Shown here: positions 1 to 64,000 of the stretch, one piece after another
Layout: each line of letters starts with the position of its first letter
Position numbering within the stretch: the stretch's first letter is position 1
NCBI RefSeq assembly: GCF_029962835.1
Contig: NC_080573.1
Span: 39,301,001-39,365,000 of the forward strand
DNA from: Magnolia sinica
Taxonomy: Eukaryota > Streptophyta > Magnoliopsida > Magnoliales > Magnoliaceae
Direction of reading: 5' to 3'
DNA: 64,000 bases
Position numbers and translations under genes: made by a program
Notes under the pieces: generated by a model
What the model was told of the DNA's origin: nothing
The model's input: only the letters and a program-made list of their open reading frames with translations
The model's database searches: none

Positions 1-992
1 AAAAGTCGACGATAGCCACAAAAATTTCATTGATTAAGTGACTGTACAGCCATTCAGGAAGGATCTGGCAAAAATGTCAGGTCCCACCTATCATATAAGC
101 TCAAGCTATACACAAAAAACAAAGAAACAACTCAAGACAAATCTGAGAAGACACCGCCGCCCAAGATAGGGAGAGATCCACCACTATACAAGGGAACACA
201 GGCCACCGTCAGGAGCTCCTAATGGCTCCAAGGCTAGTTCTATCCAACACGAGAGCACCCCTAACAGGACGAGGAAGGAGAGAAGGGGAACCGAAGATCT
301 TGTTTGGGCTTCCCTCACTGGCCAATCTTACCAACGCGTCCGCCACTGAATTCCCTTCCCTGAAAATGTGGTTGAAGTGGATATTCAGGGATTGTTGATG
401 CTGCCGAATGGCACTCAGATGGTACCAGTTCTTCCAAGAGATGAGGCCTTGGGGCTCTGCCATCACATTAGCTAAAATCATGGAGTCAGTTTCAACAAGT
501 ATTTTGGAGAGGCCCAGCTTAGAGCAAACAGTTATGCCATCTAGCATAGCCTGCACCTCAGCATTCATGTTCGTGAATAGCCCGTACTGGTGGTGGAATG
601 CAAACACTAGCTCACCGTGGTGGTCTCTACATGCTCCCCCACCACCACTTGCTCCTGGATTCCCCCTAGAGGAGCCGTCAACATTTAATTTCAACCAGCC
701 AATCGGAGGGTGAGACCATCGGATTATGATGGGTTGGTCAATCAGATGCTAATTGGCATTGGGGATTCTGAGGGACTGGAGAGTTATTGACTCCGCCATA
801 GAGTATCTGTCTGGGAGAAGGATGGAGGCTCCAATTTCACTCAGCCAAGAGGAAACACGGTAGATAATTTGCTTGGAAGACATTGTGAGACCCTCAAATT
901 GGGCTTTGTTCCAGCTGATACAAATCTCTCAAATGATAATGCTTAGGGCCAGACCAGAAAGAAAGGAAATTCTAGACCTCTTGCTACCACTA
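1..992 (-). mobile_element. 5'-truncated LINE (L1 type), 3' end with RNase H
   Basis: The minus strand encodes a LINE-type RNase H domain at 209-694 (161 codons). It opens with KLNVDGSSRGNPG, followed by the acidic motifs NAEVQAMLDG and VETDS. Positions 1-208 are its 3' untranslated end, read leftward out of the window. The same RNase H and its upstream spacer recur almost unchanged at 1,826-2,680. Homology between the two copies stops sharply at about 992, just after the shared 'cactaaagg'. That fits a 5'-truncated L1 insertion or a local duplication of the 3' end of the longer LINE next to it. No protein is likely to be made from it today. Confidence 0.8.
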
Positions 993-1785
993 AAGGAAAT
1001 CCTCGTAAGGCCCATTGTACTATTTATTTGGCATCCAATCTGTTTATTAGGTCAATAGGCCTAGATGAAGGGGAAAAACAAAAATCATCTCGATCCAAAA
1101 CTGTGATGGCCCCCAGAATGTTTTAAATGGTTGATGCTCATTCAACACTATTTCCTGTAATGTGGTCCATTTCAGATTATGATATGCCTCATTTTTGGTC
1201 TCATGCCATAAGATGATCTTTAAAAATAGATGGACGGCATGGATTAAACACATACATCATGGTGGGGCCCACACAGCACCAACCACCAACCACTGGATGG
1301 TGTAGCGGGAGTAGCCAATCCGTTCCCCTTATTTGTGGTGTGGTCCATTTAATCTTTGGATATAATTCATTGTTTGGATAATTCTATAAAATGATCTCGA
1401 AAAATGGATGAACGGTGTGGGTTGATCCCAAATTTTCTGTAAATCCAAAACTCAAGTGGACCATGCCACACAAAACAGTGTGGAATAATGATTTCCACCG
1501 TTGATACCTTCCTTGGGCCCACAGTAATGTTTATTTGTCATCCAACATGTTCATAATATCAAAAAGATATGAATGAAGGGAAAACACAAACATCAGCTTG
1601 ATCCAAAACTTCTATGAATGTTATTTTTAATGGTGGATGTTCAATCCCCACTTTGTAGTCCACTTAAGCCTTGGACCCACCTCATTTTTTAGTTAATATC
1701 TTAAAATTATCCGAGAAAAGCGTTGAATGGTTTGAAGAATTTCAATCCATGACTTGGGTGGGCCACACCACATAATATAGTGGAG
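993..1785. repeat. Two degenerate copies of a dispersed GGGGCCCAC fold-back repeat
   Basis: Between the two LINE 3' ends lie about 800 bases with no coding potential. They contain two related blocks (about 1,000-1,310 and 1,315-1,770) with phrases such as 'ggtggggcccac', 'catccaatctg' and 'gatccaaaact'. The same phrases recur at 9,720-10,180, 43,740-44,560, 44,820-44,960 and 55,250-55,400. The complete copy at 9,670-10,241 is a fold-back element, so these are probably partial or diverged members of that high-copy non-autonomous family. Confidence 0.55.
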
Positions 1786-1866
1786 AGGAGTTTCCTCGTC
1801 CTGTTAGCGGTGGATCTCTCTAGACAGGGAGGGATCCACTGCTATACAAGGGAGTGCAGGCCACCG

Positions 1867-4800
1867 TCAGGAGCTCCTAATGGCTCCAAGGCTAGTCTTA
1901 TCCAACACGAGAGCACCCCTAACAGGATGAGGAAGAAGAGAAGGGGAACCGAAGATCTTGTTTGGGCTTCCCTCACTGGCCAATCTTGCCAACGTGTCCG
2001 CCATTGAATTCCCTTCCCTGAAAATGTGGCTGAAGTGGATATTTAGGGATTGTTGATGCTGACGAATGACACTCAGATGGTACCAGTTCTTCCAAGAGAT
2101 GAGGCCTTGGGGCTCTGCCATCGCATTGGCTAAAATCGTGGAGTCAGTTTCAACAAGTATGTTGGAGAGGCCCAACTTAGAGCAAACAGTTATGCCATCT
2201 AGCATAGCCTGCACCTCAGCATTCATGTTCGTGAATAGCCTGTACTGGTGGTGGAATGCAAACACTAGCTCACCGTGGTGGTCTCTACATACTCCCCCAC
2301 CACCACTTGCTCCTGGATTCCCCCTAGAGGAGCCGTCAACATTTAATTTCAACCAGCCAATCGGAGGGCGAGACCATCGGATTATGATGGGTTGGTCAAT
2401 CGGACGTTAATTGGCATTGGGGATTCTGAGGGACTGGAGAGTTATTGACTCCGCCATAGAGTATCTGTCTGAGAGAAGGATGGAGGCTCCAATTTCACTC
2501 AACCAAGAGGAAACATGGTGGATAATTTGCTTGGAAGACATTGCAAGACCCTCAAATTGGGCTTTGTTCCAGCTGATCCAAATCTCCCAAATGATAATGC
2601 TTAGGGCCAGACCAGAAAGAAAGGAAATTCTAGACCTCTTGCTAGCACTAAAGGTCCAAGATTTGATTCTCTGGATGGTGAACTGGTGAGGAGGGGAGAT
2701 CCTGCCAAAAAGGTTGCTGAAGTGGGCCCATACACTCTCAGCAATGACGCCAAAGCTGAGCAGGTGGTCTAGGTCTTCCACCACTCCCTGGATGAGAGGA
2801 GAGCTGACTAGGGGAAGTTGGTTGTTGTTGTTGTGGTTGGGAGGGGGCCTGTAGCATTCACATCTAGATACCAAGGCAATGTCAAACCGATGGATGGCCA
2901 AGTCAACTAGAACGACCCAACGGATAGCTTTCCAAGAGAAGATGGCCATCTTCGGTGGAAGGGCCTTGGACCATATCCATTTGGCCCATCTGAGAGATGG
3001 CTGATGAGTTCTAGTCCCATTTCATGCTGAGATAATCGAGAAGAGATCCCATATCAGGCAGTCAGTTCTGTTAAAAAGAATGACAGGGGAAGCAGAGACA
3101 ATCCTCATCGCCTCAAGAAGAAGAAATGGACGTACCTCCTCCAGATTCCTAGAGACGGGATGGGAGAAGAAGTCCTTAGCTGTGGCAAAAAATAGGTGGG
3201 GAGGAATGCTTCTCATCGTAGCACCAATGAGAAGACCTCTGCCCATCCAATTCTGGGACCAAAAGTTGATGTTCCCCTTACCAACGAGCCATCTGGAGTG
3301 ATGCAACGTGAATTGCAGCTCTCTGAAAATTTCCCACCAACCATGAGAAATAGCTGAACCATTCAAGCCATTAGGCAGCATGAGCTTCTGGAAATATTTC
3401 ACTGAAAATAGAGATGCCCACAACGAATCTCCTTGCAATAGCTGCCACGCCATTTTGATTATGAAGGCTCTCGTGGTTTCCTCAAGACTTCTAATACCAA
3501 GACTCCCTTTAGAACAAGGGGAGCATAAGGAGGGCCATTTGACCTAATGCCAGTTGTTGCCTCTATCCGAACTCCCCTAGAAAAAATTGGCCATAGCAGA
3601 TTCCACCAATTTCAAGACCGATTTCGGAAGGCTAATGGCTGATATCATGTGGATGGGAATGCTGGAAAGGGCATGCTTGATGAGGACAAGTTTTGTAGCC
3701 AGGTTGAGAAGCTTGGCTTTCCATCCATTAACCTTGCTGACAATCTTGTGAAGAAGCTGATGGCAGAGTGCAGCTGAAACTCGCCCTTTGGTTAATGGGA
3801 CGCCGAGGTATGTTGAAGGGAGGAAGGCTTGCTTGTAACCCGTCAAGGTGCTCAACTTGTTGGCTCGGCTCCTGGGCGTCTTAGTCTGGGCGATGAAAGA
3901 AGTCTTGGATGTATTTACTTTTTGGCCTAAGGCCCTTTCATATTACTGGATGAGACTGAAGAGGGACCAGACATTGGAGACCCTACCATTGAGAAACAAA
4001 ATAGCGTCGTCAGCAAAAAAGAGATGGGTGATCATCGGGCATTTGCGAGGTAGGCTGAATGGTTTACAGGCCCCAGAGGCAAACAGCTTGGTTAAACCTC
4101 TACTGAGAACTTCAACAGCGAGGATGAAGATGGAAGGGGATAGCAGGTCCCCCTGCCTTAGACCTCTGCTAGATTTGAAGAAACCGAAACTTTTGCCATT
4201 TATAAGCACCGAGAACCAGATGTCTTCCCAGCACCGTTGCACCATAGATATCCACCTGCGAGTGAAACCAAATTTTTGGAGTACCTGAGTAATGAAGCCC
4301 CAATCGAGACGATCATAAGCCTTTTCCATGTCCACTTTAATGATCAAATTACCCTTGAAAGCCTTGCGGTCTATCTCATGGACCATCTCCCTCGCAATGG
4401 AGATGTTCTCGACTATTGAACACCCTTTAACAAATGCACCTTGCTGTTTGGATATAAGCTGTGGAAGAACGAGGTCCAACCTAGACGCCATGATCTTGAA
4501 GAAGATCTTTATGATGCAGTTGCACAAACTAATGGGCTTGAAGTCGGCAAGAGACTCCGGGTTCTTAGGAATGAGGCAAATAAGAGTACACTGAAAGGAT
4601 CTAGGGATCGAGCCACCGTGGAGAAAATCTTTTGCCGCTTCATAGAGATCCTAGCCTATGATATTCCAACAAGAAGTGAAAAAGGATCCACCAAACCTAT
4701 TGGGCCCCGGGGCACTATCGATCAGAATGGCGAGAGCCGCTTCCTTGACTTCCTCCAATAAAAGAGGTTTCATGAGATTTACGTTCATTTCATCCGTCAC

Positions 4801-6066
4801 CATGTGGGGAATGTTGTTGACTATGTCCTTATTTGAATCGCAATTCTTAGCTGAGAGTAGGTCATTGTAGAATCTAACGGTTTCTTCTCCTATTTCCTCG
4901 ACCTCCTCAATGGTGTCCCCTGAAGCAGTTTTAAGTCTAGTGATTTCCATTCTTCGGTGCCTGTCAAGAACTGAGTCGTGGAAGAATCTAGCATTCCTGT
5001 CTCCCTCAGCAAGCCAGGTAATCCTAGACTTCTGCTTCCAATAGATTTCCTCCTGGATGTAGGCCCTTTTTAGGTTAGCATGGACCTGGTTGAGTTTAAT
5101 GGTGTTAGCTTCTGATTGCTAATTGAGAAGGGATACCTCAGCCCTGGCCACCTCATTTTCAGCTTCTTGGACTTTTTTGTTTATATCTCCAAATGTGTCT
5201 TTATTCCAAGCTCTTAGAACAACCTTTAAATGCTTCATCTTGATAAAGAACTTATACATCAGCGTGGTGAAGATCTCTTTGTCCCAGCTAGCCTTTACCA
5301 CCTCCTTGAACTAATCGTGTGTTGTCCACATACGCTAAAATCTGAAAGGACGGGGGAAATTGATTGATTTGGCCTAGGAGGTGAGAAGGATAGGGGAATG
5401 GTCGGAGAAAGAATAGGTTAGGTGCTCAACTTTACATCTTGGGAAGCTTCTCATCCAGTCAGGATTAAAGAGGATCCTGTCAAGTCTAGCCCATCTTCAG
5501 CTCCTACCCACATGGTTGTTACACCATGTGAAGGGGAAACCGGAGAAGCCCGCATCCATCAGCCTTGTGTCTTGAATAACCTGCTGAAAGTCGATCATCG
5601 TCGCAGTCATCTGCAAGGGGCCACCAAGCCATTTGTCAGGACTGGAAGTCGCATTGAAGTCCCCACATACCATCCATGGCCCCATTGTGGCAAGAAAAAT
5701 ACTTCTGAGATCATCCCAAAGGACCTTGCGTTGCTCTTTAAAACAGCTAACATAAACAGTCGTGATGAAAATAGGATGGGGAAGACTCGCCTTAGATACT
5801 CTCATGGTAATGCTTTGACTGGTAGATCTGATAGACTGAATTTGGATGTGACCCCTAGCCAAGATCCAAATTTTATTTGCCACTACTTCAAAGATCTGGT
5901 TATCGAACCCGAGCTTGGTAGCAACCGCAGCCCTTTTCGACTCTCTGATCATGGGTTCCTGTAGGATCAATATTCTAATATTGTGTTTCCTTATGAGCCT
6001 CTTGAGGAAACGGGTAGTTTGAGAGTTTCCTACCCCACGCACATTCCATGATAGTAGGCTAATCAT
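1867..6066 (-). pseudogene. LINE ORF2: endonuclease, reverse transcriptase, RNase H (broken)
   Basis: This ORF would nick target DNA and copy the LINE RNA in place. The endonuclease-like N-terminus spans 6,066-5,497 and begins MISLLSWNVRGVG, with the catalytic-type QEPM and CGDFNAT motifs. Reverse transcriptase is spread over 4,950-3,577 in more than one frame, with the palm motif FFADDAILF near 4,005-4,020. A WWEIFREL/WLVGKGNINFW stretch typical of the zf-RVT region lies at 3,453-3,022. A further open stretch reading AIRWVVLVDLAIH lies at 2,949-2,407, and RNase H (DGSSRGNPG, ETDS) closes the protein at 2,352-1,867. The pieces lie in at least three frames, so several frameshifts and stops separate them. 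Total span and order match a plant L1 ORF2. Confidence 0.85.
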
Positions 6067-6262
6067 TAGTTACCCAACCTTTGAGGCCAGCCTTCTTCCG
6101 TAGACTCCTTAGTCGCTGACTAGTTCATTTGTTGATATTCAGTTGCTAAAGGTTCTTCCTCTTCTTTTGTTCCTTAATAACACCCGGAATATCGTCTTGA
6201 GAAGTACTAGTCGATCCTATGCAACTAGACGCGGTGTCCATATTGTTACCCTGAATGTCCAC

Positions 6263-8343
6263 CTAAAGATTCAGAGCTTCGTGGGTTTTCAAAGTTCCTG
6301 CCTTCCTAATCGTCAGACTGTCTGGATTGGCGGTGCATGTGTATTCTATTTCAACTGGCTGATCAGAGGGTTCTACATTCACATTCTCATTCCTATCCGG
6401 ACTGAGGCATTGGGGGTTTACGAAGGTAGTAGGTCCATGAATTGGATCCAGGGCAGGGTCTGGGGGATCTCCTGTGGACTGGTTGTAGGCTACAGAGTTC
6501 ATGGGAATCAGCTCAGGCCTGTCGATGTTTACTCTGTCCATTGCTCCTGGTTTCTCCAAAAACAATTCCTTCACCCCCAAAAGCCAAACTTCCCATGCAA
6601 CTAGCATGTCTGGCGAGGGGCGAATCGACTAAAGAAGAGTGGTAGACTGGTTGGAAATTCGTTGAAGCTGAATAATAGGATGTGGGGGACCCTGGATTGC
6701 AGCAGGTGTGGGGGTTAGAGCCTGATCCAATTGTAGCAAGCGAGTGGGCTCGGCTAGTTGAGAAGAAGGAAGGGCTAGGATGCAATGATGGGTTAGGTGG
6801 TGGGCTGGGGGTAGATAGGACTGAGCCGTGCCAGACTCCTGGATGACATCTCTGTCATGTGGCCACAGAGGTTCTTGGGTTGAGGGACCAGGGTAATGAG
6901 GAACAAAGGCACTTTACTGAGGTCACTATAGGTTGAGAGGCGAAGGTGGAAAAATCATGTTAAGGTCTGGTGGTCTAATATCGGATCAAGATCCTTAGTT
7001 GCTTCCATGAGAGAGGGAGAGGCTAGGGTCGTCAGAATGTTACAATCTTCATTAGGCTCTATCCTGTTCACTTGGGCACGACATCGAACATGTGGGGGAG
7101 GGGAGTCATTTTCTCTACCCGGATCTGGAATGGCAACAATGGAGAGGTTGTGGCCAGAATCCCTATTAGAGTCAGGTGGTGGCTGCTGCTTTCCGAACGT
7201 CTGAACAACCCATTGCTTCGTCCCTCCTTTAGTAGTCTTATTTGGAGCTTTAGTACCATCTGGTTCCAAGGGCTGATGGAGATTAATATCAGGGAGAATG
7301 AATATCTAGTGGGTCCTCCCTTCCACCAATAGATTTATGGATGTGGAGGAGGGGGGCTAGAAGGGAAGGATTTTAACCCTAGCGTACCAGCGATTCGACC
7401 CATTTATGGACGTCTTGTCAATTTCCAGCACTGTTCCTACTTTCTCTGCAATCTGACCAGCAGTATGCTCACTCCAAGCATGTAAGGGGATTCCTTCCAT
7501 TCTCACCCATATTCCCCTACCTGGCACTTCCATGGCTGGGCCCCAGGGTCGAGTGTTGATTAAGGACATTTTCTGTTGCAGGATTTTATCCCTAGAGAAG
7601 GCTAAGACTCCTTCTCTAGTCTGAAAACATATAACATAAGCAATAATGGAGATGCAGTAGATCTGAACCTGAGAGCTTCGAAACGGGGATGTTTTGAAAG
7701 CCTCTGCAATCGAAGAGGAGGCGTTGTGCTCTCCCATAACTTCACAGACTATAGCATTGGACAGAAGGGCCCTGGCCTGATCTGAGTTCCATTTTGGGAC
7801 AATGATGGTATTTAATATGGGTGGGGGGGTTGGGGGCTTGGGTGGGTTTTGTGAAGAGAGGGTTTCTGCATATGTAGTTGATCTTCCTCTGGTATTTGGG
7901 ACCAAAGGTCGATGACACGGAGCGAAGTGATTGATCTCAGCGGACGGGTGTTTAGGAGGGTGGGTTCGGGGCTGTAAGTTCCGCCGAGATTCATCGTTTC
8001 GCTGGTTCATTGTAGCCGCTTGGGCTTCCTTAGGTTCCTCTCTTCTTATAGCCTGGTTGATGAACATACGCCATCTACCCAGAAACCGTTCGTGGAGCAG
8101 ATTTCTTGCTGAAACGGTGTCCACCTTGCGTCGAAAACGGACAAAAGTGTATCCTCTACATCTGTCGGAGACTACAAATCTGGGGATATAAATATCAGAA
8201 ATGTCTCCAAACTGGCCAAATCTCTGCCTAATATCATCCTTTGCAATTGCAAATGGGAGGTTTCCTATGAAAAGGCTAGATTCCTCCTCCTTACGGCGCT
8301 TGTTGCGGACCGTCTGCCAATCCCCTTCATAAAGATCCCTGGC
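6263..8343 (-). pseudogene. LINE ORF1: RRM + DUF4283-like nucleic-acid-binding protein (broken)
   Basis: The minus-strand frame is open from about 8,343 to 7,357. Its first part reads as an RNA recognition motif: an RNP2-like LFIGNLPF near 8,270 and an RNP1-like RGYTFVRF near 8,150. A basic linker and a proline-rich stretch follow, then the plant L1 gag-like segment with GIWVRMEGIPLHAWSE and IAEKVGTVLEID (7,480-7,400). The frame closes at 7,357. Downstream polar segments continue in other frames to about 6,263 (for example 7,269-6,955 and 6,785-6,513). A TGA lies in frame just upstream of the RRM, near 8,352. The CCHC knuckle usual after the DUF4283 region is not visible. The protein would coat LINE RNA; this copy is broken. 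Confidence 0.75.
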
Positions 8344-8399
8344 TCATCCCTTTTCCATCAACCGCTGCTCTTCATCGTACCTAAATATGAATGAAAGTT

Positions 8400-9047
8400 A
8401 AATTGAATCCGGGCGTTGCAAGGGGAGGGGGAATTTGTCGTGGTGTAGAGGTCACTTTTGTTTGCCTTCTCCTTTGGTTATGGCATTGCTTCAAATATTT
8501 ATGTCGAGCTCCGGGCTGTGTTCGATGGACTTAAAATCTGTCTAGATAGGGGTTATAAGCATATCATCGTCGAATCCGACTCGCTGCAGATAGTTAAATT
8601 TCTGAATGGCCAAATTAAAGTGGGCTGGAAGTGGATTTACTGGCTAAGAAGGATCTTCTCCTTGAGGAGTGGTGGCTGAATTGAATTTGCCCACATCTTT
8701 TGGGAAGGGAAAGCCCCGGCAGACTCGTTGGCCTGCCTTGGAAGCGACTCTCAGTCCTCCATCTTTTTCCACCGTCTGGCAGATCTCCCAGCATGAATTT
8801 ACGGTATGGTTTTACTAGATAAGACAGGTTTAGGTGGGATTAGACAGATTTAATGAGCTCCTCGTGCCTTCCTCGACTTTCTTAGTCTTCTGTGTTTGGT
8901 TTGGTTCGCCTTTCTTCTTGGTTGTACAGCGATATGATAGGTTTCCCCGGGTCCTTTTTCTCCTGGGGTCTCCCGAAATCTGGCCATTTGTAATTCTCCT
9001 TATTTATCAATAATAGATTCATAGTTAAAAAATAATAATAATAAATA
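8400..9047 (+). mobile_element. 5'-truncated LINE (plus strand) with 17-bp target duplication
   Basis: The plus strand carries part of a LINE RNase H (8,458-8,679; GLKICLDRGYKHIIVESDS, GWKWIYWLRRI). The frame is interrupted by a TGA at about 8,678, and RNase H-like residues continue in another frame. A 3' UTR follows, ending in an A/T-rich tail 'aataataataataaataaa' near 9,030-9,047. The 17-base word aaatatgaatgaaagtt occurs both at 8,383-8,399 and right after the tail (about 9,048-9,064). This is the classic mark of target-primed insertion with 5' truncation. The insertion lies at the 5' end of the longer minus-strand LINE. Confidence 0.85.
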
Positions 9048-9064
9048 AAAATATGAATGAAAGT

Positions 9065-9593
9065 TCGTATCCAATGCCCGATTATAGGGCATAGGGCCTG
9101 GAGAACGCAGAAGATTGCGCCCTCGATGGTGGAGATGATGCCCTAACCCTCTTTGCCTTCCTCCTTCCAAAATAAACTCCTCACTTCTTTGCTTCTTTCA
9201 AATGACCCCTCATATAATAGCATATCTAATTAACTATTCTAAGATTAAAACGGTTCTTTAAACATTTCCCCCTCTATACCAGATCTAATACAAATGCTTG
9301 TAGGATAGCTTATCTTACAAGTCTCTAACCTTGTTAGTATGAATATTGCTAGGTATGCTATTTGGGTTTGGTTGGGTTGCTAGGGTCCTTTGGTGGGGCT
9401 AGGGTTGGAAAACTTCAACATGTCGGGTTAAGTCAGGATGGGAATAATCACGTGTATTTGGATTGGGTTTGATCAGTTCGAGTTCATCAGTTTAGGGTTG
9501 AGTGCAGAGGAACATGGGTTGTACACCTCGGGTTGGAAATAAAGAAAGTTGGGTTGAGTTGCTGGTTGGGTCCTCATGACGTTGAGTCAGGCC
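9065..9593. other. Non-coding stretch, no gene seen
   Basis: The first 100-150 bases may be 5' UTR of the minus-strand LINE that ends at 8,399. The rest is GT-rich, with repeated 'gggttg' phrases, and has no open frame of note, no exon-like motif and no recognisable element ends. Confidence 0.5.
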
Positions 9594-9669
9594 TGGATTA
9601 ACCCTCAACCTTCAAAGTGCACCCTTAATGAATGCTGCTATACACACATACCAACACCCTCTAGGGAGG

Positions 9670-10241
9670 GAGGGCGGGTCAGGTAAGACCCTGGCCTCAC
9701 CCAAGACTATGGCCCTTTTCGTGGGGCCCACCTAGATGTATGTATTCTATATCCACACTATTTATCTATTTTTTTAGTTTATTTTAGGGAGTTATGCCAA
9801 AAATGAAGCAGATGTAATTATCGGATGGACCATATCATAAGAAACAGTGGTGATTGAATGCCCTACCATTAAAAACTTCTTAGGACACACCTTAATGTTT
9901 CCACTGTTTATTTGCCTTCCAATCTGCTGATGAGGTCACATAAGCTTACATGAAGGCAAAAGAAAATTAAAATAAAATAAAATAATCAATCAAACAAACA
10001 AACAAACAAATATCAGTTTGATCCAAAACTTTTGTGGCTCATTAATGGTCAATCACCACTGTTTCCTATAGTATCGTCCACCTGATAATTGGATCTGCTT
10101 CATTTTTAGCATACTGCCCTAAAATGATATGGAAAAACAGATGGACGATGTGAATATAGGATGGTACATACATCAAGGTGGGCGCTAAGGTAAGGGCCTC
10201 ACTGTCTTGGGTGAGTTAGGGGTCTCACCTAATCCACTCCC
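9670..10241. mobile_element. Fold-back MULE-like MITE with 9-bp target duplication
   Basis: This is a 572-bp non-coding element whose halves are imperfect inverted repeats of each other. The left end, GAGGGCGGGTCAGGTAAGAC, pairs with the reverse complement of the right end, GGGAGTGGATTAGGTGAGAC. The pairing continues through 'ggcctcacccaaga', 'gatgtatgta', 'atgaagcagat' and 'aaacagtggtgattga' for roughly 200 bases per arm. It is flanked by the 9-bp direct repeat ctagggagg (9,661-9,669 and 10,242-10,250), the duplication length of Mutator-like transposons. The related locus near 50,860-50,885 has one ctagggagg and no insert, so it serves as the empty site. The central part carries the dispersed GGGGCCCAC-family phrases. 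Confidence 0.8.
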
Positions 10242-10250
10242 CTAGGGAGG

Positions 10251-10570
10251 TCATTGTGTTGGGCCCAGTCCACAAAATTCATTCGTAGCCATCTTGGATT
10301 GGAACAGTTAAAAAGTTCAGGCTTAAACCAGTCCAAACGTGGACTTTTCTTTCTTTCTCAAGATTGTAATGGTGGCAAGTTCATGATATCCACACCAAGT
10401 GAATAAGACTTTATTAACATAAAAGACATTCCAATACAATCCAAGTCAAATAACCAATAAAAAGAAATACTTGTACTCCTACATACACAACACATGTCCC
10501 ACCAAAATAAAATAAGAATGCAGAACAACAACTGCCAAAAGAATGCAAAAAGTCTACAATCCACAGACTT
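10251..10570 (-). other. 3' UTR and flank of the proline-rich protein pseudogene, distal part
   Basis: Read on the minus strand, this stretch matches 50,515-50,870 downstream of the intact plus-strand paralogue. Shared phrases include 'ttggaatgtcttt', 'gttaataaa', 'catgaacttgcc' and 'ggactggtttaagcct'. The AATAAA-type signal lies near 10,405. It was separated from the rest of the gene by the copia element at 10,571-15,130. Confidence 0.8.
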
Positions 10571-10750
10571 TATTGACAGATTTTTTACCATACATGCACA
10601 AAATCAAGACTCGCACAAAATCTGTAATTAGATTATTTTTAGAATCTAGTTTTCCATACATAGCTCATTGTACATCTATTTATTTGTAAAGCTCAATACG
10701 AAATCAATCACAATTCAGTCAAATATTTTTCTCTCTCTTCCATCTTTACA
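10571..10750 (+). repeat. 5' LTR of the copia element
   Basis: This 180-bp direct repeat starts TATTGACAGATTTTTTACC and ends CATCTTTACA. It is preceded by the target duplication gactt and followed immediately by the tRNA-Met-type primer site. Confidence 0.93.
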
Positions 10751-13700
10751 TGGTATCAGAGCCTAAAAAGATCAACCCATTCTGCCATGGCCGACAACAA
10801 CACCCCACCCATCCCCTCCTCTTATCTTTTTCACCCCTCAGATTCTCCCAGTTTAATTCTCGTCAATAGCCTTCTCACAGGCGACAACTACCCCAAATGG
10901 CAAAAAGCCATGACAAGAGCCCTTAATGCGAAGAACAAACTTGGTTTTGTCGACGGCACCCTCACACCCCGTGAACCAACCAAACCAAAATATACTCAGT
11001 GGAATCAAACGAAGGATATGGTCCTTACCTAGATCCTCAACTCCATCAGTCCTTCCCTTGCCAATTCCCTCAAATATCATATAGATCCCCACGATGTCTG
11101 GCTCGACTTCTCTTCCCGTTTCTGTCATAGAAACAATGTCCGCATCTATCACCTAAAATGAGCCCTCTCCTCCCTGCAACAAACCACAAATTTTGTCCAT
11201 GATTATTACAACCAAATCAAATAGATTTGGGATGAACTTGGCCATCTCCAAACCACAACTGACCTCAAAGACCTATAAAAACAGGTTGATGATGAACGTG
11301 TTTTCAAATTTCTTCTCGGGCTCAATGATTCCTTTGCTCCTCTTCACACCCAAATCCGGGCCATGGATCCACTTCCCTCCATAAGCAAAGTCTTCTCAAT
11401 CTTGTTTCAAGAAGAACAACAGAGACTCCTCACCCTTCAACCATCATCCTCTGAAACGATGGCAATGGCTACTCGCACCACTGCTTTCTCACGACCCCCT
11501 CTGAAGTGCACAGCATGTGGCAAAGATGGCCACACTCGTGAACGTTGCTAGACCATCATCAGGTACCCTCCAGGCTGAGAGCCTCGCACCAACAAATCAT
11601 GGCCGTCCATCTTAAGGCAACCTCCATCGACTGCGAATCTGGTCTCTCTCACTCCATCCACTTCAAGTCCAGTCCCTAGATTGTCACCAGAACTGTATCA
11701 GAAGTTGCTCAGCCTCTGGCACTGTCGCAACCTCCGAATGATCCCTCCCCTACAAATTTCGCTGGTAACCTCTTCTCACCATCTGATTTCTCCTTTAATC
11801 GGCACCTCCATTGGGTGGTGGACAGTGGTGCGAGCCACTACATCTGTCACCAACACGATGCTTTTACCGATTTGAAGCCCCTTGTCTCCCCTCACCATAT
11901 TCAATTTTCAACAGGACGATATCTCATCCGAAGGGCTAGGTTCTTGTATCCTCTCCCCTTCTCTCAAATTAAAACACGTTTTCTATGTTCCACTTTTGTC
12001 CTTCAATTTACTCTCAGTTTTTCAAATTGCCCTTCATAATTCTTGTGTTATCTTTTTTTCCTCTAACACTTGTTTATTTCAGGACCCTCAATCGATGAAG
12101 CCGATTGAAGCAGGTGATCTACGCAACGGGCTCTACGTGTACTGCCCCGATCCCCCTGTCATTTTTGCTGCTTAATCTACTACTAATAAGACCCTAAGGC
12201 ATCAACGTCTAGGACATCCCTCCAGTTTTACTATTCCAAATATTTTTAATTCTCCTTGTACTCTTTCTGAATGTGATGTTTGTGCTCGTTCTAAGCATAC
12301 AAGATTACATTTTTCCAATTATGCCAATAAAAGTGATTCTCGTTTTAATTATATCTTTTGTGATATTTGGGGTGGTTATCACACCGCATCTTTATGTGGA
12401 GCTCATTATTTTTTCACAATTGTTGATGATTTTTCTCGCACCACATGGGTATATCTTATGCATTTTAAATCTGAGGCTTACACCCATTTAACGCACTTCT
12501 TTGCTCTTGTCCACAATCAATTTAACACCACAGTCAAAATTATTAGAACTGATAATGGACAAGAATTTCTTTTCCATCAATTTCAAACATACATACACAA
12601 TCACAGCATCATTCATGAACGTACCTGTGTCAAAACTCCTTAACAAAATGGCGTTGCGGAGTGTAAACATCTACACCTTTTAAATGTTTCTCGTAGTCTT
12701 CATTTTCAAGCACACTTACCTCTACCTTTTTGGGGTGATTGTGTCCTCACCGCAGCCTACCTCATCAATCGCACCCCTAGTCGCACTCTCCAAAATAAAT
12801 CACCTTTTGAAATTCTGTTCAATAAACCTCCAAACTATGATCATGTTCAGGTATTCGGATGTCTTTGTTATGCACAAACTCTCAGTGCTCATCGCGATAA
12901 ATTTTCTCCCCGTGCCACTAAATGTGTCTTTCTTAGCTACCCAAACACACATAAAGCCTACAAGCTCTACAACCTCAATACTCAATCCGTCTTCTACTCT
13001 CGAGATGTTACCTTCCACGAACAAACATTCCCTTTCCAAGATCTTCCTGACACTCCTTCCCTTCCCACTCCTATCATTCCTCTTCCCGTCACTGAACCTA
13101 TTATGTCTCCTTCTCCTAATTCCCTGACCTCTCCTAACCCTCCTGACTCCCCTGACTCTCCTAATTCCTCAACCTCCATGACCTTATCAAACACATCTCC
13201 ACCAGCTCCTCTCCCTCACCGCACATTACTCGACCTGCCTACCTTCACGACTATATCTGTCCCACCTTACATGCGGAGCCCACGGCTTCTACACCTGCTT
13301 CACCGATTTCAGGTACTGCTCACCCTTTGTCTGCTTTTCTTTCATATTCCCCTTTTTTCCCCTCACATATTACTTATTTGACTACTCTTACCTCATGTAC
13401 TGACCCCCATGTTATTCTGATGCTATCCACCATTCTCACTGGCGCGAGGCAATGTCTGTTGAGCTTTGTGCTTTAGAGGATAATTTCACCTGAACTCTTG
13501 AGCCTCTTCCTCTTGGTAAGAAACTCATTGGGTGCAAATGGGTTTTCAAAACAAAACTCAAAGCCGACAGATCCATCGAGAGGTACAAAGCTCGGCTCGT
13601 TGCCAAAGGATACACTCAGGTTGAAGGACTTGACTACCAAGAGACTTTTACTCCGGTAGCCAAAATGACCATGGTCCGCTGCTTACTGGCAGTTGCAGCT

Positions 13701-14950
13701 ACCAAAAATTGGATTATTCATCAGTTTGATGGCAGCAATGCCTTCTTGCACAACGATCTTGATGAAGAAGTCTACATGACACCACCACGTGAATATTGTC
13801 CTCAAGGGGAGACCCGTGTCTGTCGCCTCAGAAAATCCCTCTATGGCCTCAAACAAGCCTCCCGAAACTGGTTTTTTAAACTCACCTCTATGCTTCTCGA
13901 TGCAGGTTTTCATCAGTCTCAGGTGGATCATTCTTTATTTACTTTCATCACTTCTACCAGCATCACTCTTATCCTTATTTACGTTGATGACATCCTAGTT
14001 ACTGGTAACGAGATCTCTCAAATCGAGCTTTTTAAGAAAATTCTCTCTACTCACTTCAAGACAAAGGACCTTGGTTCCTTGAAGTACTTTCTTGGACTTA
14101 AAGTTGCTCGCTCTCCCAAAGGCATCTTTCTTAATCAACGCAAATATGCTCTCGACATTCTCTCTGACAGTGGACAACTTGGTGCACGGACTGCTCTTTT
14201 TCCTATGGAGCGACATTTGAAGCTTAATACTCAAGATGGTGACCTTCTCCCTGATCCTGGCCTTTACCGTCGCCTTGTTGGCTTGTTGGCCGTCTCATCT
14301 ATCTAACCATCACCAGACCAGACATTGTTTATGCAGTCAACACACTTAGTCAATTCATGCATACTCCTCGAGTCCCCCACATGACTGCAGCTACCAGAGT
14401 TCTTCGCTACATCAAGGGCTGCCCCGACCAAGGCATCTTCTTTCCTTCATCCAACATACACATGTTACAACTTATACAGATTTTCATTGGGCCAGATGTC
14501 TTGCCACCCACCGCTCCACCACCGACTACTTTATTCAGTTAGGCACCAATCCGATCTCATGGTGCACCAAGAAATAGAATACAATTGCTCGCTCTTCCGC
14601 TGAAGCTGAATATCGAGTCATGGCTATCACAACCTGTGAACTCACTTGGTTAAAACAACTTCTCACTGATCTTGGTGTCTCTCATCCCGAGCCATTCACT
14701 CTACATTGTAACAATCAATTTGCACTATATATTGCCCACAATCCTGTGTTTCATGAGCATACCAAACACATTGAGATTGATTGCCATATTATTCGCGACA
14801 AAATTCGCTTGGGCCTCCTCAAAGTTGTCCACACTTCTTCCAGTGAGCAAGTTGCCGATATCTTCACCAAAGCTTTAGGACATAAACTTTTTCATCATTT
14901 TTCGTACAAGGTGGGCATTACGGACCTCCATGCACCAACTTGAGGGGGAG

Positions 14951-15130
14951 TATTGACAGATTTTTTACCATACATGCACAAAATCAAGACTTGCACAAAA
15001 TCTGTAATTAGATTATTTTTAGAATATATTTTTCCATACATAGCTCATTGTATATCTATTTATTTGTAAAGCTCAATACGAAATCGGTCACAATTCAGTC
15101 AAATATTTCTCTCCCTCTTCCATCTTTACA
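14951..15130 (+). repeat. 3' LTR of the copia element
   Basis: This repeat is collinear with the 5' LTR, about 95.6% identical by hand count and without length differences. It is preceded by the polypurine tract and followed by the second gactt. Confidence 0.93.
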
Positions 15131-15720
15131 GACTTAACAAATCTTTCACAAAACTAGTCTTCACAAGATAGATTGTGTCCTCACATGCGAGGACTTCATA
15201 TCAATGAGTGGACCATACTATCATGGCCTAGTTTGAAGGGGGTGGAGAGAGGGAACAGATTGTAGGGATGGTTGGGATTGTAGGGATGGTAGGCAGCGTC
15301 GGCAATGTGGCATTCAACAAACTCGGCATGACGGGCAGAGATGGCAATTGGGTAGCTGGCAATGGTGGCAATGTCACCTCCGGGACTGTAGGCACGACCT
15401 GCAAGGGTGGCAATTGGACACTAGGCAATGATGGTAACGTTACCGCAGGCAGAGGAGGTATGGTTGGCAATGTGGGTACGGGCAGGAATGGGATAAACGG
15501 CACCGGTGGTGGTCTCAGGAGTGTTCAACAAGTGGCGGGCCGAAAGGCATGTGTGGTGGCATAGTGACACAATGATGAGCACACATAAGAAGATAAGAAG
15601 ATGCAAGCTTTTGAAGCCATGAATGGTAGTGTGGGAAGAGGTACTAAACTACTTATGAAATATGAATGAGATATGATGAGGAGAAGCTAAGGGTTGTTGG
15701 ATTTTATAGGGAAGAAAGTA
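15131..15720 (-). pseudogene. Secreted proline-rich protein, pseudogene (paralogue of 50,014-50,430)
   Basis: On the minus strand a promoter with a TATA-like 'cctataaaat' (15,701-15,710) leads to an ATG at 15,620 (ATGGCTTCAAAA), shared with the intact copy at 50,014. The proline-rich body (15,503-15,228, PTLPTIPPLPAVTLPSLPS and similar repeats, ending SPPPSN) is well kept. The signal-peptide region is not: relative to the intact copy there is a net 5-base gain soon after the start, so the ATG frame meets a TGA before the proline-rich part. The hydrophobic signal (LLIFLCVLIIVSL) is readable only in a frame without an ATG. I therefore call it a pseudogene. The 3' UTR runs to 15,131 and resumes at 10,570 beyond the copia insertion. 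The intact form would be a cell-wall type protein. Confidence 0.8.
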
Positions 15721-15831
15721 GTGGAACGGCTCGGTGTTTGGATGAAAAAGTGAGTTTGGTTTGGCTGGTTCTGCATGTCTTGGAGAAATTTCTTAGGTTG
15801 GTTGTATTGTTTTTTTTTAATTATTATTAAA

Positions 15832-15952
15832 GTGTGGATCGTCTATGGTGCAAGCACAGGGTATTTTTTTTTCAGTGTGGATCGTCTATGGTGCAAGCAC
15901 AAGGGATTTTTTTTTCCAGTGTGGATCGTCTATGGTGCAAGCACAGGGGATA
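15832..15952. repeat. Three-unit 43-44 bp tandem repeat upstream of the proline-rich pseudogene
   Basis: Three near-identical units, starting at 15,832, 15,875 and 15,919, begin GTGTGGATCGTCTATGGTGC, continue with 'aagcaca' and (in the first two) end in a T-rich run. They lie about 200 bases upstream of the pseudogene's start codon on the minus strand. The intact paralogue has no such array at the matching place, so it arose after the duplication or was lost there. Confidence 0.85.
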
Positions 15953-16249
15953 CCTGTGCTGTCGCTTCTTATTGGTACAAGTCACTACTGATGACATGTG
16001 AGGTTTGAGTGCAAGTTCACGTGGTTTGATGGGGGTAGCTTTCAAGTTTCCTTTCGGATCTCTTGTGAAAAGACATCTCGTCCATACAAGGTTTGTTAGC
16101 AATTCTTAATGCGGGAGAGGATAGAGTGTGACATGTAAGCTCAAGGAGCTGAGGTTCGATGGGGAGCAGCCTCCATGCATCCTCTCAGAACTTACCGCTG
16201 TAAAAAGTCCTATTAGAAATTTTTTTTTAAAAAAAAAAAAAAAACTGTT

Positions 16250-16760
16250 TTTCTTGATGTTCATGAAAAGCGGTGCATGACGGTCTTGCTTTGGGTATTA
16301 AAAGGGGTTATAGCCAAATCATCTTAGAATCGGACTCTAATCTGGTAGTCGATTTGCTCAATGGAGTGGCAACGCCGGGATGGAAATGGAGGATGTGGTT
16401 GCATAGGATTTATCACTTGCAGCGTATTGGCCGAATCAGGTTTGTGCATGTTCTAAGGGAAGGGAACTCGCCGGCGGATTGTTTTGCTCGACTAGGGAGC
16501 GCTTCTCAATTTGGTGCTTGGTTCGATCGGCCTTCAGATCTGCCTCATCAAGTGAGAGGTTCCATTTTTCTTGATAAAGTTGGTTTGGGAAATCTTTGGT
16601 CGAGGTAACCCCCTGGCTCTGGATATAGCCCCTTGTTGATAGTTCTTTTATTTTCTATTTTACGATAGGCCTTTATCGGGGTATCTTTTTGTCTGCCTGG
16701 CGTAGGCCTGAATGAGCTGTATATGTTCCCATTGAATATATGAATGAATCCTTTTTTTGT
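16250..16760 (+). mobile_element. 5'-truncated LINE fragment with RNase H
   Basis: The open frame at 16,273-16,608 encodes the C-terminal two thirds of a LINE RNase H: DGLALGIKRGYSQIILESDS, GWKWRMWLHRIYHL, VLREGNSPADCFARLGS. It ends LDKVGLGNLWSR, like the RNase H ends at 209 and 1,867 (LDRTSLGAIRSS) but clearly from a different family. A 3' UTR of about 150 bases follows. An A/T-rich run precedes it (16,220-16,245). I could not fix a target duplication. Confidence 0.75.
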
Positions 16761-17234
16761 TCACTCATCCACAAAAGAGTTCTGAGTCGAGTGTTGCATG
16801 GTCAATGCTCAGTGAAACCAAACCGCATAGGTTGCAGCAAAATGATACAAAGAGGCTTGGAAATTCCGACTATTGTTACATTTATTAGCTATTGAATTAG
16901 TTGCTAGCTAAAATAATGTTAGAAAAACAGTCCATATTCAACGAGTAAAACTCATAAACATGGATGGCCAGAGCAGTTGAATCCCTGCCTTTTTGATCCA
17001 CCTAGCCACCTACCATAAAACTGTCTTTATCATCAAATCTTTTGAGCGTGTAACATGAGGTTATGGTACAGAACTTGTCTACCCGCAGACAGCAAGGACA
17101 GACCAAACGCATGCATTACGTGTTCCTGGGGCCTTAAATACCCACAATGTGTCAGTCTTGGGCCAGACAAGCCTTCTGTAATTTATATTAAAAAAAAAGG
17201 CTAAAACTTGTTTCATTTACATCCATCTATTGAA
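16761..17234 (+). promoter_or_regulatory. Upstream region of the terpene synthase gene
   Basis: No coding sequence is seen. A TATA-like 'ttaaatac' lies at 17,134-17,141, about 95 bases before the start codon at 17,235. That spacing suits a short 5' UTR. No further element can be supported by eye. Confidence 0.4.
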
Positions 17235-20200
17235 ATGGCTCATCAAGGTCCACCTCCTCTTTGTTGTACCCTTCAACCCACCAAAATTGGAAAGCCTGAG
17301 GTTGTCCGCCAAACAGCTGCGTTTCACCCAACGGTGTGGGGTGATCACTTCCTTAACTACTCTGGAGACCAAAAGGTAGGAATTTTTTTCACACACGACC
17401 ATGTGATGACATGCGTGAATGACATCCACGCCATTCATCATGTAGACCTATCGGATATGCTTGTGGCCTTAAAATCCTGGCTTTCAACACAGCCAGCATG
17501 ATTGAGCCAGACGTGTACAAGGAGAATGCAGAGTAAAATGTTAAAGAGAAGAAAATCACTGCATGCTGTTATACAATCCATGTACACACAGCATCAGCCT
17601 CATTTTTAGGCTGCAGTACATTCGTGGGGATGCCCATGCGTGAACAATGTGGATGTTAACTATGTTTGCTCGTTTATGGAGAGTATTACTTTTAGCTGCA
17701 CGTGTTGCAGGTGCATGTGCAAATGCATGCACGTTAGATCATGTCTTCACGCGAAATTTCAAAATTCATAATTCAAGAAAAAATAAATAATCTACTAGTA
17801 TTAATTTTTGAGTTTTTGGATGGAATGGATGCAGAAGGTGGATGGATGGACAAGACAGGTTGAAATGCTCAAGGAAGAAGTGAGAAGGATGCTCGTCAAC
17901 ACCCATGGTTCATTGCTAGAAATGAATCTGATTGATGATATTCAACGACTGGGAGTGGCGTATCACTTTGAAAACGAGATAGACGAGGCATTACACCGTA
18001 TATATGGTGAATATACGAAAGTTCAATATGATGATTTGTACGCCGTTGCACTCCGATTCCGACTGCTAAGGCAAGGAGGGTACAATGTGTCTTCTGGTAT
18101 AAGAATCTCTCTCTCTCTCTCTCTGTCTGTCTGTAGGCCTGTTTATGTAAGAAACAACACATGATGTTCTGGACCATTCATCTAAATTCTTCTCCTAGGG
18201 ACGTGGATTGCTTGCTCGCTGGTGGGACCCACGATGATGTTTGTGAGAAATCCACCTCGTCAATCCATTTTTCTAGTTCATGTTAGGACATGAGACTTTT
18301 GCCTGTAGCTCACAGATGATGGGCTTTTTAGATGAATGGTCTGGATCATCATATGCACGCATTCATGCACGACACATGCACCATCACCATCACATACCAT
18401 TTATAGATGACATCTTGAAATTTTGAACGGTGAGGCAGACGTTTTCGGCAAGTTCAAAGATAATGATGGAAACTTCAAAGAAACACTGAGCAGCGATGTG
18501 AGGGGCATGTTAAGCTTATATGAAGCTGCATACTTAAGCATACAAGGAGAAGATATATTAGATGAAGCCATCGTTTTCACTAGTGGCCACCTTAAGACCA
18601 TCGTTGCCCACCTTCATCATCCTCTTGATGCAAAGGTACGGCGGGCCCTAGAGCTGCCCCTTCACAAGCGCATACCAAGGTTGGAGTCAAGGTACTACAT
18701 CTCGCTCTATGAAGAAGACAAATCTCGGACCGATGTGTTGCTTGAGCTAGCAAAATTGGATTTCAATATTCTACAGTCGTTGCACCAGAGAGAGTTGAGT
18801 GACCTTTCAAAGTAAGTTTCATTACCATTTTAGTTTAGTTTTTGGATGGCTTAGGTGAACTAAGAATAAAATGGAGCAGGTATCATCTTAGTTTGTAATG
18901 ATGGTGATTCAATTCGATTATTGTAACTTGACTCAATTGAGCATCCAAACGCAGTGCAACTAGTAAACAAACGAACCATCTGATTAATCCTTACTAATAT
19001 GATATATTGATGTTTTGACGTTTGTTGTAGGTGGTGGAAAGATCTTGGGCTTGCAATCAAATACCCTTTTGCAAGAGATAGATTGGTGGAGGCCTACCTT
19101 TGGATTTTGGGAGTGTACTTTGAGCCTCAGTACACCCGTGCTAGGGCTATACTAACCAAAATATTGAAAATTACGTCAATATTGGATGACATTTACGATG
19201 CATATGCTACATTCGACGAACTTGAAATATTCACTAACGCAGTCTACAGGTTTGATAATGAAAAAAAAAAAGAAAAAGATAGAAAAGTTCCCTGTTTGGA
19301 GGTTTTCTAATTCGACACAACTGTGCATTGTGGCCTATCTGTGCAATCGCGCTATGTGTGAAGCTGAGATGAATGGAATTCCAATCATTCCATCAGTTAG
19401 GCCTCACTTAATTTGCAGGTGACCTGGCTGGCCGTCAATCAAGTGGACCACAATGTGTGAAACCAATAAATAGACAAGAAAGAAGAGGGCCAAACAAAGA
19501 ATTTTACCATAGTTTCTTTCGATCATTACTTGGTGTATAATCTGGAAGCCTCCTTGAAATTTCAATGTTCTATCTCATATCATTAGAGAGGGTGAAATGG
19601 TGGCAGATAGACTATAAACTGGGAAATGGTGTATGTTTTTTAGGCAACTGATTATGGTACAAACACCATTTATTTGAAATGTCAGCGACTTAATTACAAC
19701 TTTCAGGTGGGAACTTGAAGACGCAGAAGGGCTTCCAGATTACATGAAGGCTTGCTATCTCGCACTCCTGAACACGGTGGATGAAATAGAGAGCCAGATG
19801 ATGCCGGATGAAAAATTCTACCGTACAAACTACATAAAAAGAGAAGTATGACATCCAACTCTACTTCATAATATTTCTTACGTTCTTAATGTACATTCCT
19901 TCTACCTGAGCCCTCCCATCTGGATTATTAGAATTGCCAGAAAGTGTGAACATGTTCCTCGTATATTGTCGTCTTTATTTTATGTTTTATTTTTTATTTT
20001 TTGAATTTTCTAAAGGATTTTTGGTTTGATATGGAATGATTAGATGAAGATGTTCGTCCAGTCCTACATGGATGAAGCCAAATGGGTCAACAGAAAGCAC
20101 GTGCCTACGTTACGAGAGCATCTTGATGTCTCGCTACTCAGTTGTGGCTACCCACTACTAACCGGTGTTGCTTATGTTGGCATGGGAAATTTGGCAAGCA

Positions 20201-22518
20201 AGGAGGTCTTCGATTGGCTGAATACCCATCCTAAGTTTGTTATGGATTTATCTATTGTATGCCGACTCGTGGATGACATCGCAGGCCATCACGTAAGAAT
20301 ATATACTTTACTATGAATTTTGAGTGAATTGAGCAGTAACCTATGAACATTTTTCCCTGCCAAAAATATGCACAGGGATTCCCCACCACCACCAATCATA
20401 GATTAGTGACTCATCTTAGTTAGTTTGGCACCATGAGTCAGCTGAGTCATGACTTGGAATCATGACCAAACATTTTGGTCTGAGTTGATGAGTAGGGGAA
20501 GGAAGATGTTTGTTACATAACGTACCAACTCGTTACATGTAAGTTTGAGTTCGTAGTTCAATGACAAGCAGAGCGTGTGTCAACATTGAGGTCTTGGGTG
20601 CGAGCTCAGCCTACACATGAAAACTATAGTGCATCTGCTTGCCTCACAGTGCAGTTACTTGGTGATTTGGATGCATAGGAAATGAAAACTTCTCTTGAGA
20701 TGGTGTAGCCACCATGAGGAAATGTCGGACTTCATTTTCCTGACCCCCTATGGAATAATAGATTATAGAGGCATATTTATTGCTCTCAGAATTCGCACAC
20801 TTAACCTTCCACTCTGATACCATGTTAAATAACCATTTGCTCTAAAAGATTGAGCCACCAGAGGATGGTGTATCAATGTATATCAAGAGACTTTAAAACG
20901 TGGGTCATCCATATGCAGGCATAACCTCATTACGGAAGCCATGCATGTAAGTCAATCCTGACCTATCACACCGAGTGTCCCACTTATATGTTGTATTTGG
21001 ACTATAAAAGCTTTCTTCTTTTCTTGCAATCCACTACATAACAACTAATTTGACAATCAAGGTCGTCTCTTGATTGGCACTTAAAAAGAGAGTTTATTTC
21101 AGTTGATATTGATGAAGTTTGAAAATATTGACCCTACATGGTACATGGGAATTGGTTCCCCCACCAAATAACTGTAAACCAGTAGGTTGCAAATGGGTAT
21201 TCCGTATAAAACGTAAAGTTGATTGGTCTGTTGATAGTTTTAAAGCAAGGCTTGTCGCTAAAGGTTATCATTAGCATCCTGGATTGGACTACAAGGAAAC
21301 CTTTAGCCCCGTTGTGAAGCCCGCTACTATTCGCACTGTTTTGACAGTTGCTGTTATGCAAGGATGGCCCTCGAGATAACTTGATGTCAACAATGCATTT
21401 CTGCATGGCGAGTTGACTAAAACCATATACATGGTCCAACCCCCAGGATTCAAAGATGCCTCAAAACCTAACCATGTTTGCAGGTTAAATAAGGTTATCT
21501 ATGAACTCAAACAGGCTCCTCAAGCCTGGTACTCGGTACTAAGATTGGCAATCATGAATCTTGGTTTTCTAAATTCGAAAGCGGACTCCTCCTTATTCAT
21601 CTATCGCCACAATTCTATCTTGTGCTATTTATTGGTATATGTGGATGATCTGGTTATCACTAGTAGTGACATGCGCTTTGTGTCTCATATCATTGACCAA
21701 CTTGGAGTTCGATTATCTTTAAAGGACATGGGCCAACTTCATTTTTTCTTGGGTATGGAAGTCATTTCTACTCCATCAGGTCTCTTCCTCTCCCAACACA
21801 AATATATTCGGGACCTCCTATCTAAAACCAACATAACAGGTGCTAAAGAAGTTTCTACTCCACTGTCCACAAGCACAGCTCTAAAGTTAGTTGATGGTAC
21901 AACATCTTTTGATAGTACTGAGTTTCGAAGTGTCATTGGCGGTCTTCAATATTTGTCTCTCACCCGTCCAGACATTTGTTTCTCCGTAAATAAACTCTCA
22001 CAGTTTATGCACCGCCCCACAATAACTCATTGGGCAGCTACAAAGAGACTCCTCCGCTACTTGAAGCAAACTATCTTTCATGGCATCCACATCACCAAAA
22101 ATTCCAGTTTTGCTCTGACAATAAGCTCTGATACCATGATGAAGTTTGAAAATATTGACCCTACGTTTCTTATTGTTATCTTTGAAGAATATGTAAGGAA
22201 AGCTAAAAATAAGCGTAACTGTTACAAAAACTTTGACTCATGATTTACCATGTTCAGCCTAATAATCAGGTAGCTGTTACAAGCAGATGTTCAGCCTAAT
22301 AATCAGCTAAGAGTGATCTTTTCCTTGATTTGAGGAGTCCTCCGTTATAGATATAATAGTAATTATATATTGAAGATTTTGGTAAGGATAAAAAATAATA
22401 CTGATAACCGATGACTTATATAAACTATGGTATGATACATATTACTGTTAACTACAATGATATGATGTCATTTTTTGAGTGGCAAGTTTTCAGAAGGGCT
22501 TACTAGGTTGGCCATAGC

Positions 22519-22578
<60 letters not shown>

Positions 22579-23236
22579 TGATTTTGAGCTGAGTCGTTGC
22601 AAAACTTTGTTCTGGGCATTACTCAATTGAAACTGGCTTGGCTTATCGAGTCAACTCGTCATGACAAACTGAATTAATGCACTTTTCAATGAGATACTGA
22701 TAAATTCTATATTTTACATATCTAATCCCTGTTGTAACTATTTTAAATATTTACTAATAATTATTGAATTTTAATCTTTATAATTATTGTAAAGTGAGTC
22801 GAGTCGGGTCGGGTCGAGTCTTCAAGTCCACCTGGACGATTGAGCTTAGAGTTGAATCGAGTTGTCATATTTTAGACTGTCTCATAAATGTACTTATCAC
22901 CCCCCCTTTTCCTTTTTTTTTTGCTGATGCCTAAAGTTTGAGAAAGAGAGGGAGCATGTTGCTTCCACCATCGACTGCTACATGAAGGAGCATGGTGTAT
23001 TAGAGGAAGAAGCATGTACCAAGCTTCGAGAAATGATTGCTATGGGGTGGAAGGAAATAAACAAGACATGCCTTAGACCAACAGTTATCCCGTTGCCACT
23101 TCTTCTTCGAGGAGCCAATCTCCCACGTGTGATAGAAGACCTGTACATCCGCGGAGATGGATATACTCATTCCAAACATGAGACCAAAGAGAAAGTCATT
23201 GCGGTGCTTGTTGATCCCATTCCCATTCCCATGTGA
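17235..23236 (+). CDS. Terpene synthase, TPS-a-like, seven exons, apparently intact
   Basis: Exons read by eye: 17,235-17,375; 17,835-18,096; 18,439-18,811; 19,031-19,249; 19,707-19,845; 20,044-20,292; 22,937-23,236. All introns are GT..AG, all phases fit, and they give 1,683 nt or 560 residues with no internal stop. Residues about 17-27 ([11 protein letters not shown]) are an R(R)X8W variant with Gln as second residue. RDR at 274-276 is the RXR motif, DDIYD at 311-315 the Mg-binding DDXXD, and DDIAGHHFE at 455-463 the NSE/DTE motif with Gly at the usual Ser/Thr place. Length, absence of a plastid transit peptide and the seven-exon structure fit cytosolic sesquiterpene synthases that ionise farnesyl diphosphate. 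The product cannot be read from sequence. Intron 6 (2.6 kb) is enlarged by transposon debris. Confidence 0.92.
20530..20700 (+). mobile_element. SINE-like tRNA-derived sequence in intron 6
   Basis: A box A-like 'tagttcaatgac' and a box B-like 'gggtgcgagctc' stand about 35 bases apart (20,572-20,620), as in tRNA-derived SINEs. No cloverleaf can be drawn, so it is not a tRNA gene. Ends and target duplication were not found. Confidence 0.4.
21138..22136 (+). mobile_element. Copia reverse transcriptase fragment inside terpene synthase intron 6
   Basis: This is about 1 kb of copia RT in the sense direction of the host gene. It runs from [10 protein letters not shown] through [22 protein letters not shown] and [10 protein letters not shown] to [20 protein letters not shown]. 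It is incomplete: gag, protease, integrase and RNase H are absent. It is interrupted and belongs to another lineage than the element at 10,571. A 28-bp direct repeat brackets it (21,110-21,137 and 22,137-22,164), and a reversed primer-site-like word 'ctctgataccatg' touches its right side. Being intronic, it need not harm the gene. Confidence 0.85.
22521..22578. repeat. (CT)n-(CA)n microsatellite
   Basis: About 20 CT units are followed directly by about 9 CA units in intron 6 of the terpene synthase gene. Confidence 0.95.
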
Positions 23237-24689
23237 AAATCAGGTGTCACACAATCATCTTCTGTTTGCTTAAATAAGCTTGTGGTTGTTTAAATAAGGC
23301 TTTGTTTTATAGTCACCTCTACTCTATAAGGGTGTGGGCCATCAAAATTATTTCTCATATGCTTGTATTTATGTTTATAAGATTATTGGGTGTTTAATAT
23401 ACGTTTATAGTTTTCATATGTGACTCTGATTATATCCATACCATTATCATGATGTCAAAGCATTAGTCTTTGGTGCGATTACCAGGATGGTGGTGTTATG
23501 AGTAGTTGTCAATTTAAAGGCTTGATTCGCTTCTTGAACATAGTTGACCATTGCATGTGGAGTGAATAATTGTAGTAGAGGATAATGAGAAACATGATCT
23601 TATGGACCATTTTTGTCTGTACGGCGCTCCTCATGGTGCATGTGTCTGTACATCAAATGTGGACTGTTCATTGTCATTGTCCATTGCTTCACACATGGTG
23701 GCCCACTTGATTAATGGACCAGCAGATTATTTTGGGTAAGGAACATCAACCATGGTGAGAAATCTGAATGTATTGGATCCCATGTGTCCGGTACCTGAAG
23801 ATGGGGCACTGGGATTAGTAGCATTCCTCTTTCAAGATTGATATGCTTTTCAATATCTACCAACCAAAGTTGCAACAAGCACATCCTATAAGCAAAAAGC
23901 ACATCAAGATGGATGGTTTCTTATTCATGAAAAAATGTATTTACTTGAACTACTTGGACTCATAACCACAGTTGCCAGGTTTGAATCCTTTCATTAAGAA
24001 ATAAAATATAGAAAATGATCTGCTGAATTTCCAGCATTTCGTTTCATCCAACATTTAGTACAAGTGAAGGTCCATTCAGTATCCAGATTGATCATCTGGT
24101 TGGCCATACTATGGATGGGTGACACCATGTGGATGAACAATCCAAGCCATCCGTTCGGTTAATGCATCTGGATTTCATCAGAATCACTAAGCTCAGATTG
24201 ACTCAACAGACGTTCTAGGTGAGTCAAGTTCTTCAATTATGGTCTAGTCATTACCCGGTGATTTGTGACTTAGAAGCTCTCATATTTTACTCAGGAAACT
24301 AAGTTCAATATAGGAGCGAATTAATTGAGATATTTTATTTTCAGTTTTAATAAAGGCGTTCAATGCAATTTAGACCATCAAAGGACTACACTCTGAATCT
24401 CAAAACAGAACACAATCCGTTGTACAACAGTATTCAATTCACGAAGTCGTGGGTCCAATCCTTGTATTAGTTCTGTATGAAGTAACATGCATTCCCTGGC
24501 ATGGACATAAAATTCAAATCTAAAATCACCCAAACTTATCAAATAAAACAATATTGGAGATACTTGATATGAAGAACGGGGAAGAGTCTCGTAAATCATT
24601 AAACCAATCAAGACTCTGAAATAATCATCCTAAATTGCAATGGAAATCAAAAATTGAAAATATCAGTTTATCAACAAAAACTGAAATGA
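23237..24689. other. 3' UTR of the terpene synthase and intergenic DNA
   Basis: The first roughly 200 bases contain AATAAG-like signals (near 23,270-23,300) and are probably 3' UTR. The rest is AT-rich, with no convincing open frame or exon and no element ends that I can place. Confidence 0.5.
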
Positions 24690-24826
24690 GATAGAATTTC
24701 ACAAATGCTACCAATTACCAAAGGCATTATCTTTTTTTATTTTCAATTTCTCTGTTTTTTCCTCCTAATCATTGAACTACACCAAAGGAGAGAATTTCAC
24801 AAATGCTACCAATTACCAAAGGCAAC
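24690..24826. repeat. Short direct repeat, about 34 bp, 100 bp apart
   Basis: The block beginning agaatttcacaaatgctacc and ending 'accaaaggca' occurs at about 24,692-24,725 and again at about 24,792-24,825, with a T-rich spacer. Nothing else identifies it. Confidence 0.8.
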
Positions 24827-25243
24827 CGGGCTTCTTTCAAGTTTCAAAAACCCAAAATACACATCCTTAACTCCAACTCACAAATTCTGGCATCTTTATC
24901 TCCAAGTAGAAATACTGCTATTAATGGTTCAGCCGATGAGATAATTGTAATTAAGAAATACATCTGTGCAAGTTCCAAGCACATGGTTGCAAGAAAAGCA
25001 AAATAAGTGAAAGAACCTTTGTATTCTATATAAATTTGTATTTTTTGAGTGTTCTACATCACAAAGCTTATGCAATCAAGTGGTGTCTTTTGCCCAATGA
25101 TCCAAACCATTGCTATTATTGGACCCACTGTAAATGGTCCACACACTGAAATCTCTTTGATGTAAAAATCCCACACCTTTCAACAGGTGGCAACAAGGAA
25201 AATGTTAAGGAAGAAATACAGCAATGGTTCCCACACAACCAAC

Positions 25244-25357
25244 ATGGTTGGATTGGCCTGAATTTTAGAGCAGCTTATTTCACAAAATTAATAAACTAAT
25301 GTGGCATAATCTATTTGTGAAATAGGCTGCTATAAAAATCAGGCCAACCAATTACAA
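25244..25357. mobile_element. Small hairpin MITE
   Basis: Two arms pair as inverted repeats. The left arm contains 'ggcctgaattttagagcagc' and 'ttatttcacaaa'. The right arm contains 'tttgtgaaatagg' and 'ctataaaaatcaggccaacc'. A loop of about 30 bases lies between. There is no coding capacity. The family cannot be named by eye; the 'ggttgg' ends and small size suit a hAT- or Tourist-like MITE. Confidence 0.6.
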
Positions 25358-25568
25358 CCAACGGACCCAACATGTAGCTAGTTGCAAGTTCTCTTAACAA
25401 ATATTTTTCCAAGAATTTGCGTATCTTGGGACATTTGTGAGTCTCTTGCTAGTAATGAAACAACTAACAAGGACAATCTGATTTTGGAGAAACTAATGTT
25501 TTTACTATATGTCAATATGGCTTTTCCAAGAATTTGTGTATCACCTAATGCATGATCAAGAAGCATAC

Positions 25569-25663
25569 CTCAGACGGGACAAAATGGGTTGTGAGACCTT
25601 CTGCAATCATTTCTTTCCCATTCAGCCTTGCACCAATTAAGGCAAAGTACTCCCTATACGGAG
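25569..25663 (-). pseudogene. Isolated exon of a 3-hydroxyisobutyryl-CoA hydrolase-like (crotonase, CHY1-type) gene
   Basis: The minus strand reads, after a TATAG acceptor, GEYFALIGARLNGKEMIAEG followed by LTTHFVPSE, and then a GTATGC donor. That is the conserved block of plant CHY1-type hydrolases (GEYLALTGARLNGKEM..GLATHFVPS), enzymes of the crotonase family that act in valine breakdown. The 95-nt exon is open and has proper splice borders. No neighbouring exon of the family was found upstream or downstream in 24,000-27,430, so I read it as an orphan or captured exon rather than a working gene. A real gene with exons I failed to see remains possible. Confidence 0.65.
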
Positions 25664-27435
25664 TTTTCCAAGAAAGTTCTCAAACTCTATACAAGCCCAT
25701 AAAATATACACAATAACTGTAATTTTAGTTTGGGCTTACTGCTCTGTACAGGCCCTCCTTGCCCTTCATATAACGCAGCAAAGATTGATTTTTCATATTC
25801 CAATTCGATCAAAGCCTGATTTTAAGCAATTTTAATTAAGATAAGAAATCCAATGCTTCGAGCTATAGAAACTGATCAAAACACTAAAAATTCAAGAAAC
25901 AAGAAATGGGTCTAGAATCGAAAGCACATACTGGTTGTTCCAAATGCAAATATCATATGAGCAAATCTTATCACATGGACGGTCAAGATTGAGTGTTATG
26001 GAAATGGAAACTATTGTTTAATTAGATTGATTAGATTCACCCATAGTAAGATTGCAATTTTTCCTCATCTACCGTCATCCACTTCAAAAAGGAACATTTA
26101 TAGAGACAAGATTGCTAATGCAAATCAAATGCTCGATTTATAAATTAAAGAATCTGCAGGAATACACATCAGCAACTACTAAAGCCTAGTCACCACAAGG
26201 TATCATAAGATGGAGTTAATGGTTGCAACATCGCTATGAGAAACAAAGGCAGCTTATTTGTAATTAGAGAACAAGAAAAGGAAATCCAACTAACCAGATT
26301 TCACCCAACAATTGAAAATGGATGACAGAAACTACTAATACAGTTGAATAAATACATAGTCTGAAATGACGGCAACATGTTTTGCCAATTTACAAAGTAG
26401 GTGTCCATGTAAATATTTTCATCTGCTACCAAAACATCCCCTGTTTCTTCCCAATTTAGTTGATGAAAAACAAAGAACTATCCTGCTGAAATTGTCGCAT
26501 TCGATCAGAAAAAGAGTTTCTGAACAAAAGGTTTTAACTTCAACCTTCTCAACTCGCAAAGGTATCATTTTCCAGTCATAAACCAATTCTAAACTTCTCA
26601 ACGCCTACTTCTTCTGTAACTCATTTAAAAAGAAAGCAGTTTTTAAACTGAGTTATCGGAAAGAGAGATAATTTTGAGAAAGAATTCTCCCACGAAACCG
26701 CCAGCATTTAAATGCTCGAAAAGGTTATTTCATCCCCAAATCATCCAAAATCAGGCAAGAAACCAAAAATTCCTAACCGAAACCATCCAAGTCAACGTAA
26801 TGCATACATGCATGCTAAAATCTACATTTCCACAATCAAAGAGCAAATGCAAGCTATATTCTTCCAAAATGAAGTGAAAAAATAATAAATATATAAAAAG
26901 AAATCCTAACTTCAACCCAAATTACAAAATTCAAAATGAAAAAAAAAAAAAAAGTTCTCAAACAGATCCTCTAAACCAAAAAAGAAAAGAAAAAAGAGAG
27001 AACAATTCTTCAAGAAAATCATCGAAAATTAGAAAAGTAGTTCTTCGACCAACCATTCCACTACATTCGGTCAAAAACCCCCATTTCCACAAACCTTCAA
27101 ACCATTTAAAAACATCAATTCCAGGAAAAAAAAACCATAAAATGTCCAAGAAACCCTAATTCCCAACCAATATCACAAAAAGAAGAGTTCTCCACACGAT
27201 CACTCCAGAATTCCAGCCCAAATCTTCCAATTCCGAAACAAAAACAGACAAGAAACACAACCTCTGACCAGATCGATCTACCCATCCGTCCAAAAAAAAA
27301 TCTCAATGAGAAAGGACTAGAAACCTGAAAGAAGATCAAAGAACAGGAAAGAGAAAACCAAATCCAACGAAACCTAGCTTAAAATCATGCCAATGAAGAG
27401 GAGAAATCAGATAGAAGACTCTCGAAGAGTAGCAA
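25664..27435 (-). other. Intron-like AT-rich sequence, no exon recognised
   Basis: On the minus strand this is T-rich DNA with the look of plant intron sequence. A donor-like CAG|GTTTCT lies near 27,325. I found no second exon of the crotonase family and no other protein match. It ends where the long LTR begins. Confidence 0.4.
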
Positions 27436-28273
27436 TGTAAGGCTCGTATCCTAGTCCGTACTGTTCCGTCAATTCTCGGGATCCTTCCCGTCGAATTCCG
27501 GCAACCTACGACCTATAATCAACATTTGCGCACGACCCTAAGTCGTATCCCGTATATTTGAGTCGGCTTAATCCGAGACTTGTACCATTGCGACTGCACC
27601 ATCGCCGCAGTTCCAACGCCGTGTCTTGCATACCGATCCGATACCCTGGCCAGGAGATGTGAGCCCGCGTTCAGTTTGAGGAAAACGAGGCGCATTGCAA
27701 AACCCAAGAGAATCTCTACAACATGTCACCTCAATCAATCAATCAATCCCATCAAGGGTCAAGTACACCATCACCTCACACTCATCCCCAAGCAACCCCA
27801 TAAGTCAAAAAGTTCTTACACACCTCATACCTTTCTTACACAACCTACCCCTAAAGTTAACAATCTCTTACACACCCATCACTCACCACATCCATCACTC
27901 CATCACCCATCCCTCTCTCTCTCTCCTTACAACCCTCTCTCTCTCATTTCTCAAGCTCCATTCCAAGCAACCAAAAACACCACACGTCCAAACTTCCCAA
28001 GCTCTCATGGAGGAGCTTTAATGTGGCCCACTTCCAACCATCTTATCTCCCATCTCAACCATCCAAACTCCATCTCTTCCGTTATGATCGAAGCTAAGGA
28101 GCAAAAGAAGCCAAGGGAGCAAGAAGAAGACGGTGGGTGATCTTGGATCTTCATCTCTTTAATTTTTGTGATGTAAGGGCCCGCTTATGGTGGGACCCAC
28201 CTTGATGTAGGCTTTGTATCAAAGAGGGGCCTAAGTGGTGGGGCCCATAGTGGTGGGGCCCCTCCATCCTCTC

Positions 28274-28275
<2 letters not shown>

Positions 28276-28322
<47 letters not shown>
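28276..28322. repeat. (CT)n microsatellite in the solo LTR
   Basis: More than 20 CT units. The inverted LTR copy at 42,014-46,142 has the matching (GA)n at 45,299-45,350, so the microsatellite is an old part of the LTR. Confidence 0.9.
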
Positions 28323-28326
<4 letters not shown>

Positions 28327-29009
28327 GTTTTTTCTATGTATGATGGCCTATGGCCCACTTAATGCATGACCTTATCCACGCTATCCATTGATGTGGACCC
28401 TACTGTTTTTATGGGTGGTACGTGCCATGGGAAAAACACAAATATTAGGCTAATCCAAAACAGGTGGGCCATGTGGGACCCACCTTGATGAGGTGTACAT
28501 CCACACCGTCCGTCCAGGCAGACACACCAGTGGAGGGTGCAGCTAACAGTGAAGTGTTAACTATCAGTGGGTGCACTGACGTAGGGAGTGGTAGCAATGA
28601 AGTGTGGACTGATGTGGGTGCACTAACAGTGAAGTGTGTGTAGACGATGGGGTCCATGGGACCCACCCACATCATCCATCCATTTTGGTGGGCCACGCCC
28701 CACGCATGTGGTGAATCCACCGTCCAAGGACGGTGGGACCCAGATCCATGGCTCACATGGTAGGCTGAGTGAAAGATACCTCGTTTCGAGGTTGAGGTCT
28801 TGGCACGATTCCCTAGTGCAGGTGGCTATAGGGAGTGTGGACTGACGGTGGGGTCCATGGGACCCACCCATGCCGTCCATCCATTTGGAGTGGGCCACAC
28901 CATCACGTACGTGTGGTGTCCACCGTCCTTGGACGGTGGAACCCAGCTCACGTGTGGGGCCCTCCTTAATGCACATGACTGTCCAGGCCATGGATGGCCT
29001 GGACATTGA

Positions 29010-29150
29010 TTTATTATATAATATAATATGTATAATATAATATATATATATATATAAGATAATATATATATATATATATATAATACTATATCGGGTAGGT
29101 TCCCACGTGGGGACCCACCTGCTATGATATTGTATATGTAATATAATATA

Positions 29151-29190
<40 letters not shown>

Positions 29191-29312
29191 CCTATATATG
29201 TAGCTGTGATATTTATATAATATATAATATATATTTTATATGTAGATACATAAAAGCTGCACAGCAGCAGCTATATCCGTAATATATAATATATGTATAT
29301 ATATATTTTTTT
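29010..29312. repeat. TA-rich low-complexity tracts in the solo LTR
   Basis: Long runs of alternating TA and 'taatataa' words are interrupted by two GGGACCCAC-containing islands. Nothing is encoded here. The shorter inverted copy has only brief versions of these tracts (45,160-45,200). Confidence 0.85.
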
Positions 29313-30264
29313 ATTTACATACATAAGGGTGGGCCCTACGTGGGACCCACCTCTGTTGTTCTCTAAAGCAACCTTAGCTGCATGTACCACAGATATATGG
29401 CTGCCTTATGACCTACTACTGTACACGGTAGCAAGCTCTGTGGGTCCGACCTCTTCCATACACGCCGTCTATTTATGGGACCCACCAGGATGCTTGTGTC
29501 GTATACAAATCATCCAACCATTTGTGAGATCATTTTCGGGCATGATTAAATGAATGGGTAAGATTTAAAGCTGAAGTGGAGCCCACCATTTAAATAGTGG
29601 ATAGCAACATCCACCGTTAGAAATTCTAAGGACCGCAATGGTTCCCACTCAAGCTGATATTTGGTCTTCACTTCATCTATCCCTATGTTAACTTATGAAT
29701 AGGTCGGGTCTCAAAAAAATGCATAAGGGCGGGCTCGATTACATACATGAAGCCCATTGGTAAGGCCCATTTGAATTAGCCCATTTGATTCAGCCCATCT
29801 GAGTTAGCCCATTCAAATCGGCCCATTCGATCAGTCCGATGTGATGTATGTGAGGCCCATGGGCAAGGCCCAATGTGATGTATTCAAGGCCCATGGGCGT
29901 GGCCCATTGTGATACACTTGAGGCCCTTGTATGAAGCCCAATGCAATGTATGTGAGGCTGAATGTGATGCATGTGTAGCCACCGCGTTGCATATAAATCT
30001 CATATGTGGGCCACTCCTTGGGAGCAATGTTGGTTAGATGTCCACATTGAGGGGCAATGATGGTTAGACGTCGTTATTGTGACCTTCCCTTAAGCCTTGT
30101 TAGGCCCATTCTCTTTGTGGGTTAACCCAAATAAGTGAGCCCCATTCACCATAGACGGATGACTCTGTGCTATCGGATTTAATATAACCATAGCTGAGTA
30201 CCGATCTTTATACTATGGTTGACCGGCTGATCATCTATGGACCCCACTTTGTTTATCTACTGAT

Positions 30265-30900
30265 TATCGGTGCCGATTATCCAGGCTGACACCGATTATC
30301 AACCCTGATTATTGGTGCCAATTATCAACCCTGATTACCAATGCATATTATTGATTCCGATTATCAATCGATTCTGATTGTCGTGGCCGATTGCCTGTTA
30401 ACGATCGAGGCCGATTATCGTGACTGATTGTCGGTTTTCAATTGTCATGACCGATTTGTCGATTTCGATTGTCGTGGTCGATTGCTGATTTCGAATGACT
30501 TGACCGATTACCAATTAGCGATCGAGGCCATTTATCATTACCGATTGCTGATTCCGATTGACGTGACCGATTTGCCGATTCCGATTATTGACCGATTTCG
30601 ATTGTCGTGGCCGATTACCTATTAGCGATCGAGGCCGATTATCATGACTGATTGTCGATTTTCGATTAACGTGACTGATTTACCGATTCTGATTATCGAT
30701 CGATTCCGATTGTCGTGGTCGATTGCCTATTAGCGATCGAGGCCGATTATCGTGACTGATTGTCGATTTTTAATTAATGTGACCGATTTGCCGATTCCGA
30801 TTGTCGTGACTGATTTGCCGATCGAGGTTGAGTATCGAGGCCATTTCCGAGTGTCGATTCCAATTGTTGAGGCCGATTCCGATTGTCGAGGCCCATTGTG
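30265..30900. repeat. Minisatellite built on CCGATTGTCGTG / GATCGAGGCCGATTATC
   Basis: A dense array of 'ccgatt..cgtg' words forms higher-order units of roughly 105-110 bases. Compare 30,598-30,705 with 30,706-30,810; both contain 'attagcgatcgaggccgatt' followed by 'gtgactgattgtcgatttt'. The array has no counterpart in the inverted LTR copy, so it expanded in this copy or was lost in the other. Open frames here (for example 30,730-31,101 on the minus strand) are products of the repeat. Confidence 0.85.
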
Positions 30901-32909
30901 ATGTATTCGAGGCCCATGGGACTGGCCCATTGTGATATATTTTCGGCCCATATGGTAAGGCCCGACTTGATGTATATTAGGCCCGTGGGAGCGGCCCATT
31001 GCAATGTTTATTAGACCCATGAGAAGCGACCCACTTGATGTATATGTGGCCCATGAGTGAGGCCCATCGCGATGTGTATTAAGCTCTTGAGTGAGGCCCA
31101 TGCTGTTGTATATTTAACCCTGGTGTGAGGCCATGAGTCCACTGTATGTTAGGCTCTATATGGGCCATGCCTTGGGGGTAATGTTGGTTAAATGTCCACA
31201 TTGTCGAGGTTGATTGTCGATGCCGGTTATTGATACCGATTATGAGTATGTGACCGCATAGCATCATAATACATGCCCATATGCATCATCTGCATGTTTG
31301 TTATGAGATGTGGTTGACCATTGCATATGTCATTAGGCAGGTTGTTATGAGACTCCCTGATGGGCGGAGGTTATCTCACATGAGCGCATGATATGCGCAG
31401 GATTGGTGCATGACTGGATTATATGACTCATGCATCTTGTATTGTGTATTGTGATTACTATACGCCCTAGCAACATCAGGGCTGTAGCCTCCACAAGCAT
31501 ATCAAGTATTGCCAGATGGGACACCAAAAATATTTGGTTCGAGCATCGGGCTGCCAAAGATGGTCCTTGGTGAAAATCTCTAAAACCCTCTTGGTACCAG
31601 AAGACGCCCCAACGTCGAGACCGAGTGGATGTACATGAGCACCCGAGTGCCAAATACCAGGAAGTCGTGTCTCTCACTGTGTCGTGGTCAGATGGGAGGG
31701 GGTGTGGCCTTACCCGCCCGAGGGAATAGGCATAGCTAAGCTGAGTTTGACCAGCTCGAGGAATGGGTCCGCTATCGACGAGCCGGGTAGGTATTGGCAG
31801 ACTACTGGCCAGGCGGATAGTGAGGTCTCTTCCACTTACCCAGTTTTGCGCTTGATGGGGCAGCAGGTGGCGTGGAGTGTACTAGACCCTAGTGATGATC
31901 CCAGAAAGGAACCGTACTGATATGTGGACTTATTGAGTAGGAGTTGCATACTCATGTATTCGTTTCATTCACTATCCACTCGGGCTGATGGTACGCAACT
32001 AATTGTTGTGTACCTTCGCATGGCCAGGATTTCGGTTGGGCACGCGACTAACCTAAGATCAGGAGTTCACCACATTAAGTCTGACTATCCAAATTTAAGT
32101 ATGGGACTGGTTTAGATAAAAGTCCCTTGTGATGGACCCCATAGCCTGCGATACTATGTACTATCATCCTGACTTCACTCCAGCTTGGTCATTTCCTTCA
32201 CACCGCATATTACATTGCATCTATAATACTTAGCATTTTGAGTTGCCATGTTTCTGCATTGATATGGCCATTAGTACCCATGCCTTGCATCACATAGCCT
32301 TGGTACGGCTGATGGCACTCATAGACTTATTAGTATATTTTCGCTTATTTCGATATTGTATGATTTATGGCATTGTATCCTCAACATCTAATATTTGGCT
32401 CGCTTTGACTCATCATTTGCATAACTGATTTGCATTGTGTACCCTGATATTGTATGACTCATGGACTTGTCAGTACTTCTGCTTACTCTGATATTGCTTA
32501 CTTAGCACTTACCTTGTGCACACACTTTCACCACTCACTAAGATTTCTATAAGCCTATGCAGGATAGATGCATGCAGGTGGCGTAGGTTACAACAGCATT
32601 GAGTTTAGAGTGTGTAGCGGACTTATGGAGCTTTGATTTTTGACATATGTATTTCCCTTTCAACAATGTATTCAACTGTTTATATTAGTGGATATGTGAT
32701 AATGATGTTGCCTTTGTGACTTGGGTAAACTTATGGTTATGCTTATTATGAGTTAAATGTACATTGGAAAATCCTCCTTGTAGGATCCCAGGATCGGAAT
32801 CTGGCGTATGAACGCTGGGAGCCAAGAATGGGGTACTATGGAGGCTGTCAGCACCGGATTCGGCGATTGGGAATTTTATGAGTCCGGTTTTCGAGTTTGG
32901 GGCGTGACA

Positions 32910-33343
32910 GGCAAAGAGACGTGCTTGAATATCGGTCGAAGAAGATGGCATAGGGAGAGAGAAGAAGATGAGATCGCATGGAATTCGAGCAAGAGGAGAG
33001 GAGACGAAGGTTCGTTCTCTGCCTTTTGTTTTGAACTCTACGCAAAACCAGAGGGAGATTAGAACTTACAAGAACTCTACGCAAAACCGTGAATCGCGAG
33101 ATCTAGAGCCGGATTCGAGATCCGAAAGGAAAGTAATGGAGATCTCGAAATTCCTGTCTTGATGCTTTCGAATTCCTAGCCATTGATAGCTGAAGAGAGA
33201 GAGGAGGGGATTGTAGATAAAAAGATAGCGTGGAAAAGAAGGAAATGTGAGAGGATTGATTTTTATGAGGTCTGTGTTCAGTTCTGGAATGGCTTCCAGA
33301 ACCAAAAACATGTCCGTTCCAATTAAGCCATTTTGGTGTAGTG
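32910..33343 (-). mobile_element. Possible CACTA terminus with a promoter/first-exon-like segment
   Basis: Read on the minus strand from 33,343 the sequence begins CACTACACCAAAATGGC, a typical CACTA-superfamily end. A CT-rich leader follows, with ATGs at about 33,185 and 32,970. The block stops at the solo LTR and, once the LTR and one target copy are set aside, runs on into 27,435-24,000, where the crotonase-like exon lies. This suggests a minus-strand CACTA element that captured host exons and was later split by the LTR. The other end was not found; an ACTACACCAAAGG word near 24,777 is too weak to count. Confidence 0.4.
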
Positions 33344-33449
33344 CAACTTGGGCACAAGTGTGCGAGATCATGGCCATTCTTAAGGTGTGGCTGACTGCAA
33401 ACATGCCCTCATAATAAGACCAATCCACTTATCTGGTGGACATTCATAT

Positions 33450-33660
33450 GAAAACAGAGAGGAGCCGAAAGATTTTCTGTATTTGAGACAACCCAAAAGG
33501 GTTGAATATATAGATATTACAGTCATCTATATAAGGAAAAAATAAAATCAGAATCGTCTACCTATGGAAATGAACTACACAAGGTATATAAGGTATACAA
33601 GGCATGTTAGCCTGTCTAACATCCCCCTCAAACTAATGCTGGTCATCTCTTAGGTTTCTG
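33450..33660 (-). mobile_element. Copia 3' LTR fragment
   Basis: On the minus strand a polypurine tract 'tttgagggggatg' (33,620-33,640) is followed by TGTTAGACAGGCTAACATG and about 150 bases of LTR-like sequence ending near 33,450. It directly abuts the 5'-truncated gypsy element. No coding part of this copia element remains. Confidence 0.5.
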
Positions 33661-36600
33661 GGTAGTCTGACTTACCACGTGCGAGCGCGATAGCTCGAGA
33701 GTTCCGGCAGCATGATCCCTCGAGGTTTAGTGGTGACCCTGACCCTTCTGCCGCCGAGGCATGGTGCACTAAGATTGCAAGGATATTTGACACTATGCAG
33801 TGTCCTACGGATCAGAGAGTTTCCCTTGTGACCTATCACCTTCAGGGCGAGGCCCGTCATTGGTGGTCATCCGTATCTAGGATGGTAGGGCCCCAGTTTG
33901 TTTGGACCTGGGATGAATTTGTGGTCCGTTTTGACTAGAAATTCTTCCCCGAGCATGTTCAGATCTAAAGGGCGATCAAGTTTAAGACCCTAGTTCAGGG
34001 AGATTTGACCGTATCTTAGTATGAGGCCCATTTCTTAGCCTTGTCTAAATTTGCTCCTCATCTCACCAGTGATGAGAAGATGAGAGCCCGTCATTTTGTG
34101 ACTGGCTTGCGTCTTGCCCTTCACAGATGTGTAGTAGGGCATTTTTGGAGACATTCGACTAAGTTGTGCATCAAGCACTGGTTTATGAGGAGGACTGGAT
34201 TATGACCCAGAGATCGAGAGAGCAGAGTTTCGGTGGAGACCGAAAGAGGAGATCACCAGCCGGCAGTTCCAAGTAGCACCATCAACAGAGATGGAGAGGC
34301 AGATCAGGGTATCGACAGCCTGCGGCTCAGTCAGTAGCTTCTTCATTATCATCAGCACCGCCAGTTTCTTCGTCTTCTGGCCCCTTTTCCGGTGTTTTCT
34401 TTGGTTGTAGACAGGCCGAACATCGGAGGCGTGAGTGCCCTCTCCCCATACAGCAGCAGAGGCCACCGCAGTTGGCTCCTCCTCATCCTCCTCAGCAGAA
34501 GCAGAGAGCACAACCTCCACCAGCCGCTCATAGGGCTCCTCCTCAGCAGCAAAGCCAGCCAGGCAGACCTCCTTGGCAGAGATAGCAGCACCAGCGAAGG
34601 GGATATCTGTATGTCCAGTCCCTGGGTCGAGTGTGTATCATAGCCCAGTAGGCACAGACTCAGGACCCCCAGTCTTCCGGTTTGATTCCTCTACCAGCTC
34701 AAGGCCGATTTTATTCTGCGCAACAGGCATCAAACCAGGACCCGCAATCATTGACAGGTGGAGTCGTTGAGGGTATTCTTCTTATTTTTGCTTGCGTTGC
34801 TCATGTTTTATTTGATTCGGGTGCTTCCCATTCTTTTGTAGTCGAGCAATTTTGTCAATCAACTGGTATTCCATCAGAGTCTGTGTCTGAGGCCTTAGCC
34901 GTTTCGACTCCCATGGGAAAGTCCGTTGTCTTGACCCGTTGCTGTCCTTCTTGCCCCGTGTTAGTAAGCAAGAAGTTCCTTCCTGCCAATATGTTCGTGA
35001 TGCCGCTGTTAGGCTTTGATGTTATTCTGGGTATGCACTGGCTTATGGAGTATCGTGCCATCTTGGACTATACCGTGAGGACAATCACGTTCCACATTCC
35101 AGGCTTACCAGTATTCCAGTTTATCGTCGAGCCCAGAGGAGAGTCGTTATCTAGTTTCTTAGCTTCTGTCATTGAGGATTTTGTGACAGAGTGTATTGAG
35201 TAGCTGCCAGTTGTTTACGAATACCCGGATGTGTTCCACGAGATACCGGGTTTGCCGCTGCGTCAAGAGGTGGAGTTTCAAATTGATCTGGTGCCCGGTA
35301 CCGCTCCTATCTCGAAGGCCCCCTACCGGATGGAAGCATTGGAGTTGAGGGAACTGCAGGAGCAGTTAGATGAGCTTCAGGAGTTAGGTTTCATTCATCT
35401 CAGTAGTTCGCCTTGGGGAACCCTTGTATTGTTTGTGAAGAAGAAGGATGGTTTGTTGCGGTTCTGTGTGGACTATCGTGAGCTCAACAAAGTCACCATC
35501 AAGAACCGATACCCACTTCCCCGTATTGATGATCTGTTCGATCAATTGTAGGTTGCACAGTATTTTTCCAAGATAGACTTACACTCCGGTTACCATTAGA
35601 TTCGGATCCAAGAGGAGGACATTTCGAAGATAGCTTTCCAGACACGCTATGGTCACTTTGAGTTCCTGGTCATGTCGTTCGCACTGACTAATGCACCTGC
35701 TGTATTCATGCAGCTGATGAACGAGGTCTTTCAATCGTTCCTCGACCAGTTCGTACTAGTATTCATTGATGAAATTCTTATATATTCGAGAACCCAGGAA
35801 GACCATGTTGAGTACTTGCAGATTATGTAGGAGACCCTCCATGCCCACTAGTTATATGCGAAGCTGGAGAAGTGTGAGTTTTGGCAAGAGGAGGTGAAGT
35901 TCTTCGGTCACGTGGTGACGAGGGAGGGTGTCGCTGTGGACCCCTCGAAGGTTGATGCAGTGCATCAGTGGGGCCAGCCCACAAACTCGTCCAAGATTCA
36001 CAATTTTCTTAGTCTAGCGGGGTATTATCGAGGATTTATCGAGGGTTTCTCCCGTATTGCAGTATCGCTGACCCAGTTGACGCGAAAGGGCGTCGAGTTC
36101 GTCTGGAGTAACACCTGTGAGGAGACATTTACAGAGTTGAAGGACCGCCTCACGTCTGCTCCTGTTCTCACTCTTCCTGATGGGAGTGAGAGTTTTGTTG
36201 TTTTCATTGATGCCTTTAGAGTTAGCTTGGGTGCTGTACTGATGCAGCATGGGAAGCCAGTGGCGTACACCTCGGCCAGCTCAAGGTCCACCACTCATGA
36301 TTTGGAGCTTGTATCAGTTGTCTTCACACTGAAGGTGTGGAGGCATTATCTATATAGGGTCAGGTTCGAGCTCTTCTCAGATCATAAGAGCTTGAAGTAT
36401 CTATTTTCACAGTCCGAGTTGAACCTGCGTCAGAGGCGATGGATGGAGCTGTTGAAGGAATATGATTTTGACCTTCAGTACCACCCAGGCAAGGCGAACG
36501 TGGTGGCGGACGCGCTCAGCCATCAGCAACGAGGCCTAGTGGCACAAATGATGGTGCGTGAGTGACAGATGCTCGAGGATGTTTCAGTGTTTGACTTTGA

Positions 36601-38175
36601 GTTTGGTCTGCAGTCTTCCATTGTTCAGCTTTCGAGCTTGTCGATTCAGCCTTCTTTGGTGGCTAGGGTGATTAAAGCTCAGCAGACGGACGATTCACTT
36701 CAGGAGTTTCGAGCAGAGGCCTCATTCGTGGAGCAGTCAAATCGGCAGATTGGTTCCAATGGTGGATTATGCTTTAGAGGCCGATTGTATGTCTCGGACG
36801 TGCCAAAGTTGCGTCATGATTTGATGACCGAGGCACACCGATCGAGACTTACTATTCACCTGGGCTCCACGAAGATGTATCATGATATGAGGAGGCAGTA
36901 TTTTTTGAAGGGGATAAAGCGCCAAATCACTAGTTTTGTAGCCAAGTGTGACACATGCCAGCGTGTCAAGGCTGATCACCAGAGACCCCCTAGTCCCTTG
37001 CAGTCATTGAGCATTCCAGAGTGGAAGTGGGAGCATGTATCGATGGACTTCATCGCAGGTTTTTCGAGGACTCAGCGTGGTCACGATACCATCTAGGTTA
37101 TCATCGATCATCTAATGAAGTCGGTTCATTTTATTCCAGTATGTGCTTCCTGGTCTACGGTCCAGCTTACAAAGGTGTTCATTAAGGAGATAGTGAGACT
37201 GCACGGCGTCCCAGTTTCGATCGTTTCAGACTGAGACTCCAGATTTACGTCTCCGTTTTGGAGGAGTTTCCAGTAGGCGTTGGGGGTCACTTTGTGTCTC
37301 AGCACCGTTTATCATCCGCAGACAGATGGGCAGACCAAAAGGCCTTGAGGATATGCTCAGAGCTTGTGTGATTAACTTTGCGAACAGTTGGGATGATCAC
37401 ATGCACCTCGCCGAGTTCGCGTACAACAATATCTATCAGGCGATTATTAGCATGGCTCCTTTTGAGGCACTTTATAGTAGACCGTGTAGATCTCTTAGTT
37501 GTTGGACCGAGGTTGGAGAGCGTCGTCTCTTAGGTCCTGAGCTTGTGTAGCAGATGTCAGAGGCTATTAATGTTATCAGGCAGAGGATGCACATAGCTCA
37601 TAGCCGGCAAAAGAGTTTTGTTGATTGTCGGCATCGACCCCTCGAGTTCGTAGTCAAGGACATAGTATATCTCAAGGTCTCGCCTATGAAGGACGTGGTT
37701 CGCTTTGGTGTGAAGGGCAAGCTCACCCTGAGATTTATTATGCCTTTTGAGATTATTGAGTGCGTGGGTGTTGTGGCTTATAGGCTTGCCTTACCTCCTG
37801 ATTTGTCTGTGATCCATAACGTGTTCCATGTCTCTATGTTACGTAAATGTGCGTCAGACACTATTTTCGTGATTAATTGGCAGTCACTCGAGGTCCGTAA
37901 GGATGCTTCCTACATTGAGTAGCTAATTCGTATTCTTGATCGAAAGGAGCAGGTCCTCAGGACCACGGTCATTCCCTTGGTGAAGGTGCAATGGGGTCAT
38001 CATTTGGAGGCCGAGATTAGGGAGCGTTATCCCCATTTGTTCAATTATTGATTGCTTGTATTACCTTCTCTTGTGATTGATGATTGCGATATATATACAT
38101 GATGATGTTATGTATTTTATTATTCCGGTTTTGTCAATTTCGAAGATGAAATTTCTTTGTTGGTGGGGAGGATTA
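33661..38175 (+). mobile_element. Ty3/gypsy element, 5'-truncated, broken
   Basis: Parts in order: gag from about 33,690 (FDTMQCPTDQRVSLVTYHL, WW), a knuckle-like segment near 34,390-34,440, aspartic protease (VLFDSGASHSFV, about 34,800-34,840), reverse transcriptase (35,320-35,900; [31 protein letters not shown]), RNase H (36,130-36,540; [11 protein letters not shown]) and integrase (36,800-37,550; H..H..C..C knuckle with CDTCQRVKADHQRP). A C-terminal LDRKEQVLR..VPLVKV-like tail reaches 38,050. The last part resembles the chromovirus Tekay/Del type. The 5' LTR and start of gag are missing. The coding region has many interruptions, so it is a fossil. A polypurine tract precedes the 3' LTR at 38,176. 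Confidence 0.88.
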
Positions 38176-39270
38176 TGAGACCCAACCCGAGTTCGCATGT
38201 GTGCATGTGTGTGTATGTAAGTATGCATCCCGTTCATTTTCATCCCGCGGTCCTACCGGTCAAATTCTGGCGATCCGTGACCCTCAAATTGTGTTTGTGG
38301 TCATCCTTGAGTCCGGTCACGTAGACCCGACTCGGATCGACCCTAGACCTATGCCATTGCGTCCACATCGTCGCTGAGGTTCCAACACTGCGTCTCATGC
38401 ACGATTTCATCATGTGCATTTTGAGATATGGATCCCACCATTCTAGGCCCTTGATCATGCATGTGGGACCCACCTAGACCTATGGGCACATTTTCCTCTC
38501 TCTTTTCCATTCTATCCACTTATTGCTAGCTACCTATAGCCTAGCTATGATTGCCTCTCTTTTCTAGAGAGTAATCATGAGATCTTGTTGCTTCTCCCAT
38601 GTGTCATGATGAATTCCTCTTCCCTAGCTAGCTCCTTCTCCTAAATTCATCATTTCATTGCTACTACCTTTCATCTCTCGCTCCTCTTTCTCATTTCTCT
38701 TCATCTCATTCTCTCATTCTCCTCTCCTCCTAGCAAAAATTTTTAACACCTTCTCCTTTATCTCCCTCCTCATCTAACCTTCTACTTTCAATCTTAACCC
38801 TACATCTATGATCCTTGGAGCTTAAGGAGTCCTATGCTACAAGAATCTTGAAGATCCATTAAGGTGAGTGTACTTAGCTTAAGATTTCCTAATTTTTTTG
38901 TGGTAGATTCTCCTTCATCTCATCCTTAGGAACTTGTGGGGCCCATCAAGTGATGATGGAGGTACTCCATGTCTCCATGATCAAGGCCAATGGTCCATTC
39001 CTTTGCATGCAAGTTCCATGGATGGGGCCACTCTCCATGGACCCTATTATGCATTTTTCCTTTGATGCATATCCTTTAGGGGTCATTTAGACCGCATTCC
39101 TACCATTTGATTGATTCCTAACTCCATGCATGTGCTAGATCTAGATTATATATGATCTAATGGATGACATGAATGTGTTATGATGAAGGGATGGACTCAA
39201 TAGTGGCGGAGATCCTCTCGTGGCCAGACTTTCATTTTTTCCCTTATTCTATCTTTCATTTCTGATGTGT
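38176..39270 (+). repeat. 3' LTR of the gypsy element, 5' portion
   Basis: This begins TGAGACCCAACCCGAG right after the polypurine tract. From 38,330 onward it is closely matched in inverted orientation by 47,770-48,732 (phrases such as 'cttgaagatccattaaggtg' and 'ggatctccgccactattgag'). It breaks off near 39,270, where an inverted piece of the same LTR starts. The distal end of this LTR copy is therefore missing or displaced. Confidence 0.75.
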
Positions 39271-39774
39271 GTAGAGAGGCAATCATAGTTAGGTTATAGG
39301 TAGCTAGCAATAAGTGGATAGCATGGAAAAGAGAGAGCACTAGGTGGGCCCACATGGGAAAATGTGTCCATAGGTCTAAGTGGGTCCATCAAGGGCCAAG
39401 AATGATGGGATCCATATCTCAAAATGCACATGACGAAATCGTACATGAAATGCAGCGTTGGAACCGCGGCGACGATACGGACATAAGGTACAGGTCTAGG
39501 GTCGATCCGTGTCCGGTCACATGGACCCGACTTAGATCGACCCTAGACCTGCGTCATTACGTCCACATCGTCGCTGTGGTTCCAACACCGCGTCTCATGC
39601 ACAATTTCGTCATGTGCATTTTGAGATATGGATCCCACCATTCTTAGCCCTTAATCATGCATGTGGGACCCACCTAAACCTATGGGCACATTTTCCCATG
39701 TGAGCCCACCTAGTGCTCTCTCTTTTCCATGCTATCCACTTATTGCTAGTTACCTATAGCCTAGCTATGACTCC
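39271..39774. repeat. Palindrome made of two inverted LTR pieces
   Basis: 39,271-39,510 is the reverse complement of 39,530-39,770, with about 240-base arms around a centre near 39,520. Examples are 'ggttataggtagctagcaat' against 'attgctagttacctatagcc', and 'gacccgacttagatcgaccc' near the centre. Both arms are 5' LTR sequence of the gypsy family. Confidence 0.8.
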
Positions 39775-42700
39775 TGTCATACCCCAGACTCGGTAACGGG
39801 ATTCACAAGGAACCCGATGACCGGTTCTAACTGCAACACCCTCTATAGTACCCCATTCTCGACTCCTGAGGTAGGTTCCGATCCTGGGATCCTACAAGGA
39901 GGATTTTCATAATAGTATAATCATTTTCGATACAAGCATACCCAAGATCATAGCAAGTACATCTGAGAATAACTAAAGGCACACATCACAAAATCTATTA
40001 AGAATTTGAACTTTTACAAATATCCATAAGGTCCAAGAAGACATACATAAGATGATCGAAAAAGGAAAAGAAGGTCTGCAACACTGGGGTCCTCAAGCTC
40101 AACTCTACTCCACGCTCTGCCGCTACGACGCCTGCCTAGGATCTCCTGCATGCATCAATCGTACATAAGCTTATAGAAGCTTAGAGGGTGGTGAAGGTGT
40201 ATGATAATAGTGCACAGAAGAATAATAGGGGATACAGGAAGGGAAACATGCTCGATGACAATATCACTAGCCTTACCAAGGCTTATCATGAATACAATGT
40301 AATGAGTACTGGGTGTCATACCATGGCAGTGCATAAAGGGACTTATGCAACCAATGCTAATGGGATACAAGTAATGCCAGTGCTCATATCCAAACCACAT
40401 GTCAAGTACATTTCCAATCATAAGGAAATCACCGGGGTCCATTACACTGCTGAATGATTGCCCCTCTATAAACCCCGCACAGTCAAACGAGCATAAGAGA
40501 CCTTACTACCTGCCTGTGGACAACCAATAACCAGCAAGGCCTGACGGTAGTGGACCCATTCACAAGTTGGTTAGACTCAGCCTAGCAATACCTCGTTTCA
40601 TCAGGTGAATAAGGTCATACCCCTATCCAACCGACTACATGACAGTGGAAATCGCGGCCTAACGATATAAGGCCCTCGTGCGCTCATATATTCCACCCGG
40701 TCACGGCGTTGGAGCAGATCCTTAGTACCATGGAAGTTTTAGAAATTTTACCCATAGGCATCCTATGCACCCGCTATGCTCAAGTAATATTTCCAGCGTC
40801 CACACATCCAGCCATCCATGAATATCCCTGTGGAGGCAAGGCCCTGATAAAGCAATGGCAGTATCATCATGAATGTGATGCCAATGCATGAGTCACACAT
40901 ACAGATCATGCACAAGCTTCAAGCACTCAACGTGCACAAGGGGAGAAACTTCGTCCCTCTATGACCACCATACAATGCAATCAATTCACACAAATGATGC
41001 GTATGGGTCACAACAACGTAAGTGTGCTACCTGTTGAATGTATGTATTCCTCCTTCCCGAGGAGGGACAATGACAAGATATATATAGACAGGTACTCTAA
41101 GGAGAAATGAAGTTCTCTTAGTGGGGGCACAATACTTTAGGATGACCCACAAGCTAAGAGAGTCATAAACCTAAGGAAGAAGCGGTCATAATCAAGGGCC
41201 CAAGGTGAAACTTCAACCACCTATAGGAACCCTATGGGCCTACCTTGGGGCCACCAAGGAGGTCATCCAACCTCAATTAGGTCCTAAAAGGCAGCCTGCT
41301 ACGCATAAAAGTAAAGTCCAAGGCCCAAGCAATCCATGGCCTAGTGGGCCACACACTAAGCCCAATGCATAGGCAACATGGTGGGCCCTCAAGCAAGGTT
41401 TGGGCCCAACCATAAAGATCATGGGTCCATTCATTGTGGTGGGCCTAATGGGCAGCCCATTATTCCATCATATGGGTGATACTTATGTTTAAAACAAATA
41501 AGTTGGGCCTCACATCTCGACCCAGGTATGGGTTTATTTTAGTGGGCAAGCAAGGGCCTAACTACTTGAGTATTTGACCCATAAAACCCATCACAATGGC
41601 ATGATAAATATGGGCCCCAAGGGTCCAATGGGCCTATTGAAAGTTTCAGCCCAACCAAGGTTATAAGGCCCAATAATTAGCTAGAAGACTAGTTCAATAA
41701 GAATTCAATTGGAATGGGCCTTAAATATGTATTAATTAAGCCCAAAAAAATTTAATTAAAATGGGGCAAGATGTATGTGATAATATCCCTAAATTTTGGT
41801 GGACTATGCTGCCCCAAAACATCCATTTATGGGCAGCAATCATGGGCCTATTGCTGAAATTCCAGCCCACCCACAAGCTGGGCTTACTGGAAATTCAAAA
41901 TTAATTAATTTATAAATTTATTTTAATTCCTAGTGACCCATACATGTCACAGGGGGGCTCACCAGATGAAGGGAGTAAATTAGACACATAAATCAGATGG
42001 GCCATGCTACTGGTGTCACGCCCCGAACTCAGAAATCGGGCTCACAAAATTCCCGATTGCCAAATCCGGCGCCGACAGCCACCTTAGTACCCCATTCTCG
42101 GCTCTCGACATTTATATACCAGGATCCGATCCTGGGATCCTACAAGGAGGATTTCAAATATGATTTTGATTCAGTATAAGCATAACCATAAGCATAACCC
42201 ACAAACAATAACCACAAGAACACCATCACAAAATTCACTATGATCAAAAACTTTTGAGTACAATGCGTCTGAAGGGAAATACAAGATAATGCAAATAACG
42301 GAAACTCCAAAAGCTCGATTGCATGGTCCTGCTGCTCCTATGCTACGGCTGCGTCCTAGCGTCACCTGCACGCATCGATCGTGCATAAGCTTATAGAAAG
42401 CTTAGAGGGTGGTGTAAGTGTGTGCGCAATATGAGCATGCAAAAAATGCAAGGTCAGAGTAATATGGAATCATGCTAATGAGTACATGAATGCAATCAGC
42501 CGTACCAAGGCTATGTGATGCAAGATATGAATGTTATCGGCCATATTAAGACCATGTAATGCGAGATGCAACTCAAGCATGTCAATCCTCATCTACAATA
42601 TCAAATATCAGTACAGTTCTCATTCTGGATAATCACCGGGGTCTAGTACACTCTACACTAGCTTGTCATCCCTATCCAACGCACAACTGGAAGAGTGGAA

Positions 42701-44072
42701 GAGACCTCACTATCCGCCTGCCAATATCGGGCTCGACTCGTCGATAGCGGACCCATTCCTCAAGCTGGTCAAACTCAACCTAGAAATTGCCCCCTCACTC
42801 AGGCAGGTAAGGTCACACCCCTTTCCAACCGACCACGACAAGTGGGAGACGCGGCCTACTGGTATACGGTCCTCACATGTATCCACTCGGTCTCGACGTT
42901 GAAGTCATCCTCTGGTACCATCGGGTTTAGGAATTTTCACCCAGGGACGTCTATGGCCCCCCGATGCTAGAAACAGTTTTTCGGTATCCAATCCAACCAC
43001 CCACAATGTGTCTGTGGAGGCTATGGCCCTGATGTCGCTAGGGCATACAATAATCACAATCACACAAATGCCAGTGTATGAATCACCCTACCAGACATGC
43101 AACAATCATGCACGTACCACGAGCTCATGTAGGGCAACTCTGCCTATCAGGGAGCCCATAAACAATCCGCTCGTAGGCATATGCTATGATCAATCACTCC
43201 TCATATCAGGCATACATATGATGCGTATGATCATGAATCATGGATCTATACTAAACATGTTATATGGTGATGGGCTCTGTTCATAACGAAGATGGGCCTA
43301 GACGGCCTACACACTACAAGTATGGGCCTATCAATGGGGCTTAGGAAGAGTGACAATGTGGACATTTAACTAACATTATCCTTACAATGTGGACGTCAAA
43401 CCATCATTGATCTCAAGGCATAGCCCGCTATAAAGTTCAACACATAAACCATGGTGGAATCACGTTATAATGGGCCTCATGTACATCCCATTGGGCCTCG
43501 ACCCATGGGCCTCCAATACATCAAATGGGCCTCATGTACACGGGTCTTGTATATATCAAGATGGGCCCCAACGGATGGGCCACAACTACATCAAGATTGG
43601 CCTAATCGCATGGGCCTTATATTCGTCAAGTGGGCCGCACTAGTGGGCCTCGAATACGTCACAATGGACCTTCATATGGCAAGTGGGCCACACCACATGA
43701 GCCACACGTATATCAAATGGGCCACACTCAAATATAAGTGGTGATAATAATTTCCACTATTAAAATTCCCAAGGCCCGCCATAACATTTATTTCTCATCC
43801 AATATAATCATAAGGTCCCAAAGGATGTCAATGGTAGCCATTCAATCCTCACCGTACAGTGTGGTCCACTTGATAAATAAATCTGTCTTATTTTTGTCTC
43901 AAGCCTTAAAATTATTATTATTATTTTAAAAAAAAGTGGTTGGATGGTTTGGATGAAACTCATGCATCATGGTGAGTCCCATATGGATGGACAGCAAAGA
44001 TAAAGCACATACCTCATGATGGGGGCCACACTAATGGAAGGTGTGGCACACATACATCAATGGGTCCCATGT

Positions 44073-44355
44073 GGAGCCCACCATAATGTTTATTTTCCAC
44101 CCAATCTGTTGACAAGGTCACACAGACATGGGGCCCACTGTAATGTTTATTTGCACCCAACCAGTTGATGAGGTCACTTAGACCCTGACCCACCATAACG
44201 TTTATTTGCACCCAACCTATTGTTAAGGTCACTCAGACCTGGGGCCCACCGTAATGTCTATTTTCCACCCAAACTGTTGATAAGGTCACATGGACCTGGG
44301 GCCCACCGTAATGTTTATTTTGCCATCCAAACTGTTGATAAGGTCACGTGGACCT
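44073..44355. repeat. Five-unit tandem array of a 55-58 bp GGGGCCCACCGTAATG repeat
   Basis: Units begin at about 44,073, 44,130, 44,185, 44,241 and 44,298. Each holds 'cccacc(g/a)taatgtttatt', then 'cacccaa..(t)gttgataaggtcac', then '(a/g)gacct'. The same unit occurs singly in the fold-back repeat family, so the array is a local amplification of a piece of that family inside the LTR. Confidence 0.85.
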
Positions 44356-45297
44356 GAATGAATAGGAAAAACAAATTTCATATTTGATCCAAAACTGTTG
44401 CAACCCAAAAAGGGTTCAATGGTAGGCGTCAATCACCTCTGTTTCCTGTAACGTGGGCCACCTGAGTCCCTGTAGCGGCTAATTTTTGGGAGGGGGGTCA
44501 CTGCCCAAGGGGCCCACCCAATGCACGGAGTGAATGTTCCACACACATCATGGTGGGGCCCACGGCTGGGACCGTGGATCCCAGCCTCTTTCGTCCACAC
44601 GGCAACAGCTGGCAGCAGCAGACACTGCTGTTGTTGCTTAACATTTTATTTTTTTATTTTTAAAAGAAAATACGTTTTTTTAAGGAATTCCCTAGGTGGG
44701 GCCCTCATCAGAGAAATTCGCCTCGCCCATTGCACCCTACGGCTCAAGACCGACCAAATGAGTCCAATATGCGGTATGATTTGGGGAGTAAAAAGATCAA
44801 GGTGGGTTTCAACAGTAAACACCACTATTTCCTACGGTATGGCCCGCTAGAAAATGGGATCAGCTTCATTTTTTGGCTCAACACCTAAAATGAGATGGAG
44901 AATGGAATGGACAGCGTGGATTAACTTCATACACCAAGGTGGGGCCTGCATGAACAGCCCACCCCAAAATCTCACACATATATTATATATTATTTTTTTT
45001 GTTAACCTGTCAGTACATACCCATGTCAGTACACGCATTCCATGTTAGCCGCTCCCAGCTGCACGTCCAGCATCCAGGGACGCTAAACGGCATGGATATA
45101 ACACAGGCACCATGGTGGGTCCCGCACGGACGATGTGGCCCACCATGCATGTGTGTGTGTGTGTGTATATTAATATAACATAAATATATATTACATATAT
45201 TTTAGTCTAATAGGTGGGATCTCCCTGAAATGTGGTGGGCCACTCTTCTAATGGATGGAGTAGATTTTACATAATTCGGTGGGGCCCACTACATTCT

Positions 45298-45298
<1 letters not shown>

Positions 45299-45350
<52 letters not shown>
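45299..45350. repeat. (GA)n microsatellite
   Basis: About 25 GA units, the inverted counterpart of the (CT)n at 28,276-28,322. Confidence 0.95.
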
Positions 45351-45352
<2 letters not shown>

Positions 45353-48300
45353 CGGTGAGATAGAGGGACCCTACCATTATAGGCCCCTCTTGGTTAAATC
45401 ACATACATCAAATGGGCCCCACCAACAAGTGGGCCCTAAAATAAGAAATAACGGTGGATCACCCACCTCTAGGCCTTCTTCTTGGTCCCTTAGCCTCCTT
45501 AGCTCCTATGCTTAACCTTTGACGATGGATGATGGAATTTTGATGGTGGGGATGAGAGATGAGAGGGTGGAAAAATGGGCCACACTTGTTGCTCTTGGAA
45601 TTGCTTGGGAAGGCTTGGACGTATGGAGCTTGGGAGAATAAAGATAGAATGAGGGAAAGAGAGAAAAAAATATTAAAGGGATGGGTGAGTTTAAATTTTT
45701 GTAAAAGGGAGATAGGTTTGTTTGAAAAATTGTAAAAGAGGGATGGTGGGGGAGAGAGAGAGAGAGAGTTGACTTAAGGGAAAAGGAGGGATGGGTTGTT
45801 ATACTTAGGGTATAATGTATACTTGACTTGGGTGATTGATTGATTGATGGGACACATTGTAGAGATTCCCTCGAAATTCGCAACGTGCGACATTTTTCTC
45901 GAAATGAATGCGGACCCACAACTTCTAGCCTGGATATCAGATCGGTGTGTAAGTCATGGCATTTGAACCGTGGCGATAGCGCGGTCGGTAAGGTACAAGT
46001 TTCAGTTCGAGCTGACTTTGGTATGTGGGACCCGGCTTAGGATCGCACACAAACATTGGATATGGGTCAAGGATTACCGAAATTTGACCAAAAGGACCGC
46101 GGAAGCCTACGGAATGATACGGACTAGGATACAGGTCTTACAGCTAGACTGGATGTCCAGCAGCAGCCCAATGGGCTGGGCGTCCCATGGTGGGTAGTCC
46201 TATGGGCCTGGGTATTTGGCCTCAAAACTTACCCAATGGGCCCCAAAAATAGAAAACTACAGAGGGAGGATGATCACTGCCCCTATGGACCCACATAGAT
46301 GAATGGTGAGATATAAAATACATTAAGGTGAGCCCACAAAGTAGCCTGGATGGCCAGCTAAGGCTGGACGCCCCAACCTGGGCCTCCCAGCTTGGTGGGA
46401 CACTCCAGGCCGTACCACGGACAGTATAAGGGCCTGTTAGGCCTAAAATTTTGTAGGTTGGTACTTACAAGGGTGGGTCACACCTCCACAAAATTTCATG
46501 ATTTTTGGATGCCCAAAAGTATTTTAATTTATTTACGGAAAACAGTTTGCTCAAAAATTTCTGATCATCCTGGATGTCCCAACATGGTGGGATAGTCCGG
46601 CCCTTTCCATGGTGTGTACAGGAGTTTATTAGCCCTAAAAAATTTTATGTGGGTCCCACCATGGGTGGGTCACCTCTTTGTAAATTTTTGTAATTTTTGG
46701 ATACTCAAAAGTATTTTAATAAATTTCGGAATTACAAGCTGTACAGGGTGAAATATTGCTGGAAATATAACTATCCTGAATTTGGGCCATCCAAATGGGT
46801 GGGTTCTGGTCCTCCAAAATTCCTGAAATTTGGACACAAGGCCCCTCATCAAGCCTACAACAAGTTGGGAACAAGAAATATGGCCCATCTTTTGAGAAAA
46901 TATTTTTAAAATTTTCTTATGGGACTATGTTGTTGGACTGCATAGCAGAAATTTCTGGCAGTCCACTATGTTGGCCCACCCTTTTGGATGCCCAAATGGG
47001 GTCCATTGGCCTTAAAATTTTGCAGGTGGGTCCTACCATGGGTGGAACACCTCTCTACAAAAGTTTAGAATTTTTGAGGTATTATAAGTATTTTATTTAA
47101 TTCTTACAAATTATGGACAGCAAGGTCCAGAAATAATTCCTGCTGAAACAATGTTGCTGCCCCTGACTTGTGCAGCCCATTAGAGTGGGCCCAAGTTTGC
47201 CAAAATTTGAGAAAATATAGGGCCAACATCCCTGCACAAGTATACAACAAGGTAGGGTCCACAAAGGTGGCCCAACATTTTAGAAACAAGCTGATATTTA
47301 TGTTTTTACAATATGCAGAGTGGCTGGACAGTCCAGAAAATCTGGACTGACCAACCTTCTTAGCCCACCTTTTTGGGTGATCAAGCTAGGGCGGATGGAG
47401 GTGGAATTCAACACACATGAAGGTGGGGTCCACACCTCCACGAATCTTCTATCAATGGAGGTGAAACATCCCTCTTATCAGTCCATAATCCTAACCCAAA
47501 AACCATCCAGCAACTGTCCAGAAATTTTCTGGACAGCAACATATATATGAAATGAACTGAGCATGGGAACCAAAATAAGGGGAATCACCCCATGAAATCA
47601 ATGTTGTGGTCCACCTCAGTGGGCCCCACAAACATCCAGACCAATTACCCTTTATAAAACCCATTGCATGCATCCGATATGGAGTAATTAGGGTGCCAAC
47701 ATCTAGGGAATGGACAGCCATGGGCGTCCAATTTGCTTGGATGGTCTGGATATTCCAGGGCCCCCAAGTGGGCCACACATTAGAAATGAAAGATAGAATA
47801 AGGGAAAAAAATGAAAGTCACAAGAGAGGATCTCCGCCACTATTGAGTCCCTCCCTTTATCACAACACATTCATGTCATCCATTAGATCATATACAATAT
47901 AGATCTAGCGCATGCATAGAGTTAGGAATCAATCAAATGGTAGGAATGTCTTTCCCACCTAAATCTATGGTCTAGATGACCCCTAAAGGACATGCATCAA
48001 AGGAAAAATGCCATGATGGGGTCCATGGAGAATGGCCTCATTCATGGAACTTGCATGCAAAGGAATGGCCTATTGGCCTTGATCATGGAGACATGGGGTA
48101 CCTCCATCATCACTTGATGGGCCCCACAAGTTCCTAAGGATGAGATGAAGGAGAATCTACCATAAGAAAATTAGGAAATCTTAAGCTAAGTGCACCCACC
48201 TTAATGGATCTTCAAGATTCTTGTAGCATAGGACTCCTTAGGCTCCAAGGATCATGAATGTAGGATTAAGATTGAAAGTAGAGGGTTAGATGAGGAGGGA

Positions 48301-48732
48301 GATGAAGGAGAAGGTGCTGGAAATTTTTACTAGGAGGAGAGGAGAATGAGAGAATGGGATGAAGAGAAATGAGAAAGAGGAGAGAGAGATGGAACATAGT
48401 AGCAATGAAATGATGAATTTGGGAGAAGGAGCTAGCTATGGAAGAGGTATTCATCATGACACATGGGAGAAGCAACCAAGATCTCATGATTACTCTCTAG
48501 AAAAGAGAGGTAATCATAGCTAGGCTATAGGTAGCTAGCAATAAGTGGATAGCATGGAAAAGAGAGAGCACTTGGTGGGCCCACATGGGAAAATGTGCCC
48601 ATAGGTCTAGGTGGATCCCACATGCATGATCAAGGGCTAAAAATGGTGAGATCCATATCTCAAAATGCACATGACGAAATCGTGCATGAGACGCAGCGTT
48701 GGAACCGCGACGACGATGCGGACGTAATGGCA

Positions 48733-49262
48733 CTGTCTAGATTAAATGAGATTCAAATCACAAGGAGCTAACAATCTCTTCACTACAATGTTTTCAGCAT
48801 GTTTCCATTGCAAGTGACTCCCCCTTTTGAGTATTTCAGCCCAATCCCTAGCGAACCACCACTTTTGGAGATATCAACCTCGTTCACAAGCAATTACAAA
48901 AAAGGCTCCCAATAAAAAAAAAATCACTGAATAAGCCATAATCACTGCCCCAAATCGAACTCCAATATCTGAAATCCAGTAAATTAAACCATATAGAAGA
49001 TCCAACGAATCTAGGCCCCAATTCCTCGACCTCCCAAAATCCCCTTCCCCAAATTGCAATCTCAAACCCCCGAAACAAATCACAAACTATCAATAGAATA
49101 GAAGGGTAAATTCTACAACACCAATTCGCAGAAAATCATACAATTCGGACAGCTCACAAGCAAATCAAGATGGAAATATGATCATTCAAAAAAAAGAGAG
49201 AGGGAGAGAGAGAGATTTTCAAACTGATTAACAGAGAGAGAGAGAGAGAGAGAGAGAGCTAC
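48733..49262 (-). other. Start of intron 1 of a PP2A catalytic subunit gene or fragment
   Basis: On the minus strand the GT donor at 49,262 is followed by CT-rich and then T-rich intron-like DNA. It runs up to the edge of the LTR copy at 48,732. I find no exon in it. Confidence 0.55.
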
Positions 49263-49358
49263 CTCTTGCTCGGAGAGGGGCTTGCGCTGCATGAGCTGAG
49301 AAATCTGCCCATCGAGCTGGCTATGGGAGTTCGAAGAAGGGCCTAGATCTACGCTCAT
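49263..49358 (-). pseudogene. First coding exon of a PP2A catalytic subunit, orphaned
   Basis: The minus strand from the ATG at 49,358 reads MSVDLGPSSNSHSQLDG then QISQLMQRKPLSEQE, 32 codons, and ends at a GAG|GTAGCT donor. The block LD.QI.QLM..KPLSE.E/QV is the N-terminus of plant serine/threonine protein phosphatase 2A catalytic subunits. A CT-rich 5' leader (49,360-49,500) fits a real first exon. The next exon, which should begin VR.LC.KAKEIL, is not found in the window: the intron runs into 9 kb of LTR and then other material. Either the gene continues far to the left beyond the window or this is a displaced 5' end. Confidence 0.7.
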
Positions 49359-49440
49359 CTTCTTCTTCTTCCTCTTCTCTTGAAAATCTAACCTTCTCTC
49401 ATCTTCGAGAAGATGGGGGAAAAGCCCTAACCCTGGTTCT

Positions 49441-49454
49441 ACTCTCTCTCTCTC

Positions 49455-49490
<36 letters not shown>
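49441..49490. repeat. (CT)n tracts in the PP2A leader
   Basis: Two CT runs separated by 'cac' lie just upstream of the PP2A exon. CT/GA tracts of this sort are usual in plant 5' UTRs. Confidence 0.85.
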
Positions 49491-49492
<2 letters not shown>

Positions 49493-49925
49493 GAAATGAA
49501 ATGAAACAAGAAACGAATAGAGGGCAGTGGTGCTTTAACCAATAAGAGAATACCCTCTCAGTACGCATTCCGCTTCCCGTCCTGGTGGGGTTTATACTGC
49601 ATTAACTTTGGAACTGCTTGAGACCATTCTAGAACCAAAGATACACACCTGTTACCAAATTTAGATTTTGGTGGTGTAACCTTTTAGCCATCCATTGTGT
49701 GATGATATACCTAGGATAAGATAGATTTGTGTGTTTGTATTATTTCTTCAATTAACTACCTAACCATCTCTTTCTTTTTCTTCAAATGAAAAAGAGTGAG
49801 AAGGTGAACTAACAACAAAATAATACAACCAACCACAAAAATCTCCCTATAAACAACTGCAAAACCAACCAAACAAAACTCATTTTTCTCACCCACACAC
49901 TGCTCTCTTCCGCTACTATCCTCCC

Positions 49926-49933
49926 TATAAAAG
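49926..49933 (+). promoter_or_regulatory. TATA box of the proline-rich protein gene
   Basis: TATAAAAG lies 80 bases before the ATG at 50,014. The paralogous pseudogene keeps CTATAAAA at the matching place, so the core promoter is shared. Confidence 0.75.
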
Positions 49934-50013
49934 ACCCAAACCCTTAGCTTCTTCTCACCACATCTCATTCATATATCTTAACTAGTTTAGTACCTTTTCT
50001 CGCACTACCATTC

Positions 50014-50430
50014 ATGGCTTCAAAAACTTGCTTCTTAATTATATGTGTGCTCATTTGTGTGTCACTGGGCCACTTGTTGGACACTCCTGAGCCGTCAGCC
50101 CCTCCACCAATGCCGACTATCCGGATCCTGCCGAAACCCACATTGCCAAGGTTGCCTCCTTTGCCTGAGATGCCGACTCTACCTATGTCAACGTTACCAC
50201 CATTGCCGAGTGCCCGATTGCCACCTTTGCCGGTCGTGCCTACACTCCCAAAGGCAACATTGCCACCATTACCCACTACCCAATTACCACCTCTGCCTGT
50301 CATGCCCAATCTGCCGAAGCCTACGTTACTGCCACTGCCTGCCATCCCTTCCATTCCAACAATCCCAACCATTCCCTCCTTCCCAACCAACCCTACACTC
50401 CCTTCCCTCTCTCCACCTCCTTCAAACTAG
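50014..50430 (+). CDS. Small secreted proline-rich protein (PELPK-like), intact
   Basis: The 138-residue ORF starts MASKTCFLIICVLICVSLGH, a clear signal peptide with a cut likely around residues 19-25. The mature part is almost wholly Pro/Leu/Thr repeats: LPPLP..LPPLPVVPTLPK, TLPPLPTTQLPPLPV, PTIPTIPSFPTNPTLPSL, ending SPPPSN. It has no other domain. Such proteins are hydroxyproline-rich cell-wall proteins of the PELPK type in broad terms; the exact PELPK motif is absent, so the name is by analogy. It has a TATA box at 49,926, no intron, and a 3' UTR with an AATAAA near 50,680. The inverted paralogue at 15,620-15,228 is broken, making this the surviving copy. The glycine-rich frame on the opposite strand is a shadow. 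Confidence 0.8.
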   Translation: MASKTCFLIICVLICVSLGHLLDTPEPSAPPPMPTIRILPKPTLPRLPPLPEMPTLPMSTLPPLPSARLPPLPVVPTLPKATLPPLPTTQLPPLPVMPNLPKPTLLPLPAIPSIPTIPTIPSFPTNPTLPSLSPPPSN

Positions 50431-50870
50431 GTTATGATAGCTGTGGCCTGGCCCACTCATTGATATAAAGTCCTTGCATGTGATGGTGCACTCTATTTTG
50501 TGAAGATTATTTTTATTTAGTCTGTGGATATATAGTACGCTTTGTGCCATCTTTTGGCACATGTGGTTGGTCTGTATTTTTATTTTATTTTTGTGGGATT
50601 TGGATTGTGTGTGAGTGAATGTATTACTTTTAATTGGTCATTTGGGACCTGGACTATGTATTGGAATGTCTTTTGCGTTAATAAATTCTCATTCATTTGA
50701 TGTGCATATCATGAACTTGCCTCCTTTCACAATCTTGAGAAAGAGAAGTCCATGTTTGGACTGGTTTAAGCCTAGATTTTTTATTTTTTATTTTTAATTA
50801 CTGTTCCAACCTAGCTTGTCTAGCACAACTGAGTTTTGTGGACTGGCCGCAGCACAATGACCTCCCTAGA
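50431..50870 (+). other. 3' UTR and downstream flank of the proline-rich gene
   Basis: This is collinear with the minus strand of 15,227-15,131 plus 10,570-10,251. Where the pseudogene locus has the copia element, this copy reads straight through 'tttagtctgtgg'. Near 50,860-50,885 the single ctagggagg marks the empty site of the fold-back MITE. Homology goes on to about 50,965, pairing with 9,594-9,669. Confidence 0.8.
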
Positions 50871-50959
50871 GACTGTTGGTGTGTGTGCATAGTAGCATTC
50901 ATTAGGGATGCACCTCGGACAAGTTGGGTCGGATTGAGGGTTAACCCGAGCCGGACATG

Positions 50960-51475
50960 AATAGATGGTTAGGATCATTTGTTTAGAGTGACTTTCAAGA
51001 TGGATGGACAATAACATGTGGGCAACACATCATGGACAATCCAAATCAAGGATTGTACGTTCTGTGTTATACATTAAAATGGACTGCCCATTTGTCTTGG
51101 AAATTTACTATATGATCAAGATCTTCATAACTTTCAAGAGAGTTGGCAATCAAAAATAGGCCACACATGCTGGATCGATTGTCAACATTAACAATTGGAT
51201 CTTCTCTATTACAAATAATATGTACCAGTAATCTCCTAGTAACTGATTGAATTGTTAGGATCATGATACTAAAGTGTATTTTAAGAGGGATAGAAAATCC
51301 AATGTGGGCCACACATGATGGATGGTCTGGATCAATGAACGAACCTTCTTTATTATAATTATTATGGAACATCTATTTTCTTAAACATTGATCAGATGGC
51401 TATGATCATTTAATCAAGTTGTCTTTTAAGAGGGATGACAATGAAAGCGGGGGCCATGATGAATTGTATCTTAAT
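50960..51475. repeat. Diverged tandem modules of unknown origin
   Basis: Three or four related blocks carry 'ttaggatcat', 'ttt(a/c)agaggga(t)', 'gtgggccacacatgatgga' and a short AT-rich linker, with spacing of about 130-180 bases. No ORF is convincing. They may be old copies of a repeat family; I cannot name it. The following 51,480-52,014 is AT-rich DNA with nothing recognised. Confidence 0.5.
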
Positions 51476-52119
51476 GGATCTTCCAATTTCTTAATCACGC
51501 ATGGCAAATATTTAACTCAAAATTAAACTCTACCAAATTTCGATGGATCATAAACCAGATTAGATTAGATCTTAAATCAAATAGTAAGATTAGATCGTAA
51601 TATTGGTATATTTGTGGATGATCGACGGACAGTGTTTTATGTTTAATTTCAATTCCAAAAAAAAAAAAGAGTGTTCAAATAGAGTTCAAAATTGTTCCTG
51701 ATTATGAAACTATGTTCACCAGACTGAAATTTTTGTAAGAAGCAGATTTTCAATGGTATTTTTGTTCAGATTTTGATTTAATCAGTTCCAAACGTATTTG
51801 GGTAAGTTTCTTATATCCCGAGAAAAAAAAAAAACCAGCATAAGTTATTATCCCATATTCGGAGTTTACACCTTTGATTTTTAGATTGGCCATGAATTTT
51901 TATAAAAAAAATTTTCGTTACTCTAATTAATCTCGAATAATGATGATAATAATCATTTGTTCAACCCTTATTTTCAATAGCCGTTATAGCAGAATCTAGC
52001 ATGCATAGTTCTGACACTACAACAAAAACTGGATTAGCCCACAATTTATGTGGCTAATTTACCGGTTCTAATTAAAATGGGCGTCGATTAGCGATCGGGT
52101 ATATATACCAGTACCAAAA

Positions 52120-52170
52120 GCCCTGACCCTGTTTTTCTCCCCTCTCCCGACTCTCTCCCTCTCACCGCCC

Positions 52171-52226
<56 letters not shown>

Positions 52227-52330
52227 CAGCTTTCTTTTTGTTTGAAAAGAAGCAACGCCGTCAGATCTGGCGATCTGTGATCGTTACCCCTGAAAACGTC
52301 GCTCGATGCCACTGCACCTAAACGCGTTTG
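52120..52330 (+). promoter_or_regulatory. CT-rich leader/5' UTR-like segment at the left end of the CACTA element
   Basis: About 100 bases inside the left end there is a long (CT)n tract (52,164-52,222), then a GC-richer stretch with ATGs and GATCGG|TACTC, and a TCAG|GTGG splice-like site at 52,510. This resembles a captured plant promoter, 5' UTR and first intron. No protein family is recognisable. Confidence 0.4.
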
Positions 52331-53966
52331 CTATGTCCGCTGCACTCGATCGGTACTCTCTCTCCCTCTCTCTCTGCACCTCATTCCTCTCATGCATCTC
52401 CCGATTTCTCCAAATCTCCCAAAACCCTAGAGATTTTAGTTGATTTCTCTAAATCTTCTAAAACCTTATTCACATTCCAACTCTACAGCTGCCTGAACCG
52501 AAGAGACTGGTCAGGTGGTTTTTTTCCTCTCTCTTTTAATCACTAATGGATTTATTTTTTTACTTCACTGGATTTGGGATTTTACAGGCCACTTATTTCT
52601 TACACAAAGCATGCTTGTATAGAATTTGAGCTATAAGCATGTCACATGTTTGACGAAATTCCTGAAACAAATGTGTGTAATTTTTATGTTTGTTTTTCTT
52701 AATGGTTTGGTAGGTCCTTTTTTTTTAATGGCTTGGTAGGTCTTTTTTTAATGGTTTTGTTTTCATGTTTTGTATATCTGTGCTTGTACGGTACAAACAT
52801 GCATCTCTTTTATTCTCCCATCATGCTGAAAACACTTGCCCCAGTGAGGAGAAACAATCAGGCCAGAAACTATAGAGGGCTAAGGCTCTTCAGGACCTGC
52901 TACAGGTGAGGAGGCACATCGTTATGCCTACACCATGGACCAGAGCACGATTACACAAGGAGACCACAGACATAAAACTTTAGCTATGAAATCATGAGAA
53001 TTTCTGTTTGGTACATGATTGACAAAGCATGATCATACAACCAACCCCAAAATGGTGGGATGAGGCTAGGATGATGATGATGGTGATGTAAATAAATAAA
53101 GATAAAGAAATTCAAACAAAGATTAGTGACTAACCAGGGAGTATTGGTGTGAAAATGGAAAATCTCCAACTGTCCTATTTTGGCAAACAAATATCTGTGA
53201 ATCAGAGATTAGGATTGTTCAATCAATATAATCTTGGGATTGTGACTTGGCAGTAGTGAACTACACAATATACTTGTTTTGGTTAAGTTAAGCTTGTTTT
53301 GGTTTTTGCAGGGCATAATGAAGTGCATAGAAGGAATTTTTTTATTTTTTTATTTTCATTCATCAATTGCTTGAAGGTGGTGTAAAATATTCGTTTCTTT
53401 GGTGAATGATTTTATGCTGCTCTGCCTTTCAGGAACAACCCACTCCGAGTTTTTTGTATCTTTGATTTTAACTTGTCAATGTCATTGTCAATTTAATACA
53501 AAATTCATGTTCACCTGCAGTGTTGATGAGCAGGTAGCCAAGGACATATAACTGCTAGATTCCATTGCTGAGAAGCAACCCCAAATCTTCTCTGAAGAAT
53601 GCAAGTATTATTGAAGTAAAGAGTTTGATTTTTTTCACCGGAGTTTGAAGATGAGATCATAATGCTGGTTGAGTTACTTGATGCCTCTGCCTTTTGGATG
53701 GATTGAAGATTTTTGGGGTCCTAATGCATTTGGTTTATTTTGACTTTTGTTACTCAATATTTATTGGATGTTGCAGGTTATTAGCACATGGGATGGCCAA
53801 AAATGAGTGATGCCCCATTGGTTTGACCTGGAAATTTTATTATAACTAACCTTTTCAAGTAATTGGATGATTCATATGATCCAGTAACATTTGTTGTTTC
53901 ATGTCTACTTGTTGAGGCAAGGCTTTTAAGATTAAATGGTTGTAGCTTGATTGGGAAGTAATGGGA

Positions 53967-54062
53967 TTTTGGTTGTTAAGCTATTAGCGGCTCTTACTTT
54001 TTTGGTTGGAGAGCATTGTGATTACGGTATATCTGCATCCAACATGACTGTTCATTTTCTGA
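53967..54062 (+). repeat. 96-bp direct repeat within the CACTA element (copy 1)
   Basis: About 95% identical to 60,086-60,181 (five substitutions by hand count), 6.1 kb apart and in the same orientation. Both read VVKLLAALTFLVGEH in one frame. This may be a captured exon duplicated later, or a repeat inserted twice. Confidence 0.85.
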
Positions 54063-54508
54063 TACATATGTATCTCACCTTATATTTGATCACTTTAGTC
54101 TTTTTTCTTTTTTCTTTGGGTGAAATTGGGCAAGTTTGAGTTGAAGCTTATTAAGTGGTTTGGAGTGTGTTGAAATGCATTGAAGCAATTGAAAATGCTG
54201 CTTAGTTCTCCTGTTTAATCACTGTCAACTGCAAATTGAATTCATCTCATCCATTCGTCTTGTTTGTTTACGGGATACATAGTTTTGCTAATTATGTGGA
54301 CTTAACAATTTTAAGTAAATGGGTTGGGCTTGGATTGAGCCCTAGTCAACTTGTTCTACCCCTATAAGTTATTAATGGGTTGAGTTGGATTTAGCCCAGC
54401 TGATCTGATGGTGGCTTATATCTCTGTAATTTCTTCATTTTACATGTTCTTGCCTTGAATTGAAATCTCATGTCACTAAAATTTGCTTGATTCCGTGGAA
54501 ATCTTTAG

Positions 54509-54554
54509 GAACCCTGAAGAGATCCCATGGGGTACGACTGGTACTGAGTATGTT
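54509..54554 (+). pseudogene. Captured fragment: cytosolic GAPDH exon
   Basis: After a TTTAG acceptor the sequence reads (R)NPEEIPWGTTGTEYV, the conserved block of plant glyceraldehyde-3-phosphate dehydrogenase (FGFRNPEEIPWGE.GA.YVVESTG). The acceptor lies at the arginine, where I recall GAPC genes having an intron. The match ends before VESTG, so the exon is truncated at its 3' side. It is a fragment of a glycolytic enzyme with no function on its own. Confidence 0.7.
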
Positions 54555-54706
54555 GCAAAAAGGAGGTCCGTAGCAAATAATGATGAGGGATTGCTATGTG
54601 TGCAGAAGACCATGTTATGAATGAGCCGTTCTAAATCCTGTTTTCCCAGACAGTTCTTCAAACTTTTTATTCCACTTGCTAATGTTCCTTGATACAAATC
54701 ATGCAG

Positions 54707-54780
54707 TCCCTATATTTCTATATGGAGCAGTAGATGAGCAAGCAAGGACCCTTGATTCAACCAGTAGAATTGCTAGATAG
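54707..54780 (+). pseudogene. Captured fragment: formiminotransferase-like exon
   Basis: After an ATGCAG acceptor it reads (V)PIFLYGAVDEQARTLDS, resembling VP.FLYGAA.EEGRTLDSIRRELGYF of plant formiminotransferase/cyclodeaminase-like proteins. The match decays after TLDS and the frame then meets a stop at the exon's end. The assignment rests on a short block and is less certain than its neighbours. Confidence 0.5.
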
Positions 54781-54789
54781 GTGAGTATG

Positions 54790-54911
54790 TATGCACTCTC
54801 CTTGTCGCTGGTGGAGTCTGATCCAAATGCTCCTTTTGGTTATGGCTTGTGTTTTTTGAACTTAGCAATGGATGGATTCACGAATGCAACTCAGGATTCC
54901 ATAACTGCAAG
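54790..54911 (+). pseudogene. Captured fragment: UDP-galactose/UDP-glucose transporter exon
   Basis: Frame reading: ESDPNAPFGYGLCFLNLAMD then GFTNATQDSITAR, followed by a GTTTGT donor. This is nearly the conserved sequence of the plant UTR1/UTR3 (SLC35B1-type) nucleotide-sugar transporters (..PNAPLGYGLCFLNLAFDGFTNATQDSITARYPK). The intact protein would carry UDP-galactose/glucose across the ER membrane. Only this one exon is present, following the formiminotransferase-like piece directly. Confidence 0.85.
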
Positions 54912-55311
54912 GTTTGTCAGTTCATGAGTTGATTGTTTCTCCTCTTGTTGGTGAACTTGTGCTTTCTGAAAATATTATCTTTCTGAAACAGAACATTATT
55001 TACTTCGATCTTGCATCTAACTTCAAAATTTCTTTCTCCTTTTCTTGTTACTATCAGAATTTTCTATTCATACTTATCAAAGGAAAATAAAAATATTTTT
55101 TCAGAGATGATGAAGCTCTTTAATGTTGCATACCATTCCTAAATGGCACATGACGCATACCATTACTATCAGAATTTGTTTTTATTCCTGAACTTTATCT
55201 TGCAGTTTTTGGAATGGGTTGATGAAGTAACAAACGGATGACAAAAAACATCACTGTGGGGCCTTGGTAGGTTTCCACCATTGACATCATTATCCCCACT
55301 GTTTCTACAGT

Positions 55312-55671
55312 GTGGTCTACTTGAGCTGGATATGCTTTATTTTGGATCCGTCATTATCCCCAATGTGGGGCCTTGGTAGGTTTCCACCATGGACATCCAA
55401 GATTTTCTGTTTCTTTGCTTTACCTCTGTCTCTCTTTTCATTTTTCTATTTTCGATGGCAAGAGCTACAAATGTATAAGATACTTAGAATTGTAATGTAT
55501 ATCTTCCTTTTCTCTCTCTTCCCATCTGAGCCCATCGACCTGAAAAAGGTGAAAGAGCTTCCACCAAATCTCTTGTGCAAAGGGGCAATGAATCGACAAA
55601 TGATCTCATGTTTCTGCATCCCGATGGCACACGATGCACCCATTCAAAATGATCAGCTTCTTTTCCCTTAA
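55312..55671 (+). other. 119-codon open frame in the CACTA element, unrecognised
   Basis: The second half (PSEPIDLKKVKELPPNLLCK, GAMNRQMISCFCIPMAHDAP) is compositionally protein-like and could be a captured exon. The first half is translation of a copy of the dispersed 'gtggggccttggtaggtttccacca' repeat and is not real coding sequence. No family recognised. Confidence 0.3.
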
Positions 55672-56336
55672 GTTTGCTTGGTAAAAAGATTTATATCGAC
55701 AAAATACCTTGTAGGCAGATCTACAACAAAATTCACATATGTATATTCTACCCTCAACCATTCTCTCAAACTGGAGTGTCACTGAAGATGACTGAGTTTC
55801 TTTTGTCTGGAATTTTTTTTTCTTCTTCTTTTCTCTGGAAAAAATCTGTGATCTGATTGAAAGATGAAATGTCAGCTTTTTGTTTTCACAGATTTCTAAA
55901 TAGCTTTTCTACATGATTAACTTGGAACTGGAAAAGTGGAGTTTATTTCTCACTTGGAAAAATTAAAAAGATTTAAAAGCATATTTTGAAGACCGAAAAT
56001 TTCAATTCTTCAAAAAAAGAAGAAGTAATAATAATTAAAAAAATGAAAGAAAGAAAGAAAAATAAAAAATAAAAAACTGAACATCTCAATGAGCCTTGAT
56101 GAACAAAAAAAGGTTGAGAGAAGAAAACAGAAACCCTTAGCAGTTTACACAAATATATAATTAATTCCCAATACATGAGCGCTTTCTCAATGGCGACATG
56201 GAATTTTGAAACTCTCCATCTTTCTCCATTGCTGCCCTCAAATGACCTTAACCAGTTTATAACCTTTTCCTCCTTTTCATTCTCCCATGCATTGAGGTCT
56301 TTTGCAATGCTATCAAGAACAGGACCTTAATAGTAA

Positions 56337-56775
56337 CTCATTACTATTTCTTTTCATTATTCACCACCAGCACCACTATCATGGCCTTTTTCCAGCTATT
56401 CATGGTTGACTACATGATTTGATTGGGAAATATTTGATAATCAGCTGCCACCTGACATAAACTCTCTTCCTTTACCTTGGCTTGGGACCAGCTGGCATGT
56501 TGCCATCTGGCAAAGTTCTGGATAATGTTCACCCTTGTTAGGTTAAAAAAAGCTAATGCTCACTTTCGTTACGACTCCTTAATGTTTCTTTCCATTAATC
56601 ACCATCATCACTATCATCACAGCCTTTCCGAGCTATTCAGGGTTGGCATCATGGTTTGCTTGGGAAAATTTTGATGACCAGCTGCCCATCTGATATCAGC
56701 CCTCCTTTACCTTGGCTTGGTACCAGCTAGCATGTTGCTACTGGGTGAAATTCTGGATTATGTTTACTTTTGATA
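56337..56775. repeat. Two-unit tandem duplication, about 200 bp each
   Basis: 56,337-56,540 and 56,578-56,775 share 'tttctttccatta.tcaccatca', 'ccttt(t)ccgagctattca', 'gattgggaaa..tttgat', 'cctttaccttggcttgg(g/t)acca' and 'gctggcatgttgcc'. They are diverged, with no ORF preserved across both. Confidence 0.8.
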
Positions 56776-58405
56776 CATTAAAAACATGAACTGCATAAAG
56801 TAAGGAAAAAAAGAAAAGAAAATACATCTATAGCCTTTTAGATACTTTTTTTTTTTTTTTTGGTTTCTATTTTTCCTACTTGTTGAAAGAAATATTTAAA
56901 TCACGAATAAGAAAAGGAAAATTAATTTATCGATAAGAAAGAAATACTAAATTTTTTTCTAGTTGCTAATTAGATAAATTTTGCTTGATATGTCCAAATA
57001 AGTTGATCAGATCTAAGCATATTTTGCTGTTAAAAATATAAAAAAAGGAAAAGAAAAAAGCAAGCATATTATTATTTGGTATCTCTCTTCACAAGTTTCA
57101 GGTTGATCTTTGTATCTATGATTTTTCCCATTCATGTTGTTTCTGCTATTTATAGTAGTCGCTGCTATTTGTTTGGTGGCTTTATTAATTTCTATTTTGT
57201 TCTTTATTCTGCAGCGAATGCAGAGCTGTATTGCAAAATTGGTTTCTCTAATAAATTTCTCCTGTTGAAAAATTAGAATTCCTGTTTTTATTTTTTTATT
57301 CTTGCAGTGTGTATCTGCTGATGAAGACAACTAGGCTGGGTAACTATAAAAACTGATAAATATTTTTTTTTTTTTTTTGGGGGTTCTTGTAGTATTTTTT
57401 TTTTCCTTTCCTCTGATTGTTTGTTATGATTCCTCTGAGTACCTATTTTCTGCTTACACTTGCTAGCTGAGGAGCACCTTCTTAAGATCCTAGCTAGACA
57501 TCCATCAGTCAGGTCCCACCATGAACATTCTGTGGTTCCAATGCAGGTGCCAATGCTTGGGTATTGCATCATTTTGAATGAAATTCTCACCAAATGCTTT
57601 AGTTAATCAGTTCTATCATGACTAAAATTCAGTCTCATGCATCAATCAAAATGAACTATTCCTAGGTTCTAAATGTATTTTTCAGTCTCTCTATCTACAA
57701 CTAAAAATCAGGCTAATCAAAATGTAACGCTTTTGTCATGATTGATTGGTAAAAGTTTTGTGAGTAGGTGCCTGCCTGACATCAATGATACAATCTTGGA
57801 CTATGTGGTGCATTGTTACTAGGCAGGGTTGAATAAAATATCTAAATACCAAGCATCTTTTTTCAACTAGATCACCTTTTTTCAAAAAATACCTATGGTG
57901 TTGTTGCTTATATCTTAGTTATCATCTCTCAGAAAATACACGTAGCAAAACCTGACCGGTCACATGCTGGGCACTACCAAAGATAATGTATTCCAAAGAA
58001 ACCAACGAATGGATAATCCTTGCAAATGATTGGGAGACTCCTTCAGGGCGGCAATAATCCAGACAATCTGTTGCTTGCTGGGTTCAGCCCTATCAGGTAC
58101 CAGGCCTAAGATTTCAAGCCTGGGCATTGTCCTCAAGTCATGGCAAAAACTGTAGAATTTTGGTTTTCTAATTGTTTTTCTGCAAATCAGTTAGTGATTT
58201 TTTCCATATTTTGTAACTCTTTCTGCAAAAAAACAGTAGAGTGATTTAGGTGATCTCTTGTTTTAATTGCAAACAGTTTTGCACTGCAACATGTGGTTAG
58301 ATGTAATCTTTTAATTATTTATCAATACAGACGCACATTCACTTATGCTGCCCACATATCTATGCTTGGCCCTGGGGGGTAGCCCTGGGGGGTAATAGTG
58401 GTGGT

Positions 58406-58522
58406 TGCACCGACGAGAACACAAGCTGTGAGAGGTGGGTCGCTCTCGGAGAGTGCACGAAAAACCCAGAGTATATGGTGGGATCTGCAGAGGTTCTTGG
58501 TGCCTGTAGGAGGAGTTGCAAG
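58406..58522 (+). pseudogene. Captured fragment: ShKT domain, as in plant prolyl 4-hydroxylases
   Basis: The frame reads CTDENTSCERWVALGEC then TKNPEYMVGSAEVLGACRRS and CK, followed by a GTGTGT donor. The spacing C..(D)..C..W...GEC..NP.YM......G.CR.SC is that of the ShKT domain at the C-terminus of plant prolyl 4-hydroxylases. Five of the six cysteines are present; the last would lie in the next exon. It is the only part of that gene seen. Confidence 0.8.
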
Positions 58523-58824
58523 GTGTGTTAGCTGACTGTTTTGGTCATGTTAGCAGTTGTCGTAATCTCACTGGGGTTGCTACTGGTGGTGATCTCTTCT
58601 AGTGAGTCTGGTTATTTAAGCACCTAAGATGTTCTTCCTTATTTCTAGTCTTCTATCATTGCTGACTTTTTCCTTATTTCACTTTTCATTATAACTGACA
58701 GTTCTTCCTTATTTTTACACTGCCAGTGGGTACGCTTTTTGGAAGATGGGTCTGTGAATTACATAGTTGGTAATGGATCTTATTTCTAGTCTTCTATCAT
58801 TGCTGACTTTTCCTGAATATCCAG

Positions 58825-58941
58825 TTTATAAAAATATTTCAAGCAACAGGAGCGAAGCAACCTGACTATCTAGTTATTACTGATGATGTTGATTCATACC
58901 TTGCCATTGAAGTACAGCCCCTTGAGGACTGGAACAGGAAG
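58825..58941 (+). pseudogene. Captured fragment: AIR9-like repeat exon
   Basis: Between a TCCAG acceptor and an AAG|GTATTT donor the 117-nt exon reads FQATGAKQPDYLVITDDVDS and YLAIEVQPLEDWNRK without a stop. The pattern GA..P.Y..T.DDVD..LA.E..P.(D)D...K resembles the Ig-like A9 repeats of the microtubule-associated protein AIR9. The exon itself is well supported; the family name is moderate to low confidence. Confidence 0.55.
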
Positions 58942-59190
58942 GTATTTCACTTGCACACATTTAGTGGATAAAACTCCCTCCCTAGTGATTTTCTATTCTC
59001 GTTTTCAAAATGTTTCTTGTGGTTAGCTGTTTAATTTACATTTGGAACTTCAAACATTGTTACAGTGAGGCAAATGCATTTTAGTGGCTGACCACAAGGG
59101 TATTTTGATGCAAACATCAATTGGGCCCCCAGTACCACCACTCCTAGAAGAATAAGTCATGTATCCTTGCCATTTTGTTTTGTTTTGCAG

Positions 59191-59567
59191 GTCCAGTGGA
59201 GCTTACTGCATGTAAGATGATGAGAACTGAAGAACGAGGAAATGAAAATCTGGAAGAGGCTTTACCTTTAAGCAATGAAATGAAAAATTTGCCTTCACAT
59301 CTTGGTATGCCAACATCCATACAGCCTTGTTCTTAATAAGAAGAAATGGTTGGTCAGATAAAGTGATGAAATTAGAAAGTGTCTGAATTTTCTTTTGATC
59401 TCTTTCATATTGATTTTTTCATGTTTACATTCATTTGGAGTTTCTTAGTTCAATTCAACCACCTGGAAAATCAACATGCTTTCTTTCATCATTGCTCTAT
59501 CAGATTCTGGCAAGGATGAGTACCACCCATTCATTGCTTTTGAAAATCAAAATATGGCAGAAAGCAG
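59191..59567 (+). pseudogene. Captured pair of in-phase exons, protein unknown
   Basis: Exon 59,191-59,304 (VELTACKMMRTEERGNENLE then EALPLSNEMKNLPSHL) ends at CTTG|GTATGC. A second, 59,504-59,567 (SGKDEYHPFIAFENQNMAES), lies between CAG and CAG|GTTT. The first leaves phase 1 and the second starts by completing it, so they join without a frame change and without stops. That strongly suggests two neighbouring exons of one host gene with their intron retained. I do not recognise the protein. Confidence 0.55.
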
Positions 59568-60085
59568 GTTTTTTTTTTTTTTTTTTGGGTTAGCTTGTTA
59601 GTACAACATCCACTCTGTCTATCGATGTTGTCAGATCACTTCTATTTTCTTGCTGTGTATGTTGAGATTCCTGAAAATATATTGTTCTAAACATTTAAAC
59701 TCTTTTAACATGTCGATAGTTTGATTCTGCTTGCATATCAGACTAGATTGCTTAGGGTATTCCAACAATGAATTTACTGTTGGATTCTACAGTTTTCCAT
59801 TTGCTGATGATTCCTTAGGGTATTCCATGTACAGTTTTTAAGATTCTATCCAAAGATGCTAGTTGAGGATCCAAGCTACTATTGTTGGATATATTATGTT
59901 ATGAATTATGATGCCCCATTGAACACAACTTTTTTTTTCTTGGCCAAGAAACTATATGGGTGGGGCCCTTATGGTGATCTAGAAAGTTCATTTTCCCATG
60001 CAGCAAAGGTGTGAAATCTCAAAAAATGTTTACTTCTTTGCTTTCTTTTGATTGATTTTTAGTTTCTTTTAATCGTGTTCTTACT

Positions 60086-60181
60086 TTTTGGTTGTTAAGC
60101 TATTAGCAGCTCTTACTTTTTTGGTTGGAGAGCATTCTGATTACAGTATATCCGCATCCAACATGATTGTTCATTTTCTGA
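60086..60181 (+). repeat. 96-bp direct repeat within the CACTA element (copy 2)
   Basis: Partner of 53,967-54,062. Next to it a shorter word, 'aatctcaaaaaatgtttact' followed by 'tctttgctttcttttg', also occurs twice (about 60,016-60,051 and 60,183-60,218). Confidence 0.85.
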
Positions 60182-60733
60182 AATCTCAAAAAATGTTTAC
60201 TTCTTTGCTTTCTTTTGGTTGGATTGATGGCTTTCTTCTATATTTCCCAAAAACCAAGGAATTGTTACTAATTTCCACTGTTTTACTACTAATGACCTCC
60301 ATCCATTTCCTCTAAAACTTGTAGAAATTTAGTTAATTAAGTCTTCTTCCTTTTTTGTATGGACTTTAGTAAGTTGAATTTGCAATTAGTATGGCTTGCT
60401 AAACAAGAACTTAAAATTTCTTTTTAAAAAAAAAAAAAAAAAAAGTGGAAACTAATCCCATTTGCTTGGAAACAAATTGTAGCTGCAATCATTGTAATAG
60501 TACAGGTATTGTTGTCTCCTGCTACCAAGCAAATTGTTAATTCTAATGTTTTGTTTCTCAATTCAAGTGCTTCAAATGTGAGGAAATCGCTTCTTTAAAT
60601 CTGAAGCATTTTCAATGTGGATTTATATCTTACATAATTTTTTTCTTGGACCAGGAGATTGTCAATATTTCTCTTTTATGCGTAATTTAAGTCTGGAATT
60701 CATCTGCTAACCCATTCATATATGCTTGTTCAG

Positions 60734-60797
60734 GACATACGCATGTGGCTGAGGCACTGAAAGTACTGCTTCACATATTCTTTACTATGCCTTGGAC
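60734..60797 (+). pseudogene. Captured fragment: sterol 3-beta-glucosyltransferase exon (UGT80 type)
   Basis: Between TTCAG and a GTAAGT donor the exon reads (G)HTHVAEALKVLLHIFFTMPW T, almost the conserved GHTHVAEALKVPLHIFFTMPWTPT block of plant UGT80 sterol glucosyltransferases. Splice phase and length (64 nt) fit a complete small exon. The intact enzyme would glucosylate membrane sterols. No other exon of it is seen. Confidence 0.85.
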
Positions 60798-61769
60798 GTA
60801 AGTCTTGTTTTTTGAGTAGAAATCCAATACTGTTAAAATTATTAGAGTCACCACCTTATCATTATATTTCACTTGCATTCTTCAAGTGCCTTTTCTATAT
60901 GCCATATTGTTCATTTGTCACTGTCACATTTTTAGAAAACATGATAAAGCAAACAGAAACTGCAGTTTTTTGCTTCAGATAATGTTATATTCTTTTGCTT
61001 TGCACTTACAAGACTTTTCCATTCTAACCCGAGGTGCATTTGAGGTCACAACAAGGGCCATGGAACATCATCTGTCTTTGAATCTTAGGATATTGACAAA
61101 AAATCATCTAATGTTGGAATCCTAGATGTTAAATGTTCATTCAAGACTTGGAATTATTTCACCTTATTTGTATCAAAGGCTATAAATTTCTTCTAAATAG
61201 AGAGAAGCAAATTGTCTTCAAATTGCATCTCACATATTATCTATCTAGTCGATAGGATATTAAGCTAAGGTAACACACTTTTAATGATCTCATATACATT
61301 AGAGCGCATTTAGGACTTGCTATATTTGCATTGAGCAAAATGGTGATTGTGCTCGATTGGATCACTTGGTCAACTGAGCTCACTTGCCATTGTTAAAGTC
61401 CCTTGATATACATTGGCATATTATCTATCTACTTTTTTATTATTCTTTTTCCCTGTGCACAGGATTTTAAGGAATTGTGCCTAAATTTAAGCCTACAACC
61501 AAGCACTTCAGCCTTTTGACGCTACTCGAGATGGGAGTACCATATAGAGGATTTTTTTAAATTATTTAAGACCATTTTCAATTTATTGTAATAAATATTA
61601 TATATATTTTTTATTGTGAAGTAATATAGATTTTGTTTAATATTTAGTTTAAATTGTATTGCAACATTTTTTATGTTTCAAATATTTAAAAAAATACAGG
61701 TTTTAATTGAATTATATATATAAAAAAAAAAATTTACCAGCCTATGCTAGAGCCACTTAAATCTGTAGA

Positions 61770-62060
61770 GGAACCTTTACCGGCGCTTGTACAGATCTTT
61801 GTCGCCGCTTTTCCGTATTTAAAATTGTCTAGAAGCCAACTTTAGCGGCGCTTAGATTAGCTTATACCGGCGCTTTCTTGCCAGCGCTTATAGCAGCAGA
61901 AAAAGCGCCGCTGAAGCCAGAGAGACCGCCGCAACAGCTTTGCGGCGCTTTGAGTAGCGCCGGGAAAAATTGCTTAGTGCTGGGAAAACTCTTATTGACA
62001 TACGCTTCTGGCAGCGCTTGTCTAGCACTAGTAAAAGAATATGCCGGCATTTTTAGGGGG
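61770..62060. repeat. GC-rich subterminal repeat array at the right end of the CACTA element
   Basis: About ten copies of (C/G)CGGCGCTT or its complement AGCGCCG(C/G) occur on both strands within 290 bases. They stand out from the AT-rich DNA on their left. Subterminal arrays of short motifs bind the TNPA-type protein in En/Spm elements. The left end lacks a comparable array. Confidence 0.8.
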
Positions 62061-62108
62061 TTTTACTAGTGGTTTTAGCCACTGGTAAAAGTCCTTTGTT
62101 TTGTAGTG

Positions 62109-63228
62109 TGATCACTAGAGCACTTAGCATGTGCACCCCATTAGGCAAAATGAACTAAAAAGGAAAAAAAAAAAAAACTTTCAAACTCTCAGAGAGTGTG
62201 ATTGATGATATTTGCAATACCCTGCCATGACCAATTATGTAGAGTTACTTGTGATATGTACGAATATGCATGAAGTATTCAAAAATCTGTAAATATACAT
62301 GGAGGAAATTTCTCGATAAATGTAGCCAGGACGTATCAGGTGGTGCCGTGTACTACTTGAGAGGCCGATGGAGAAACGATCATGCTCGAACAATTATATG
62401 ATAGGTGACAAGAGGAGAAGCAAAAGAAGCTAGAACATGGGCATAATCTAGAGAAAAGTAATAGAAAATGGTTATGAAAATCGTCCGAAAGTGAGAAATA
62501 TTTAGAATAAATGAATTAAAGCTATAAATGGAAGAGGAATGAGATGAAGCAAAGAGTCTCGTATTAACTCAAACAAACCAAATATATCTTTCAATTATCC
62601 TATCGATTTAAATTCCATAGTGTAATATTTTACTTACCTTGTTAAGCAAATTTCACTTATTAGTGTAATGTTTACTTTCCAAGCTTATCGTTTTACATTC
62701 CGTAGTGTAATCCGTAGCAGTAACTGAGTAGTTGGTAAGCTTTAGCTGTAATTTGAGTTTATACCCATTCGTTGGATTCAGTTCATCCATTGAAAAGGTG
62801 TTCATCAGCTGTTCTTCATGATCGATTGTAGGATCTCTTTTCCATTTTATTCTGATATGTATTGAAAAGTCCTTTCATACAGAAGGCAAAGGTGCAACCC
62901 ATCATTAAAGGATGAACCTCACCCTCTGAATATCACTTGATTCGATTTTACACAGTAAGCGAGTGGCTAAATAGGCGACCGATTTCTTTAAATTTCGATC
63001 ATACACTATGTATCTGCCTTTTTTGGCGCTTGAGGTCATTGTTGTTCAGTTTAAATTGAAGGTACAATTTCAATTCTATCGCGCCCGTGCACCTATTCCA
63101 AAAAACAATGGCAAACAATTTTCTGGCGTGCCCGGTGGGACCCTGTCTCTAAATTACCAGTATAGTATTGCCAATAATGAATAGAAGTGCCCTTGTTGTC
63201 GAGGTTGAGCCCTCTACACCAACCGCAC
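62109..63228. other. Intergenic or old retroelement sequence
   Basis: No ORF is convincing. Near 63,118-63,145 the phrase 'tctggcgtgcccggtgggac' resembles the region just after the 5' LTR in some gypsy Tat/Ogre-type elements. The preceding 400 bases might therefore be LTR. I cannot confirm the ends. Confidence 0.3.
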
Positions 63229-64000
63229 TGTCACGCCCCGAACTTGGAAACCCGGCTCACAAAATTTTCGATCACCGAATCCAGCGCCGACAGCCTCCAT
63301 AGTACCCCATTCTTGGCTCCCAGCACCCATACGCCAGGTTCCGATCCTGGGATCCTACAAAGAGGATTTCAAACATGATTTGATTCGTAATTAGCATAAC
63401 CACAAGTATACCCAGATCACAAAGGCAACATCAACATCATATATCCACTAATAGAAACTTTGAATACAATACTGAAAGGAAAAAAAATACATATGTCAAA
63501 ATAAAATCGAAGCTCCATAAGTCAGCTACATACTCCAAGCTCCACGCTGCTGCAACCTAAAATCACCTACACGCATCTATCATGCATAAGCTTATAGAAA
63601 TCTTAAAGGGTGGTGTAAGTGTGTGCACGAGGTAAGTGTCAAGTATTCAATACAATGTCATAAGCCTACAATACCAGAAATACTGGTAATCCATAAATTG
63701 TACAATATCGGAATAAGCAGAAATACTGACAAGATCATAAATTATCAGAGTAAGCAGAAATACTGACAAGATCATAAATCATACGATAACAGAATAATCA
63801 GAAATACTGGCAAGTCCATGAGTCATACAATATCAAAGTACGCAATACAGTTCAGCTATGCAAATGAGAAGTCATAAAGAGCCAAATATCAAATGTCGAG
63901 AATGCAATGTAATGTACAATTCCTTATGTGTTTACAAATACATCAGCCGTATATAGAAAATGCAGAAACACAGTAACCCAAAATGTCATATGCCGAGAAT
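63229..64000 (-). mobile_element. Long gypsy-type LTR, 3' end portion (continues beyond window)
   Basis: Starts TGTCACGCCCCGAAC and follows the same order as 42,014 onward ('gatcctgggatcctacaa', 'gcataagcttatagaa', 'ttaaagggtggtgtaagtgtg'), so it is another inverted copy of the solo LTR family's 3' end. The remainder lies outside the window. Confidence 0.75.

Follow-up and report, generated by a model that had tools for sequence, protein, structure and literature searches.

Tgm-Express1, a soybean CACTA element at wp, contains pieces, both exonic and intronic, of five host genes unrelated to one another, and these are spliced into chimeric transcripts (PMC1947982, in the available portion of that report). 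In maize, Pack-CACTAs hold coding DNA from several loci (available sections of PMC8903248), and acquisition by Pack-TYPE elements is proposed, in the accessible parts of two reports, to occur through neighbouring insertions and re-mobilisation (PMC8903248, PMC13317346). CACTA elements of Chenopodium carry captured host-gene fragments in their 5' region; in the examples given in the accessible text, fragments of a single host gene per element lie upstream of a retained transposase domain (PMC8978399).

The window examined here, a 64,000-bp stretch of the Magnolia sinica genome (C1:39301001-39365000 of a 1.84-Gb, 127-contig assembly), contains a 10,094-bp CACTA element. This element very likely belongs to a large non-autonomous Pack-CACTA family, in which mostly sense host fragments lie behind a TATA promoter and whose copies would be spread in trans by transposase-bearing relatives. 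The family is known in kind: it is a multi-donor Pack-CACTA family like Tgm-Express1, with fragments of several unrelated host genes, introns included; it resembles the Pack-CACTA and other Pack-TYPE elements in being non-autonomous and in holding coding DNA of several loci, and the Chenopodium elements in having captured host-gene fragments. It differs from Tgm-Express1, as far as the available text describes that element, in its at least 39 other left ends, its module mosaics and its conserved left TATA box, and in being known from sequence alone. Unlike the Chenopodium examples, it is not confined to one host gene per element placed before a transposase domain. The Magnolia copies are further set apart from Pack-CACTAs by a common promoter and leader and by a sense excess, orientation being treated in the available part of PMC8903248 for neighbouring insertions only. 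The earlier note on this DNA had held the number of donors to be unusual, a view that the five of Tgm-Express1 (PMC1947982) and the several loci of maize Pack-CACTAs (PMC8903248) do not sustain, on the accessible portions of both reports. A partial literature search found no report of such a CACTA family for Liriodendron or Magnolia. The family offers a genome-wide set for tracing, copy by copy, how captured exons are gained, lost and exchanged, and with it the reason for the sense placement of captured fragments becomes a testable question. The features of the element are as follows.

52012..52014, no strand: target-site duplication TGA, left
52015..62108, +: non-autonomous CACTA element, 10,094 bp, defined by its ends and target-site duplication; its left end is also present at 39 or more further sites
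52015..52028, +: left terminal inverted repeat, aligned in 21 left ends (pairwise diversity 0.027)
52097..52109, +: TATA-box-like core promoter GGGTATATATACC, shared by all 21 aligned left ends
52110..52223, +: pyrimidine-rich leader with a terminal (CT)n; in 8 of 20 copies the left-side match ends near this point
52224..54644, +: left module, about 93-95% shared with L009, L010, L011, L015, L016 and L019
54465..54570, +: end of an intron and the GAPDH-like exon after it (PDB rows; match at C1:42973480)
54611..54777, +: FTCD-type sequence, from the end of an intron into the following exon (C1 gene with FTCD_N domains)
58399..58531, +: prolyl 4-hydroxylase-like ShK exon, through the stop codon (Pfam ShK, 7.1e-5)
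58537..58819, +: sequence common to a C8 locus (58537-58819) and a transposase-bearing C6 element (58632-58819)
58835..58945, +: presumed AIR9-like exon (58849-58914 matched on C15)
59191..59310, +: presumed MATE-like transporter exon; compared with L035 it has lost 99 bp in frame
60641..60892, +: UGT80-like exon and some of the intron on either side (match at C3:110680273)
61429..62060, +: right subterminal region containing the (C/G)CGGCGCT motif (61429-61875 is 74% identical to the C6 element; motif counts)
62095..62108, -: right terminal inverted repeat
62109..62111, no strand: target-site duplication TGA, right

The element begins at 52015 with CACTACAACAAAAAC and ends with TTTTGTAGTG, the last base of which is 62108, and TGA stands immediately outside both ends, so that the CACTA termini and flanking duplication described in the earlier note are confirmed. 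Terminal inverted repeats of CACTA type and a 3-bp target-site duplication, TGA here, are both as expected of the CACTA (CMC) superfamily. No transposase appeared among the Pfam families listed (the best 25 of 31 on the sense strand and all 24 on the antisense strand) for the 150 longest non-redundant open reading frames per strand of the element and 19 copies, as had been claimed; this absence among the families listed, together with host coding DNA inside, is what characterises a Pack-CACTA. The subterminal array that had been proposed is present on the right side, with six (C/G)CGGCGCT motifs in the last 1 kb, but not on the left, where the first 1 kb has none. In five other copies the motif occurs 1, 1, 0, 1 and 1 times at the left end and 6, 7, 0, 1 and 5 times at the right, the right-end count being uneven among copies (0 in L012, 1 in L027).

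A search of the genome with a 286-bp left-end query returned 58 rows and, with the best 40 of 120 candidates scored, gives as a lower bound at least 39 other left ends, at least 38 of which match from the first base and five of which match the whole query (82-93%). The corresponding 371-bp right-end query, with the best 40 of 88 candidates scored, gave at least 39 rows besides the element itself; one was an 86-bp right terminus at 87%, ~4.6 kb downstream of the element's own right end, one was a partial match (198 bp at 79%), the remaining rows listed were at 75% or below, and near-full right ends elsewhere reached at best 75% identity among the matches listed. Examination of 20 of the 39 left-end copies revealed five (L009, L011, L012, L027 and L028) that end in TTGTAGTG followed by a target-site duplication equal to the left flank (AGA twice, and ACA, GCT and TAA), whereas the same test found no clean right end with matching duplication in the other 15. 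Among the latter, L014, L016, L017, L022 and L026 gave TAGTG with a matching triplet but without the TTGTAGTG terminus, and were not counted; L029, the nearest relative of the element, has no recognisable right terminus. The copies with the same termini that the earlier note had asked for thus exist, and because ends, duplications and modules recur at independent loci, the pattern exceeds chance.

Inside the element, four of the six donors originally named have gene-like counterparts at other genomic sites, in agreement with the first reading of these pieces and of their origin outside the locus. The GAPDH-like piece, for which GAPDH filled 22 of 23 rows of a PDB search (best E 0.015), is 95.5% identical over 54465-54531 (67 bp) to a GAPDH-like exon at C1:42973480. 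Positions 54611-54768 (158 bp), the formiminotransferase-like piece, are 87% identical to the intron end and exon start at C1:1765236, within a gene (C1:1763800-1766900) with FTCD_N matches of 1.3e-37 and 2.5e-9, and relative to that gene the piece retains intron sequence and the splice acceptor. The ShKT piece, 58399-58531 (133 bp), is 82% identical to C14:33770320, where the matching frame contains 2OG-FeII_Oxy_3 (3.1e-6) as well as ShK (0.0012). The sterol glucosyltransferase piece, which we take to be UGT80-like (Pfam match to Glyco_transf_28 at 0.033), is 76% identical over 255 aligned positions to C3:110680273, parts of both introns included, and its acceptor and donor borders coincide with those on C3. 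The claim that splice borders are mostly kept holds for the two testable pieces, FTCD and UGT80-like. As for the C1:42973480 exon, it is apparently imperfect and was named by eye.

The remaining two named donors fared less well. A piece presumed, as in the earlier note, to be AIR9-like has one outside match (58849-58914, 66 bp, 92% to C15:25510810) but no intact parent was found, and no region of the element could be matched to a UDP-sugar transporter gene, leaving that piece without a place. Positions 59191-59310, which we assume to be MATE-like, gave no match in a Pfam search. Beyond what had been noted for one element, multi-donor capture is seen across the whole family, other copies adding P450, galactosyltransferase, esterase, Med26 and RsmB/F donors; for a presumed GSK3-like piece in L009, a PDB search returned designed proteins alone and Pfam nothing.

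Comparison of the copies revealed a mosaic of modules, which reappear in differing combinations. The first 2.6 kb of the element is common, at about 93-95%, to the six copies listed for the left module; L021 shares 52015-54007, 55372-57940, 60034-60902 and 61335-61795; and L029 (on C2) is colinear with 52175-59937 (94.8%), its match resuming at 61429. In eight of the 20 copies (L017, L018, L020 and L022-L026) left similarity ends at the (CT)n, after ~205-210 bp, and matches are otherwise short or at the right end. The element and 19 copies amount to ~46 kb of distinct DNA, a set from which L026 was excluded, as its end could not be set, and in which five ends rest on target-site duplications and the others on similarity. 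Among five junctions inspected in L029, L021 and L012, the L029 break falls in a T-rich run found on both sides, and the others share a few bases at most, by eye. At the C8 locus, a transposase lies ~6 kb upstream. This locus was considered as an empty site lacking the ShK exon, a reading refuted by a 37-bp remnant in which the final 13 bp of the exon survive; the C8 locus is therefore a derivative. Fragments would be gained and lost probably through error-prone repair in transposition and re-mobilisation. Genomic fragments of unrelated host genes, exons with parts of introns, stand where transposase genes would be expected.

The promoter-like left end posited earlier is upheld at the level of sequence. 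When the element and the 20 fetched copies were aligned, all 21 left ends had the TATA box, as TATATATA in 13, TATAAATA in seven and TATAAATC in one; diversity, given as descriptive figures, is 0.067 across its 13 bp (0.063 for the 8-bp core alone), compared with 0.115 on one flank and 0.131 on the other. The layout inside the left end of the transposase-bearing C6 element is similar when read by eye, with a stretch resembling a TATA box, runs of CT and what may be a splice donor, and because of this we infer that the promoter is native to CACTA. Copies keep CACTA ends, a short TATA promoter and a pyrimidine-rich leader laid out much as in a transposase-bearing CACTA, and transcription may start from this left end.

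The C6 element (C6:71717185-71733436, read except for ~5.1 kb of its middle) has left and right ends 16.25 kb apart, ACC on both sides, and Transpos_assoc (1.3e-21) and Transposase_21 (7.1e-105) domains; in the genome search with PF02992, the best 150 of 1,669 candidates were scored, all above the cut-off. It shares 58632-58819 (93%) and 61429-61875 (74%) with the element in the window, but left-end likeness is limited to the first 14 bp, and the autonomous CACTA with the same ends that had been sought is accordingly matched in transposase, internal and right-hand sequence but not in most of the left end. An additional left end of CACTA type, with TAG rather than ACC in front of it, lies inside the C6 element ~2.4 kb short of the right end. 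The C6 CACTA is a plausible helper of the family, the copies of which probably spread in trans through such transposase-bearing relatives. We favour it over C9:27695500-27713400, which has a transposase 8 kb before a right end, because the C9 stretch read contains no CACTACAA left end.

The notable part of this family is the sense excess that extends across it behind a retained promoter. Open reading frames of at least 40 aa in the non-redundant DNA of the element and 19 copies number 249 sense (from 258) and 245 antisense (from 250) once an entropy filter had taken out 9 and 5, respectively. Among the 150 longest per strand, sense matches to Pfam at the donor threshold (E < 1e-3; best 25 of 31) comprised Gal-bind_lectin, Galactosyl_T, p450, DUF676, Med26, RsmB/F and ShK, which represent at least six donors, the first two being one galactosyltransferase donor in L013. 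The antisense strand gave XRN_M (4.8e-5), Atrophin-1 (1.6e-4) and DUF3915 (5.9e-4), that is, one donor if the last two, likely low complexity to judge from their names, are discounted, and three otherwise. Pfam matches thus fall mostly on the strand downstream of the conserved TATA box, and the claim that the pieces share one orientation holds for four of the six donors originally named and extends to the family, XRN_M being the antisense match. An annotation-free measure, the skew of T over A in 500-bp tiles (tiles within one element not being independent), was positive in 63 of 74 element tiles, compared with 52 of 103 in positions 1-51500 of the window and 21 of 37 (unmasked) beyond the ends of six copies; its mean was positive in 10 of 10 elements with tiles. 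Two caveats attach to the excess: the one antisense match, and the occurrence of the skew in the C6 helper candidate too.

That the orientation is chance or a search artefact, and the element an inert mosaic of captured DNA, is a possibility we hold to be on the unlikely side. The GAPDH, FTCD and UGT80 sense pieces were first spotted through reading the sense strand, splice-motif counts show no consistent strand difference, and the antisense frames also yielded three matches at the threshold, although XRN_M was not found in a second scan of 20 antisense frames; against this, ORF sets of equal size produced the difference in donors, and the skew persists when runs of A or T are masked (61 of 74 tiles, versus 53 of 103 in the comparison region). 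Rather improbable, in our estimate, is that skew and direction were inherited from CACTA itself, from old transposase introns and untranslated parts, rather than from captured genes. Two stretches of the C6 element have skews of 0.09 and 0.16, that element has internal pieces in common with ours, and the FTCD donor gene shows no skew (0.002), yet the sense direction is also that of Pfam domains from unrelated host genes, and the matches to counterparts at other loci run across introns.

A cluster of pseudogenes or a chimeric host gene, its CACTA-like ends coincidental, would account for exon-like pieces that point the same way downstream of a TATA box, but is contradicted by the same ends with different target-site duplications elsewhere (5 of 20 copies clean) and by counterparts on C3, C14 or megabases away on C1, and we give it almost no credence. 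Within the preferred reading, a Pack-CACTA family with mostly sense host fragments, one tentative and perhaps improbable proposal is that copies mimic genes: a CACTA promoter and leader would be followed by sense, splice-competent host exons, with orientation a trait selected in the transposon. Antisense pieces would pair with host mRNA and lead to silencing, whereas sense copies would pass as genes; if this were true, the orientation of captured exons would be a trait of the transposon under selection.

The 356-bp stretch of the Pack-CACTA element at 54621-54976, which contains the captured FTCD-type piece (intron end and exon start, forward strand), is found on its own at 12 other places in the genome with identical borders and 94-96% identity, and at one further place where one border is 3 bp shorter. 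Within the element itself, a 96-bp direct repeat (53967-54062 versus 60086-60181) is present at 95% identity and with a spacing of 6.1 kb.

Beyond the right edge of the window, another right CACTA terminus lies in the same orientation as that of the element, at 4798-4878 of the downstream stretch L031 (approximately 66697-66777 in window coordinates), with 89% identity across 82 aligned positions; the 5.4 kb read there showed no left end to pair with it.

Elsewhere in the window, several ORFs bear tentative likenesses:

209-8343, antisense, long ORFs, presumably of LINE-type retrotransposon likeness
12176-14306, 21380-22243 and 34652-37096, ORFs that we take to resemble pieces of Ty1-copia and Ty3-gypsy retrotransposons
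18411-18815, ORF with a presumed likeness to a terpene synthase exon

One end of the LINE-like region is present twice (164-996 versus 1822-2654, 95% identity). A proline-rich ORF is located at 49948-50430, 1.6 kb upstream of the element, and stretches similar to it (80-82%) occur in inverted orientation inside 15150-15822. At 30353-30806, a 108-bp unit is repeated in tandem in approximately four copies.
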